Source: Romanomermis culicivorax
Lineage: Eukaryota; Nematoda; Enoplea; Mermithida; Mermithidae
NCBI GenBank assembly: GCA_963922205.1
Contig: CAWUHX010000146.1
Coordinates: forward strand, 186,001 to 250,000
Reading direction: 5' to 3'
DNA length: 64,000 nt
The first letter of the stretch is position 1. Each line of letters opens with the position of its first letter. Of this stretch, positions 1 through 64,000 are shown in pieces. The notes under the pieces are model-generated. The model was not told where the DNA came from, did not search any database, and worked only from the letters and a program-made list of their open reading frames with translations. A program made the position numbers and the translations under genes.

Positions 1-162
1 TTGTCGCCTTCTTGCCTGATCTTCAGCTCGTTGTCAACAAGTTGTTGCAAAGTGGCCTTGTTCACCACAATAGTAACAAGTCACGCCTTTATTTGAAGCT
101 TCCACTGGATTTGTTTTCGGTACAAACCATTGTCCTTGATTTTGACTATTTGGGTGTGGCTG
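1..162 (-). pseudogene. LTR-D gag, nucleocapsid part with CCHC zinc knuckle (continues off the window)
   Basis: Read on the minus strand in the same frame as the gag segment at 163-903, after an in-frame TGA at 163-165. The translation holds a canonical retroviral zinc knuckle, CYYCGEQGHFATTC, at 37-78 (spacing C-x2-C-x4-H-x4-C), followed directly by a second TGA at 34-36. CCHC knuckles bind the packaged RNA in gag of LTR retrotransposons. Both stops sit where an arginine is plausible (CGA to TGA). The pol region would lie to the left of the window. Identity as gag nucleocapsid is firm; the clade is not determined. Confidence 0.85.
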
Positions 163-903
163 TCATTTAGCAAGTTGCCTTTCTAAGTTACTCACTCTTC
201 GGTCCAAATTTGGTTGGATGGGCTGTACTTCAGTTATGTTGCATGCTTGCATTTGGTTGTGTAGTTCTTCTTCTTGTGCAATATGTACTGCATCTTCAAA
301 ACTGATTGGGCGTGCATGCACTGTCCATCTTCGGATGGATGGTTGGAGGCCATGAATGAAAAAGTCCTTTGCAATCTCATATTGCATGTTCATATTCCAA
401 AGAGGATAAGCAGCTTTGACCAGTTCTCTCATTACTTGCGCATACACTGCAACAGATTCACCTTCTTTCTGATGACATTGCACCAGATCCATTCGTTTGA
501 CTGAAGAATTTCGACCTTCAGGAAAACGTTCCCCAATTGCATTTATGATATCTTCAAATGTTTTTGGTGCTTCCGTACTGTGGATGATGTCATTATATGT
601 TGTGAGGGCGGCACCATTAAGGAAGCATGGGAAGCATGCTAGTTTTCGTTGACTGTCGAAATTTTGAAGGATTGCATATCTATCAAATGCTTCTTTCCAT
701 CGCAAAAAACTTTCATTGATATCCCCATTAAATTGAAATGGTGCGGCAAAAACTGATGCTGGTGGTGATGAGGATACTGAGATGGAAGCTTGCATGGATG
801 GCACATGTGATGGTGGAACACATTCTTGCTGTTGCATAGCTTCCTGGCTTTGCATTGAGTCAGGGGCGATTCTTCTAAAAATGTTTTCTTTTGACTGAGC
901 CAC
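163..903 (-). pseudogene. gag: LTR-D gag, matrix/capsid part
   Basis: A 246-codon reading frame starting at ATG 903. The N-terminal ~50 residues are Gln/Ser/Pro-rich. From about residue 55 it has the retrotransposon gag (capsid) pattern: a GD-x2-ESFLRWKEAFDRY start, a central run ending in FPEGRN, and a later DFFIHGLQPSIRRW segment typical of the capsid C-terminal half. It forms the particle shell of an LTR retrotransposon. It lies about 70 bp downstream of a primer-binding site and LTR at 950-1263, and the zinc knuckle follows in frame after one TGA. I call it a pseudogene because of that stop. No reverse transcriptase is visible, since the element continues beyond base 1. Confidence 0.85.
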
Positions 904-949
904 TTTGACCTGATTTTCAAATATTCAATGATTTTGGTTCGAATTGTAC

Positions 950-972
950 GTCCTGCCAGTTGAACGCCAAAA
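950..972 (-). promoter_or_regulatory. Primer-binding site of LTR-D
   Basis: On the minus strand, a few bases inside the LTR end, the sequence reads TTGGCGTTCAACTGGCAGG. It begins with TGG, as expected of a site complementary to the CCA end of a tRNA, and resembles the usual TGGCGCCCAAC form. Its position between LTR and gag supports the call. The primer tRNA is not identified. Confidence 0.7.
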
Positions 973-973
973 A

Positions 974-1263
974 TGTAACGGCAAATTTTGTAGGCTAATT
1001 TATTTCAAGCAACAAACAGTAAAAGATGGCCGGAACAACTAACTAACTTTCATTTTTACACAAGCATATATTATAAAATCTTTCTCATTCAATATTCTGC
1101 TAGAATGTCAAGGTTCACTTAATATTCAATCAAAACTTTACCCAATCATGCATGACACAAAATAAATGACAGATACACGTGAAAGCCGAAACTGCACATT
1201 ATTATGCAGGAAAACATTCTAAAACTTGAAAACAAAGATGATGCAATAGCGTTCACCATTACA
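974..1263 (-). repeat. 5' LTR of LTR-D
   Basis: On the minus strand a 290-bp segment begins TGTAATGG and ends CCGTTACA, i.e. TG...CA with an 8-bp imperfect terminal inversion, and is followed by the primer-binding site. An AATAAA lies shortly before the end, as expected of an LTR polyadenylation signal. The outer flank (from 1264) is a repeat fragment of another family, so the element inserted into it. The second LTR and the matching target-site duplication are outside the window. Confidence 0.7.
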
Positions 1264-1415
1264 ACTGTAGCTACGTGAGTTTTGATTTCCAGACGAAATG
1301 AATATCATTTTCGTTCTTAGCGCATCAAGTTATACCAAATGTCTGATTTCCAGGTATTGTTAATTTTTTATTTATGAGAACCAAGTTGAATCCTCTCAGA
1401 AATCGGATATTAAAA
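1264..1415. repeat. Fragment of palindromic repeat family P (end portion)
   Basis: This stretch resembles the terminal ~150 bp of the long palindromes at 18760-21235 and 23851-25926. It shares CTGTAGCTACGTGAGTTTTG, GACGAAATGAATATCATTTT and the terminal CTCTCAGAAATCGGAT. It is broken at 1263 by the LTR of element D. Confidence 0.7.
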
Positions 1416-1419
1416 AATT

Positions 1420-1790
1420 GCGTGAAATTGTGATTTCATCAATAGAAACTATGACTTGACAACAAAGAATCACAATTTCACTGAAAAATCGCTGGAAACT
1501 GTGATTTCAGTACAACATTGCTGGAAATCACAATTTTACTAAAAAACTGCCAGAAATAATAAATTTATTTTTAAAAAATGCCGAAAATCGCAATTTCATA
1601 AATGGAAACCATGATTTAACAAAACAATCGCAATTTTACTAAAAAATCGCCTGAAATCGTAATTTTACTGAAAAAATCAGTGAAAATAGCAACTACTAAA
1701 AAACTTCTTGAAGCCACGATTTAAAAAAATGGCTGGAAATCGCGATTTTACTATAAAAGCCACAACAAATGGCAATTTACCAAAAATGCA
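1420..1790. repeat. Degenerate short tandem array (GAAATCGCGATTTTACTAAAAAA type)
   Basis: About a dozen loose copies of a ~30-bp unit built on AAATCGCAATTTTACTAAAA with GCC/GGAAA spacers. The same motif in the opposite orientation forms 21240-21640. In both places it lies next to an end of palindromic family P, which suggests the array belongs to that family or marks its preferred flank. Nothing coding is visible. Confidence 0.6.
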
Positions 1791-1799
1791 AGTCATTAA

Positions 1800-2037
1800 T
1801 TAAACACAAAAATCTGACAACCCGTCATGCTGGATTGTCTATTGCCGTTTCTTGAAACAAGATTACTTTCTTTAGTTTTACAGATGTATTCCATCAAAAA
1901 TAGTGTCATCTTGATTCAACTGATATAGCAACTTGTTGTTCAAAGACATTGGGACTTTTGAAATCATTTAGTCAGTTTTAAAGTTATTGTGAACAGTTAT
2001 CAAAGGGAAATTCAGAGTCAACAGACCTACTAAAATG
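1800..2037. other. AT-rich non-coding spacer
   Basis: No gene or recognisable repeat boundary seen. Confidence 0.5.
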
Positions 2038-3872
2038 GGCAGACTAGTTTATAGGATAATGCGCCGATGGGGCAGGGGAAAAGGAGAATATACTCGATGA
2101 AAGTCTTCAATGCTGAAAAAGAGGTGGACAAGGTTGTAAAGGGGGTGGACAAGAAGTTTCCGCCCAAAAAATTACAAAACAATACATTTTCCACCAAAAA
2201 AAATCATTAAAATTATTCACCTAAAAGAAGGGGGTGAATGGACATTTTGCCCTTTATTTTATCTTTGGAAAAGTATATTCTGCAGCTGAGTGCATGTTTC
2301 AACCAACATTTAAATGTCTGTCAAATGTACACATAAGGATATACATGTGTCAAATAGCCATTCTATAGTACAATGGCATCAAAACCAGTTAGCCATGCAC
2401 ATGTAAGCATATTAGTGCTGTGATTGGCATGTCAATATTTATATCAAAATCAATATTTGATTAATAAATGTGTTTTGTATGAATATCAAAAATTAGTTTT
2501 TTGATACCGATCAGATTACGTGAATTAACTGTGGAAATTGCATATTGAGCACTTCAACTAAAAAAAAGTTTAACTTTTTGACGAAGTTGAAGTTGAGAAT
2601 TCGTATTTTTAACTCAGCTCAACTGGTTGGCTGCTTGAGTGTTGATTTTGAGCAAATACTACTCATATGTTGATTTTGAGAAAATCTTTAAATTTTTCAG
2701 CATAGTATTTTTATTTTCTGTCCAGCTTCCAAGCACAGCACACCACAACTAGTCTCTCGATCAAACTTTGACATTTTGAGAATTTCTGTAAAACATATTC
2801 ATGATACATTTCTCAAATTATTTCCTGCTCGAGAAATTTAAAAAAAAATGTTTTTCAGTTTGTGCTGCTGAATGATGTCTGCCATTAATTTTCAAAAAAG
2901 AAAGGATATTGTGCATGAAAAAAATTTTTTTGAATCAAAGGGAACATGGAAATCAAAAAGCCGAAGAATTAAGAAAGTATCACTATATCAAAGTGAAATT
3001 TCGGCCTTTTGTCAGTAAAGCAAATCTGTCAAATCAGCAGTTGAATATACAGATGTGCCAAATCCAGATTTAAGTGGGTATATGTGTTAAGAGCAGCCAT
3101 ATAGGAACACCCTTGTGTTAAATCCATAACTAAAATGTGTGTCAGTCCCAACATTGAGCATATGAACACACTTGTGTCAAATGTATGTGTAAGCATCAAC
3201 ATGTGCGAAATCGACAGATAAGGTAAAAACGCAGATTCAGTGGGCAAAAAATCAGTTTAATAGACATTAAGCAATGCACATTGGCAATGCACAGTGTTGT
3301 ACACCCCAGCAGCCAATTCTTTGGTCAAGAAAATTTCATGAGATGAAGTTTATGGGGGTAAGTTACCTCTACAGGAGTATAATTCATGATACATTCTGTA
3401 GTTACGGGCTAATTTACCACCTGAGTTTGTCATTTAATGGCTCTGAACATTCTAGGGAATAGTCAGCACTAACCCACGATAACTTGCAGTATTTACTTTG
3501 GCCTTGCATCCATGGGGGTAAGTTAACTCCATTACCGGTTGACTAAATAATGTGCATAAGTTACCCCTCTTTTGGGAAAGGTTACCCTATGGTATGTACC
3601 CCTGGACAGGAATAAATTACTCTCTGACCAAAATAACCAGGCCCAAAAATAGAAAAATTAATCTTTCAGATGTTATGGAACTTTATTTGCTGTCTCATTT
3701 GTTCATTTGACCCCAGGAGAGTTGTTGCTGCACGAAGCTGCAGAATATACTTTTTCAAAAATGTGGGTGGGTAATTCTAGTCTACTCTTTTTTCGGCATT
3801 GAAGACTCTCATCAAGTATATTCTCCTTTTTACCTGCCCCATCGGGGCATTTTCCTATAAACTAGTGCAAAT
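2038..3872. mobile_element. Inverted-repeat (foldback-like) non-autonomous element
   Basis: The left arm at 2038-2130 (ACTAGTTTATAGGATAATGC, then GAGAATATACTCGATGA and GTCTTCAATGCTGAAAAAG) recurs inverted at 3780-3872 with about nine in ten bases matching. A second inner block, AAGTATATTCTGCAGC at about 2271, recurs inverted near 3740-3756. The interior is AT-rich, with short palindromic words and no credible coding capacity; the small open frames are random. A third, direct copy of both blocks lies at 4205-4440, so it is a multi-copy family. Superfamily unknown, and no target duplication could be picked out. Confidence 0.65.
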
Positions 3873-4204
3873 GTATTTCTGCGATTTTTGGTGGAAGGGG
3901 TTTCTGACCATGGAGAATGCAATCAACGCAATCACGTTACACAATAAATGTCCTGTGTGTAAACAAAAGTGTTTCTGTGATTTTTTGACTTGAGGGGTTC
4001 TTGACCATGGAAAATTCAATGGATATGGTCACTTTTCCCTCTGTTTACGACGTGTTTTAAGTTTTATGCAGTTTACACATCTTTTACTTTTACCGAAAGT
4101 GAGAATTTGTAGCTTGAAGATTGCTTTTCATTGTTTCTTTGATATGAAGATGGCCAACTTTAAAACTTCAATGTGCTTTTATGAATGTTTCCATGCATGG
4201 TTGA
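3873..4204. other. Spacer with internal near-duplicate
   Basis: Two short related stretches occur here (GTGGAAGGGGTTTCTGACCATGGA-like at about 3890 and TTGAGGGGTTCTTGACCATGGA-like at about 3990), an old ~100-bp tandem duplication. No gene seen. Confidence 0.4.
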
Positions 4205-4440
4205 AGCACAATAAAAAGTGGTGGACTAGTTTATTTGAAAATACCCTGATGGGACAGAAAAAAGAAGAATATACTTGCTTCGATAGTTGCCAAGCTAGAA
4301 AAAGGAGTGAACTAGAATTATGAGAACTTGAGTTAAAGTTTGAAAAATCCACTTTTGTTATATTGGATTTTTATTCTTTTTCATTAGAAAATGTTTCATG
4401 CCCTGGAAAAGTATATTCTGCAGCTGAGTGCATCAGCGCA
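4205..4440. repeat. Third copy of the 2038-3872 repeat arm
   Basis: It holds GGACTAGTTTATTTGAAAAT, GAAGAATATACTTG and, about 180 bp on, GGAAAAGTATATTCTGCAGC, in the same order and orientation as the left arm at 2038-2300. A solo arm or truncated copy. Confidence 0.6.
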
Positions 4441-6170
4441 TCTGCCAATCATTGATGCACATAGGGTGGGGGAGTAAACCCTTCCACTGAGACTCTGGAT
4501 ACACCTGGCTGGCTTCTGGAAAATTTCAACTGGCTACCCCTGGACTTTTTCAAAATCTAAAAACCCATGGAAAAATAGTTTTTTAGCAAGAATTAGTAAA
4601 AATTCAAGTTTGTTTTGAAAGTTCATTTTTTGCTCTTCCACTTTCGCCTCCTCGAAAATGCTTCCCATGCACCTCTACTTCAACCATACATATGCAGCTC
4701 TGAAATTTGGGGGAGGGTGCCTACAGAAGGGCTGGACCCTGGTTCTCTGTGACAAAAATCCCAGAAAGTTTACGAAACATTTTTTTCATTCAGGAAAAGA
4801 CTTCCAATGTCAAAACTCTCGGGGTACTTAGCCCCCATATCACTAGTCACATATGTAGACTTCCAACTGCACTCGACGATTTTACTTAATTCACCATCAA
4901 TTAAACAGGAATCCACTGAGGTTGACGCATAAAATCCAAATGGGGTTTTTGGAGAAAAAGCTACAGCATGAAGTCTTCTCAGAACTAGATCAATTGTGTG
5001 CCAAGTATTAAAATTGTGCAAGTGAGGAAAAAATCAGAAATTCAAAAACAAGATTGACATGAAACATTGCCTTACAAATATGGCATTTTCATTCAACAGG
5101 CACTATCAATAGTGCTAAATTTTTGTTCAATGTGACATACAATTCAAGGCAGAGGTTGATCAAAAAGAACTATAACATATTAAGATTTCATGGCACAGAG
5201 CAGAGCAAGTTTGCCCACCACATTAACAGAGATAGAAATGAGTAATTAGTGAATAGTGTTTCCTATGTGGGTGCCTGATACAATTGTTTTCATATAAAAT
5301 CGAACATGCATCCATTTAGGGACACAAGTATGGTGATGATAATTGTGTCAGAGTAGGATGTGCATGGCTGAATCAAAAATTTTTTAAAGGCAGTTTTGTG
5401 ATGTTTTATCCTGTTGCCCTGTTTGCAGGTAGTGCACAATGGCTGCAACCAAAGCCCATATCTGCTAAAGGTTCAACCTCGAGCACAAAATTGAAAAGCA
5501 ACCACCTCAGTTTCAGCTATTGCACCAACATGTCAATGATATCAAGTGTTAGCTATAATCTCGATTTTGTCAGAATTTTCCCCACCTCGAGCTATTGGGT
5601 TGCACTATTTTCTCATGTTTTTAATTTCTAAACTATCATTCTTGAGCCTGGTCTTAAACTTCAGTATTCGCTAATCCTAAGCCCTTTATGAGATTTGTTA
5701 GTACTGCAAGAGAAAAATCTTGACATTTTGATTAGCTGGAACTGAAGATTAGTGGTTCACGCTTTAAAAATTTTTTGACATGGGTACCGAGTCTTCATAG
5801 TATTCATGTTACTCTGGTACTTTGCATAACCAGCATGGGTACTACATTTAAATACTTGAACATCAGAGTATATAAGTGTTTTACCCACACAATATCTTTT
5901 TAGAAATTCGGGTAAATAGGTCATCCTGATTACCTAGATAGCACACAGGTTTCATTTTTGACCTGAATACCCAGGTATACCCGTGTACCCAAAATACCTG
6001 GGCACCCAGTATGAAGCACGACTGAGGATCAGCAACTTTAATCCATGAATTCAGATTATTCTCAGATTGAGTCAGCGCAACTAACTCCAAGTTTTTCATT
6101 GTCTCTCATGATTTTCATTATATTTTCATTATAGGCAAATGTAAATGGCCCTTAAATTTATTTCCTGGAT
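4441..6170. other. Non-coding stretch without recognised genes
   Basis: AT-rich sequence with stops in all frames. At about 5780-6020 there are dispersed TACCC/GGGTA words (GGGTACC, TACCCGTGTACCC, TACCTGGGCACCC), a possible old inverted repeat. No protein similarity recognised in any frame. Confidence 0.5.
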
Positions 6171-6869
6171 CCAGTTTCACCACAAAACTCCGTATTAGGA
6201 GTAAAATGTCACGAGTTACGAGTCCCATGTTAAGAGGACTACAAATGGCCATCTCACCAAAAATCAGAGTTTACGAGCAATGAATTATGAGTCTAGCAGT
6301 GCTATGAGTGACCGTTTCACCAAAAAATAAAGGTTTATGAGTGTGCATCATGTTCGAAGGCAACGATTTTATGAGTGTTACGAGCGACAGTATTTCGTAA
6401 TTTATGGCTGTTCAGTTTCACCAAATGAGTTGCCCATCATTATGATAATGAAAGGACTCATAGATTTGATGAGATTTTCACGGACTGAAAGTGGGTCCGT
6501 AAGACTCATAGCTTAGTGATGTCTGAGCGTTTTTGTCATTTGTTTTTTTTGTCAAACAAACAAAGAAACAATAATTTGAATCTTTCTCCGAAATTACTGC
6601 ATTTTGGGCGAAAAACAAGCATTTTTGACATTTTCCTGAAAACCCTCGAAAAATCACAATTTTTATGAAAAACCAGTATGTCGACCAAATCGCCCGTGCA
6701 AAATAATCCTCCCCCTATGCCATTCCCCTCCTGTAGAAATCAAGGGTGCCTTCCGTCATCCAGCAAGCCGTGAACTCAGAAATCCACTTTGAAGGGTTCC
6801 CCCTCCCGTATATAATATATAGAGGGGCAGAGCAACGCCTTTGATTGGCTAGTTTCAGAAATGTGCCGC

Positions 6870-7015
6870 CCATCTTGATTTCTTTTCAAGATGGCATCTT
6901 GATTTTCTTCAAGATTGGATCTTGATTTTTATTTTAAGATGTTATCTTAATTTTTTCTCAAGATGCCATCTTGATTTTAATCAAGATGCCATCTTGATTT
7001 TGTTTCCAAGATTGT
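6870..7015. repeat. Tandem array of CAAGATGCCATCTTGATTTT
   Basis: Five to six copies of a 25-34-bp unit whose core CAAGATG-N-CATCTTG is itself a palindrome. The array runs into a looser block at 7060-7250 with GCGATGCAT and CCAAGTGGTAAC repeats. Reading frames through it are repeat artefacts. Confidence 0.75.
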
Positions 7016-7299
7016 CTCGAGAAAAATGCGATGCATTTCAAAAAATTGTGATGCACTTGAAAAGAAGTCGAACTTCGAGAAACTGTTACACCTTGATTTT
7101 TTTGCGATGCATCTTGAAGTTTTTGCGATGCATTTTGAAAAAATCTTGTGCGTCATGTTCGAAGGCAACGATTTTTTCCAAGCGGTAACAAATTTTTTCA
7201 AATTATAACACATTTTTCCAAGTGGTAACGAGTTTTTCCAAGTGGCCCTTCTTGTATTCCGTATGAATGACCAACAAAAATAAATAATCTGCAAAGATC

Positions 7300-8118
7300 T
7301 AGAAATTTTTTGCAATTTCTTTGGATGTTTTTAATAAAATTAACTTATCTTCACAATAAATTTAGAAAATTTCTGTAAAATTGGCGAATTTTCAAAAATG
7401 TGATAAAGATGATTTTCCATAGAGATTGAAAGATTTTTCGAAATTGTTATATGTTTTAACAAAATCTAACAAATTTTTACGAGAATTGAGATTTTTTTTG
7501 TAAAATCGTTCACACAATAGCTTGACACGAAAATTACAGCCTGTTCCTGAAAAGCTGTCAGTAAAGTTACAGTAATCCCGTTTCATGGAAACTGTTGTTT
7601 GGCTTAAGATGCGTACTCATATTGAGAGAGAATGAAAAGAAAAAGATCAGAGAACATGCAAAATTGTTGTTTCACACAAATCTGTACTCAACTGTTTATA
7701 AATAATACTATCAAATCAGTTAGGTACCATCACTGTAACTATATCGCCAACTTTTGGAAAACTTGGCCAACTATGCGAGACAGTCAATCTAGCCATATGT
7801 GACATCATTTGAACAGAATCGATGCAAAATTCAAAAGAAACAAAACAAATTAAAATTAATTCCGACGTCATCACAGAATAATCTAACCAAAGAAACCAAA
7901 TATTTCCCGATGAGATTATAAAAAGATTAAAAATTCCCGTATAATGAGTGGCAAAAAACACCCATAAAAGGATCATTTTACAAGTCCTATGAAAAACATG
8001 GCGAAACACTCTTACTAGGGACTCGTAACTCAAAGTACGTCACTCATAGCACAAATTGCGTCACTCCTACATTGTTTTCCATCGCCCGAAGGTTGCAGTT
8101 CATGCCCCATTGCACGAG
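7300..8118. other. Non-coding part of the 6171-12463 TIR element
   Basis: No protein-coding signal. ACTCGTAACTC and CACTCATAGC at about 8020-8050 are reminiscent, inverted, of the element's own left end at 6190-6230. Confidence 0.4.
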
Positions 8119-8121
8119 TAA

Positions 8122-8152
8122 AGCTGGGTATATACTCACCCGTACCCACATG
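8122..8152. repeat. Harbinger left terminal inverted repeat
   Basis: It starts AGCTGGGTATATACTCACCC directly after TAA and matches the inverted right end with about two mismatches in the first 20 bp, less well further in. Confidence 0.85.
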
Positions 8153-8278
8153 TCTCCGGGGTGCTATGTCCCCGGGGTGCTATTGCATGTATCTGCAATG
8201 TTTTTATTGTTTGGCCGTGCTCGTATGTTTTATATGTTGGTTGTTTATTTCTATATTTCTTGGAGTATTTTTTAGGAA

Positions 8279-9582
8279 ATGGAGTTCCCGAAAGATAAAG
8301 TGGGTGCATTAATCGAAGAAATTCAAAATTTCCTGTCACTTTGGAACAAAAAATCGAAAGATTATAAGGATTCGGCACTATGGGAGCGAAATTGGACGAA
8401 AATTGGTCATTTATTAGATTTGGATTGTAAGATTTAATTTCATTTAATTTTGTCTTAATTCAAACGGTTGAATGAAAATAATGTTTTAAGGGAGCGCATG
8501 CGGCAATGAATTGGAATATTTACGAGATAATTTTCAAAAAAATTTGAAAAAAGCATCTGGTTCTGGAAAAGCGCCAAAATGGGAGTTTCATAACACGCTT
8601 TTATTTCTTTGTGAAACTATGGATATTCGACAGTAATTACATATTTGAAATTTCAAATTCTTCTTTGAAAATGATGTATCTGAAATGTATTTTAAAACTA
8701 TGTTATCAAATTTCAGCTTAATGCCATTTTAATTGTCAAAAACAACCAAATTTTATGGGTTAAGCAAAAAAGGGGTAGCTGGGTTCTTAGTGCGGTTACC
8801 CACATCCACGCTTCTCTGATTCAAAGTTGGGTAGGTAGGAGGGGGATTACCCCCTTGTCCTCCCAACTTTTACGCTCTTGTCTGGTTCAAATCTTTATCT
8901 ACCCAGAATGATGGAATTGCAAGTTTTAAAGTTTTCTATTTTACAGAAATGAGACTAATTTTAAAATGCCATTAAATGAGACACCAACATCAGCAGGCCT
9001 TGGTGCCATTGATTTGGACAGGGGAGACATTTACAGCGAAATGGGTGATCATGTCATGTCAAAAAATTTCGATACTAGTCAACAAGAGGGCGATTTTGAG
9101 TGGAGTGAATTGGCCAAAAATGCGAGAGCAACATCGATTGAACATCGGCCAACCTCGATGACACCAAAAAGTTGCTTTTCGGACGATTTTCAGCCAAAAT
9201 CGAAGAAAAAACGTGCAGCAAAGGACGAGTTGGACCAGCTTTTTATGGATACTGTAAAAATGGCCCAAAATAAACCGGATGAAGATGAAGCTTTGGGTAA
9301 TTTTGATGAATTCATAAAGAATTTTTAAAATGGAAGCAGATATGTAAAAAGAACAATTTTTCAAAATTAAAGTCAAATTTCAGCTAGAAATTGGGATTTT
9401 CTCTAGAAATGAACAATTTGCATAAAAAAAAGAATTGTCTACTATTTTAAATACTTTGTGTTTCAGGACATATCATTGCCAGCACAGTGGCCCATTATCC
9501 ACAAAAATGGAAGCTGAAGATCAGAACTAGAATGATGCAAATGTTGGAGGATGTGAATGAAGAGTATGAAGCCAGTTTGTGA
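8279..9582 (+). CDS. Harbinger accessory MADF (Myb/SANT-like) DNA-binding protein, 4 exons, 251 aa
   Basis: Exons 8279-8426, 8491-8632, 8947-9296 and 9467-9582 join in perfect phase to 251 codons plus stop, each intron with GT...AG ends. Start chosen: the ATG at 8279 opening with MEFPKDKVGALIEEI. Residues ~8-95 form a MADF-type domain (LWNKKSKDYKD, a Trp pair, ACGNELEYLRDNF, then WEFHNTLLFLCE). The middle is acidic/Ser-rich with a basic patch KSKKKR. The tail (ALGHIIASTVAHYP, then a helical segment) resembles the BESS-like end seen in such proteins. In Harbinger elements this protein binds the transposon ends and brings the transposase to the nucleus. No nonsense codon, unlike its partner. 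Splice sites are predicted, not tested. Confidence 0.85.
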
Positions 9583-9664
9583 AAAATGGTCCATTTTATT
9601 TGACATGTGAAATACAATGAAATGGTTGAAATTAAAAAAAAAATACAATCTACTATGCATTAAT

Positions 9665-11166
9665 CTAAATTTTGCCTTGCCATGGGACGGATCCTTCTTC
9701 TGACATGAAAAACTCTGCAAAATTGTTTCTAACTTCATTGGCTTTCCAGCTAAAATTGTTTGAACCAATGTTAATTTTTTGCAGCTTAAGGCAAGTATCA
9801 TGTTGAGTAATAATTCTCCATTGACCACTGGCCACTGACCCATCAGTGTTCTCATAATCCACAAAGTTGGGGGGTAAGTATCGTGGTTAAACTGCTTTCA
9901 AATTGCTATCAATTAAAAAATTGTGTAAAGCAACGGCTGCTTTGATGGCAAAATTAGCATTTTTGCGACCCATTGATATAGGTTTCTTGAATACACACAA
10001 ATGCCCTGCCAAAATTCCAAATGGGTTTTTGACGCACCTCCTTGCCCTAAAATAAAGTGTACTTTTTAAACAAAACATAATTGTAATTAAAAGTTATGTT
10101 TATTATAAAGAATTTTTTCATTTGCAAAATGATAAATTATTTCTATTAAACTTTATACCTGGACAGTCAATAATTAAACACGCGTTGTTTAAGTTCATTA
10201 GTTTTTCCAGGAAATGGTTTTAAAATGTGTTGATGCAATTTAAATGCATCATCAGCAATAAACACGTGTGGACATTGAGTCATTGTCACAGCTAAATTGC
10301 CAGATTCCAGTAAATTTAGGGTGCCATTATTGGACCTGTACAAAATTCGTCGAAAAGTTGATTCTTTAAATGTTCAACTATCATTTTGGCTTCCTTTTCC
10401 ACCAATATCCACAATAAAAAACTTGTAATGGCTGTCGAAAATGGCCATCAAAACAATTGAGAATGTGCCCCTGTAATTGTAAAATTCGCTTCCAGAATTC
10501 GAGGGTGCCTAAAAAAATGGCATTTTCTGTGAAACATATGTTTACAAGTTGAGAAATTTCAAAAATATTACTGTAATTTGTACATGCTTCCCATCGATTG
10601 CACCCAGACAAAGAGGGAAATTCCAATAGATCCAAAAATCATCAGCAATTTGGCGCCATTCATGCACATTTGCTGGACTTTTAACAAACTCATCCTTTAA
10701 ATTGTTCCAAATTGCACGAGTCGTTTCATTGAATATTTTTGCTACAGTATCGTAGCCCATCCGATAATTGTAAGCCATGCTTTGTCTTTCATTCCTGGAC
10801 ACCAATAGGCTAAAAATAATATCAAAACTGCACAATTTTACTGTTGCTAAAAAGTATGAAATGTTACCGTAAAGTCAAAGCTAAACGCTCGTCAGAAAAG
10901 ATGGGCATCACATGTGTATAACTGTGCATTATATCATGTCGAACCTTTTTGTCCACAAAATCAAACTGGTCGGGCATCATTCTGATATAATCCAAATACC
11001 ACTGGGGATCGCGCGACCTCAGTTTTCGAATAAACTTGTGATATTGCCTGAATTGTTGACAATATAAATTTACTGGCCAAACGTACCAGCGTCTTATTTG
11101 GCGTTTGTGGCGTCATTTTCTGTATTGGTGAACCATAGCCACGTAGGCTAATTGACTTAAAGGCAT
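9665..11166 (-). pseudogene. Harbinger DDE transposase, 4 exons, decayed
   Basis: Exons 11166-10868, 10809-10572, 10508-10159 and 10046-9665 join in phase to 423 codons, each intron GT...AG, the usual family length. Motifs in order: PDQFDFV and DERLALTLR in the N-terminal helical part; CLGAIDGKHVQI (first catalytic Asp at 10593-10595); NYRGTFSIVLMAIFD; VDIGGKGSQND (second Asp at 10407-10409); then RRCVKNPFGIL where the family has a Glu, so the third catalytic acid is Lys (codon 10028-10030). ALHNFL follows. In-frame stops: TGA at 11113-11115, 10374-10376 and 10167-10169, and TAA at 9887-9889. It would have cut and pasted the element. Not functional as written. Confidence 0.9.
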
Positions 11167-11169
11167 TTT

Positions 11170-12349
11170 TCGTTAGAAATAGTCCTAAAATTAAAAATGT
11201 TCAAGAAATAAGCTGAAATTTAATTTAAAATTAAGATTTACACTATCTTTCCAATTAAACTTGACTTTTCTTGATACAGTTATGTACAACTTTGCACATT
11301 TGCAGATAAATTGTCCGACCAGCAGTCAGAAAATGGCTGATCAACACTGTTTTTTCCCCCAATGACCCATATCCCAAATGGGGAAAGAGGTCAAAATTTT
11401 TTTCCCCATTTCCAAAAAATGGATTTTTTTGGTAGTTTTTGATCAAAAACACATGTAAATGCTTCTTCCTAATGTTTTGAGCAAGAAAATTAATGATTTT
11501 ACATTTTAGACTACCTACAGTCAGCGTCTGATGTGCCCAAGAGGTAGATATTGACAAATATTAATAATTCGGTGTGGAGCGCCAAAAATTTCCACAGTTT
11601 TTTGTGAGAACGCATAAAACTCCATCAAAATTGAACAATTTTGGGGTGAAATTTTTTCCCCATTTCCAAACATTTGATTTTTTTTGATACCGAAAAATTG
11701 ATTATTTTGATACTTTTTGATTAAAAACAGAGAATTAATTGATTATTTTATATTTAAGTACTTTCAGAGAAATAGGAACTCAAAATCGCAAATACAATAA
11801 ACACTAAAATTATCTACTAAGCAATTCAATGCTCTAGACACTTAAAAATAATACTGAAACACAATAGCAACAAAGTTAGACCCCTTAAAGTCTGCGCCGG
11901 ATGCGCCCTGAAGATAGATAATAGTAAATATTGTTAATTCGGTGCCGAGCACTGAAAATTTTCATGATTTTTTTTCTGTAAAACACGTAAAAATGCATCA
12001 AAATTTAGCGTTGGGGGTAATTTTTTCCCCCAATTGGGGGAAGAGCCCAAAATTTTTTCCCATTTCCGATTTTTTCCCCAAAAACCCTGTTTTTTTGGGG
12101 GGGGAACAGTGCTGATCAAATCAAAAATTGTCTAAAAAATAAATTGTAAAATCTACAGTACTTGTAAACTATCGTTTTTTGCTCATGGCGCATGATTGTA
12201 CTTGATTTTCCAGCCCTCCCTCACACCCTTACGCATACAGTTAAATATATTCAAATGCGGCCCGCAATGAGGCCGCATGTGTATTTTTGGCTGAAGTATA
12301 TTTTGACAACCCGCATTTTGGCCACGCATTGGCAGGTCGCAAAACTGCT
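11170..12349. repeat. Subterminal Harbinger region with a ~370-bp imperfect duplication
   Basis: Non-coding. Blocks at about 11330-11640 and 11690-12060 resemble each other (TTCCCCATTTCC, then ACCTACAGTCAGCGTCTGATG versus AAAGTCTGCGCCGGATG, then AATTCGGTG followed by CATCAAAATT). Spacing of the AATTCGGTG copies (about 11566 and 11938) is ~372 bp. These may be subterminal binding regions or a filler duplication. Confidence 0.5.
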
Positions 12350-12383
12350 CCGCACGTGCATATGGGTAAGTATATACCCCGCT
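12350..12383. repeat. Harbinger right terminal inverted repeat
   Basis: Read inward on minus it begins AGCGGGGTATATACTTACCC; outside it lies TAA at 12384-12386. Confidence 0.85.
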
Positions 12384-12463
12384 TAAAGCTGGTGAAACTC
12401 ATTTACTCCTAGAATTCAACACTCATAGTACTTCTAAGACTCATAATGTTGTGGTGAAACTGG

Positions 12464-13149
12464 GCCCTGATCTCCAGTAAGGCTACATTTGTTGAAATCC
12501 CAACAGCTGCATCGATCATTTTGAAATGAATAGAGTATAGAAATTAGGAAATCTATTTGATAATCTTGAAATGGTTGAAAAGTGATCGTCAAGGACGTTG
12601 CATCATCAAGGAAAAATTAAATGATTAGTCAATGAGCATTCAATAATTTTGGATAAAAATTTGGTGCGGCCTCATTGCATCCATCATTTCAAATGAATGG
12701 AGTATAGTATAGGAAGCGCAGATTACAAAATGTAATGAACTAATGCATTGCGCTATGGAACCTGGAAAAATAGATTTTGATGATTTTATTCTTATCAGAG
12801 CTTCAAATGGGTTCTGCAATTCTCACCTTATTGATAAGGTCTGATAAATGCTTTTATAAAAATCAAAACATTGCCATGCAATATTTATAAAAGTAAAATT
12901 TTTTTCCTTTGCGCATGAAACCATAAACCACCACCAGCGGTCAGATGCTAGTAATTCCATCGCCTCTAGGGATCAAGCCTGATAGCCAGACAAGGTCTAG
13001 CCACAGGCCACGGGCAACCATACTTATGGTAAGTAGATGAGTGCACGTTTCATAGGAAGGTTTCCGGGGCGTTCATGTTGATTCTTAATTAAGCATCAGA
13101 AGTCTTAATTTGGTTCTTTGTTTAGGATCCCAAGTCTAAAATGGGTATC
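12464..13149. other. Non-coding spacer
   Basis: No gene recognised. A possible short duplication, AATGAATAGAGTATAG and AATGAATGGAGTATAG, lies at about 12526 and 12695. Confidence 0.5.
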
Positions 13150-14325
13150 TCAAAGAGGGGTATACTCATGTGAGTGATCCCCACTGAGCGATTCCGAAGT
13201 CAATGATTCCCAACTAAGCAAAGTCCCCTGAGAAAATTACCAATTAAGCGATTCCCATGTGAGCAATTCCCAATACATCAATTCCAAACAAGCGATCAAG
13301 AATTTTATAACTTCTTCTTCATATTTTCTTTCTTTACCCCATATTTTTCTCTGTATGTATTTCTTTTTTCTTTCGTTTATTTTGTGTCTTGCTTATATTT
13401 TCGTTCATGTATGTTCTGACGTTTTAATCTTTTGACTGTGCTTCCTTCCATTTTCTTCCTTCTTATCTAATTTTTTCTTCTTTTGCTCATGGTACAGTAC
13501 ATTACAAGTTGTCATTTTAAATAACCGTAGTCTTCCATATAATTCTTGTACAGTTCAGCATGCTTGGGTCTTTCATCATTGTAAGTGTGAAAATCTTCAA
13601 AAAATATAAACAAAAGAATGCTGGAAGAGACAAAACATCAAAAGAGAGGAAACATCTACAAAAATAAAGACATAAAGAATAAGTGAAAATAGGTGGAAAT
13701 GCATCAGGAGAATAGAAAGAGAACCATAAATAGGTGAAAGCAAAAAACTAAGATGAAAAGTGGGTAAGAACGAAAAAAAATCACAAAGGATAAAATTAAA
13801 TAGGAAATAGAGTGTGTCAAATTGTATAAAAATTATATGGAAGACAATGCTGACTGTAATGTATTGTTTCATGAGCAAAAAAGAAAAAAGCAGATGACAA
13901 GATAAAAGAAAATGAAAGAAAGCAGAGACAAAAGATAAAAAGGCAAAATCATACATAAACGAAAATGTAAGCAACACACAGGATGAAAAAAAAAGAAATA
14001 TATATAAAGACAAATATAAGATAAAGGAGGAAAATCTGAAGAAAGTGTTGTTACATTCTCTATCGCTCTTCTGGAATCGCCCAATAGGGAATTCACTCAT
14101 TTGTGAATTTGCTCAATTGAGAATTGCTCCCATGGGAATCACTCATTTGGGAATTTACTCATTTAAGAATTCGGACAATGAGGAACCGCTCACATGGAAA
14201 TCCCTTAATGGGTAATTCGCTCACTTGGGAATTTACTCCCTTGGGAATCACTCAATTGGGAATTGCTCAATTGAGAATTGCTCAGTTGGGAATCACTCAG
14301 TTGGGAATCACTCACTTGTGTTATA
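13150..14325. mobile_element. Foldback element with 15-bp tandem units in both arms
   Basis: The right arm (14085-14325) holds about 15 units of a 15-bp repeat such as CTCAATTGGGAATTG / CTCAGTTGGGAATCA. The left arm (13155-13300) holds the same units inverted and more decayed (GATTCCCAACTAAGC, AATTCCCAATACATC). Inside the tandem blocks the arms continue as ordinary inverted sequence: TTATATTTTCGTTCATGTAT at about 13392 pairs with CATACATAAACGAAAATGTA at about 13951. Tandem repeats embedded in long TIRs are the hallmark of Foldback/Galileo-type elements, though no transposase is present. Long open frames here are low-complexity artefacts. Confidence 0.8.
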
Positions 14326-14452
14326 TTTAAGATTTGTTGAGGGGACTCTGGCTTGATGATCCACCAAAAATATAAATGATTTTGAAGCCAAGAATGATTG
14401 AAGCAGGATTTGATTCCAAGATGTTCAGACCTTAAAAAATAGGACTCACCAC
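14326..14452. other. Short spacer between foldback element and LTR-C
   Basis: No feature seen. Confidence 0.3.
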
Positions 14453-14675
14453 TGTTGGGCCTGGGCAGGAAAACTTTTTCCACGAATGCAGCAGCATGAA
14501 AACTATTCGAAAATAAAATGAAAATTGAATATTCTAAATCGCCAAATTGACCGAGGCTGATGTTCTAAGCTTGTTTTATTGGCGAGAAGCCAGAGAAGTC
14601 GACTAACTGGTGGTAAAGTGGGTGAGAATGTGAAGTGAATATTAAGACAGAAATGAAATCCAAAAAAAGACTACA
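14453..14675 (-). repeat. Probable 3' LTR of LTR-C
   Basis: On minus, a purine-rich stretch (AAGGGAGGCGGGTG, ending near 14679) is followed by TGTAGTC..., matching the start of element B's LTRs (TGTAGTGTG after AAGGGGGAGGGATGT). The segment holds CCAATAAAAC, a polyadenylation signal, and ends ...GGCCCAACA at 14453, similar to the ...ATACAACA ends of B. Length about 223 bp. No second copy lies in the window to confirm the borders. Confidence 0.45.
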
Positions 14676-15069
14676 ACACCCGCCTCCCTTGGAGCACATC
14701 ACCTTAAGTGATCAAACTGAAGGTTATAGAGAAAGTCATTGTCGTGTTGAGAATTCCTCTCCTCAAATAAGGGCAAAGTGTAGTAAGGGAATATTTGAAA
14801 GGGTGAGGCAGTGACTTTCATGGGATGCGAAGTCATGGCTCCTCTTGAGGGCGATGTACACTGGGATGTGTGAGAATGGTCATTGCCAAAAAACACACAA
14901 AGAGAAATACTTCACAGGGCTGGTCAAACTCTACAGAAGCTCTAAAATTAAAGTAAAAAGAGGGGCACTGAGATTGTAATTTTTGATCAAAATAAGAAAG
15001 ACAAAAGAAAAGAAAGAAAGTTACACAGAAGAACAAAAGACTGAGCAGTTTTGGACTTCAATGTTTGAT
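14676..15069 (-). other. LTR-C 3' untranslated region
   Basis: Lies between the terminal reading frame and the purine tract next to the LTR. No convincing coding sequence. Confidence 0.35.
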
Positions 15070-16512
15070 TTATTGAAGAGCAGTGTAGTGACTGGAATGG
15101 GCTCTAGAAATATGTTGCAGCAGTGGTGGATGACCTTGTGGAGGATGGACGTTAGCATTAGGGATGATGTTCAGATGATCAGGAGAAATAGAGTTGACAG
15201 GAAGAGGCATAGGAGGTAGAGCTTGGACTAATGGCAAATGAAATGGGTTGAGAATGCACAGAGATGTGGCAGCTTCACTTTGACCATTGGCACAATTTTC
15301 AGCCAAGTTCACTGGGAGATCAGGGGCTATCAAATTAGCCTCGCTGACTTTGCTGGGTAATTTTTTAATGACATCAACAGAAAAGGAGTAAGCTTCAAGA
15401 TAGTGGTCAGGGCGAGCAGGGAGGGACATTCATGGAGGGAAAGCGTAAGAGTAGTGGTTTGAAACACAACAAGACAGCCAAGATTGTTAGCCCATCTGGG
15501 ATTCCAGGAAAGGGTGGTATGGAAGAGGCTGTCTGAAAAGTATCGACAGTATTGCGGAGGTAAGCAGGAAAATAATCATCATGGAAAAGTTGATAGAAAG
15601 TAAGGACTGCAGCATATGCTAGCTGGGCAATGGCAGTTGAAATAGGGATATAGTGGAAAGTGATGAAATCAAGGTTAAAATGGTTCTGCAATGTTATGGG
15701 TGTGAAATATTTCCAGATGTACTTGTTGCAGTGGCTGTAGATGAGGTAGATTGAGAAATTGAAGGGGCGGAGGTAGTGACAGATGTTGTGACAGTAGAAG
15801 TCAGAGAAGGAATGGTAGATGAAACCATAGATGTAGACAGAACCAATGTTGAATGAAGTTGAGATGCCCAGTTTGCTGCGGTAGACAGTGTGGACGAGGT
15901 TGGTTGAGAAACAACTGTAGAGGTTGGTGGAGCAGTTGAAGGAGGAGGAGTAGGAGGAGGTGGAGATTGAGCAGCAGGGGCAGCAATTTACTGTCACAGT
16001 ACCTTCTGATAATCAGCAGCTGGAGTTAAGGGTGAAGAAGGAGGTGCAACTCACACAGCCATCGCTGCCCATTGGTTAGTGGTGGGTTGTTGCTGAGCAG
16101 CAATTGGTTGATGAACAGCAGAATAAAGAGGAGGGGCAGTAGACTGAGCAGTTTCTTATGATTGATGTTGGGAATAATGATGAGAGGCGGTCAACACAGC
16201 TGTGGTAGTTTGCGGGGGTATGCAAAAATCAGGTGAAAAGGTGATTGAGAAAAAGGAAAGAATAGTTCCAGAAGAAGCCTTGAGAACATGTTTAGTTGGT
16301 GGAGGTTTCTGAGCAGTAGATTGCTGAAGAGGTTGAGGTTGTGGGGAGCCTTTAGGAGTGACAAGAGATTGATGCAGTTGGTATTGTTGAGCCGTTAGAG
16401 GTGCAGGTTTAGCTTTAGTGGCCTCAACACCTTTAGAGGTGGCTGGAGTAGATTTGGAAGCAGGTTCATGAGATTTACCAGTTTTGCCATGGGTGGTGTT
16501 AGTCTTCTGCAT
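15070..16512 (-). pseudogene. LTR-C proline/serine-rich terminal ORF (ORF4-like)
   Basis: Minus-strand frames 16512-16156, 15997-15407 and 15429-15070 together span ~480 codons with frameshifts. The first part is rich in Pro/Gln/Ser/Thr (PQPQPLQQS, KPPPTKH); the middle has Ser/Thr runs; the last part is more ordered (NHFNLDFITFHYIPISTAIA, then FYQLFHDDYFPAYL, later YSFSVDVIKKLPSKVS). Arrangement and several spaced residues resemble element B's ORF4 (59767-61930), which also sits last before the purine tract and LTR. Function unknown; I recognise no domain. Homology with B is by eye and modest. Confidence 0.5.
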
Positions 16513-16735
16513 CTTTAATTGCTTGCAGAGCTATTGAATGAGACAGCTTTGGATCTGGATTGGACCTGAGACAGAGCATCAGAAAGTTGTTGATGAGTAA
16601 GTTTAGGACCAGAAATACGAACAGAAGAAGTATTTGAAGGTAGTTGCAGTTTTGTAGCAACAGCTGCCACTTTGTTTTCAATTGAGATTTGTCAGGTCGG
16701 GGAGTGAGTATCTTAGAGGGCTCTGAAGATCATTT
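16513..16735 (-). pseudogene. LTR-C junction between RT and ORF4 region
   Basis: After the RT YIDD region the frame runs into EHLEHFQMIFRALKIL, the usual start of the RT thumb, and then into Leu- and Ser-rich sequence unlike RT. RNase H, integrase and any ORF3 are absent, so several kilobases were deleted about here. Confidence 0.5.
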
Positions 16736-17190
16736 GAAAATGTTCCAGATGTTATTCAAGGGTTCTTGAAAAGACTATAATGTCATCAATGTAGACGAGA
16801 CGGATTTTCCAGATATATGGGTGGAGGATTTTTTTTATAAGACATTGAAATTCTGCAGGTACATTTTAAAGCCAAAGAGTAAAACCTCAAAGCAAAAAAT
16901 TCCTTCCTGGCAGATAAAGGTAGCTTTGTCTCTCGATTTGGTATCAAGGGGAACTTGCCAGTATTCAGCTTTCAGATCCAACGTTGTGAAAAACTTAGCT
17001 TTTTTTGACATCTAGGTAGTTGTAAATTCAGGGAATCAGAAAATGATCACTGGGTGTAACCTCATTAATGCCTCTATAGTCCACTACTGGTTGCCAAGAA
17101 GCATCCTTTTTTACCAGAAAAAGAGGAGCAGCCCATGGGGAATGTGAGGGTTTGATAAAGTCTTTATCGAGCATTTCTAGAATATGAGAT
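16736..17190 (-). pseudogene. pol: LTR-C Ty3/gypsy reverse transcriptase, palm/fingers
   Basis: Minus-strand translation gives the Ty3/gypsy RT series: [20 protein letters not shown], then [18 protein letters not shown], a decayed stretch with stops and shifts, and finally VYIDDIIVFSRTLE with the catalytic YIDD (around 16785-16800) intact. RT copies the genomic RNA into DNA. Stops and frameshifts between about 16830 and 17040 make it non-functional. It is the only RT in the window with a recognisable intact YxDD box. Confidence 0.85.
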
Positions 17191-18246
17191 TTAACTATAG
17201 GATGTTGCTAAATCGGAGCACAGTAGGCACACTAGTAGTGTCTAGTAATAGATTTCACATTGTCAGTATCAATGTTCACAGTGAGTTGATGAGTAAATGT
17301 AGAGGAATCACCAGATAAGCTGAAAGTATCATGATACCATTTGAGCATTTTGATAGCTTTGGCCTACTGAGTAAGAGAAACAAAAATATTGTCACTCATG
17401 TTTTGAAGAGCAATATGAAGTTTTTGAGAATCAGACGTGCAAGGTAAAGAATGATCTAATGCAGCTGGTTGGTTATCAGCCAAATGTTGTTCTGATGCAG
17501 CAGCAGCAATGCGAGAGAGGGGACTTGCTTGTCAGCTGGTTGGAGACTTTTCGAAAGAGTGCTTAACAATAGCAACTGCTTGGTTAGTGCGGAGTTTAAT
17601 ACAGTAGCCTGTATTGTTGATGAAGAGTAGAGGGCAGGTACCATTTAGAATATTTATGACATAAGTCTCCATGGGTTATTCTTCTCCATCAGAGGTGTTA
17701 AGTGCTTTTTGAACTATAACGTCGGGAGTTAATGCATCAGTTTGTGGAAAAACATGACCACGAATCCAATGCTGAGAATGTGATTGAATTTTTTCAGTAA
17801 CTTAAGCGACTATGAAAATGGGTTCTGAAAATTCAGCAACTATTAGATTGTTGGAGTCAACAACAGTTTGAGTCAGTTTGAACTGGTCAGTCCAAGAGTT
17901 GAGCTTCAATGTCTTCGACTTGATCATGACATTCTGATGATTCCTAATTGTTAGATTGGTTGGGAATTGGAATTTCTTCCATAATAGGTCCTTTGAGACT
18001 AGCAAGAGTAGATATTATTTCAGGTGATTGTTCAAAGTTCCTAAGAATCATAGTAAGAGGTTGCTGTTTGTCAGCTATCTCATTGTATCTTTTTTTAATG
18101 TTCAATACAGCATTGACCTCAGGATGTGCGAGAAAATCTGTGCTGATAATACACTGTTCCCCAGCATCATCATCAAAAATAACATATTTGATGAGGTGTA
18201 CCATATACATGAGTGTGATATTCAATAGGGTTGTTGGATAAACCAT
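17191..18246 (-). pseudogene. LTR-C protease end and protease-RT linker
   Basis: The segment starting 18246 gives YVIFDDDAGEQCIISTDFL, the region of a retroviral aspartic protease around the (L)LGxDFL element; the catalytic DTG part is missing. It is followed by linker sequence leading, through several frame changes and stops, into the RT at 17190 (ITRHY, then the RT entry at [10 protein letters not shown]). Gag and the 5' LTR are not found upstream, so the 5' end is truncated near 18246. Confidence 0.6.
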
Positions 18247-18427
18247 ATTGAAGATTTGGGGGTGGTTTTGACATTGGTTTCACCCCCAATAAACTATTGT
18301 TAATATTGATCTTCATAATGTCCATGTGAAAACATTTTGGGGTCGATTTTTATACAATAAACAAAGAATGTGCATGGGAAAACACACAAAAATATTAATT
18401 AAACAAATAATCAATAAACTTACTTTA
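18247..18427. other. Non-coding segment upstream of LTR-C remnant
   Basis: Nothing recognised except a GTAAGTAAAGTAAG (minus) that would fit a splice donor at its right edge. Confidence 0.3.
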
Positions 18428-18603
18428 CTTACCTTCTACGTTTCCGGACTGGTACAGTTACCAGTGCAAGATTTATGAATAGTTGTGGGTGGATGAGGGG
18501 CAGTTGATGGTGGCGGAGGCAAGAGGTGCGAGGGGAGATCCAGTCCATGAGCTTTAGGGAGAAGGCCTGGTAAGAATGGTAGTCTTGTCAAATCAATAAG
18601 TCT
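18428..18603 (-). other. Proline-rich exon-like segment
   Basis: On minus, a stretch bounded by a possible acceptor (CTGACTTGCAG) and donor (GTAAGT) translates to ~57 residues including LPFLPGLLPKAHGLDLP and LLPPPSTAPHPPTTI. It has one TAG near its end. It could be an exon of a host gene or a piece of an LTR-C accessory frame. Very uncertain. Confidence 0.2.
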
Positions 18604-18759
18604 GCAAGTCAGACAGAGGAGAGCTTAGAGCAAATGTAACCTTTATTTTAGACAAAAAACATAAAGACTAAAAGAAATATGCCTTTATGGCCTACACAAC
18701 ATGCACATAGTTTATGCAAATACAAACGAAAGAACAAAAAACAAAAAACGAAAATAAGT

Positions 18760-21235
18760 ATGCATTTTATTGTTGATACCTTTGATAATTATGAATTTAC
18801 TGTAATTAAGAAAATAGAAAGTTTACAATGTCTTCTATCTGCTGACAGAAAATTATGGAAATTCATGTACTGCTACCGGGTCCCAGGACTTGGAGCATGA
18901 ATACAGTCTGATAATTAAATTTTCTGATAATGGCAACCTCTATTGTGAGAGAATCACAGCTTGATAAATTTCGAAAATGAGACATCAGATTAAGTTTTGT
19001 ATAGTGAATAGTGCAGTAATACTCATAATGCATAAAAGTAAAATTCACATTGCTACAGCACCCAATTATTAGGAATTGTAGCATTTTTGGAATTTTTCTG
19101 TCTATTCCTGAGACTTAAGATGCACTGGTCTAGACATGACCTAGCTCTATCAATAAACATTCATTACATGCAGAATACAATCCTCTATAAAGTGGTGTAA
19201 AATTTTTTTCCTTATTCTGCATTTTACACTTTTCAGCAAGTTTTGAAGTGTTAAAAATGAGAAGACAAAAATGTTAAGAAGCTGTTTTTTCTATAAAAAT
19301 GACTATATTCACTGCTGAAGCCCAAAAAACCAATAACCTAACTGTGCTGTGGATAGTTCATGATGTCTCCTAAACGCTTAGAAAAAATGACAAAAATTCA
19401 CTTACTGCTTGGAGGTTCAATCTACAAGAAGCTGCAACCTATCTCAGTCCATGAAGTTTGATTTGCAATTCTCCATCAACAAAAATCAGCTTTTCTTGAA
19501 ATTTTATGTGTCAGATTGAAGGATAGTTAAGCATTGGTAATGGACATAAATAGAAGAGCAATGCATTACAAACTTTTGAAGCATGTAGGCCTATAGAAAT
19601 TAATTCGGGTCATACAGTGTTGGGCCATTCATATCTTCTGTTTCAAATTCCTCACCTAAATCGTCTGCTTCAGTAAAATAGTAGGTTTCTCCATGTTAAT
19701 GGAAGGCGACTGAACTTTTTCCATGTCAAAAGTCAAAGAACATGGAAAATGGTCGTGCCACAGCAAAAGAAGTTCCTGAAAAGAATGTTTGATAAATGTC
19801 TTTGTCTTAAACAAGGGTTTGACCCTGAAATGACATTCAGACTGATGCACAAAAAAGGAGTTTCCAAAGATGAACCAGGAGTGCAACAAGTTGCAGATTT
19901 CTGGTTGTTAGAAGCAAGTCGTCTTCATGAAGACCAAAGAGCCTACTACTATCATATTGATGCAAACGATCTATGTGAGGAAGCTGATGCAGAAGCTATG
20001 AAATATCCTCTGCTATGACCCAAATTTGAATATGGGAAGTGATTTATTCTAAATCGATTGCTTCAAGTCTGATGCTTTGTGTAATTCTTGATGTCCAATC
20101 TTAATTCTTTTAGATCATCTAATCTGAAACATAGAATTTCGAGAAAAGCAAACTTTTGTTCAAAAATTAAAATTAATCAACTAAAATAGATCCCTGTTTT
20201 TTGTTGATTTAACCCGATAGCCGAACATGAAGTTTTATTATTTTTCGTTAGCAACAAGAAGACATCATGAACTAGCCACTGCATGGGGATGTTTTAGGTT
20301 TCTTTGAACTTTAGCAGTAGAAACAGTCATTTCTGTGGAAACGATCATTTTTAACCATTTTATCTTCTTGTTTTCAATATTTTAAATCTTGTTAAACGGT
20401 TTAAAATGCTAAATAGGAATAAAATGTTATACTACATTATAGAGCATTGTATTTAGCATCTAATGAATGTTCAACCATAAAACTAGGTCATGTCAAGGCC
20501 ATACTTCTAAGGTCTCGTAAAAAGACTGAAAAATGCCCAAAATGCGAAAATTCCCAACTTTGAGGTACTGTAGCTATGTGAATCTTATTTTTTATGCAAT
20601 GTGGGCATTACATCAATATTTAGCATACCAAACTTCTTCTAATGTTTCATTTTTGAAATGTATCAAGTTTTCATTCTCTCACAATAGAGGTCACAATTAT
20701 AAGAAAATTTAATTATCAGATGGTATTCATACTCCAAGTCCTGCCATGCGACTCTCTAGCAGTACATGAATTTCCTTAATTTTTTGTTCGCGGGTAGAAG
20801 ACGTCGTAATACGTGTATAGGGATTTTTTTGATGCTTCTGTGCTTCAATGGTAGATATGGTGATTTTTGTGAAAAAACGACAATTTTTACTCTTAAAATT
20901 TGATGTTTCGAGCAACACTGTATTCTTGATACGTACTTTACACTAATGAATCATACAGTAATTTGTGGATCATTCATTGGCCTAATGATGGGTAAATTTT
21001 CAGAATACGATGTTCTGGGTATCTAAATTTGTATAAGTTGAAAGAAGTGTATGTTGAAAATTTAACAATTTGAAAATTGTCAGCTTCTATCTTACTGTAG
21101 TTACGTGAGTTTTGATTTTCAGACAAAATGAATATCATTTCCCCCCTATGGCATCACCCAATGTGTGATTTTCAGGTAGGGTTAATTTTTTATTTATCAC
21201 AACCCTCTGTATGAGAAGCTCAGACATTGTCTCTT
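18760..21235. mobile_element. Long palindromic element of family P, copy with loop
   Basis: The left arm (about 18760-19330) and right arm (about 20510-21235) are inverted copies: GAAATTCATGTACTGCTA near 18860 pairs with TAGCAGTACATGAATTTCC near 20757, and CTATTGTGAGAGAATCAC near 18941 pairs with its inverse near 20675. The right arm goes on to CTGTAGTTACGTGAGTTTTG and a terminal CTCAGACATTGTCTC. The left arm is truncated. The loop (19330-20500) holds a short open frame. Same family as 23851-25926. Confidence 0.75.
19749..20018 (+). CDS. Unrecognised 89-aa reading frame in the palindrome loop
   Basis: ATG at 19749, stop at 20016-20018. Composition is unlike the AT-rich surroundings: basic start (QQKKFLKRMFDK), then DEPGVQQVADFWLLEASRLH, and an acidic end (DANDLCEEADAEAM). 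No signal peptide, membrane segment or known motif seen. It could be a captured gene fragment, an exon of the element's lost transposase, or chance. No splice context identified. Confidence 0.3.
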   Translation: MVVPQQKKFLKRMFDKCLCLKQGFDPEMTFRLMHKKGVSKDEPGVQQVADFWLLEASRLHEDQRAYYYHIDANDLCEEADAEAMKYPLL

Positions 21236-21239
21236 CAAA

Positions 21240-21640
21240 GTAAAATCACTTTTTCCGGTGGGTTTTTAGTAAAATTGTAATTTCAAGCAATGTTTTGATC
21301 AAATGAGTTTCTAGCGATTTTTCAGTAATATCGCAATTTTTTTGTAAAGTTATGATTCCCATCTGTGAAGTCACGATTTCTGGTGATTTTTTAGTAAAAT
21401 CAGGTTTTCTGGTGATTGTTTAGCAAAATCAAGATTTTTTTACATTGTTCGGTCAAATGGAAATTTTTTAGTGAAATCACGATTTTTAATAGAAATTCAC
21501 GATTTCCAGCAAAATCACCATTTTTTAGTGAAATGCTGATTTTTTGGCAGAATCACAACTCTTCACCTAAACGCCATTTTTCATTCAAATTGCGATTTGT
21601 AGTGAAAAGCGAATTGTAGTAAAATTATGATTTCTTGCAA
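21240..21640. repeat. Degenerate short tandem array, inverted relative to 1420-1790
   Basis: Loose units of TTTTTTAGTAAAATCACGATTTC type every ~30 bp. Directly abuts the right end of the 18760-21235 palindrome, as the 1420-1790 array abuts the family-P fragment. Confidence 0.6.
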
Positions 21641-22195
21641 TTTTTTACATATTCATGGATTTTACCCAGAAATTGTTTTTTTCTGTTCCCACACTGTCGC
21701 AGTATGCCCTGTGGATTTGACATGATTGAAAACTCCTTTTTCCTGAAAATTTCAAAAATCACAGATTTTATATGAAAATTAATTCTTTCATGAGAAATCC
21801 CCAAAAAACTTTTTTTCACATATTCAGCAGTATGCCCATTAGTTTTGACACGATCGAAAACACTTTTTTTCAAAAAATTTCAAAAATCGCTGACTTTACA
21901 CAAAAATTACTTTTTTTGTGAAAAAATCCCCAGACAGATTTTTTTCACATTGTGGGAGTATGCCCATTAGATTTGACACAGTCAATACCCATTTTCCCAA
22001 AAAATTGCAAAAATTGTTGATTTTACCCAAGAATATTCTTTTTCATGAAAAATCCTCAAAAAAATTTTTTCACACTGTTGGAGAATGCGGATTAAATTTA
22101 ACATGGTCGAAAATTCCTTTTTCCAAAAAATTGCAGAGATCCTCGACTTTTACCCAAAAATTACTTTCTTCATGAACAATCCCCAAAAAAATGAG
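21640..22195. repeat. ~124-bp tandem repeat, about 4.5 copies
   Basis: ATGCCCATTAGATTTGACAC-type landmarks occur at about 21713, 21832, 21960 and 22084 (spacings 119, 128, 124). Each unit also holds GAAAA(T/A)CCCCAAAAAA, a TTTTTTCACA block and AAAAATT(T/G)CAAAAATC. Satellite-like; open frames through it (for example on minus 21625-21873) are periodic artefacts. Confidence 0.8.
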
Positions 22196-23850
22196 GGGCC
22201 GAGCTGCGGCGGAATGAGGGGGGGAGGGCAGAACCACTCAGAATAATTTTTTTGTTCTAAGTGACCTCGTTCATTGAATTTTTCATGGTCGAAAACACCT
22301 TCGACCAAAAAATCACGAAAATGTGCTTGTTTACACTTGGGATAATTTTTTGTGTAAAGTGATCGCATCTTTTAAATGCATAATCTCTGGGGGGTATTTG
22401 ACTTTAAAGGAAAATTTATGTTTTGTTGTCCGTCCCTACCCACCTAAATTTATGTTTTGTTATCCGTCCCCATCCGAACCGAGCCTGCATGCCATAATGA
22501 TCTCACATGAATCAGGCAAAGAAATAACGACACTTTGGGATGACAAACTCTAAAATGTATGCTTGGTAGAAAATACCTGTTGTGGGGTCATGTTTTTGGC
22601 GCTCTGTTCAAAACAAATCATTTTTCAGTTTTTCCTTAAGTCGATTATTTATTCAATTTTTCTTCATTTTAGCCTGTGGGAAAATTTTCAGGAAGATGAA
22701 GATGACAAAGATGACAATGATGATGCCCAAAAATAGTGACAATGGACAGGCGAAAAATGCCAATCATTGGAGATTGACAAAAGCTGAACCCCATTGAAAC
22801 GAGCCAAAAAGGTAAAAAATAGCAACCATTATGATGAAGAAGGTTTGGACGCCAGCTGAATTAAACGGCACCTGGCCCACGTTATCAAAAACTAATAGTT
22901 TTGAAAAATGAATTTGACGATTTTTGTTATGTTTTTGGCTAAATCATCCATTATTTCATTGAAGTGATGATTTTTGATGCAGCAGTGAAAAAATAAAGTT
23001 ATCAGCTTTGCTAGTTCAAGATAATGAGAAGAAGATGACGCAGAGACGCCAGAAAATATGTTGACAGTTTTTGTTTACAATTTATTGGTACTATTAAGCT
23101 CATCTTTGAGTCGAAAAAATGTTTTTTGGGCAGCATCACATCCAAATATGTTTCCCCAAGTGATCCCCGACCCGTGAGACGGCATGCAAATATTTTTCTA
23201 AAAATTCAATCCAAATTTTAGAGCCAGAAAAAAATATTTATGTTCATACAGTAAACTATCTTATTGGCTTTTTCTGATTGGTCCCTGTATATACATAAGA
23301 AATCTTGATTATCATGAAACTTTCTCCATGACTATGCCTTAAAATTCCCCACAGTCGAAAACTCCTTCCAGCAAACAATAACCAAGATAAGATTGTTTAC
23401 ACCCGGGATATTTTTTATGTGTAAAGTGACCGCATGCATTGAAATCCCTATAGTCGAAAACCTTTTCCCCAATAAGATCACGGGAATACTTTTGTTTACA
23501 CTCAGGATAATCAGGTAACACTACATCTGTTTCACCAAGAAATTATATTTTTTAACCTAAACGAACATGCAAATTAAAAATTTCATTCGTTAAAAATTGG
23601 GAAATATGCAGTGGCAACTGATGCGCATCAAAATTTTCAATTTGTCCATATTTCCACAAGTAAATGCAAGAAATTGTGTTCTGCCAAATGCATGTCATGA
23701 ACTGCGGTGAGATGTGGTGATTTGTTGTTCTTGGCCCAGGGTTATGCCAATAATTTTAAATAGAAATGGAATAATTGCTATGGATCCACATTTGCTGAAA
23801 ATAATAAGTCCTTGGTCTACTTGGGATGTTATTCAACAAAAGTTTTTTTT
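22196..23850. other. Non-coding region with dispersed ~95-bp repeat units
   Basis: Units with TTGTTTACACTTGGGATAAT, a GTGTAAAGTGA(C/T)CGCAT stretch and CAT(G/A)GTCGAAAAC occur at 22255-22380 and twice at 23345-23515. They look related to the 124-bp units before them. The rest, including 22680-23340, shows no gene. A short acidic/basic low-complexity frame at 22690-22760 is not credible. Confidence 0.5.
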
Positions 23851-25926
23851 AAGACACGATTTCTGAGAGGATTCAGTTTTGTTGTGAATAGTAAAAAATT
23901 AACCATACCTGAAAATCACATATTTGGTGTAATGTAATGCGCTTGGAACAAAAATGATATTCATTTCATCTGCAAATCAAAACTCGCATAGCTACAGTAA
24001 GACGAACGTTTAAATTTTCGATTTTTTCGATTTTTGACATACACTTCTTTTAACTTTTGCAAGCTTAGGTACGTCAAACATAGTATCATGAAAATTCACC
24101 CAATATTAGACCAATGAGTGGGCCACAATTTACTGTAGGACTCATATGTGTAAAATGCTTATTAGGAATTCAGTGGTGCTTGAAACATCAAATTTTGAGA
24201 GCAAAAATTCTCATTTTTTCACAAAAATTACCATATATATACTGTTAAAGCTCAGAAGGACCAAAAATTCCCAATACAATGTCTTCTACCTGCTGACAAA
24301 AATCACGGAAATTCATGTACTGCTAGAGGGTCACACAACCTCAAGTTCGAACACCATTTTATAATTGTATTTTCTGGAAGTTTGGACCTTCACTGTGGAA
24401 CTACTAGAGCTTGATAAATTTTAAAAATGAAACAGTAATACAAGTTTTGCACAGTGAATATTAATATAATTACCAAACTCATAAAAAAACAAATTTCACG
24501 GGGCTAAAGTATCCCAAACTTTGGAATTTTCGCATTTTTGGCATCTTTCTGTCTATTTACTAGACTTGAGATATAACGGCCTAGGCATTTAGTAATTTTA
24601 TTATTGACTGTTTTTTTTGATATAGAATACAATGATCTATAATCTAGTATGAAAATTTTTTCTGAATTATGATGGATTCCTCTAAATGACATCCAGTCCA
24701 CAAAATGTTGTTCAGTGAATGTAATAAACATTGAATTAGGACTTAAGTTCGCAAATGTCAGTCTTCATATAGAAGAAAAAGTAGGTCATAAAAATTCATT
24801 GACATGATTTTCCACATGCATGAGTTCTTGCATGAGTATTCTCATCTGTTGAAAATTGAAAATTAAAATTTATTAACTGTAGTAGATTTCTGCAGATTAA
24901 ATACCTCAGCAGTGCACAAACTTTGGAAATTTTTTGTATGCAACTAGCAGACATTATAATATATTCACTGTATAGAGAAATTTCGGGTGCTTTTGGTTTA
25001 GCAGTACATATAGTCATTTTTGTGGAGAAAAACCTGCATTTTCACAATTTTTTGGGTCTGATTTTTGACATTTTAAAACTTCCTGAAAAGCGTAAAATGC
25101 ATAATTCAGACAACATTTTCATACCACATTATAGAGCATTGTATTCTATATGAAATACACAGTCAATAATAAAATTACTAAATGCCTAGGCCATCTCAAG
25201 TCACGTAAATAGACAGAAAGGTTCTGAAAAATGCGAAAATTCCAAACTTTGGGATACTGTAGCCCCGTGAATTTTGTTTTTTATGAGTTTGAAAATTATA
25301 TTAATATTCACCATAGGAAACTTGTATTACTGTCTCATTTTTAAAATTTACCAAGCTCTAGTAGTTCCACAGTGAGGTACGAACTGCCAGAAAACACAAT
25401 TATAAGATGGTGTTTAAACTTGAGGTTGTGTGACCCTCTAGCAGTACATGAATTTCCATAATTTTTTGTCAGCAAGTAGAAGCCATCATAAGCTATCTAC
25501 TGTATAGGGAATTTTTCAGTCCTTCTGAGCTTTAACAGTATATGTGGTGGTTTTTAAGAAAAAAAGACAATTTTCGCTCTGAAAATTTGATGTTTCAAGC
25601 ACCACTGTATTCCTAATAAGCACTTTACACTAATGAATCCACCAATAAGTTGTGGCCCATCCATTGGCCTAATATTGGGTGAATTTTCAGAACCTGATGT
25701 CTGACGTACCTAAACCTGCAAAAATTAAAAGAAGTGTATGTCAAAAATTTAAAAAATCGAAAATTTTCAACTTTGTCTTACTGTAGCTATGGGAGTTTCA
25801 ATTCTCAGACAAAATGAATATCATTTTCATTCTTAGCGCTCAGATTACACCAAATATGTGATTTTCGGGTAGAGTTAACTTTTTACCTATCATAACAAAA
25901 CTGAATCCCCTCAGAAATTGTGTCAT
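23851..25926. mobile_element. Near-complete long palindrome of family P (~2.1 kb)
   Basis: The left arm 23851-24745 and right arm ~25080-25926 are inverted copies. Pairs include AAGACACGATTTCTGAGAGG at 23851 with CTCAGAAATTGTGTCATAA at 25910-25927, CCCAATATTAGACCAATGAG at about 24099 with its inverse near 25668, and GTGTAAAATGCTTATTAGGAA at 24149 with its inverse near 25615. The spacer is ~330 bp. Ends read TTAAGACAC...GTGTC(A/T)TAA, so a TTAA or TA target is possible. No coding capacity. Strong hairpin potential. Confidence 0.85.
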
Positions 25927-27533
25927 AAGAATTTCCTCAATAGCACTGCTAGAATCATAGCAAAAAAGTGTTCTAAGTCTGTTTTTCTTGAAATGCTGCT
26001 AAATAATGAAGGCAGAAAGCAAGTAGCATTTTAGATTTTCACGATTTGCTAATAGACAATATCAGAGTAGCGTGGCAGTGCATACTATATTATGTTTGAC
26101 CCGAAAAGTGATGCCACTAACTTTGAATGCCAATATCTCTTGACCTGTTGCATGTACAGAAATGATACAAATTGTTTTGGAAAGGAAATTGAATAAATTT
26201 TCATAATTCATAAAAAAATGTTAAATTGGAGGTATAGTTCAGGACCTGTTTACAATCTATGGAGAAAAAACGGCGCTTCATTTTATTTAGCTTCTAATTG
26301 AGATAAAAAGATGATTTATAGCTTATTCGAAAGCCCTTTATGCTGTTTTTTTTTATTTTCTCAAAATTGACTGATACAGGGTGTCCCAAGGTTTTGGGCA
26401 ATTCCGAAAATGGTGGTTTTCTAATTGCACCTCCTTCAATTCTGGCCCAAAATTGGCGAAACTAGTTTTAAAATGTAGATCTCGGCGAGATCTTTCATTT
26501 TGGACCAGGTCATATTGGCAAATTTATTAGTTGTGCAAAGTTGAAAAAAATAATCATTTTTACAGTATGCCTGAGCGCGGATAGTGTATCTCTGTGAATT
26601 CTCAATATTTTCAATGAAAAAACCGCAGTTCGAAAGACAATTGGATGGCGAACAAACAAAGTTAAATTTGTTTCTCAACGTTCTGTGGTTCAAGAGATAT
26701 GTGATTGTAAAGTCGAAAAATGCGAAATTTTCGGGTTCAAAAACGTTGAAAAATGAAAATAGCTAACGGACGGGTAGTGAAAGAAGAATGCCGTTAGTTT
26801 TGTTGAATTTCTCGTCAAAAGTTACATGAGTGGAGTGATTTAATCAAAAATTTAACCGCTGGAAATTAAATGGCGGTTAAAAGTATTTTGAAAAAAAAAT
26901 TTTTTAGGGGGAAATTCGTTTACTATTTTGTGAATAACTTCATGAATACTCGAAATTAAGTATTCTACTTTATATTTTTGAATTCAGCATTCAATTTTCT
27001 ACAAGGACGCGATAAAAGATTTGATGAGCGCTGGTGGAATTGTTCGGTAATCGGATTTTAAACTAAGCATCAGAGGTCAAAAAATTATTCAGTGTTGATT
27101 TATAAAAAATCGAATATCAGAAAACTAAAGTCGAAAACCAAAATACTTAAACAATGGGGCACTCTAGAATTGAATGGGCTTTCGAATGGTATGTAACTAA
27201 TGTTTATGCGGTCGAAATTGACTTCAAAATTGCTGTTCTCGGTTAACTTTTTGATCGTTTTTGAACAGTGTAACCGAAATTTTGAGCATTTATATTAAAA
27301 CGTTGAATTTATGGTTCATGTATGTTATATGTTCTACATATTATTCGAAAAATCTTCAAAAATCATGTCTGATGGTTGAAGCTTCATGAATTGATTATTA
27401 CTATGTCGAGAATTCAAGATTTGATTCAGGATAGTTCCGGAGATGAAAGTTCATTTGGTATAGGTGCACAAAATATGATTCCTGTATAGTGTGCCAGTTG
27501 TGTAGTTGTATATATCCATAGGTGACACCACTC
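25927..27533. other. Non-coding region; one repeat shared with 36118-36205
   Basis: The block 25970-26055 (CTTGAAATGCTGCTAAATAAT, then GGCAGAAAGCAAGTAGCATTT) recurs at 36118-36205. At 26380 the sequence GATACAGGGTGTCCCAAGG looks like the end of a DNA transposon but no partner end was found. No gene recognised. Confidence 0.45.
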
Positions 27534-27560
27534 CAGGCACGTACGCAGAATTTTTTCTCA
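27534..27560. repeat. hAT terminal repeat (3' end of element)
   Basis: CAGGCACGTACGCAGAATTT, with a further TTTCTCATAGGGGTCC inside it, as in hAT elements of the DUF4371 group. Confidence 0.6.
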
Positions 27561-27654
27561 TAGGGGTCCAAATCTTAAATTTCCAAAAAATGAAGGGAAA
27601 TTCAGAGTACATTTTCTACAAAGTCATTGCAAGAATTTTACTGAATTTTTCACT

Positions 27655-27840
27655 TTTACCTATCAATTCTTCGATTTTTTACACAAAAATCATGTAAAAC
27701 TTTTTCGTTATCTAAATAAAAATCTCGATGGATGTTCAATATCGCAAATGATGAGCATTGCTGATCACTAATTGTTGATCATAGGTAAGTTTTTAAGCGT
27801 CCCAATGTTGAGAAACTTCCTTCAGCTGTAGCTGACGTTA
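27655..27840 (-). pseudogene. hAT C-terminal dimerisation domain (hATC)
   Basis: Minus translation: PVTSATAEGSFSTLGRLKTYL, a TGA at 27779-27781, then STISDQQCSSFAILNIHRD. The hATC consensus has PV(S/T)(T/S)A(T)AERSFS followed by LK(T)YLRSTM, so the Glu-Arg pair has become Glu-Gly and the Arg before STM a stop. The domain holds transposase dimers together. Confidence 0.8.
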
Positions 27841-27889
27841 CAGGTAAAGTAGCAAAAATCTAGAAAATTGAAACATCATTCAGCAATAT

Positions 27890-28440
27890 AATTTATAAAT
27901 TAACCTGAGCATAAAAAATTTTGAGCTTACTTAAAAAGCTTCATAAACATATGGATCAAAGTCTCTATCACATGCTTTCGAAGCATCCAAGGCGTTGGAT
28001 GGATGATTTCCACCTGGCACACTGGCAAATTGTCACATATATGACAAGCAGTTTAAAAGAAATTCAGATTTCGTACATTGTAAATTCTCTGACAACAAGT
28101 CATAAATTTCGTTGATAGGTGTCATAATCTCCAACCAAATTTTCATCTGAAAATAACAGATTTATAAAGGGTACTTAGTTATTCAATATTTGAACTTTAT
28201 GTAGGATTACCGAAGTAAGTTGATGGAATCAAATACTGCAATTTGAGAATTGACTCCTTATGTTGTCCAAACTGCTCAATTAATTGATCCCGAATATCAA
28301 TCAAATATCAGCAATACATTTCATTATAATAGTAGTCTCGTCGGCAACTGTAAGTACTTTCATAGGGAATATGATCTTTCATAACTTTTCCCATCGCTGA
28401 AATAATAAAATAAAGTATTGATTTATTTGTTAAAAAATGG
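27890..28440 (-). pseudogene. hAT transposase, segment between catalytic core and hATC
   Basis: Exon-like pieces on minus: YYYNEMYC (~28330), IRDQLIEQFGQHKESILKLQ (~28270), YLIPSTYF (~28215), and GNHPSNALDASKACD (~27980). Order and spacing match the stretch after the all-helical insertion in hAT transposases. Stops and intron-like gaps separate the pieces. Confidence 0.5.
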
Positions 28441-28444
28441 GTTG

Positions 28445-28867
28445 AAATTAACTTACAAATGCTGATTCATAAATCCTGTTGAAATGCTGTCTATCTGGAA
28501 TCGCCAACTCAATTTCAGATCTAAAATCATCCGAGCATTTTAAGCAGCCAATAAGATCAAGTGATTTTCGTTGCAAGTTTTCTGCTATTAAAGCTAGTTC
28601 AGCCGTGAAATTGTTAAGAAGATGTGTGGTGAATAAGAATTCAAAATCCAGTATTCCTTTTAGCATCCCATCAATCTAAACATGAAATAAAGTTAATAAA
28701 TCAAAATATGCATTACGACTAAGTATGTTTACTCTTGGAACATCACTGGGCAAGCACTGGTCAAACAATTCTTTCAAGGTTGTAACAATTGGAATGAATA
28801 ATTCCTTGAATGCTTGGGCACTATAGTGTCTCTCAACCCATCCAAAATTTGAATAGTTAAATTTCAA
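28445..28867 (-). pseudogene. hAT transposase, insertion-domain segment
   Basis: Two minus frames (28867-28676 and 28666-28448) read WVERHYSAQAFKELFIPIV and, further on, LDFEFLFTTHLLNNFTAELA then LQRKSLDLIGCLKCSDD, the usual order in ZMYM1/DUF4371-type hAT proteins: TRW(V)ERHD start, then a helical region with LQ-x-K-x-LDL. They may be two exons separated by a short intron. Confidence 0.7.
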
Positions 28868-28999
28868 TAGCTGCTGTATATTTTAATATTTGCAAATACC
28901 TACCTAGTAACACAATACGTCTTGAGCTTTGGATCACACTTGCATTTATGAGAATTAAGTTTATTGGTGCATAGTGGTCAGGCAGCAAAAAAAATTGTT

Positions 29000-29160
29000 T
29001 TTTCTTTGATTAAATTAATTGTGCAAAAAATGCGAGTTGATTTTGATGCTGAATTTAAAACTAAATTCAGATTGTGTGATTCACAATGAACAAAATGTGC
29101 CTTTGGGTATAACTCTCTGATACATGCCTGAACACCTTGCAAGTGCCCTTAAATAAAAAA
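29000..29160 (-). pseudogene. hAT transposase, catalytic segment 2
   Basis: Minus translation GVQACIRELYPKAHFVHCES followed by HNLNLVLNSASK matches the conserved (Y/F)VHC-x-(S/A)H-x-LNL block of hAT transposases. Confidence 0.8.
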
Positions 29161-29219
29161 TATCACATGATTTTTAGAAAGAAAATTTTGTGATTTAGGA
29201 AGCATTTTCTGAAGAAGCT

Positions 29220-29400
29220 TGATGTAGAACTATCAATACCTGACATTACAGAAACGCCATCATAGGCCTGACCCTGAAATTTGTCTAAATTGAGCCCAAC
29301 TTCTTTGATAAATGAAAAAATATTAGTGCTGATGGATTCAGCATTTACACTGTCAAGTGTGATGAAGCGGACAAATTCTTCTCTTATAGTATCCTAAAGA
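29220..29400 (-). pseudogene. hAT transposase, catalytic segment 1 (Asp)
   Basis: Minus translation EEFVRFITLDSVNAESIS, later LNLDKFQGQAYDGVSVMSG. The GQ(G/A)YDGA-x-xMSG block carries the first catalytic Asp of hAT transposases, and it is present here. The intact look of this block contrasts with the broken C-terminus. Confidence 0.8.
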
Positions 29401-29873
29401 AAAACGAACATGTTCAAATGCTTTCTTTTTAATTTAGTTTTTTTTTTAATTTACCTCTTCAACAAAACGTATTGAAAGGCTTAAAAGTTCCTCATTTGCC
29501 AGATCTGTAGCTTAATCTGCAATAATTGAAAAATATTCAGCTTAATTGCAATGCTCAACAATTGACTCCTAAAATATGTTGGAAAATTTTTGATGCAAAC
29601 AAAGATATTAGCTGGCTAACTTGTATTGAATTATCTTTGCACAACAATCAATTATTTCATTTCGAATCTGTGGTGAAGTATATTGCTTGTTTTTAGATCC
29701 ATGTTCTGAATGACATTTTAAATCTTCATCATGAAAATTGTAAGCAAGTGAGCGCAGCATTTCACGAAAATTTTCTTCATTCTGGCTGACTGTTTGTTTA
29801 ATTTTTCCATAATCTTTATCTCCTTGTAAGGGGATGTTCTGTCAAGCCAAAAATCTAATTACATTGATAATTT

Positions 29874-30074
29874 TCAACATACTAAAATAAAAAATTCAAT
29901 CATCATAATTTGATCATTTAAAATGTATGACACAGACAGAAAAAACCTACATTTTACGATTTGTTTCCTTGGTTTTTTAGTTATTCCGTGTAATTTTTCG
30001 ATGACAGAAGTATGTGCAGCCATACTTTTTCTAAAATCTTTTGCGGCTTGTTCACTATTTAAATGATACTGCAA
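29874..30074 (-). pseudogene. hAT transposase, segment after the zinc finger
   Basis: A minus frame beginning near QYHLNSEQAAKDFRKSMAAH, similar to the (H-x-S)-rich stretch following the zinc finger in this group. Short and uncertain alone; supported by order. Confidence 0.45.
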
Positions 30075-30179
30075 GTTTCCAAGTTTTTGTAAATTTTCAA
30101 ATCCTTTCTAAAATGATTGCAAAGTTTACCCATGTAACTAAATTTACAGCAATTTGAAAAGTGTCACTTTATAGTTTAT

Positions 30180-30310
30180 AAATGGAAAAGTGACGAACTG
30201 TCCAAGATTTTTGTTGCACTGTTCCATTGTGGCGAATAAAATGCAGCATTTACAAATTGCCCATTTTTTCAGGTCACTGTAAGCCAACCGAGGAAATTTA
30301 TTTTATTCAA
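30180..30310 (-). pseudogene. hAT TTF-type zinc finger
   Basis: Minus translation FPRLAYSDLKKWAICKCCIL then FATMEQCNKNLGQFV. The FPWL-x-Y entry and C-x2-C pair are those of the TTF/BED-like zinc finger that precedes DUF4371. It binds the transposon ends. A stop precedes the segment. Confidence 0.65.
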
Positions 30311-30496
30311 CCAATCTCTTTGAAATTGTCTAGATCGTTTGCATATAACAACTTTGGGAAATTTAAGTTTCATTTGGTGTCCAAGTTATGATCAATACAT
30401 CCAATGTGGTTTTGTCATCCACCGGCTTGATATTTGTGTATAATCAGATGTCAGGCACTGAAAAGAGGGAATCATTTTTCAAAAAATCAGGTATTT

Positions 30497-30760
30497 TTAT
30501 GTACTTAGATTACCATTTGAAATGACCGGTGCATCTTCATCACCATCAGAATTAGCACTAGCAGGGCTGTGACTCAAATCAAGGCTTGCATCTTCAGCTC
30601 CACTACCTTGCTGACTGCTTTGATCAGCTGAAACTACATTTTCTGATGTGCCTGGTGTTTCAGCATCATCCACTTCATGACTGCTACTAACACCTGTGGA
30701 AGTTTTCTTTAGAACAACATTACGGCGAAAAATAGAATCTGAAGGAGACTGCCGCTTCAT
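30497..30760 (-). pseudogene. hAT transposase N-terminal exon
   Basis: ATG at 30760; 87 residues starting MKRQSPSDSIFRR, followed by a Ser/Glu/Asp-rich disordered region. This is the usual beginning of DUF4371/ZMYM1-like hAT proteins. A GT-type donor near its end is plausible. Confidence 0.6.
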
Positions 30761-30780
30761 TCTACCTATAACAAGTGAAG

Positions 30781-31145
30781 TTGTTTACTTTATGCACAAA
30801 TTTTGAGTACTTGATTAATTTTATCTGCAAATATATAAAAAGTTGAGCAGTGTCTTATTACTTTGCTCACCAAAGTTGCCTGATCAAGTGTTTAGAAAAT
30901 GCTAGATTTTTTAGAAAATAGAAAATATGTGACTATCATTGAAAAATTAGGCAACCAACCCGAAATTTGGATTTTTCAACTGACAAGAACATCTGTCATT
31001 CTTTCAAACTGATGATGTTTCAATCATTTGCTGAATGCAAATAAATTTTGGAGTTTTTACAGATGACGGTGGCCACGCCGAAATTTGTCTGACGCTGGTT
31101 TTTGGGGGTTTTCATGATGAAGGGAAGAAAGAACAAGCGAAATTA
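30781..31145. other. Non-coding spacer
   Basis: No gene seen; AT-rich. Confidence 0.4.
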
Positions 31146-31465
31146 TGCATGGGAAAAGCGCCAAAGCGAAGTTATGAGAGAAAAATTTGCATAATTATTA
31201 TGCAGTGTCAAAATTGGAGAAAATTCTTTTAAGACCCTTGGTACTATTTTAACTAAACAACTTCATTTGGAAGAGCCTCAACAGCGCTGCGACCTTGGGG
31301 CGCAGCTGCTGTACCCTAAGCCTAAGCCTAAGGAAAATTTTAAAGGAAAAATTAATGTCTACTCGCTAGTCATGGCAGTGGCCACCCCTACGGCAGTGTC
31401 ACACTGCATAATAATTATGCAAATTTTTTCCCATAATTTCGCTTTGGCGCTTTTCCTATGCAGCC
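31146..31465. repeat. Inverted repeat with ~64-bp arms
   Basis: The left arm 31146-31210 (GGGAAAAGCGCCAAAGCGAA, TTTGCATAATTATTATGC) matches the inverse of 31400-31465 with about five differences. Each arm contains the inner palindrome GCATAATTATTATGC. The loop includes three CCTAAG units at 31315-31333. Confidence 0.75.
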
Positions 31466-31472
31466 ATTTCAC

Positions 31473-32690
31473 AACAAAAATCATTCGATTGAAAGGGAGA
31501 TACTAGAAAAATGAACTACTTGAGATCAAAAATCATTCGCTTAAAAGGGTGATACTAGAAAAATGAACTACTTGAAATCAAAAAACATTCACTTAAAAAG
31601 GTGATATCTCGATTTCTGATCCCATCAAAACATAAACCGCCCCTGAAAGACCAGAAGTGTCATTAAACCTGAAGACTAAATAGTTTGTTTTTCTCAAAAT
31701 GACTGCATTTTATGTAACCAGTGAGCTATTTCATACATATTTCTATGCTTTTCTCCAATTCTGGATGAACCATTTGTTTGAGTCAAAAATTGTACTGTAA
31801 AACCACTACATGGTCGAAGTTGATAAATATGATACATTTTCGATCTGCATTTGATAAAAAAATTTTCGATCAGCATTTAATTCGCATTAGAAGTGCTAGA
31901 TTTTTGTGAAATACTAAAAAATTCGATCTAAAGTAAGTGCATAATCGATTGTAACACTTATTATTATTACTTAAATGATTACAACAAAATTTATTTGCCT
32001 TATATTGTGCATTACATCTTAAGTTTTAGATAGAGTTATGGAATTTTAGTATGCTCGAAAATAAAATCACTTTCACAGAAGTAGGCTATGTCCTGAAGTG
32101 GAAAACCTTGGTTAAGCTTGCTTAGGTACATGTGTCAATAAAATATTATTTTGAACTTAGAATTTTATGGTTAAGTAGTATCGCCAGCATCTTTTGTTAA
32201 CATCTAAGTTTTCATGGATTGTATATGGCTTGTTTGCCCAAGAGAATCGAAAAAATCTGATTCCATCAAGTAATTATGCAAATATTATACTGTAATGCCA
32301 AATTTAGCAAAAATTCAACTAATGATTTGTCTTTCAGGGCAGTTTATCTTTTGATGGGATCAGAAATTGAGATATCGCCCCTTTAAGCGAATGATTTTTT
32401 ATCTCAAGTAGTTCATTTTTCTAGTATCGCCCTTTTAAGTGAACGATTTTTGATCTCAAGTAGTTCATTTTTCTAGTATCGCTCTTTTAAGTGAATGATT
32501 TTTGATCTCAAGTAGTTAATTTTTCTAGTATCGCCTTTTTAAGCGAATGATTTTCGTTGTGAAATGGCTAATTTTTCTAGTATCACACTTTTAATGGAAT
32601 GATTTTTGATCTATAATAGTTGATTTTTCTAGTATCGCCCTTTTAAGCAAATGATTTTTTTCTCAAGTATTTCATATCCAATTGCTAAAT
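31473..32690. mobile_element. Foldback element with 52-bp tandem units in both arms
   Basis: The left arm (31475-31645) has about 2.5 units of a 52-bp repeat (AAAATCATTCGATTGAAAGG, then GATACTAGAAAAATGAACTA) and ends GATCCCATCAAAACATAAAC. The right arm (32334-32690) has the same in inverse, about six units, beginning GTTTATCTTTTGATGGGATC. The loop of ~690 bp is non-coding. Unequal unit numbers point to slippage or unequal exchange. Same architecture as 13150-14325, with unrelated sequence. Confidence 0.8.
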
Positions 32691-35600
32691 AATAGATTAC
32701 TCATAGTCAAACATAATGAATTTTTGCTATATTAAAAATGTGGCATTTTTGGTAGAATGTCATATAGGACTGGAAATTTGTAAGCATACTGACCTAACCT
32801 TCAGCAATTTTTCGAGTGAAAAATTTCACAGTAACAGCTCTAAGTAAATGATCTTGACGACAGTACTTATTTGTGTCACTTTTCTATTTGCAAGCATTTT
32901 GTAAAAAACAAACTAAGTTTATTGAGTTGGAAATCCTTCAAAAAAAGTAGGGTTCACAAAAAACTCCACAGTAGCTGCAATTTTGGGCTTGGATGGAAAA
33001 TTTTGTCGAAGTTGGTTTGAGACCTTGGATGATATGTTCACAAAAATTTGATCAAAATCTGAGATGGTCGAGTGGAGACCCACGTTTTTCTTGACAAGCT
33101 TATAAATAAAGGTGGAAAGCAAGTGCTATTTCACATTTTTCCAATGCCCTGCAAATATACGTCACAAATGACTTAAAATTTATTAACCTAGCCTTTTGCA
33201 ATTTTTTGAATAATGAGTCATAAAGTAAAACTTTGTGTAAACGATTTTTACGGTAGTACTTATTATTGTCGTTTTTCAGCTTACTAACATTTAGTTAAAA
33301 ACAAACTATGGATTGTTCTTCACCATAAGTTCCGTATAAAGTCTTCAAAAAATCAATCCTGCTGAAAACTTACATTCGAGGTAGACTAAAAGGGTCTATA
33401 ATTCTTTTTCATTTTATTACAGCAAAAGCTGTAGGATGTTTATTTTGAAATGTCATATTCAGCGAACCGATAAAATAAGTTAAAGTTGGAAGATAGTACG
33501 TCTTTTACTCTAACCAATGGGGGAAACTTTCTTGCTCGTCAGCGACAAGCAGACTGATTGAAAATTTCCTGTAATAACTTGGTCAAATACACATACAGGT
33601 CGATGAGATTCTATCCAGATCAAAAATAAACAAGCACGATGTTATTCTTTGTTTCTGGCCGACCAAGAAATCCATAGTTTTTCTGCAGTATAGAGCTTTC
33701 CTTTCAGTTTGTGGAAATTGCGCATCGAATTGAGCTTACTTATTTATTGTCGCTGCATCTGCCATTGCAAAGTGAATGGGGTATAGTAAATCACAAAAGC
33801 TGTCAGGAAAAAGACTTTCAAATTATTTACATTGCTTCTTTGATGATGTTTTTTTGAAATGTTCAAATCAGTTGTCCTTGTTTAGGTGCATTTAGGCATC
33901 GCGTCCACCAATCTTTTTCATCCTATTTTTGTTCTTTTCAGGGAACTTTTTCGTTATTATGCAAAATCATGCATCACATCTTTTTTCTTCAGGTCTCACG
34001 TTTGGCATCGAAATCCATGTGCGATCAGGCTGCGTCGGTTTTTTCTCTGATTCTCTCGGCGTTTTTTAACAGTGGAAGCTTTGCGGTCACTGACACGTCC
34101 AAATAAAATTTTTGCACATTTTCGATGAATGTAATGTGGCCAAGTCACCGAATGCCAACTGAATCCGGACTCATTTGCATAATTTATTGTCAGACTTCAA
34201 AATATCGATTTTCGGTTTGAAAACTTTTGAAGTAGTTCAGAGTCGAACTCTGGGTATTTGGAGCTTGACGTTTTTGTCTGATCTGAGTTGATTTATAATT
34301 TTAAAAAAATCCGAAAAGGAAGAGCTCAGTTGGAAGCAATATTTGCATGATCATCTTCACTCATGACCTATGCCATGTTTCTAGAATTCTTCAAATTCTA
34401 CGAACCCGGGCTTCAAACGTTGAATACGTCTCGGAGTAGCTTTGAATTAAGTTCCATATATACTCTGACGCACGTCGACGCACATTGATGCTTGTGACTA
34501 TTTTGAGACCGTACGCATTGGCACACATCCATGTGCGTCAATGTGCGTTATTATGTGTGGTCCCCCACATTTTTCAGGGGCACAAAATACCTGTTGTGTA
34601 GCCTATTTTTTTCTTGAACTGATTGTAAAAATCAAGAGTAAAAAGCAAGTAATATTTTGTATTAGGCCAATATGTATGTATTAGTATATACCAGGCAAAG
34701 AAGCATCCTGTATTTCCAAAACTTACTTGGTTGGGCATTTATCCAGGTTCAAGAAATATTTAAATGATAGCTCAGTGTGTGCAAATCTCTACAGCTCCCA
34801 AAACTGTCAGCGATGAGGGCGACATTACTTACACAGTTAATTTAGGAATGTACGAACTAAAGTATAAAAATATATAATTCTGCGGTTATCGTTAGTGAGG
34901 GTGCTCAGGAGTGCCCCTAAACAGGATTCTTCTTTTTTTGCTTCCCACTTTCGACAATTAAAACTTTTTTGCATATTGTGAAATGTTCATTGTGAAACTA
35001 TCAGTACATTAAACTATAGTCAGTAAGTTGTTTCATAGTTCTATAGTATAGATAGTAAGTATATCCCAAGGTGTAGACAAGGGCTATCTGGAAAATGCTA
35101 AGACTTCTGAGCCATAAGTATGCTTTCTTCAGAGCCGCGCAGCTCCCAAACGGTTCAAAGATTTCGATATTCAACCAATACAGTAAAAATGCATGAGCTG
35201 TGAAATATGAAAATAAAATTCTGCGGGATCTGATGAGAAGATGCTCGGAAGTGCACATAAACAACATTTTTTTAATTTTGACGACTCATTTTCCACACTT
35301 TAAACTTTCTGGGAAAGTGTAGCATGCAATTATTTACTGTAAATATTACATCAAAAGATAGAATATTTTCTCTTGTGTAAAATGAATATGCATTTATCGA
35401 ATGAGATCAATCCGATCCTGCAATATCGCTTGACTAGCAAGACCACAGAAAAATGCCAGAAATATATCAGTTCTCAAACTTTGGTATACTGTAGCGATGT
35501 GAATTTTCATTTTCATGCAAAACTAATAATACCGATTTTCAACTTATCATAGAGAAGGTGGGAACTCTCAGAAATCGTGTCTTAAAATATTTCTATATTT

Positions 35601-36205
35601 TGTGCAGATTAACTTTCTGCATTTGGAAAATCATTGTATAGAAATGATAATTCGAATATTTACCAGCTGAGGAATTTAAATTTGTGGTGGCTTTGATCCT
35701 AACTACATTTTCCTTTTTTGGAAAAATCAATTAATTAACTGAAAAATAGAGTTTTCATTTGGGGAATAAATGTCGAAAAGATCAATTTCAAGTGTTTTAG
35801 AATATCAAACTATGGAAAAATTAAAGTGTGTGCTATGTGCTGAATAGTCTATTCTCCAAAACCCTGAAAAAGTCATCCACATAGCCATGTTGATGATCTT
35901 CAACACACGTCTATACTGGATATGCATTAATGAGCATCAGCGTACCTAGATGACAGCCAGCGAGTCATATGCTCATTTGCATGAGGAGCTGACCAGCATA
36001 CGCTGGCGCCCATGCACATTGATGCATGTTAATGCACGTCAAGTATAGAAAGGGCTTTACTGCATGCAGCTCTATATTTTTGATGTCTTCTTTTTGCTGG
36101 CATAGCAACATATGAAACTTTAGTCTGTTTTCCTTGAAATGCTTCTAAATAATGAAAGTAGAAAGCAAGCAGTATTTCAGATTTTCTCGATTTGCTGATA
36201 AATAA
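32691..36205. other. Non-coding region without recognised genes
   Basis: AT-rich, no credible protein in any frame. Within it, 35460-35590 carries a fragment of palindromic family P (CTCAGAAATCGTGTCTTAA end). GCACATTGATGC/GTCAATGTGCG words cluster at 34465-34560 and 36010-36050, perhaps ends of a small element. The block 36118-36205 recurs at 25970-26055 and abuts the Polinton remnant. Confidence 0.5.
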
Positions 36206-36209
36206 TATA

Positions 36210-37293
36210 TCATATGGGACCTTATTATCTGTACCAATCCCTACACCTTCGAATAATTGTACAAAAGTATGCAAATATTTGTCTTCTTTACAATTTAACA
36301 TGTAAGGAGTAGTTGGTAAAGTTGTAATACTGCTAGTTAATTTTATCTGGTTTAATTCAAAATGTTTAAAATTAAAGGGGCTCTGTTGATAATGACCCCT
36401 AGCAGCAGCACCATCAATAAGTGCCACAATGAGTCGATGAGGTAGAGGTCCTGTGATTTCAGAGTTTGGAGGTGTCGAGCAATGACTAGCTGTTATATAT
36501 AGACTAGTGACATGACATTAAGTAATAGGATATTTTGCAGCTGTATTTTATAACATAGATTCAATAGCTAAATTAATATTATCTGCAACTTCAACTTTTC
36601 TAATAATTAATGATATGTTCTTAACTTCGATTTCATATGCCTTGTCATCAGTAGATATAAATTTTTGCAAACAAAAATTATCTCTATGTCAGTATTAATA
36701 AATTTTCAAAGTATGCTGATTTATTAAAAAGTGTTCTTGCATGAATAGATCAGTATGTATAGGAGCATTTCACTCAATGACTGTGCTGTTTTTGAACATT
36801 CACACTCTTTCCAAAGCACCCCTGTTTTTCTTTATATCAAGAACATCAAAATTCTCGAAAGTATAACAAGCAGCTGTAACATGCATTGATTTGGCATTAG
36901 GACCATAGTTCAATTCCATCTCCAAATAAGCTCTGTAAGCCTATCTATCTCTGCTGAAATTTTGAATAAATTTCAATCCGTTTAAAAAATGTTTTACCAA
37001 TCAGATTGATTGGTGCTACAACATTTCCAGTATGGTTGTTGTTGGCAACCGAGTTTAAATTGCAAACACCCCCATTAGCCTTTGTAATTCAAATAGTAAA
37101 ATATATAAAAAATTTTTGATAAATCTTGCATATGTGAATCAGGTGAAACAATAAACTCGTATGATCCTTCCCAAGTACAAAGATTCTGGAGCTGAATTTC
37201 CAACCAAAAACTTCTACAAATAGCTACCTGTGTTGGAGGTACAGTAAATAAATCTAATTCAGTTTTACTACTGAGACAATGCAGCATCAACAA
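36210..37293 (-). pseudogene. Polinton (Maverick) major capsid protein, broken
   Basis: Minus translation has the marks of a Polinton/adintovirus double-jelly-roll major capsid. Near the start is LDLFTVPPTQVAI then YEFIVSPDSHMQDLSKIFY; next VVAPINLIGKTFFKRIEIY; a Y-x-AYLEMELNYGPNAKS segment; IHTDLFMQEHF; ISLIIRKVEVA; and late PFNFKHFELNQIKL. These follow the family order, but at least four stops and frameshifts separate them, and the C-terminal end is lost near 36210 where another repeat begins. It would form the icosahedral shell of a Polinton virion. Confidence 0.85.
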
Positions 37294-37480
37294 AATTTAT
37301 TCATTTTGAAAAGATATCCTTGAAACTGACTACTCTACATGGAGTCTTTTTTAAGAATGAGGAATATCATTTTAGATGTTTATGGTTATGTTGTTTTAGA
37401 TGACCATTATTCTACTTTTTATTGCTCTTCATATGTATTGTAGAGGTCACATGTTTATGCTTCCCTTGACCTTTTCCTTT

Positions 37481-37700
37481 CTAAATACAATCACCCATCT
37501 TGTGTAATAAGTTTCTTGCTGCTTTTCACCCCTGATCTGTAACACTTTCTTTAAAAGAACGTCCTTCTACCATATTGCCTGCAATTGTAGAACCTGCAGC
37601 AAGCATGTGTTTCCCTGCAGACTTTAACAAGGGCATAGCTAGATGCTGTAAACTCTTGAGAAAATTACCCAACCCAGCTCCTTGGTGTCTATACTATATG
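37481..37700 (-). pseudogene. Polinton small basic amphipathic protein (pVI/pX-like)
   Basis: Minus frame with GAGLGNFLKSLQHLAMPLL, KSAGKHMLAAGSTIAGNM and EGRSFKESVT. Gly-rich start, amphipathic helix, Ala/Gly-rich middle and R-x-FKE-x-A/V motif are those of the short protein encoded between penton-like and major capsid genes in Polintons and adintoviruses. One TGA interrupts the C-terminal part. Position between the two capsid genes supports the call. Confidence 0.7.
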
Positions 37701-37786
37701 CATATTTTGCTTTGTAAATAAAAATAAAATTAATAAAGTAAGAGTGTTTGCAAAAATTCAACTGGATGACAACATGTCCAAATGCA

Positions 37787-37812
37787 AATGAATGAATGAG
37801 TGAATGAATGTA
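37787..37812. repeat. ATGA-type microsatellite
   Basis: Six imperfect copies of ATGA/GTGA (ATGAATGAATGAGTGAATGA). Confidence 0.8.
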
Positions 37813-37826
37813 AAAATTCAATACTA

Positions 37827-38720
37827 TTATAAGAATGAAGCACTACATTGCTGCAAATGTAGTTTAACTATAACGTTCCCAAACTGGAATGGTATAAATT
37901 CATTCATACTGCTTTTTATATTAATTTCAAGAACAGTAATTCCTTTGAATGGGAATATAATGAGGTGTTTCATGTAATTGGCTTACTATAGCTTTGTATA
38001 TTCCCTGCATATTCACTATACCTAAAAGGGGTGCTAAAGTATTTCTAACAATTTGATCCTCAATGATATTACAGTAAACATAAAAGATCTGTAATCCATT
38101 TAAATTTGGTGGTTGAACAACCAACATACACAAATGCTTATTCCCTTGATCAGCAAGAAAAACAGACTGAGATGCTGGTACATGAGCAATATAATTTTGC
38201 GGTTTGTCTCCAATTGTATGAAGATTAATGTAGACACTTGTATTTACAAAATCATCAGGAGATGCAGCAGTATTGGTAGCAGAAAACCCATTGCTTATAT
38301 TAATTTTACACAGACTTTTACCACTTTTTATTTTTAAATTAACCAATCATGTAAAAATGCATATATCTATTCCTGCAATAGCTGCTCCAATTTTGGTATT
38401 CAATTCATCAATTAAATCAGCCATATTAAAATTTTTTTTCAGAAACTATCAGTTTTATTTCTTTAACTGGTTCGAGCCTGTTTCCAATACAGTCTGTAAA
38501 TAGTATTATGACCTTGTCCCCATTCCAGTTGGAAATTATAGCCCAGCATATATTATTTTGCTTAATCCTACTTCCCAATTACCATCTAGTTTTAAATGAC
38601 ACAGTAAATGAGCTGAAAAACCTGGGGGTGTGTTTCCATATTCGCTATTACTAGGTAAATAGATATGAAATTGGTCATCAAAGGTTGTCTTTATTTTTTC
38701 TAGTGTTAGTTCTTGCTATT
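37827..38720 (-). pseudogene. Polinton penton-like minor capsid protein, broken
   Basis: Minus pieces in family order: FHIYLPSNSEYGNTPPGFFS (N-terminal strand region), LDGNWEVGLSKIIYA in another frame, a 139-codon open frame (38346-37927) with IFYVYCNIIEDQIV and LHETPHYIPIQRN, and then, after a frameshift, GITVLEINI and FGNVIVKLH just before the stop at 37827. These match the penton-like protein of Polintons/adintoviruses (a single-jelly-roll vertex protein). At least three frame changes. Its left neighbour genes (small basic protein, major capsid) follow in the typical order. Confidence 0.8.
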
Positions 38721-38829
38721 GTCTTTAAAAAATTTGGAGAAGGTAACAATCCTGGTACAGGGCTAGGTAATAAATATCCTGTACAGGCGCACAATAAACC
38801 AACCCACAATTATGTATTATTATTGTAGA

Positions 38830-39533
38830 TGTCAGAGGGTCAATTTTTCTGATCTTTGGTCCTCTATTATCATCTATTTTATTTCTAACGTTCTTTGTTG
38901 CTAAAGTAAGTTCACTTCTCATTAGTTAAACAAATATTTTGAAAGGGTTTGTGCTGTTCTATTTTTGGTATCAAAAATAATAAATTGATGAAGATGTTTT
39001 CCATAATGTCCTAGTTATGGATTGGTGTCCTTTCACCTATTTTATTCATTCCATCATTTTTTAGTGATTTTTTCAGGTACACCATTTTTCTCTTTGGTCA
39101 TCAGTGAAGGTTTGGTCACTTATTATTGTGTTATATGGTGCACTTCGATGATGATGGTTTTCATTTCTCAACATTCACTCTTTATCTGGGAATAGTATCC
39201 CAGTTGACTTTCTCTAATGTCCATCGGTCTGTGTCCCTTTTGGTATAGTTCTGCTACTGACATTTTGGTAGAGTGTTCAGGAGTCACTAGGCCTTGTGGC
39301 CGGTGTTGGTTACTCCACCATAACAACCTTTTTTCCCCATTGTGAATTTTGGCATTCTAACCTGTATTTTGTTTTGTTCAATAATAATCACCATCATTCT
39401 ACATTGGTCTACAGGTAGTCACTGCTTCTTATCTCCTTCTCACCCAGTTAGCATCAGGGTAAGGACTGAGTTAGGAATCTACCACAAACTGAAGGAGGGT
39501 TGTCCAGGGTATACAAGGCAACCCATTACAACA
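38830..39533 (+). repeat. 5' LTR of LTR-A
   Basis: 704 bp, starts TGTCAGAG and ends ACAACA. The first part aligns to 63728-64000. Compared with the 3' copy it has ~120 extra bases around 39020-39145, so one copy has a deletion. It interrupts the Polinton remnant on its left. Confidence 0.85.
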
Positions 39534-39580
39534 TTGGTGACTGTACAACATTGGTGACTGTACAACATTGGTGATTGGTG
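39526..39580 (+). repeat. Triplicated LTR-end/primer-binding-site unit of LTR-A
   Basis: The 17-bp unit ACAACATTGGTGACTGT occurs at 39529 and 39546, and with changes again at 39563 (GGTGATTGG). TGGTGACTGT just inside the LTR end is the primer-binding site and is identical in element B (51353). The repeats look like slippage at the initiation site of minus-strand DNA synthesis. Confidence 0.8.
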
Positions 39581-39709
39581 CGGCTACACAGGCAAAGATT
39601 GATGAGAAATTTGCAAAAGCCAAAGTTAGGATGATGAAAACAACCATTAAGGACTTCAAAATCGAAATTGTTGACATTGGAACTGAATGAAAAAGACTTT
39701 AAAAAATGA

Positions 39710-41157
39710 ATGGCCAACATGGACGAAACAGTCAGCGAAGTTGCCAGGAAATTTGTAAATTCAGTTGAGGACACTGATCAGGCAGCAGACTTGGATGCAG
39801 GCAATCAGATGAATAAGATTGCGCAAATGTCTTCTGATTCTTCCTCTTTTGATAAAATTTATTCTCAAATAGAGACGAATTATTCAGTATCCTAGAATTC
39901 ATGAGTTCATCAACTATAGCCTAAATAGATGCCAAAATGGACCTCAAATTGAGAGTGCCAAAAGAAATAGAGAGAATGAAGAAAGGGAATATTCAGGATG
40001 TAGCCACTCTGGCCATTCTAGAATCCATTCATCAGAGGGTAGAAAAATCAACGAATGTGGTGAATGCAGAGCCAGCCAAGGCTACACTTTGGGAACAAGA
40101 TAGACTAGATCAAATGATGCATGAACGAGCAGAACAGATGTGCTGGAGGAGTAGTTTCATGAATTGGAACAGCAGAAGGCAAGGAAGGTAATGGAAAAAG
40201 TGGAGAAACAAATGTGAGAGCTATTGAAGAAAACCAAAAAGAAAACTGAGGAAAAGATAACAAATCAGGTGGATACAGAGATACTTCCATCTGAATCAGT
40301 CAAAGACCCTTCAGATAGAAGGTTGAGAGGAAACTCAATTGGTTCAAGAATCATGTGGCCCAGGCACAAAATGCCCATTAAAGAAATTTGAATGAAGAGC
40401 TACCTTCAACGTCATGGCATAACTCAAGAGAGATCCTGCAAATATTATGAAATATGCCACAAAATCAACTGGAATATTTCTGATATCAAGAAGATCCAGG
40501 AAAGCAAATACAAATTATCCTAAGTCGAATGAAGAACAAAGAAATATCCAAAAAGATGGAAGCTGCAGAAATACTCAACTTTTCTGCACGTTTGGGAGGC
40601 ACATTCAAGAATGAAGACACAGAAGACCTAAAAATTGAAGTACTCTGACCCTGCTGCGATTTTGAGACATCAACTTATATGGATAAAAATGGAAGATAGG
40701 AAGAAGGAAAGGCCAGTGTTATAAGAATGATAGCCCCTAAAATGGACACTCCTGCACTCAGAAAGGAGCTACATGATCTCAAGAAACAAAAAGGGGAGAA
40801 TACCAAAGATTTTTTGCAGCAAATAAAACTTACGTACATTTATTTAATTATGAAAAACCAGAAAATGAAAGAAATCGAATTGTCATCAAAATGTATTTTC
40901 ACAAAGCTCCCATCTACAACCAAATTCGAATGGAAGGAAGGCTGCATGAATTCAAAAATATTGCCTCTTTGGCAGAATTCATATATAAATTGAAGGCTGA
41001 TACAACAACCTGGGAGGAATTTAGCCAGGATCAAGAGGATGATGAAGATGATCAATTGAATCAAGTCTATGAAAATAGAATAATAAATAATCAACAAATC
41101 CATCAACAAGATCAAAATTATACTCAACAACAGAGTATGCATCCCCTGATTATGTGA
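39710..41157 (+). pseudogene. gag: LTR-A gag (capsid part)
   Basis: Frames 39710-39895, 39937-40191, 40727-40993 and 40891-41157 in sequence, with shifts and stops. The N-terminal part is acidic, then has a charged helical stretch (LILESIHQRVEKS-like). The capsid part, MDTPALRKELHDLKKQKGEN, then TKDFLQQIKLTYIYL and RLHEFKNIASLAEFIYKL, parallels element B's gag ([41 protein letters not shown]). It ends in Gln/Asn-rich sequence before the CHHC knuckle. Confidence 0.7.
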
Positions 41158-41756
41158 CCACCACCACCTGCATTTCAAAACACCTTGACCTATCAGGATA
41201 TTATCAAAATTGTCAATGAAGCCATAAGGAATCAGAACTCTCTAGCTCCTAACCATTGAGGGTTTAACAATAATAATAATAATGCTCAATATAATAACTT
41301 ACCTGATTGAGTTTTGGAAATACATATCGTTACCCATATTGCACTTATCATAAATCGAATAGTCATTCATCTGAGAATTGTTTCATTTTGCATCCTGAAT
41401 TAATCCAACCAGTGGATCGGTGAACATTTTGGAATCGTAACAATAATGTGTACAACAATAATCAAAACTTTGATAATTGGGGCGGATTTGTAAATCGAGG
41501 ACGTGCCAGATTCAGTAATTTTGGACAACAGCAACAATATAATAATAATAACCAACCAAATTCAAATATTCGTTATTATTACTGTCAAAACAATCAACAG
41601 CTGCCATCAAATAATCAACCACCATGACGTAACCCTCCTGCAAATCATCTCTCAAATAATTCCATAAATTTAATTAATTTGCAGGAAGCTAAAAAGAAAG
41701 AACAATCAGAAATTGTAGCCCTCGATTGAGTCCTAATAAAAAAATATGACCTAAAG
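41158..41756 (+). pseudogene. LTR-A gag nucleocapsid region with CHHC knuckle
   Basis: Asn/Gln-rich low-complexity sequence (AAT microsatellite at 41267-41282) surrounds CTYHKSNSHSSENC at 41340-41381. The spacing is C-x2-H-x4-H-x4-C, i.e. the second Cys of a standard knuckle is His. Element B has the same variant ([14 protein letters not shown]). Several stops occur on both sides. Confidence 0.75.
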
Positions 41757-42180
41757 TTGGCAAACATAATCAATTCAACATCTGAAGCAAAGCCAAGATT
41801 AGGTAGAAACAAGGAACAATTATTTCAAGAAAATTTTCCAAAGTGCCAATGGTTATTGATTCATGTTATAATCCATGGTGAAGAATTTGAAGCATTAATC
41901 GATGCAGGAGCACAATCTAGCTTTATGAGGACAGACACAGCCTTGAGATTATTGAACACTCCCAAACCAAACTTCCCTATTTTGAATTCTGTAATTACAG
42001 CCCTAGGCAAGTGAGTAACAACTTATGGGCCTACATTTATATATGTCAGAACCAGTTTTGGAAATTTCTCGGCAAGATTCTTGCTTTTAGATAACTTGAA
42101 TGAAGGTATTATCTTGGGTCTAGATTTTCTTACCCATCCTAATATCCAGGCAGCGATCAATTTTGGAAAAGGCCAGATAT
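41757..42180 (+). pseudogene. LTR-A aspartic protease
   Basis: WLLIHVIIHGEEFEALIDAG then AQSSFM: the catalytic Asp codon is 41901-41903 in the family signature (L-I-D-x-G-A; here Ala instead of Thr/Ser after Asp, which is unusual and probably inactivating). After a TGA at about 42012 the frame continues with NEGIILGLDFLTHPNIQAAI, the second conserved protease element (ILGxDFL). Cleaves the gag-pol polyprotein. Confidence 0.8.
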
Positions 42181-42215
42181 GACTAGCAAACATCCAAAAC
42201 GACATTGTTAGTGGG

Positions 42216-42686
42216 GTGCTATTTGATGATGCACAAATACCACTGAGGTTACCCACACCAAACAATCTGATGATACTGGATGAAGTGCAGATTAAGGAAA
42301 AAATTGAAGATGAAGAAGTGCCCGATTTGGAAAGTGATGATGACAAAGATTGCGTAATGAGAATCACCAGAATGGGTGGAGAAACTTTCATATGGACAAA
42401 AGCAAGAACTTGTGTACTGCCTAATACTACTACTTTTGTTCAAGCTGTGGTTTGGCCACAGAAAGATTGGGCAAAAGGACCTGTAGTAGTGGAGGAATCG
42501 GGAAAGAATATGCCCTTTGATATAGATGCCTTGATTGTTGATACAAGAAACAATGATTTTAGAGTTATGTTAATAAATGATACAAACAGAGGAATACCAT
42601 TGCCTAACAATGAATTGATAGCCAAATCAAAGAGGAAAACCATCAGACCGGACTTTGATTGCAGAACAAACCACAATTACAACTGA
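42216..42686 (+). pseudogene. LTR-A protease-RT linker
   Basis: 156 codons, acidic (EDEEVPDLESDDDKD), then a segment with GPVVVEESGKNMPF and NDTNRGIPLPNNELIA, the beta-rich tether common between protease and RT in Ty3/gypsy pol. No catalytic motif. Uninterrupted. Confidence 0.6.
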
Positions 42687-42769
42687 CTGCAGAGTGAACC
42701 GGAATTCATAAAAATTGTTATGCAACTGGTACGGAGTCCAGCATCAATTGAGAGGGTCAACAAAAACTT

Positions 42770-43670
42770 ATGAATGTTTTACTCAAATATAGACATTCTT
42801 TTAGCATGAAAATGAACTCATTGACAATTACACATGAAGCTGAACATAAAATTGACACTCCAAGTGCACTACCTGTACAAAAACATTACTGGAGAGCACT
42901 GATCATGCAATGCCATATGATATGTGAACATGTAAAAGATATGATAGACAAGGGAGTCATTCAACCTTATAGAAGCCCTTGGCCTGCACCATTGTTTCTA
43001 GTGGGTAAAAAAGATGGCATCTGGAGGCTGGTAGTCCATTACTAAGGGATAAATCAAGTGACAAAGGACAACAAATTCCTGATACCGAGAATAGATGATT
43101 ATTTGGACACATTCAAAGGTGCAAGATACTTTTCGACCCTTGACTTGAAATCGGGCTATTAGCAAGTGCCTATGCTTCCTGAATCGAAAGAAAAAATGGC
43201 TTTTATTTGCCAGGATGGCCTATTTCAATTCAAGGTGATGCCATTGATGTTAAAAAATGCCCAGCTGAATTTCAATGTCTTATGGAACAAATTTTATACC
43301 CATATGTTTGGAAAATATGTTTGATATAAATTTAATCATATTCTCAAAAACTATTAATGAACATCTCAAAAATTTGGAAACCATCTTCCGATGTTTAGCA
43401 AGCACGAACCTTATGTTCAAACCTGACAAACTTTCTTTTATGCCTGCCAATGTGAAATTTCTTGGCGGCATATTAGACAAAAACGGAATGTCAGTCCACC
43501 CCCAAATAATCGAAGTTGTGAAAAATTTTGAAGCACCAAAATTAATCAAGCAATTGCAGAAATTCTTGGGATTGGTACAATGGTTGAAACGGTTCATATG
43601 TAACTTAGCCTTTATAGCCCAACCATTATTCAAGGCCTTAGTGAAGAAAAACAGAAAAGAAAAATTTTAA
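42770..43670 (+). pseudogene. pol: LTR-A reverse transcriptase
   Basis: In order: [34 protein letters not shown], a stop where Arg is expected, GINQVTKDNKFLIPRIDDYL, STLDLKSGY, stop, QVPMLPESKEKMAF. The catalytic YxDD box is destroyed: the sequence before LIIFSK reads FDIN in frame (about 43320-43335). The thumb and connection follow (CLASTNLMFKPDKLSFM, FLGLVQWLKRFI). Clear Ty3/gypsy RT, inactive. Confidence 0.9.
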
Positions 43671-43673
43671 CTT

Positions 43674-44270
43674 TTGCAGGAACAATTGACAGCATTCGAA
43701 AATGTAAAAAATATGTTAATAGCTGCACTTTTTCTTAGGTATCTGGTGCTTGATGGATCTGCGAGATTCATCATCCAAATTGATGCCTTGGAAACAGCCA
43801 TAGGTGCTATTTCGTATCAAGAAATGGAAAATGATCAATGGACTATGGCATATTTAAGTAGATTATTGAATGTCGACAAAACTAGGTACTCTGCTATGGA
43901 AAGGGAATGTTTCATGGTAAAGTATGGCTTTAAACAGTATAGACATTACATCATGGGGTTTAGAGTCACAGTGCAAACAGACCATAAGCCTCTAATATGG
44001 TTATCAGCCGAAAAACAACAGAACCAAGGATTATTGAAGTGGGCGCTATATTTAGGCCAATTTAATTATATGATTGAATATGTGGCTGGAAGAGAAAATG
44101 CCTTTGGGGACTTCTTGTCAAGATCTGAAGAAAAGGAAAAGCTGAAAAGGAAACAAGAGGAATATAGGAAAGAAATTAATGATAATGAAGAGTTAAAAAT
44201 GGGAATGGCAGTGACTCGAGCAAAGATGAAACAAATGTTGGAGCTGGAAAATGCAAGAAACTTTTATTGA
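43674..44270 (+). pseudogene. pol: LTR-A RNase H
   Basis: Uninterrupted 198-codon frame after a single TAA that separates it from RT. Key residues are seen in FIIQIDALETAIGA (Asp), YSAMERECFMV (Glu) and VTVQTDHKPLIWL (Asp), then GRENAFGDFLSR ending the domain. A charged Lys/Glu tail follows. It degrades the RNA strand during reverse transcription. Domain itself looks intact. Confidence 0.9.
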
Positions 44271-44367
44271 CCTGCCACCCCCAACACAACAAGAAATTAA
44301 TCAAATGCCTGGAGAAGCAAAAGATGCAGAATTGTTATCCCTCAAATTAATAAAAAAACTACAATGA

Positions 44368-45434
44368 TTGGATTTAAAATTGACAGATATTTTCAAAAAT
44401 ATTGGTAGAAATAGCTCAAAAAAGTACTTCAATAGTTTTCACTTGGAAAACGAAGTACTATATCCTGAGAATATCCACAGAAAGAATCAACTGGTGGTCC
44501 CTACAAGGCTTAGATATCTGTTATTGCATCAATATTACAGCAACACCCTGATGGGTCATTGGGGGATTGATCAGATAATTGCTAAAATCGGAAATAGATT
44601 TTAGTGGCCAAACATGGAAGATGACATAATTAAATGGGTCAAATCATGTGTAGTATGCCAATTATGTCACCCAGTAATGAACCAAATACAGCCTTTGAAT
44701 CTACACATGAGAAATAGTAGCCATGGATGTAGTTAGTATTTCACCATTAAGGGAAAAATGACTGTACGTGATTGTTTTCATGGATTACTTCACAAAGTGG
44801 GTCGAAGCCAAATGCATACTGGACCAAAAGGTTGACACAATAGTGAGAGCATTTATGGAAAAAGTCGTATACACACAGGGGATGCCGAAACACCAATTGA
44901 GTGATCAAGGGTCTGCTTATATGTCTCAATTAATGACAGATGTTTGTGATCTACGTAAATTCAAGAAAATTCGTACAACACCATATCTTCCACAATGTAA
45001 TGGTATGATGGAGCGATTTAATCATACACTTATCGAACAAATTTGGAGAGTAGCAATAACTGACCCCAACAATTGGCCACACTATCTTGAACAAATCTTA
45101 TTTGCCTACCGAGTTATGCCCCATAGAACAATAAAAAATTCACTGCATCCTTCTATATGGCCAGGAGGCAATACTCCAATTGGATCAAGAAATTGCCTGG
45201 CCAATAATTACTCAAAATAATTATGATGCCTATAAATACATGCAAACAGAGCATTTCCATAGCATGTATAAAACTATCAACAAAAATCACAAAAAAGCAG
45301 CAGCAGAGAGAAAATTACAGTATGATAAAAAGCCTTGCAAGAAGACTTTCCAGGTGGGGGAAAACTTGTTCCCTACCAGGAAGGCATTATCAAAGGAAAG
45401 GCCGTTACAACCAACAATGGACCCTATGAGTTGA
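44368..45434 (+). pseudogene. pol: LTR-A integrase
   Basis: Zinc-binding domain: YLLLHQYYSNTLMGHWG, stop in place of the usual aromatic before WPNMEDDIIKW, and CVVCQLC (HHCC). Core: AMDVVSISP (first Asp), a TGA, then VIVFMDYFTKWVEAKC, HQLSDQGSAY (second Asp, residue 46 of the 44768 frame) and GMMERFNHTLIEQ (Glu, residue 82): exactly 35 residues between, as in D-D-35-E. The C-terminal part (KTFQVGENLFPTRKAL) shifts frame at about 45180-45230. Inserts the cDNA. Confidence 0.9.
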
Positions 45435-46258
45435 TAGATACAGAAAACATTGATAAAAATGTAACAAAAATACATCACACCAGGAAACCTGATTTGTGTG
45501 TACAAATTGTATCAATGAATCGCATAATGCCCTTTTTATGTGAATGCCAGAATTTTACTGTATGTAATAATTCACTTTTATCATTTTATTTTGCATTTTA
45601 TTCGAATTTGTTTTATTTATATCTTATGTGTGAAAAAGTTGCGAAATTCCCCTTTTCAGTATCAATTTTATTCAAAAGTCTATTTTTGGGTATTTTATGA
45701 CATTTTTAAGGCACTGATCAAAAGGCAAGCACCAAAAATTTTAATTTATGGGCCGAATAATATTTTTTCACATGCTCAGTGTGAAAAATTTGAATATTTT
45801 TATAAGTCCCAATCCACTCCCAACAATTTTTTTCGACATAGTAGTCTTACCATGGAGAAATTTTTCAGATTCAAGTATGGATATTTTAATTTTTTGATTT
45901 TAATTATTAACCGGACAATTCAAGAATTTTGGATTGCGATGACGTATGGAACCCTCAAGTACTGTCGAAACTGACATAAATTTCGGCCAAGCCCAAGAAT
46001 GCCAAGATAACACTAATTTCGTGCTAAGCAGCAAGTTTGAGGAAGAAGAATTATATTTTGAAGAGAAAATAGATGAAATGTGACTCTAAATTGACAGGCC
46101 AGCAATTCATATGCTGAGGATTTTGGGTGTTTGTGAGCCCGATCAACTCCTTATGTCCAAATTTATTCTTGAGCATTTGAGTCGTTTAGTTTAGAAATCT
46201 TCAAGAAATCGATAGTTCAAAAATTAAATGATAATTTTAAAATTATAATGTTCGGCGT
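45435..46258 (+). other. LTR-A spacer between integrase and ORF3
   Basis: Two overlapping open frames (45335-45700, 45540-45974) are rich in Phe/Tyr/Ile/Leu, but the sequence is AT-rich and I see no domain. The equivalent interval of element B (56604-57123) is likewise aromatic-rich and poorly conserved. Could be untranslated sequence needed for ORF3 expression. Confidence 0.35.
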
Positions 46259-46660
46259 ATGGTTTGGTCAACGAACATATGTAACTATTTTTCCTCTCTA
46301 TCCATTGTACAACACACGGTCATTGAGTCGGGAATAAAGTCGTTTATTAGAAGTATTAATGATTCAAAATTGCGAGGAAGAATCGTCATAGCCCTAAATA
46401 GAAAAAGCAGAATAAAACCAAGGGTGTCAGGCGCTAAACCATCCGATGTGTTGAGACTCCTAACTATTTTAACAATGATGGGTAAAACCTTCATCGTTGA
46501 TTTAAAATTTTGGGAGAAGGACAATTTTCCAAGAATTTATAGGACCATTTTTTGCCAAGATAATATTATCATCAGTTTCCACATTAAGGAGGACATAACC
46601 CTCTTGTTGACAGGTATCTTGAAGCCGAAAATAACAGGCCAGGAAAAGATGCAATGACAT
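46259..46660 (+). pseudogene. LTR-A ORF3: DEDDy 3'-5' exonuclease-like domain, first half
   Basis: 132-codon frame. Residues ~40-125 follow the RNase D/WRN exonuclease layout: a strand with RIVIALNRKS (motif I, where the family has D-x-E; here Asn-x-Lys at codons 46397 and 46403), a second strand (GKTFIVDL), a helix, and NIIISFHIKEDITLLL (motif II, Asp at residue 112). It corresponds to element B at 57850-58110, where motif I is FDTE. The motif I acids are lost here by G-to-A type changes. Frame shifts to the next segment at about 46650. Confidence 0.6.
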
Positions 46661-47633
46661 GGATTACATACTTTCCTGTTTCATTTATGACCTAGAAATA
46701 GTCATAAATGAGATGAAGGATGAACCAAAAGCATGAATGGCTGCAATTAGCCCTGAAGCAGTGAATCTTAAAGCACTAATTACAGAATTGGCATTTTTGT
46801 GGGTTGACGCCTATAAAATTTCTTGGGGCTAATTGAACTCCTTGGAGTTTAGACAATTAATGGACACAGACAAACTATCCATGGAAGTTTTACGATATGC
46901 GATGTTGGATGCGAAGGGGTCATTATTGTGCTTCCTAGCCCTTTTGTGATATGGATTTGCTCAAAACGTACAAAATTGTTTCCAACTATTTCCCCATGAT
47001 ACCATAGAACCAGAAATGATTGCCAATTTGGCAAAAAGATTTCCGGAAACATTCGAAAACAAACAAAAAGAAGAGGATTGGAAAGAGGCATATGAAACAC
47101 AAGAAATATGCAATAACACCTCTGCATTGTACTTTATGATGCGAGGAGAGGCGACAGCCACCCATAAATTGGCAGAGGAACAAGCCTCTGGAGACTTCTT
47201 CTGCCCACCAAACATCTCAAATTGTGATGCTGAAATAAAACCGCTACCAAGAGGTTGGTACATGTGGATTGATAAAAAAGTGAAAACACCCAAAAAGAAA
47301 AAGGTTTGCAACAAAGATGAAGAACCTGAGAACTTTCTTGACTTGTACCATTTTTTGGTGGTGAAATCATTCAGAAAAACCATTGAAATGAAAGACATCA
47401 AAGACGGAAAAGTACGGCAAGGGATAGCACCGCTGTCGAATAATATTCGGGAACAAAACATCGCCCCACGAGACCACTGTAGAAGTAAAATTAGTCTCGA
47501 AATTGTACCAGTTTTGCAAGAGCTATCCCAGAAACGCATCAATCCTGTCATTTACTTCCTGTGGCCACATTCAGCACAGGAATGGAAGGTATGGATACCA
47601 AGTTTCACATCGGGAAAATGGGCAGACCTTTAG
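46650..47633 (+). pseudogene. LTR-A ORF3: exonuclease second half and conserved C-terminal extension
   Basis: One frame with four stops (about 46719, 46831, 46947 and the end at 47633). CFIYDLEIV (expected Asp of motif III region, family FDT), then TDKLSMEVLRYAMLDAKGS, the DEDDy motif Y-x3-D (Tyr 46896, Asp 46908). Beyond this, FLALL, YGF and LFPHDTIEPEMIANL parallel element B's FLAFSHYGF and LFPHDSLDATEINHL. Then an RGW block and KTPKKKKVCNKDE, opposite B's VPKKKKKKQKDE. The extension has no domain I recognise. Confidence 0.65.
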
Positions 47634-47666
47634 AAAACTAATAAGGAGTGATTCACATTTGCGAAA

Positions 47667-48509
47667 ATGATAGGCCAAGACATGGAGGACAACACAGTGA
47701 TGCAAGAAATGGCCAAATTATTGGAAAGATGCCCAGCTTCACCTACCCAGAAATTGATACAAAATGTATTCTGTGTGTTAATAATTATGTTTGTACCAAG
47801 AATGCCGATAGAGCAAGTATATGAAGAACAAATGAGTTTTTGCGACAATACCGTATACTTAATTCATTGCCACTTCTTCAACATATTTCTTTTCCTGAAT
47901 ATTCATGTTGCAAACCAAAGCTTGATATATTGGAATTCGGCAGCTCCCATATTCGAGGCTAAAGATATTAATCAACCCTCAACCTCGAGAACTTTTAAGT
48001 CAGTCTCTAAATGGCATGAAACTGATCTAATTCCCGGAGCAGAAGTTGTAATCCCGACTTGCCAGGGTCCTAATGAAATAGTTTTTTTGGATCAGACAGT
48101 TCATAAAATCAGTAATAACGAAACTTTATCTATTTTAGACCAACCAATAGACCAAGAACAGCCTCAAGAAATAATTATTGCCAATCCCCCTATTGCCATC
48201 ACACCTGCGATTGGGAGTGAAGATGTTATATGTGTAGAAAAGTTGATAGAAGTAATTGAGACTGTGGAAAAAAGATCGACTGCATTAGACATATTGATGG
48301 ATGCCATCAAAATAATGAAAGAAAAAATTGAAACATTGGAGAAAGATCATTATGGGAAGGAAGCCGTAGAGCTAGTGAAGAAAATTCAAACAAACAATGA
48401 AGAAGATGAGTCTACGAGTGAAGAACAGGATGTGGAAGTGGTATTGGAAGCTGCAAGTGAAGAGGATGATTATCTGGAGGCAAACACCTTTCCCGTACCT
48501 GCCATTTAA
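47667..48509 (+). CDS. LTR-A ORF3 tail plus acidic coiled-coil-like region
   Basis: 280 uninterrupted codons. The first ~85 (MAKLLERCPASPTQKLIQN, CVLIIMFVPRMPIEQ, CHFFNIFLFLNI) resemble the end of element B's ORF3 (LERKPFF..., [29 protein letters not shown]), so this is probably the continuation of ORF3 after a short break at 47633-47667. The rest is acidic and helical: KLIEVIETVEKRSTALDILM, IKIMKEKIETLEKDH, ending EEDDYLEANTFPVPAI, with likely coiled coil. Function unknown. It ends 58 bp before the next frame. Confidence 0.5.
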   Translation: MIGQDMEDNTVMQEMAKLLERCPASPTQKLIQNVFCVLIIMFVPRMPIEQVYEEQMSFCDNTVYLIHCHFFNIFLFLNIHVANQSLIYWNSAAPIFEAKDINQPSTSRTFKSVSKWHETDLIPGAEVVIPTCQGPNEIVFLDQTVHKISNNETLSILDQPIDQEQPQEIIIANPPIAITPAIGSEDVICVEKLIEVIETVEKRSTALDILMDAIKIMKEKIETLEKDHYGKEAVELVKKIQTNNEEDESTSEEQDVEVVLEAASEEDDYLEANTFPVPAI

Positions 48510-48566
48510 GCTAAGGCTAGTGGGCAGGGTGTAGAGGAAATAACAAACTCGGAGTGATTTTCCAAA

Positions 48567-48967
48567 GTGATGAAAGAGAAACAGGAAATGAAACAACAGT
48601 GGTTAAGTAAACAAGAAAATGAAGAAGAATTGGAGAAAATTAGGAGTGGTAAAGTCTGCCAACCACCAATGAACCGATATGATGGCTTAAAATATCAGAG
48701 AGGTCTAGGACAATGTGGGAAAGCCCTAAACAAAGCCTTGGCGCAAGGAAATATGTAGTCGATTTTCAATATGGATGGGTTCCCCTATCAAGTCCATGCA
48801 TCCATAAATATCTAGTACATGTACTTCCCACATTTGATGAAGAAGTGGCAAAAATGACCTCGAAGCTTATAAATAATATCTACGACAAAGCCAGGGCATT
48901 CGATATTACGAGCTCCAATGCCATGTACTCCAGGCGAACCTTCCCAAATAACTATGAAATATTTTAG
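48567..48967 (+). pseudogene. LTR-A frame with possible partial G-patch
   Basis: Frame 48567-48758: a charged helix (KEKQEMKQQWLSKQENEEEL) and then NRYDGLKYQRGLGQCGKAL, whose GLG-x2-G spacing recalls a G-patch, an RNA-binding module also found in some retroviral pol proteins. A frameshift leads to 48713-48967 (VVDFQYGWVPLSSPCIHKYL...). The G-patch idea rests on few residues; treat as unrecognised. Confidence 0.3.
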
Positions 48968-49460
48968 AGAGACAATTGTAGGAATGGACGACGACTCGCC
49001 CCACATGGTAAGCGTATGGAGCAGCAGTATGGGCCTGTGAATGTCTCTTTATGAAATTGTTGCAATTAAGCAGAATACTGCAAAATTTTGCCAGCTTTCA
49101 TTGCCAAGCACACCCGTTTGTGGTGATGAAATTACAAAGGGAATGTAACCGAGAACTCCCAGCCTAGAATTTAGCCATCAGGCTATATATCAGTCCTGCC
49201 AAACACAAGCATCTGGACTAGCCTTCCCATTAGCTGAAGCAGTATTCGAGGACAAGAAAGATTCCGAACCAATGTATACAAATATGCAAGTATGGAAAAA
49301 GGAGGTAGACAATACAGATCCGAGGATACGTTTTTCGGAAGTCATTGATTGGAAAAAGGCGAAAAGCATACTTGACATAGAAAAAGGATTGAAGTCTTCA
49401 AAAATTGAATACAAGGTTCCCCAGCCCTACAATAGGACTGGGACAACAAAAGTATCCAAG
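48968..49460 (+). other. LTR-A region with short broken frames
   Basis: Only a 64-codon frame (49272-49466) with no recognised motif. Confidence 0.3.
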
Positions 49461-49900
49461 CGTTGAACCAAAAAATCGATCAAAGGACAGCCAAGGAAAG
49501 AATCCGAGTCACCAAATAGAGATAGAAAGCAGAAACACAAAAGCTACCATGGGGAAGAAAGATAGAAAGAAAGATTGATATCGAAAGAAAAGAAACGAAA
49601 AGAGGACAAAGACCAAAACGAAAAGCATAAAGTAGAGGAAAGCAAAGTTAAGAAACAGTAGGAGGAAAGGGAAAGATCGGAAGACCGTACAGGAGAACAA
49701 GAAAAGGAGGAATGGCACGGCAAAAAAGGCCATAAATCCCGCTGTCATAAAAGGACGCCTGTGTATTATCAATGTGATGATCACCTGGATGTGTCCTATG
49801 CCAGCCGAACAAGCTCACTGGATAGGGCAAGGAACGAGGAAACCATTCAACCAGGTGCAAGAATGAATGATCCTAAGGCAATGGGCCAGGCGCTTTGATG
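49461..49900 (+). pseudogene. LTR-A Lys/Arg/Glu-rich region
   Basis: Plus-strand translation through several stops is extremely charged (ESPNRDRKQKHKSYH, SKEKKRKEDKDQNEKHKVEE, KKGHKSRCHKRTP), reminiscent of a basic RNA-binding or nuclear-targeting tail. The opposite-strand hydrophobic frame here is its shadow. Function unknown. Confidence 0.35.
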
Positions 49901-50814
49901 TATTTACCGCCAAATTACCCAAGATTGCCTATGGTAGGTATTGATGCATTAAATCGCCCAATTATTATTATCACCAATTTCTGATACCGCTGTCAATGAA
50001 CATGCTGCTGCCGAATTTTATTCCCCCTGTTCGAATGGGGCAAACAGAGGAAAGAATGGGAAACACGCAGCAGCAAGGTGGGTTCCCTATGCAGCAAAGA
50101 CTGCCATCAGCAGGCAATCCAGACTATGTGTAGCTGTTGAAAAGAGACCTGGCAATTGGCCAACCAGGCAGGGACCAAAGCGGCCACAGAGATAAGTAAT
50201 GTGTTGTGAAACCATGGACCTTGCTCTTTGTGAGGTCATGGAAGAATGTATGTCATAATCAATTTTCAAATTCTGTAAAGTTAATTCCTATTTCTGTTGC
50301 AAAACAAAACTTTTGATTGTGCTATATATCGCCTTCCTTTTGATCGTGCCTTGCAATTGCCTTAAAATTTTTTTTTGACTTGTAATATTTTCGAGAAATC
50401 TCGTATAAAAATTGTTTTTTTTTCGGCATTGAAAAGGGTGAATTTCACGAAATTTCTATTTTTATTTTTGCAATATCTTCCTCGCCATTTCAAAAAATCA
50501 ATATAATTTTCAAATTACAAAATTTTCAACTCAAATTCCTTATATAGCACGAGCCATATTGAAATATTTGTTTACCTTTTGATAATGCAGACCTACTTTA
50601 GCACAAATACCATATTTCTTGACTCAAAATCTAGACAGTCAAAGGCATAGAAGATTCGGCTTTCGGGCATCCTTTTTCCCTGAGCTAGGACTTACCAAAG
50701 GCATTACAGGGTCAGTGTTTGGCCAAGGGGCCAGTGGAGAAGACTGGTGGGATTGATGTGAGTGGGCCTACCACCACCCCAATAACACCCCCTCCAGAGA
50801 GGATGGAGTCACGT
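49901..50814 (+). other. LTR-A 3' untranslated part before the nested insertion
   Basis: No coding signal beyond a short Ala/Arg-rich broken frame to about 50200; then AT-rich sequence. Ends at the 5' LTR of element B. Confidence 0.4.
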
Positions 50815-51351
50815 TGTAGTGTGTTTCCGCTGATTTCGTCATTTTTGTCAATCCGTGCATGAGGCCCGCAAGTACCAAGTGGAGCAAGCAACGCGGACCA
50901 TCAACAGCCATCTTACTGTAGCGCACGTTGGTATGCGTGCGCTGACTCTCTCTTAGTATATATAATATATTGTTTTCATTTTCGTGCGCTCAACACTTGT
51001 TTTATATTATACTCATTGCCTCCCCCCAGGCCTCATCACTTTATGTTTTTCTCCCTAGTGCGTGGGAGTGATTTATGTGCGCTCTCGCCCAGCCTCTTTG
51101 TAAGTAAGTGTTGTTATTGCATAAAGGTAAATTTGTAGAAAGTCTCTCTTTTTGTGTGATTATTTTCAGTTGGGAGACAAATTAAGGAAGTACCTCTCCT
51201 TAATTTGTAGGGTAATCAGTGTCGGGTTTAAGTACTATTAGTTAAGTTAATTGGGTAAGTGTGGGTGTGGGAAATACGTACATTAAGGAGGAACCCTGGG
51301 ATCACACTCCTGCGTAACTCATCGATCCCCGACTCATTTACAAATACAACA
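50815..51351 (+). repeat. 5' LTR of LTR-B
   Basis: TGTAGTGTG...AAATACAACA. About 40 substitutions separate it from the 3' copy, many of them C/T or G/A, and no gaps are needed. Confidence 0.95.
50953..50972 (+). promoter_or_regulatory. TATA-like promoter element in LTR-B
   Basis: TTAGTATATATAATATATTG, about 140 bp into the LTR and conserved without change in the 3' LTR (at about 62888), while flanking bases have diverged. A plausible core promoter for the genomic RNA. Confidence 0.55.
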
Positions 51352-51375
51352 CTGGTGACTGTTTGGATTGTACGC
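51352..51375 (+). promoter_or_regulatory. Primer-binding site of LTR-B
   Basis: One base after the LTR: TGGTGACTGTTTGGATTG. The first ten bases equal those of LTR-A at the same position, so both elements use the same primer. The tRNA is not identified. Confidence 0.7.
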
Positions 51376-51442
51376 TTCCTTTCCCCACTGTTGCCCTGCA
51401 TCGGAATACGACCCCAAGTTTCAAAATTCAACCACACCGTAG

Positions 51443-54103
<2,661 letters not shown>

Positions 54104-54363
54104 CATCTGCGGCCCCGATCGTGAGCCCAGGGATCATTTGTTGGAATGCAACCCGCCATGCTTTCTGAGATCCATGCCACATCTGTTTGTTGGTTTGCCA
54201 GATTGACAATCTCACGCCATCATCAAAGACTTTCGTCCGCAAATACGCCTCTACCAGAGCTTTCCAAATCCCAATTAAACTTGGTGCCGTCAAGGCACAC
54301 GCGCTCATAGACACGGGTGCCCAATGCTCAGTACTGTCTTCAGGACTAGTCAAAGGCGCTTCT
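54104..54363 (+). pseudogene. LTR-B aspartic protease (N-terminal half)
   Basis: In the frame of the RNase H segment: FQIPIKLGAVKAHALIDTGA then QCSVLSSGL, with catalytic Asp at 54310-54312 in a perfect L-I-D-T-G-A signature. The second half (ILGxDFL) is missing: a TAA follows at 54364-54366 and then sequence from the RT thumb. The deletion therefore starts inside protease. Confidence 0.8.
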
Positions 54364-54365
54364 TA

Positions 54366-54409
54366 ATGGGACATCTTCTTAACGCCGATGGGACATCTTC
54401 TTAACGCCA
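54366..54409 (+). repeat. 22-bp tandem duplication at the RT deletion junction
   Basis: Two copies, 54366-54387 and 54388-54409, of ATGGGACATCTTCTTAACGC followed by CG or CA (one mismatch). The second copy encodes the native GHLLNANG thumb motif. It marks the junction where roughly 0.9-1.3 kb of protease/RT has been lost. Confidence 0.85.
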
Positions 54410-54560
54410 ATGGAATCGCTGCCGATCCAGACAAAGTCAAGGCTATCGACGAGTATGAATTCCCGACTACCAAAAAAGGTATGCAAAGTTTTTTAGGTCT
54501 AGTCCAATGGTGCAAATGATTTATCCCGAAATTGGCGACTTTGTCCAGTCCTTTGTATAA
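54388..54560 (+). pseudogene. LTR-B reverse transcriptase remnant (thumb only)
   Basis: GHLLNANGIAADPDKVKAID, then FPTTKKGMQSFLGLVQWCK, a TGA at 54517-54519 and [16 protein letters not shown]: the connection/thumb of Ty3/gypsy RT. Fingers and palm, including YxDD, are absent. Confidence 0.85.
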
Positions 54561-55512
54561 ACTACTACAAAAAGAGGCTCAATATATCTTCACTGAAGAA
54601 CACTATACGGCATTCGAAGGCATCAAGAGAGCTCTTACATCATCGCCTTTCCTCCACTACCTGGTGTACGATGGTAAAGCCCAATTTGTTATTCAAACCG
54701 ACGCCAGCACAACCGCCATTGAAGCAATTCTGTACCAGCAAAATGGCAACCACCAATGGGTCATCGCCTACAACAGCCACATACTGACCGATGCCAAAAC
54801 CCACTACAGCACAACTGAACGCGAGTGCCTCGCCATTGTCTACGGCTTTTGGATGTACTGCCACTACGTATACAGCCAAAAGGTAATCGTTCCCACTGAT
54901 CACAAGCCCCTCGAATGGCTCAAAGATGAAAAACACAGAAACTTGCGCCTCCAACACTTCGCTATCAATCTTCAAGATTATGATTACAAAGTCCAATACA
55001 TCAAAGGCAAAGACAATGCCTGCACGGATTTCTTGTCCAGGAAAGATGACCACGAGAAACCACCAGTTCGGAACACCAAAGACTTAACCGCTGAAATTTT
55101 TCGAAAAAATTTTCGCCCTGCTGGTGCATTATCAGAGGCCGACTTAACAGTACCCAATATACTCCCAGCAGCAGTTTTGCCGCCTATGGAAATTGACGTG
55201 AACTTTAACATCATCACCCGTGCAATGACCAAAAAGATCATCAGTCAACCCACACTCCCCAGTCACATGCCATTGGCTGCCGATTACGCCCCACCTCCAG
55301 TCGAAGCCATAAATATCGCCTCCCAGGATGAAGTCTCACGAGCACAGGTCGCTGATCCAGCTATCACCACACTCAACCCCTCTCTACAAATCCCCAACAT
55401 CGCAAAGCACCCGCCGATTCTCTTCACAGAAGATGGACTTTTGTATCCACAAATCAAAGATATCAAGCAATTGGTCATTCCCACATCCATGGTCGATCAA
55501 ACGCTTCATTAA
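54532..55512 (+). pseudogene. pol: LTR-B RNase H and start of integrase
   Basis: Uninterrupted frame of 326 codons. RNase [18 protein letters not shown] (Asp), [15 protein letters not shown] (Glu), [13 protein letters not shown] (Asp), and [12 protein letters not shown] at its end; all catalytic acids are present. A linker of ~100 residues leads to the integrase N-terminus ([20 protein letters not shown]). A TAA at 55510-55512 breaks it where the zinc-binding histidines begin (LH, stop, FHG). Confidence 0.88.
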
Positions 55513-56600
55513 TTCCACGGCGCAAAAATTTTGAACCACCAAGGATCCACCCCCAAACTGGCAGCCATCACAGCTCATTTTTGGTGGCCCCACATGGAAG
55601 AAAAAGTCCGCGATTGGATCAAGTCCTGCAAAATTTGTCAATTGACGTCCCCGCCCACATTGCCGCCTCTGCCGCTGTTGCGGATCCAGCCCAAGCACCC
55701 TTTCCAGATTGTCGCCACCGATATTGTCAACATATCACCGGTAGGTGAGAAACGCCCATACGTTATTGTTTCTCAGGATTATTTTACGAAATGGGTCTCC
55801 ACACATCCCATCCCCGATCAAAAGGCTTCAACCATCGTCGAATGCTTCATGAACAACGTCCTCCTCACGCATGGTAGCCTGCTTGTCCTTCTTTCCGATC
55901 AAGGTGGATGTTTCACGTCAAAGATCATGCAGGATATTTGTGACCTACTCATAATATGGAAAGTCAAAACAACAATGTATCATCCCCAGTGCAACGGAAT
56001 GGTCGAGAGCTTCAATCAAACATTAATTGCTCAACTAAAGAAGTGCACCGCTGACGACCCGGACAATGGGAGCCCTACTTGCCGTATACTATATTCACCT
56101 ACAACGCCACGCCGCATATGGCCATGCGTCACTCACCCTTCAGCTTATCAGGAGGCTACGAACCACGCATAACTTTCGACTACGATTGCACTCACCGACT
56201 CACACTACCGCTCAATTACGAGGCGTACCAGCATATCCTCACCCAAGTGCAACTAAAGATGCACGAGAAAATCAAAGCTAACCTTGATGTAGCCACCGTG
56301 GTCAGTAAAGAATACTTCGATCAAAAAGCCCGAACACGTGATTTCACCATCAAGGACCTTGTTCTCTTGACCAAAACACGAAAGGCGAACAAAATCCAAC
56401 CTGATTTCATTGGACCCTTTATTATCACGGTCACGTCCCGGGAAGCCCAAAACGTCCTCACCATTGATTCACTCGATACGCCCCGCCAGCCACAAACCGT
56501 TTCCATGACGCGACTGAAACCATTCATACCGGGCCCTGCCAAAGACATCTTTGACCTCGAAACCGGCGGACCACGTTTGCCCCACACTTCACACTGCCAA
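55513..56600 (+). pseudogene. pol: LTR-B integrase
   Basis: Frame 55531-56172: zinc domain with [25 protein letters not shown] and CKICQL; core with TDIVNISP (Asp 64), [10 protein letters not shown] (Asp 123) and [11 protein letters not shown] (Glu 159): 35 residues between the last two, as in D-D-35-E. A frameshift near 56070-56090 moves to 56079-56603 ([48 protein letters not shown]), the C-terminal SH3-like part. With the TAA at 55510 and the shift it is inactive as written, but the DDE triad is intact. Confidence 0.9.
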
Positions 56601-56603
56601 TAG

Positions 56604-57123
56604 TTTGCTTTGAAATTTTCTTTTGTGATATGGCGCTCATCATGCCGAGTTGTACATAACTCCCGCATTTTCTTTAATTTAGATCCTGGGGACGATGTTG
56701 ACGAGCCAACGACTACGGACTAAGTGTAATCCGTTTGGTTACATTCTCTCCGCCCAATTCATCACCAGCGAAAACTTTTATGACTTCACACCATCGCCTT
56801 ACACCTTCCTCGTTTTCTACACTTTCATGTAGGAGGGGGGATCTTCTTTAATGTTAGGTTCTGTTCCACGCGAGGCCATTCGGTTTACTTCCGCCCAACC
56901 CTGGCCACATTCACTCTCATAAGACTAACTGGGAAAGGTTGATTGTAGCTCCCATTAACATAGTGGTGTTTGTATTGCTTTGTCATAATCATAGTTTTGC
57001 ATTTTCCTACTTTACACTTTTTTCACCTTTCAGCGGCTTATTCTTTACTTATTTCATTTCTATTTCTCGCTTCCGCCTGCAACAGCCATATTTTCCAGTC
57101 ACTCTCAAAAATATTTTTTCAAC
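56604..57123 (+). other. LTR-B interval between integrase and ORF3, with polypurine-like tract
   Basis: Non-coding apart from a 62-codon aromatic-rich frame (56939-57127). TAGGAGGGGGGATC at about 56829-56842 resembles the polypurine tracts before the LTRs, and TGTTAGG follows a few bases later. TTTTCTTTAATTTAG at 56667-56681 would fit a splice acceptor. These could be a second plus-strand initiation site and a signal for a spliced ORF3 mRNA, or an ancestral 3' end. Confidence 0.4.
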
Positions 57124-57855
57124 ATGAAAACACCATCAACTTCTTCAGCCTCCACAGCCGACAAACCCCCACCATACTGGGAATCCATAAACGTCAACAA
57201 ACATTACGTACAATGGGCCAAACAGCAACCACTTCAGAACAATCTTAGCTTCTGCTGGGACATAACATTTTATTTTCAATGCTTTCTTTGCTTCACTTTT
57301 GCATGCTCTTTTCTGCTTGGGATCCCATTAGAACCCTTCTCACTCTGTAGCCCCCACCAGAGCCCATGGTCAGCCCCCATGATCCAATCATCGTCAAGTT
57401 GTGGCCACCACCAGGCCCCAACTGGCCGCTGCTTCGACCCCCGCATATGACAACTCTGGTCATCTCACTATCATAGCCGGATCCAGTTGACAAAATGCGT
57501 TGGTCGAAGTGACATTGTCGCCCAAGCAACCATTTTCCCAGGGCATGCTCACCTCTCCGCACAGCATACAACGCCATACCCCTCTTGGTTTTGTTCTAAA
57601 GTCAACCATTTGAATCCATTTCGCTCCCTCGACCTGGTACCCACTCAATTTTATGTTGAATATCATGCCCGCTCTTCTTTAGAAAACAATGTCAAAAGGC
57701 TGATTCGGGCCACCGATTTGGAGTGTTGGTACGTCTCCTTGTTCGCAAGACCTCCGAACATGCTGCCCCCGCTGATCTTTCTTTCACCTAGAAATTTGGG
57801 GATGGCCTTGGCCACCCAGCCCATGCCAAATTTCCGTGGCTACACTCTGGTTGGC
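57124..57855 (+). pseudogene. LTR-B ORF3, N-terminal part
   Basis: ATG at 57124 (MKTPSTSSASTADKPPPYWE), a frame that stops at 57448-57450 and resumes in the same frame from 57487. It includes a hydrophobic Cys/Phe-rich run (FYFQCFLCFTFACSFLLGI, about residues 48-66), which could be a membrane segment, then Pro/Ser-rich sequence and a segment leading into the exonuclease (FYVEYHARSSLENNVKRLIR, LIFLSPRNLGMALAT). No counterpart in A was recognised with confidence. The start is plausible, not proven. Confidence 0.45.
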
Positions 57856-58405
57856 TTTGACACCGAGTCAATTATGGCCGTGGATATGAAAAATTTCCAG
57901 TTTGCTGTGCCCATGCCAGCTGATTCCATGACGTCCAGCTATCCGCGCTATGTCCAACTCGCGTTCCCCAATGGCACAATGTTCGTTTTTGAAACCTTCA
58001 CCGCCACCCCAGAAGACTGAACCTGGTTATTCTCCCTGGTCAACCGCAAGCACACTTCGATGGAGCCGACAACTGGGTGGGAATTACGCTCTTCTAGGCA
58101 CCCAGTTTTGAACGGATCCTCAAAAGAAGAATAAGGATCCCCTCGTCAAGGCGATCCATTTCGACACGTACCGCATTATGCGAAACATCCATATCTCCCC
58201 ACCGCTGTATGAGCTGGCTTGGCAGATAGGGTTTTTCCTCGAAAAGCGTACCTTGAAAGCTATTGTCTCCGCCATGTGGGACCAGGATGTTTCGAAACTC
58301 ATGCTGAGGTTCCCAGCCGCCTTGCGATTCTTCAACAACCGGGCGACATAGTTCCTACAATCGGATGTCCTCGCCTATGCCGCCCTTGACGCCTATTACC
58401 CGCTT
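57840..58405 (+). pseudogene. LTR-B ORF3: DEDDy 3'-5' exonuclease-like domain
   Basis: Motif I: YTLVGFDTESIMAVD, with D-x-E at 57859-57867. Next strand: YVQLAFPNGTMFVFETF, as in RNase D/WRN proteins (LLQLA...). After a shift at about 58018, NLVILPGQPQAHFDG and DNWVGITLF (motif II area; TAG at 58095-58097 and another shift near 58110 hide the Asp). Then, in a third frame, AIHFDTYRIMRNI (motif III Asp area), LYELAWQIGFFLEKRTLKAI, and after a TAG, SDVLAYAALDAYYPLL with Tyr 58376 and Asp 58388 (Y-x3-D). This domain removes nucleotides from 3' ends of DNA or RNA. Two shifts and two stops: inactive here. Confidence 0.7.
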
Positions 58406-59695
58406 TTATTGTTTTTGGCTTTCAGCCATTACGGCTTCATCCCCCAAGTATACAATGCTTCGGCATTGTTTCCCCATGACTCGTTGGATGCCACCGAAAT
58501 CAACCACCTCACTGAGGCGTTAATAGCTGCTTTTCACAACCTCCCATTAACGGATGTTCTACCCACCAACTCCCCCGACAAAATTTATCCCACTATCTCG
58601 CAAATCGCCCTCACAGCAATTATGCGAGACGAGGTTCTTTGGGAACGGTGCCCAATGCTTTTCGAAACATCAAAATATTGATGCATACGACACATCCCAA
58701 GCTTCTCACCGCCCCGAAAGTGCCCAAAAAGAAAAAGAAGAAGCAAAAAGACGAATGGAACAAGTCGTTGGAGGTATCAGACGACAAAGACCCTGCTATC
58801 CAACCTCGATCGTTGGTGGATGACCCGAAACGCCCTCAAGCAGCCATCACTTCGGCCATGAAGAGCGGGCTCACTGACCGGCTCAACGAATCGCTCAACT
58901 TCCTGGTCTCGCCTATGTACAAACTAGCCATCCGCGATTGCATCCAATTTGATCCTGATCCGGCTTTGCCACCGATTTGTCATCCGCGATCGAACCTACC
59001 AGGGTACCCATTATCATTATCTCCCTTCCTCCATCCTTAGTCTGTTACAGGTGGATGGCAACTGGTTTCGACGCCTAACAACTTGCATGCCATTGGCCGC
59101 ACTTTTGGCTTCACCTTGTTCCGCTGCAGAATACGCCTACGTCAATGATTCGCTAATTTGCCATGCTCAAAATTTCGATCCGGCAACACGTACCACCTTT
59201 TACAACTGTATGTGGTACCCCGCCAATGGCAACCCTCGAACACGCCTCATGGATTGGATGAATCGGATACTGGAGAGAAAGCCGTTTTTTGCAAGTGATC
59301 CCGGAACCTACGTCTGCAACCGGTTCGCTCTGCACCTGATTATCTTTGACGAGGATTTTCAAATGGAAACCACCATCAAACAAATTGATATGGACGAATC
59401 GGACTATACAACCAGCCCCTATAGCCGTTTTCATTTCTATTCGCATTTGCTCAACATCATCCATTTCCAAAATCGATTTTCATTCCCTGCGCGGGTGTAC
59501 ACATACCCTTTCCCGACTATGGCCTTGGTGCACACGCTCACTGCCAAGGAACTACTCGACCGCCCAACTTCAGCTATAGACCTAGAGCCCGCTGACAAAG
59601 AACTTTGGGCCCCCAATTTTCGATTTGAATATACATGCCAATTTTCACGCCGAGATTTTCGATTTGAATATAGCCAAGCTGCGGCCTTCAACTGA
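58406..59695 (+). pseudogene. LTR-B ORF3: conserved C-terminal extension
   Basis: Frames 58409-58681, 58639-59040 and 58949-59695 (two shifts). FLAFSHYGFIPQVYN and LFPHDSLDATEINHL continue from the exonuclease; then [87 protein letters not shown]. Element A has counterparts in the same order (46908-47920), so the extension is an old part of ORF3. No domain recognised. Ends at TGA 59693. Confidence 0.55.
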
Positions 59696-59766
59696 CGTGT
59701 GGGCCCTTCCTACACTCCTTGCCACAGCTGAGCTTAGGGCGACGATTTAACTGAATAACCGATTTT

Positions 59767-60594
59767 TTGAAATTGACACTCAACAATATATCGACCCTTG
59801 CACGGGTGCAGATGGATGAATCTACTCCGGTCAAACCCACTGCGATGGATGCCGAAACCAACACCAGAACCACTGAGCAAATGCTAACCAATATCCCCGA
59901 AGAAAGCACCCTCGACCACTCCACATCAATGGACATTGTGCCAGCGGAACCGGCAATGATGTCGCCTTCAACAGCGCCCGCCGTGGACCAGCACATTTAT
60001 TTGGCCACTTCAGCCATTCTGCCCGGACCTCCAATTATTGCCACTGTTGCCGCTGATAGGTATAGTGCTCTTGTTCGTTTTTCGCAACATATTATTTCAG
60101 GTCAGCAATGGCAAGCATTGGCCGCAACCCTCACCACGTACCACTTCCTGTCGCCACGGCCCGGTATGCTGTTCCCTGAACACCATTGGATGGATTATCC
60201 GAATGCGCTCAAAGAGGAAATACAACGTATTTTGCTGCCACAACCAACAACAGTACCGGTTTCTCAAGTCGCTCAACCAGCTCCAGTTATTGCTCAAGCA
60301 GCCATAGAGCCACCCGCCACACTGCCACCTCCGCCGGTACCTCAACCACCACCGCCTGCAACTCTATTGCCGCCGACAGCGCCTATGGATGTTCAAACCC
60401 CACAGGCTCCCAGTACATCCGGGCCTGCTTTAGATCGTCATGGCCAACCTATCCGAAAACCTGGACATTATGAGCACTCCCTGAAACGCAAGCAGCATCT
60501 TCAGGAAGAAGCCAAATCGCAAGTCTCACAAAATGCATATGAAGGACAAACTACGCACTGGACAAATGCCGCCACCCAGTACTTCACATACTGA
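59767..60594 (+). CDS. LTR-B ORF4, proline-rich N-terminal part
   Basis: 275 uninterrupted codons; ATG at 59767 or 59812 ([17 protein letters not shown]). Acidic/Thr-rich start, an ordered centre ([40 protein letters not shown]), a long Pro/Ala/Gln run ([17 protein letters not shown]) and a basic tail ([20 protein letters not shown]). Position just before the 3' LTR is where env or accessory genes sit, but there is no signal peptide or transmembrane helix. Element C has a similar Pro-rich frame in the same place. Confidence 0.5.
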
Positions 60595-61470
60595 GCATGG
60601 CAAGACGCCCAGTGAACGAACAAACCGCTCCATGAACAATGCAACCAACAGAAAGCTCCAGAAACCGCTGGTCAAACTGGTTCTCAGACTAGCGCCACAC
60701 CGCAGCCGAAAGTCACGACCACAAAGACAGCAGCGCTGGCCAAACAAATGCTGCCTGCCCGCCAATCGGATAGTCACCGTTCCCATCTCAAGTCTCATTC
60801 CCGTGATGACGGCCACTGAAAAGAAACCCAACAACTGCACACTACAAGGGGTGCCAGCCTTCAACACAAATGCCGTAACCATGCACTGCTGCACAACACT
60901 CAAAGCGAACAAACGCGTATGGTGCACTCTACTGGTTTTTACGAAGAGGCGTACAAGCACAGTTTCTGCCGATCACCACCCAAACTGACTGACTATATTA
61001 GCCCATTGCATCGCGACGTGGAAATCCAGAAATGTATGGAAGCCTTGAAAAATCCGCCGAAACCGGTGTTCAAGGTTCCACTTCTGCCACTGCTCCCAAT
61101 GGACGTGGAACCAGCCACCTCATCTTCCATGTCGCTACCCCCTACAGCCACGTCGCTGCCGCCTAATGCCCCGACGTCCACCACAGCAACTACCGTAACA
61201 CACACTATGTCGCTGCCACGTACAGCCTCGACGTCAGTTCAAACCACTATGGGCACTCAACCATCATTGGTCATTATGACAGGACCGGTACTCGGAGCAG
61301 CCCCGTCGACCGATACAAATGCAACGTATCGAACCACGTTTGCCCAGCGAAGCGACAAGTTTGCCCAGTTACACATGTTTCGGAACCACGGACTCGCCGC
61401 ACTGCATCACGCTGGCATCGCCTCGTATCGATCCGTTCATCGAATTTTTCTCTCAGCTAACCTTGCATGA
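60595..61470 (+). pseudogene. LTR-B ORF4, middle part
   Basis: Overlapping frames 60533-60988 and 60919-61470. Basic sequence ([19 protein letters not shown]) gives way to [40 protein letters not shown], then Ser/Thr/Pro repeats ([33 protein letters not shown]). LTR-C has similar Ser/Thr runs at 15740-15950 on minus. Frameshifted; function unknown. Confidence 0.4.
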
Positions 61471-61930
61471 GATAGTTTTGATCAATTTTTTCAGTCCCCT
61501 TGGCATCTGCTTTACCATGGCCATCCACATCCGTGCAACCAATGCCTCGCTGGCATTATATCAATACTTTCGGGCTCACTATGGTACTACGTATCACGAA
61601 CAACAACCACCCGTATCGTCTGACGTCACTGCGCTAATTCTGCGATGGGTCACCGGCCTCTGGGCCGAGGAGCTCGGCGTAGTGGATGCCGTCCACACCG
61701 CCCATCTGGCACTCTTTTTGTACAAAGTGCGAGACCTAGACAACCCCTCATGTCTATTGCATGCTTATAACACTGCTGTCGGTTTAATCGATAGCTGGAT
61801 GGCCTACCCGATATATTCCCCATTCGAACAACCCCCAGAAATGGCGGACATCCAAAGAATCTACCTCCAATACCTTAGCGAAACCCACGGTCCCGTGCCC
61901 CTGCTGTGTGGGCACGATTTTTCTGCCTGA
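61319..61930 (+). pseudogene. LTR-B ORF4, C-terminal ordered part
   Basis: 203-codon frame whose tail from about residue 50 looks like a folded helical domain: [88 protein letters not shown] at 15400-15800 has a similar series (FYQLFHDDYF opposite [10 protein letters not shown]). No catalytic motif seen. Stop at 61928-61930. Confidence 0.45.
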
Positions 61931-62732
61931 TGGAACTTGCTGCCACTGAGACCATTGCTGCCAACAGGGTTACCCTCGGACCCCCCCTCTTTGATCACGA
62001 CACAGCTTCGGCCACCCAGCGTGAATCCTCTCTCACCACTATGTTCGCAAACCTTCACTTCCTCTTCTCACCCACGTCGTACCGCCGACTACGGCTGCTA
62101 TCCTCGCCAATCTCACCAGCAATCCCCATCCGCATCTGACACTTGCCACCATCCCCGCCATTGATTCAATGCTTTTGTACAGTAACATTTGTTTTCTTTC
62201 TTGTTTTCATTAAACTCATTCACACCGGTTGTTTTGTTTTTCTAATCTCTTTTGTCGTGCTTTATTTTTTGTACTAGTTACACCAGCCCATGTGCAGCCA
62301 TCGCTAAGACCATGCAGTAAGACGGCTCGACTTGTTCTACCACCACACACCCACACTTGCGCTGTTTGTCCTTCTGTTGCCTCCGCCAACTTGTGTGCCT
62401 GTTTTGTTATCGCTGTCAATGTAGTGGCCGGCCTCACCCTCCCATCCCCATGGCCTCGTATGCTGGTGCGCTCCAGTATAGCGGTGTGGATGGAGTGACA
62501 ACATGAGCTGCGGTGTTGCCTAACTTACAGCCTCGTTAATTGCGACCAGCATTGGGAGGTCTCACCCTACATGCGGCCCAAAATTGGCTCAAACAACTGC
62601 AACTACTCTGTAGGCTTTGCTGCATGATGCCGAAGATCCCTTCGGCCACCCCGGTGACGGCCTGTAGTGGCGGTGCCCTTTCCCCTTGCACGTTTTGATT
62701 ATTTCTTGACAAATACTTAGGGTGATCTACTG
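61931..62732 (+). other. LTR-B 3' untranslated region
   Basis: No conserved coding. Some short Ser/Pro-rich frames occur because the region is C-rich. Confidence 0.5.
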
Positions 62733-62748
62733 CAAGGGGGAGGGATGT
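62733..62748 (+). promoter_or_regulatory. Polypurine tract of LTR-B
   Basis: AAGGGGGAGGGATG directly before the 3' LTR start (TGTAGTG), the site where plus-strand DNA synthesis is primed. Confidence 0.85.
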
Positions 62749-63285
62749 TGTAGTGTGTTTCTGCCAATTTCATCATTTTTGTCAATCTGCGCATGAGACC
62801 CACAAGTACCAAGTGGAGCGAGCAACGTGGACCATCAACAGCCGTCTTACTGTAGGGCACGTGGGTACGCATGCGCCGGCTCTCTCTTAGTATATATAAT
62901 ATATTGTTTTCATTTTTGTGCGCTCAACACTAGTTTTATATTATACTTGTTGCCTCCCCGCACGCCTCATCACTTTATGTTTTTCTCCCTAGTGCGTGGG
63001 AGTGATTTATGTGCCCTCTTGCCCAGCCTCATTGTAGGTAAGTGTTGTTATTGCGTAAAGGTAAATTTGTAGAAAGTCTCTCTTTTCGTGTGATTATTTT
63101 CAGTTGGGAGACAAATTAAGGAAGTACGTTTCCTTAATTTGTAGGGTAATCAGTGTCGGGTTGAAGTACTATTAGTTAAGTTTATCGGGTAAGCGTAGGC
63201 GTGGGAAATACGTACATTAAGGACGAACCCTGGGATCCCACTCCTGCCTAACTCATCAATCCCCGACTCATTTACAAATACAACA
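62749..63285 (+). repeat. 3' LTR of LTR-B
   Basis: 537 bp, TGTAGTGTG...AAATACAACA, ungapped match to 50815-51351. Preceded by the polypurine tract. Confidence 0.95.
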
Positions 63286-63714
63286 ATCAGAGGCAATAAT
63301 CAATGATGGAGGAGCTGTCAACATGACATCTGTCGATGGCATGTGGTTTGGCAGCCTAGCCCAATACACAGGGTGCCATGGGGTATGCTGGAAATTTGGA
63401 GTATATAGGCCTGAGGGCCTTAAGGGTGAATGGTTTTATTGTTCGTTTAAACATGCATATTTTATTGCCGACTCAATGGCCAACATTTTTATTTTTTTAT
63501 TATTTTGGAGCATCAAAATTTGGCAACATTTTGATGCCATTGGCCCATTTTCAAGGAACGTTTTTTAACTTTTTATTTTATTATTGACACAGAGCATCGA
63601 AGGATTGCAGTTCAGTGCCAAACGAGGCTACTGAATGTTTTATTATTGTGCCAGGATTCTGGGGCCCTTGGGGGACCTGCTGACTTTCCTTTCATTGGTG
63701 GGAGAGTCTTGCCT
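63286..63714 (+). other. LTR-A interior resumed, 3' untranslated or ORF end
   Basis: Sequence between B's 3' LTR and A's purine tract. An 81-codon open frame (63323-63568) starts MTSVDGMWFGSLAQYTGCHG; no counterpart recognised in B. Confidence 0.4.
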
Positions 63715-63727
63715 TTGGGGGGAGGGA
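63715..63727 (+). promoter_or_regulatory. Polypurine tract of LTR-A
   Basis: GGGGGGAGGGA immediately before TGTCAGAG, the 3' LTR start. Confidence 0.85.
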
Positions 63728-64000
63728 TGTCAGAGAGTCAGTTCCTCTGATCCTCGGTCCTCTACTATCATCTATTTTATTTCTAAAGTTCTTTATTGCT
63801 AAAGTAGGTTCACTTCTCATTAGTTAAACAAATATTTCAAAACAGTTTGTGCTATACTTTTTTTGGTATCAAAAACAATAAATGGACGAAGTTGTTTTGC
63901 ATAATGTTTGTAGTTATGGTTTAGTGTTGTTTCCCCTATGGTTATGGTTATCATTTCTCAACCTTCACTCTTTATCTGGAAATTGTTTCCCAATAGATTT
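63728..64000 (+). repeat. 3' LTR of LTR-A (first 273 bp, cut by window end)
   Basis: Aligns to 38830 onward, sharing CATCTATTTTATTTCTAA, CACTTCTCATTAGTTAAACA and CACTCTTTATCTGG. It lacks ~120 bp present in the 5' copy and shows many substitutions, so A inserted well before B. Confidence 0.88.

Follow-up and report, generated by a model that had tools for sequence, protein, structure and literature searches.

The closest described systems come from bdelloid rotifers, in which a third open reading frame (ORF3) encoding a DEDDy exonuclease has been reported for the LTR retrotransposons Juno and Vesta and for the Terminons (Rodriguez, Kenefick and Arkhipova 2017, PMC5408684). According to the available text of that paper, the DEDD residues of the bdelloid ORF3s are changed to DEED, processing of 3' ends was suggested by the authors as their role, and catalytic activity was, in 2017, yet to be demonstrated. 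The same finding is repeated in the accessible parts of PMC6338049, PMC6431247 and PMC5718144, and an oomycete paper cited beside it by PMC6338049 (PMC5348765) mentions neither an exonuclease nor DnaQ in its main text. A DEDDy domain is also carried by the Dada DNA transposons of the fungus Laccaria and the brown alga Ectocarpus; as described in the available portion of PMC3706591, its suggested role there is to process the 3' ends that transposition exposes. Among the open-access titles and abstract openings searched, no report of a DEDDy ORF in LTR retrotransposons outside rotifers was found.

The window analysed here is a stretch of 64,000 nucleotides from the nematode Romanomermis culicivorax and contains two elements of the Ty3/gypsy type, designated B and A (Table 1). 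A first-pass annotation had proposed a DEDDy exonuclease-like ORF3 in element B and regarded such a nuclease as no standard part of Ty3/gypsy elements; DEDDy ORF3s had already been described in Juno and Vesta (PMC5408684, available text), and the exonuclease ORFs of Terminons, which it had mentioned, are published in the same source. The reading preferred here, with a probability of about two in three, is that ORF3 encodes an RNase D-like DEDDy exonuclease as a third ORF downstream of integrase and that A and B, both decayed, belong to one Ty3/gypsy lineage. It is the best reading of the sequence because the segment is conserved in a second element and because the profile alignment places motif III in register.

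Organization of elements B and A

Element B is a decayed Ty3/gypsy LTR retrotransposon, old and dead. Its LTRs, identical at 503 of 547 aligned bases (92%), flank gag, protease, RT, RNase H and integrase in Ty3/gypsy order, with RT mostly gone in B and decayed in A; the LTR ends of B show no target-site duplication. The location that had been given for the exonuclease-like frame, between two LTRs and 3' of a Ty3/gypsy integrase, is borne out by this pairing and by the H2C2 and rve matches of the integrase, in whose region another frame runs on to 56603. Where the protease piece adjoins the remnant of RT (54366-54388), nearly the whole RT is absent, so that after this loss element B could not have transposed by means of its own RT.

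Element A looks older. No LTRs were found for it when 37.0-41.5 kb was compared with 48.3-51.0 kb, and a CX2HX4HX4C knuckle is present at 41340. Amino acid identity between A and B amounts to 44% for RNase H, 53% for the integrase core, 40% for the RT end and 35% for the integrase zinc region; the gag match is weak (25% over 60 aa, E=0.001).

Table 1. Coordinates of the features of elements B and A within the window
Element	Feature	Position	Strand	Remarks
B	5' LTR	50812..51351	+	540 bp, terminus ..ACAACA
B	Possible primer-binding site	directly after 5' LTR		CTGGTGACTG
B	gag-region ORF	51443..53398	+	651 aa
B	CX2HX4HX4C knuckle	53573..53614	+
B	Aspartic protease, N-terminal piece	54169..54366	+	DTGA; truncated; weak Pfam matches, E 0.014-0.04
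B	RT remnant (end of RT)	54367..54516	+	recognized by comparison with element A; without Pfam match of its own
B	RNase H region	54520..55512	+	PF17917, E=5e-29
B	Integrase (H2C2 and rve core)	55513..56172	+	H2C2 E=3e-12; rve E=8e-10
B	ORF3 piece 1	57451..58020	+	motif I FDTE at 57856-57867 (D at 57859), then RYVQLA; weak profile support
B	ORF3 third-frame piece	58033..58131	+	possible place of motif II (by eye); no clear aspartate
B	ORF3 piece 2	58112..58351	+	up to TAG 58349-58351; D at 58163-58165 (HFDT), motif-II candidate
B	ORF3 piece 3	58352..58681	+	motif III YAALD at 58376-58390
B	Lysine-rich run VPKKKKKKQK	58720..58749	+	possible nuclear localisation signal
B	Further piece	58928..59695	+	marginal similarity to element A 47652-48509 (z 3.8; 3/300 shuffles reach the score)
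B	3' LTR	62746..63285	+	purine tract GGGGGAGGGA just upstream
A	Whole element, older-looking Ty3/gypsy	about 40.8-48.5 kb (40800-48510)		decayed RT, RNase H and integrase, same ORF3 segment
A	pol: RT end, RNase H, integrase	43269..45220	+	decayed
A	Exonuclease-like segment (YAMLDA)	46875..47060	+	downstream of the A integrase

With Juno and Vesta, as characterized in the available text on them, element B shares the LTRs and an ORF3 downstream of pol, which in B probably also encoded an RNase D-like DEDDy-type protein. There are also differences. By description, every gag but one there has a CX2CX4HX4C knuckle, whereas only CX2HX4HX4C was found in A and B, a search for CX2CX4HX4C in B 51443-54600 and A 39500-43000 being negative. 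Their LTRs carry very few substitutions, compared with the 92% identity in B. They possess a dUTPase between protease and RT; the corresponding region is absent in B, and the piece of A at 42183-42683 has no Pfam match. Terminons are likewise retroelements with a DEDDy exonuclease ORF, but they are giant Athena endonuclease-deficient Penelope-like elements at bdelloid telomeres, whereas B is of the Ty3/gypsy type and has LTRs and an integrase (PMC6431247 and PMC5408684, available sections). Dada elements differ in being DNA transposons whose domain lies within the transposase, with all four catalytic residues retained (PMC3706591, available portion).

Other features were recorded in the window. 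A Ty3-like gag ORF on the minus strand at 163-924 (PF03732, E=5e-6) marks another retroelement at the window start, and the region 18800-26000 is rich in direct and inverted repeats that resemble one another at about 70-85% identity (23846-24671 paired with 25931-25100, for instance). Two minus-strand ORFs lie at 36029-36517 and 37927-38346; with Pfam at E up to 0.1 nothing was obtained for the first and a weak Crassvirus tail-hub match (E=0.012) for the second. Both are, on our assumption, reminiscent of Polinton/adintovirus structural proteins.

Motifs of the ORF3 of element B

The two motifs named in the first-pass annotation, FDTE and YAALD, are both present where it had placed them, but the single open frame from 57840 to 58405 that was to join them does not exist: the frame of motif I stops at a TGA (58018-58020), and motif III stands in a different frame, which is interrupted ahead of it by the TAG that closes piece 2. 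As ORF3 is broken in this way, the present copy of element B cannot make the enzyme. Read by eye, the pieces follow an RNase D-like order; (i) a motif-I strand, TLVGFDTES; (ii) a second strand, RYVQLAFPNGTMFVF; (iii) the HFDT segment; (iv) a helix with K and W; and (v) YAALDAYYPLL. An AlphaFold model of the unbroken piece 57451-58017 reached a mean pLDDT of 34.

The D-x-E of motif I is present in B, and the Y-x3-D of motif III in both elements, as YAALD in B and YAMLD in A; motif I is not recognisable in A. The assignment of motif II is ambiguous. In the hhalign comparison the aspartate of HFDT is aligned, over a gap, with that of motif II, and element A has an aspartate in the same column of the A/B alignment. 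Alternatively, judged by eye, HFDT may be the FDT stretch located after motif II; motif II itself would then fall in the damaged piece 58033-58131, for which no Pfam match was found; a second candidate in element A, HIKED, was also picked out by eye.

The ambiguous motif II of B and the unrecognisable motif I of A would suit a protein of DEDDy fold that had already become an inactive, RNA-binding derivative (cf. Maelstrom, EXD1), aiding packaging or the escape from silencing by small RNAs. The available text of PMC5408684 mentions metazoan derivatives of DEDD proteins that are inactive but still bind RNA, and such a derivative is the main functional rival to an active exonuclease. It appears improbable, because B has kept both D-x-E and Y-x3-D and because motif losses of this kind are expected from decay alone, given the many stops and frameshifts in both elements. 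Taken together, active or inactive, the DEDDy fold is assigned a likelihood of a little over three in four.

The pattern [FILVA]D[TCS]E followed at 300-750 nt by YA[AMSL]xD occurs once in the window, as the ORF3 pair of element B. The single motifs occur 5 and 4 times on the plus strand and 4 and 1 times on the minus strand, and from these counts about 0.14 pairs are expected by chance on the plus strand. The motif pair by itself is not significant. A pure chance origin of the pair was considered and is unlikely given the homologous segment in element A.

Conservation of the ORF3 segment in element A

Comparison of 32 pairs of A and B pieces yielded three with z above 3. Two of them are parts of the ORF3 segment (z 10.0 and 9.5, each with 0/300 shuffles reaching the score), and the third is the marginal downstream pair (Table 1). 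Over 62 aa the segments of A and B are 43.5% identical and retain YA-x-LDA-x3-LL (tblastn E=4e-11), whereas the N-terminal halves of the two ORF3s show 19% identity in an alignment that is unreliable. Downstream of motif III, element A also possesses a lysine-rich run, PKKKKV.

The 100 nucleotide differences between the two ORF3 segments are distributed over the three codon positions as 33, 18 and 49. The pN/pS ratio of the segment is 0.47, compared with 0.35 for the RNase H block and 0.38 for the integrase block, all three values being rough because synonymous sites are near saturation. The shared ORF3 segment shows coding-type constraint. Its homology in A, the excess of third-position differences and the pN/pS value together indicate that this part of ORF3 was most likely kept as a protein alongside pol since before the split of A and B.

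Capture of host sequence by retroelements is known in general, and a fragment of a host exonuclease gene could have been taken up by, or become nested in, element B alone. That element A has its homologous segment in the corresponding position makes such an origin barely credible. An ORF3 common to two diverged elements argues for a function kept in the lineage and not for a one-off capture.

Profile, family and structure searches

For comparison with known DEDDy proteins a profile was built from 14 bacterial and phage sequences, namely E. coli rnd and polA together with 12 stretches (11 plasmid, 1 phage) chosen by hand from 4 phage hits and 40 listed plasmid hits, and was aligned to the DNA with frame changes allowed. 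A contig search with E. coli RNase D had given 202 relatives, of which the best 80 were kept; these were mostly Escherichia-like and too alike for use. When the whole window was scanned, element B was the top peak in five of six settings, in three of them by only 43.0 to 41.3, and at the strictest setting at least six further listed peaks scored higher. The peak that the default setting gives at 46805, within A, comes from an alignment out of register and does not correspond to motif III.

In shuffle tests at two settings, none of 300 dinucleotide shuffles reached the score of B (59.0 against a maximum of 53.9, and 72.4 against 68.5), nor did any of 94 other blocks at the same settings. For A the shuffle count was also 0/300, with a narrow margin (46.7 against 46.3; 53.8 against 53.2). 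These counts are somewhat favourable, since both settings were picked after the six-setting scan. When the five highest of the 94 blocks were compared with A, at least two equalled or exceeded it at each setting (first setting, 47.3; second setting, 58.6, 54.7 and 54.5), and the score of element A is not outstanding among the blocks. Column-permuted profiles reached the score of B in 2/300 and that of A in 6/300 cases, and the reversed profile scored 40.2 on B and 26.5 on A. Blanking the motif-III columns left B above all 94 blocks (49.9 against 48.2), and A was then reached by 6/94.

The profile alignment covers essentially the C-terminal half of the protein, and FDTE lies outside both alignments; the motif-I half of B ranked 23, 93 and 41 among 1278 blocks in three settings. 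An hhalign comparison of the A+B alignment with the DEDDy alignment gave E=3e-4 and a probability of 38%, setting YA-x-LDA on YAA-x-DV with motif III in register. When the A+B profile was searched against 177,635 PDB sequences, the best match was Exonuclease 3'-5' domain-containing protein 2 (EXD2; 6k17 and seven other entries); the alignment lies at motif III, and its E of 0.29 is not significant. With a shorter A+B alignment EXD2 was not found. In these alignments the similarity to DEDDy profiles is in register and of moderate strength, for the C-terminal half only.

Single-sequence searches count against the exonuclease reading. A Pfam match of the separate ORF3 segments to the DEDD exonucleases, to which the first-pass annotation had looked for confirmation, failed to appear: at E up to 1, or 10, the exonuclease-like pieces matched 0 families and no PF01612, and in the same kind of scan two intact control DEDDy proteins matched PF01612 at 2e-35 and 5e-54. 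Two ORF3 pieces gave no exonuclease model in NCBIfam and no exonuclease in PHROGs, where a single unnamed family came up at E=0.15. Searches of PDB with the pieces returned unrelated proteins only (E 0.57 to 1.5), and no relative was confirmed among the viral contigs searched. Since the pieces are fragments of a broken gene without a Pfam match, ORF3 is not filed as a confirmed member of PF01612. It resembles the RNase D/EXD2-type proteins of that family in having FDTE and then YAAxD in the expected order and a C-terminal half that can be aligned to the profile, and differs in that the pieces of B are too diverged or decayed for a Pfam match and, by eye, in a longer spacer after motif I.

The negative family and PDB scans with single sequences, the weak motif-I half, the motif pairs expected by chance on the plus strand (about 0.14) and the only modestly significant DEDDy matches would all be accounted for if ORF3 were a conserved retroelement protein of another fold, with FDTE and YAALDA resembling exonuclease motifs fortuitously. 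That explanation is judged unlikely: the profile signal takes in the sequence preceding motif III and, in B, persists when motif III is blanked, motif III is in register in both the hhalign and the EXD2 alignments, and it is conserved in element A. The exonuclease-like character first claimed for ORF3 is partly supported, by conservation in A and by the C-terminal profile alignment, but not by any public family model, and its motif-I half remains weak and its motif II ambiguous.

Proposed function and significance

Enzymes of the DEDDy family employ two metal ions and remove nucleotides from 3' ends. According to the preferred reading, A and B derive from one Ty3/gypsy lineage in which ORF3 would encode a DEDDy 3'-5' exonuclease, with a lysine-rich run and then a further region behind it. 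In a living copy the protein would be expected to adopt the RNase H-like exonuclease fold, with two metal ions held by D-x-E, the aspartate of motif II and Y-x3-D. It would trim 3' ends, the likeliest substrates being the ends of the element's own RNA or cDNA, and the lysine-rich runs of B and A hint at nuclear entry or nucleic-acid binding.

As retroelement cargo a 3'-5' exonuclease is uncommon, though with a precedent in bdelloid rotifers. That a Ty3/gypsy lineage outside bdelloids has long retained an RNase D/EXD2-like ORF3 together with pol, by independent or by shared acquisition, is a tentative proposal from sequence comparison, with chances somewhat short of even. Both present copies are dead, and the value of the locus itself is limited accordingly. 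Intact relatives, if they exist, would offer a test system for exonuclease trimming of retroelement RNA or cDNA ends. If the reading is true, the pool of retroelement exonucleases would extend beyond rotifers, and a role in trimming RNA or cDNA ends would become testable.
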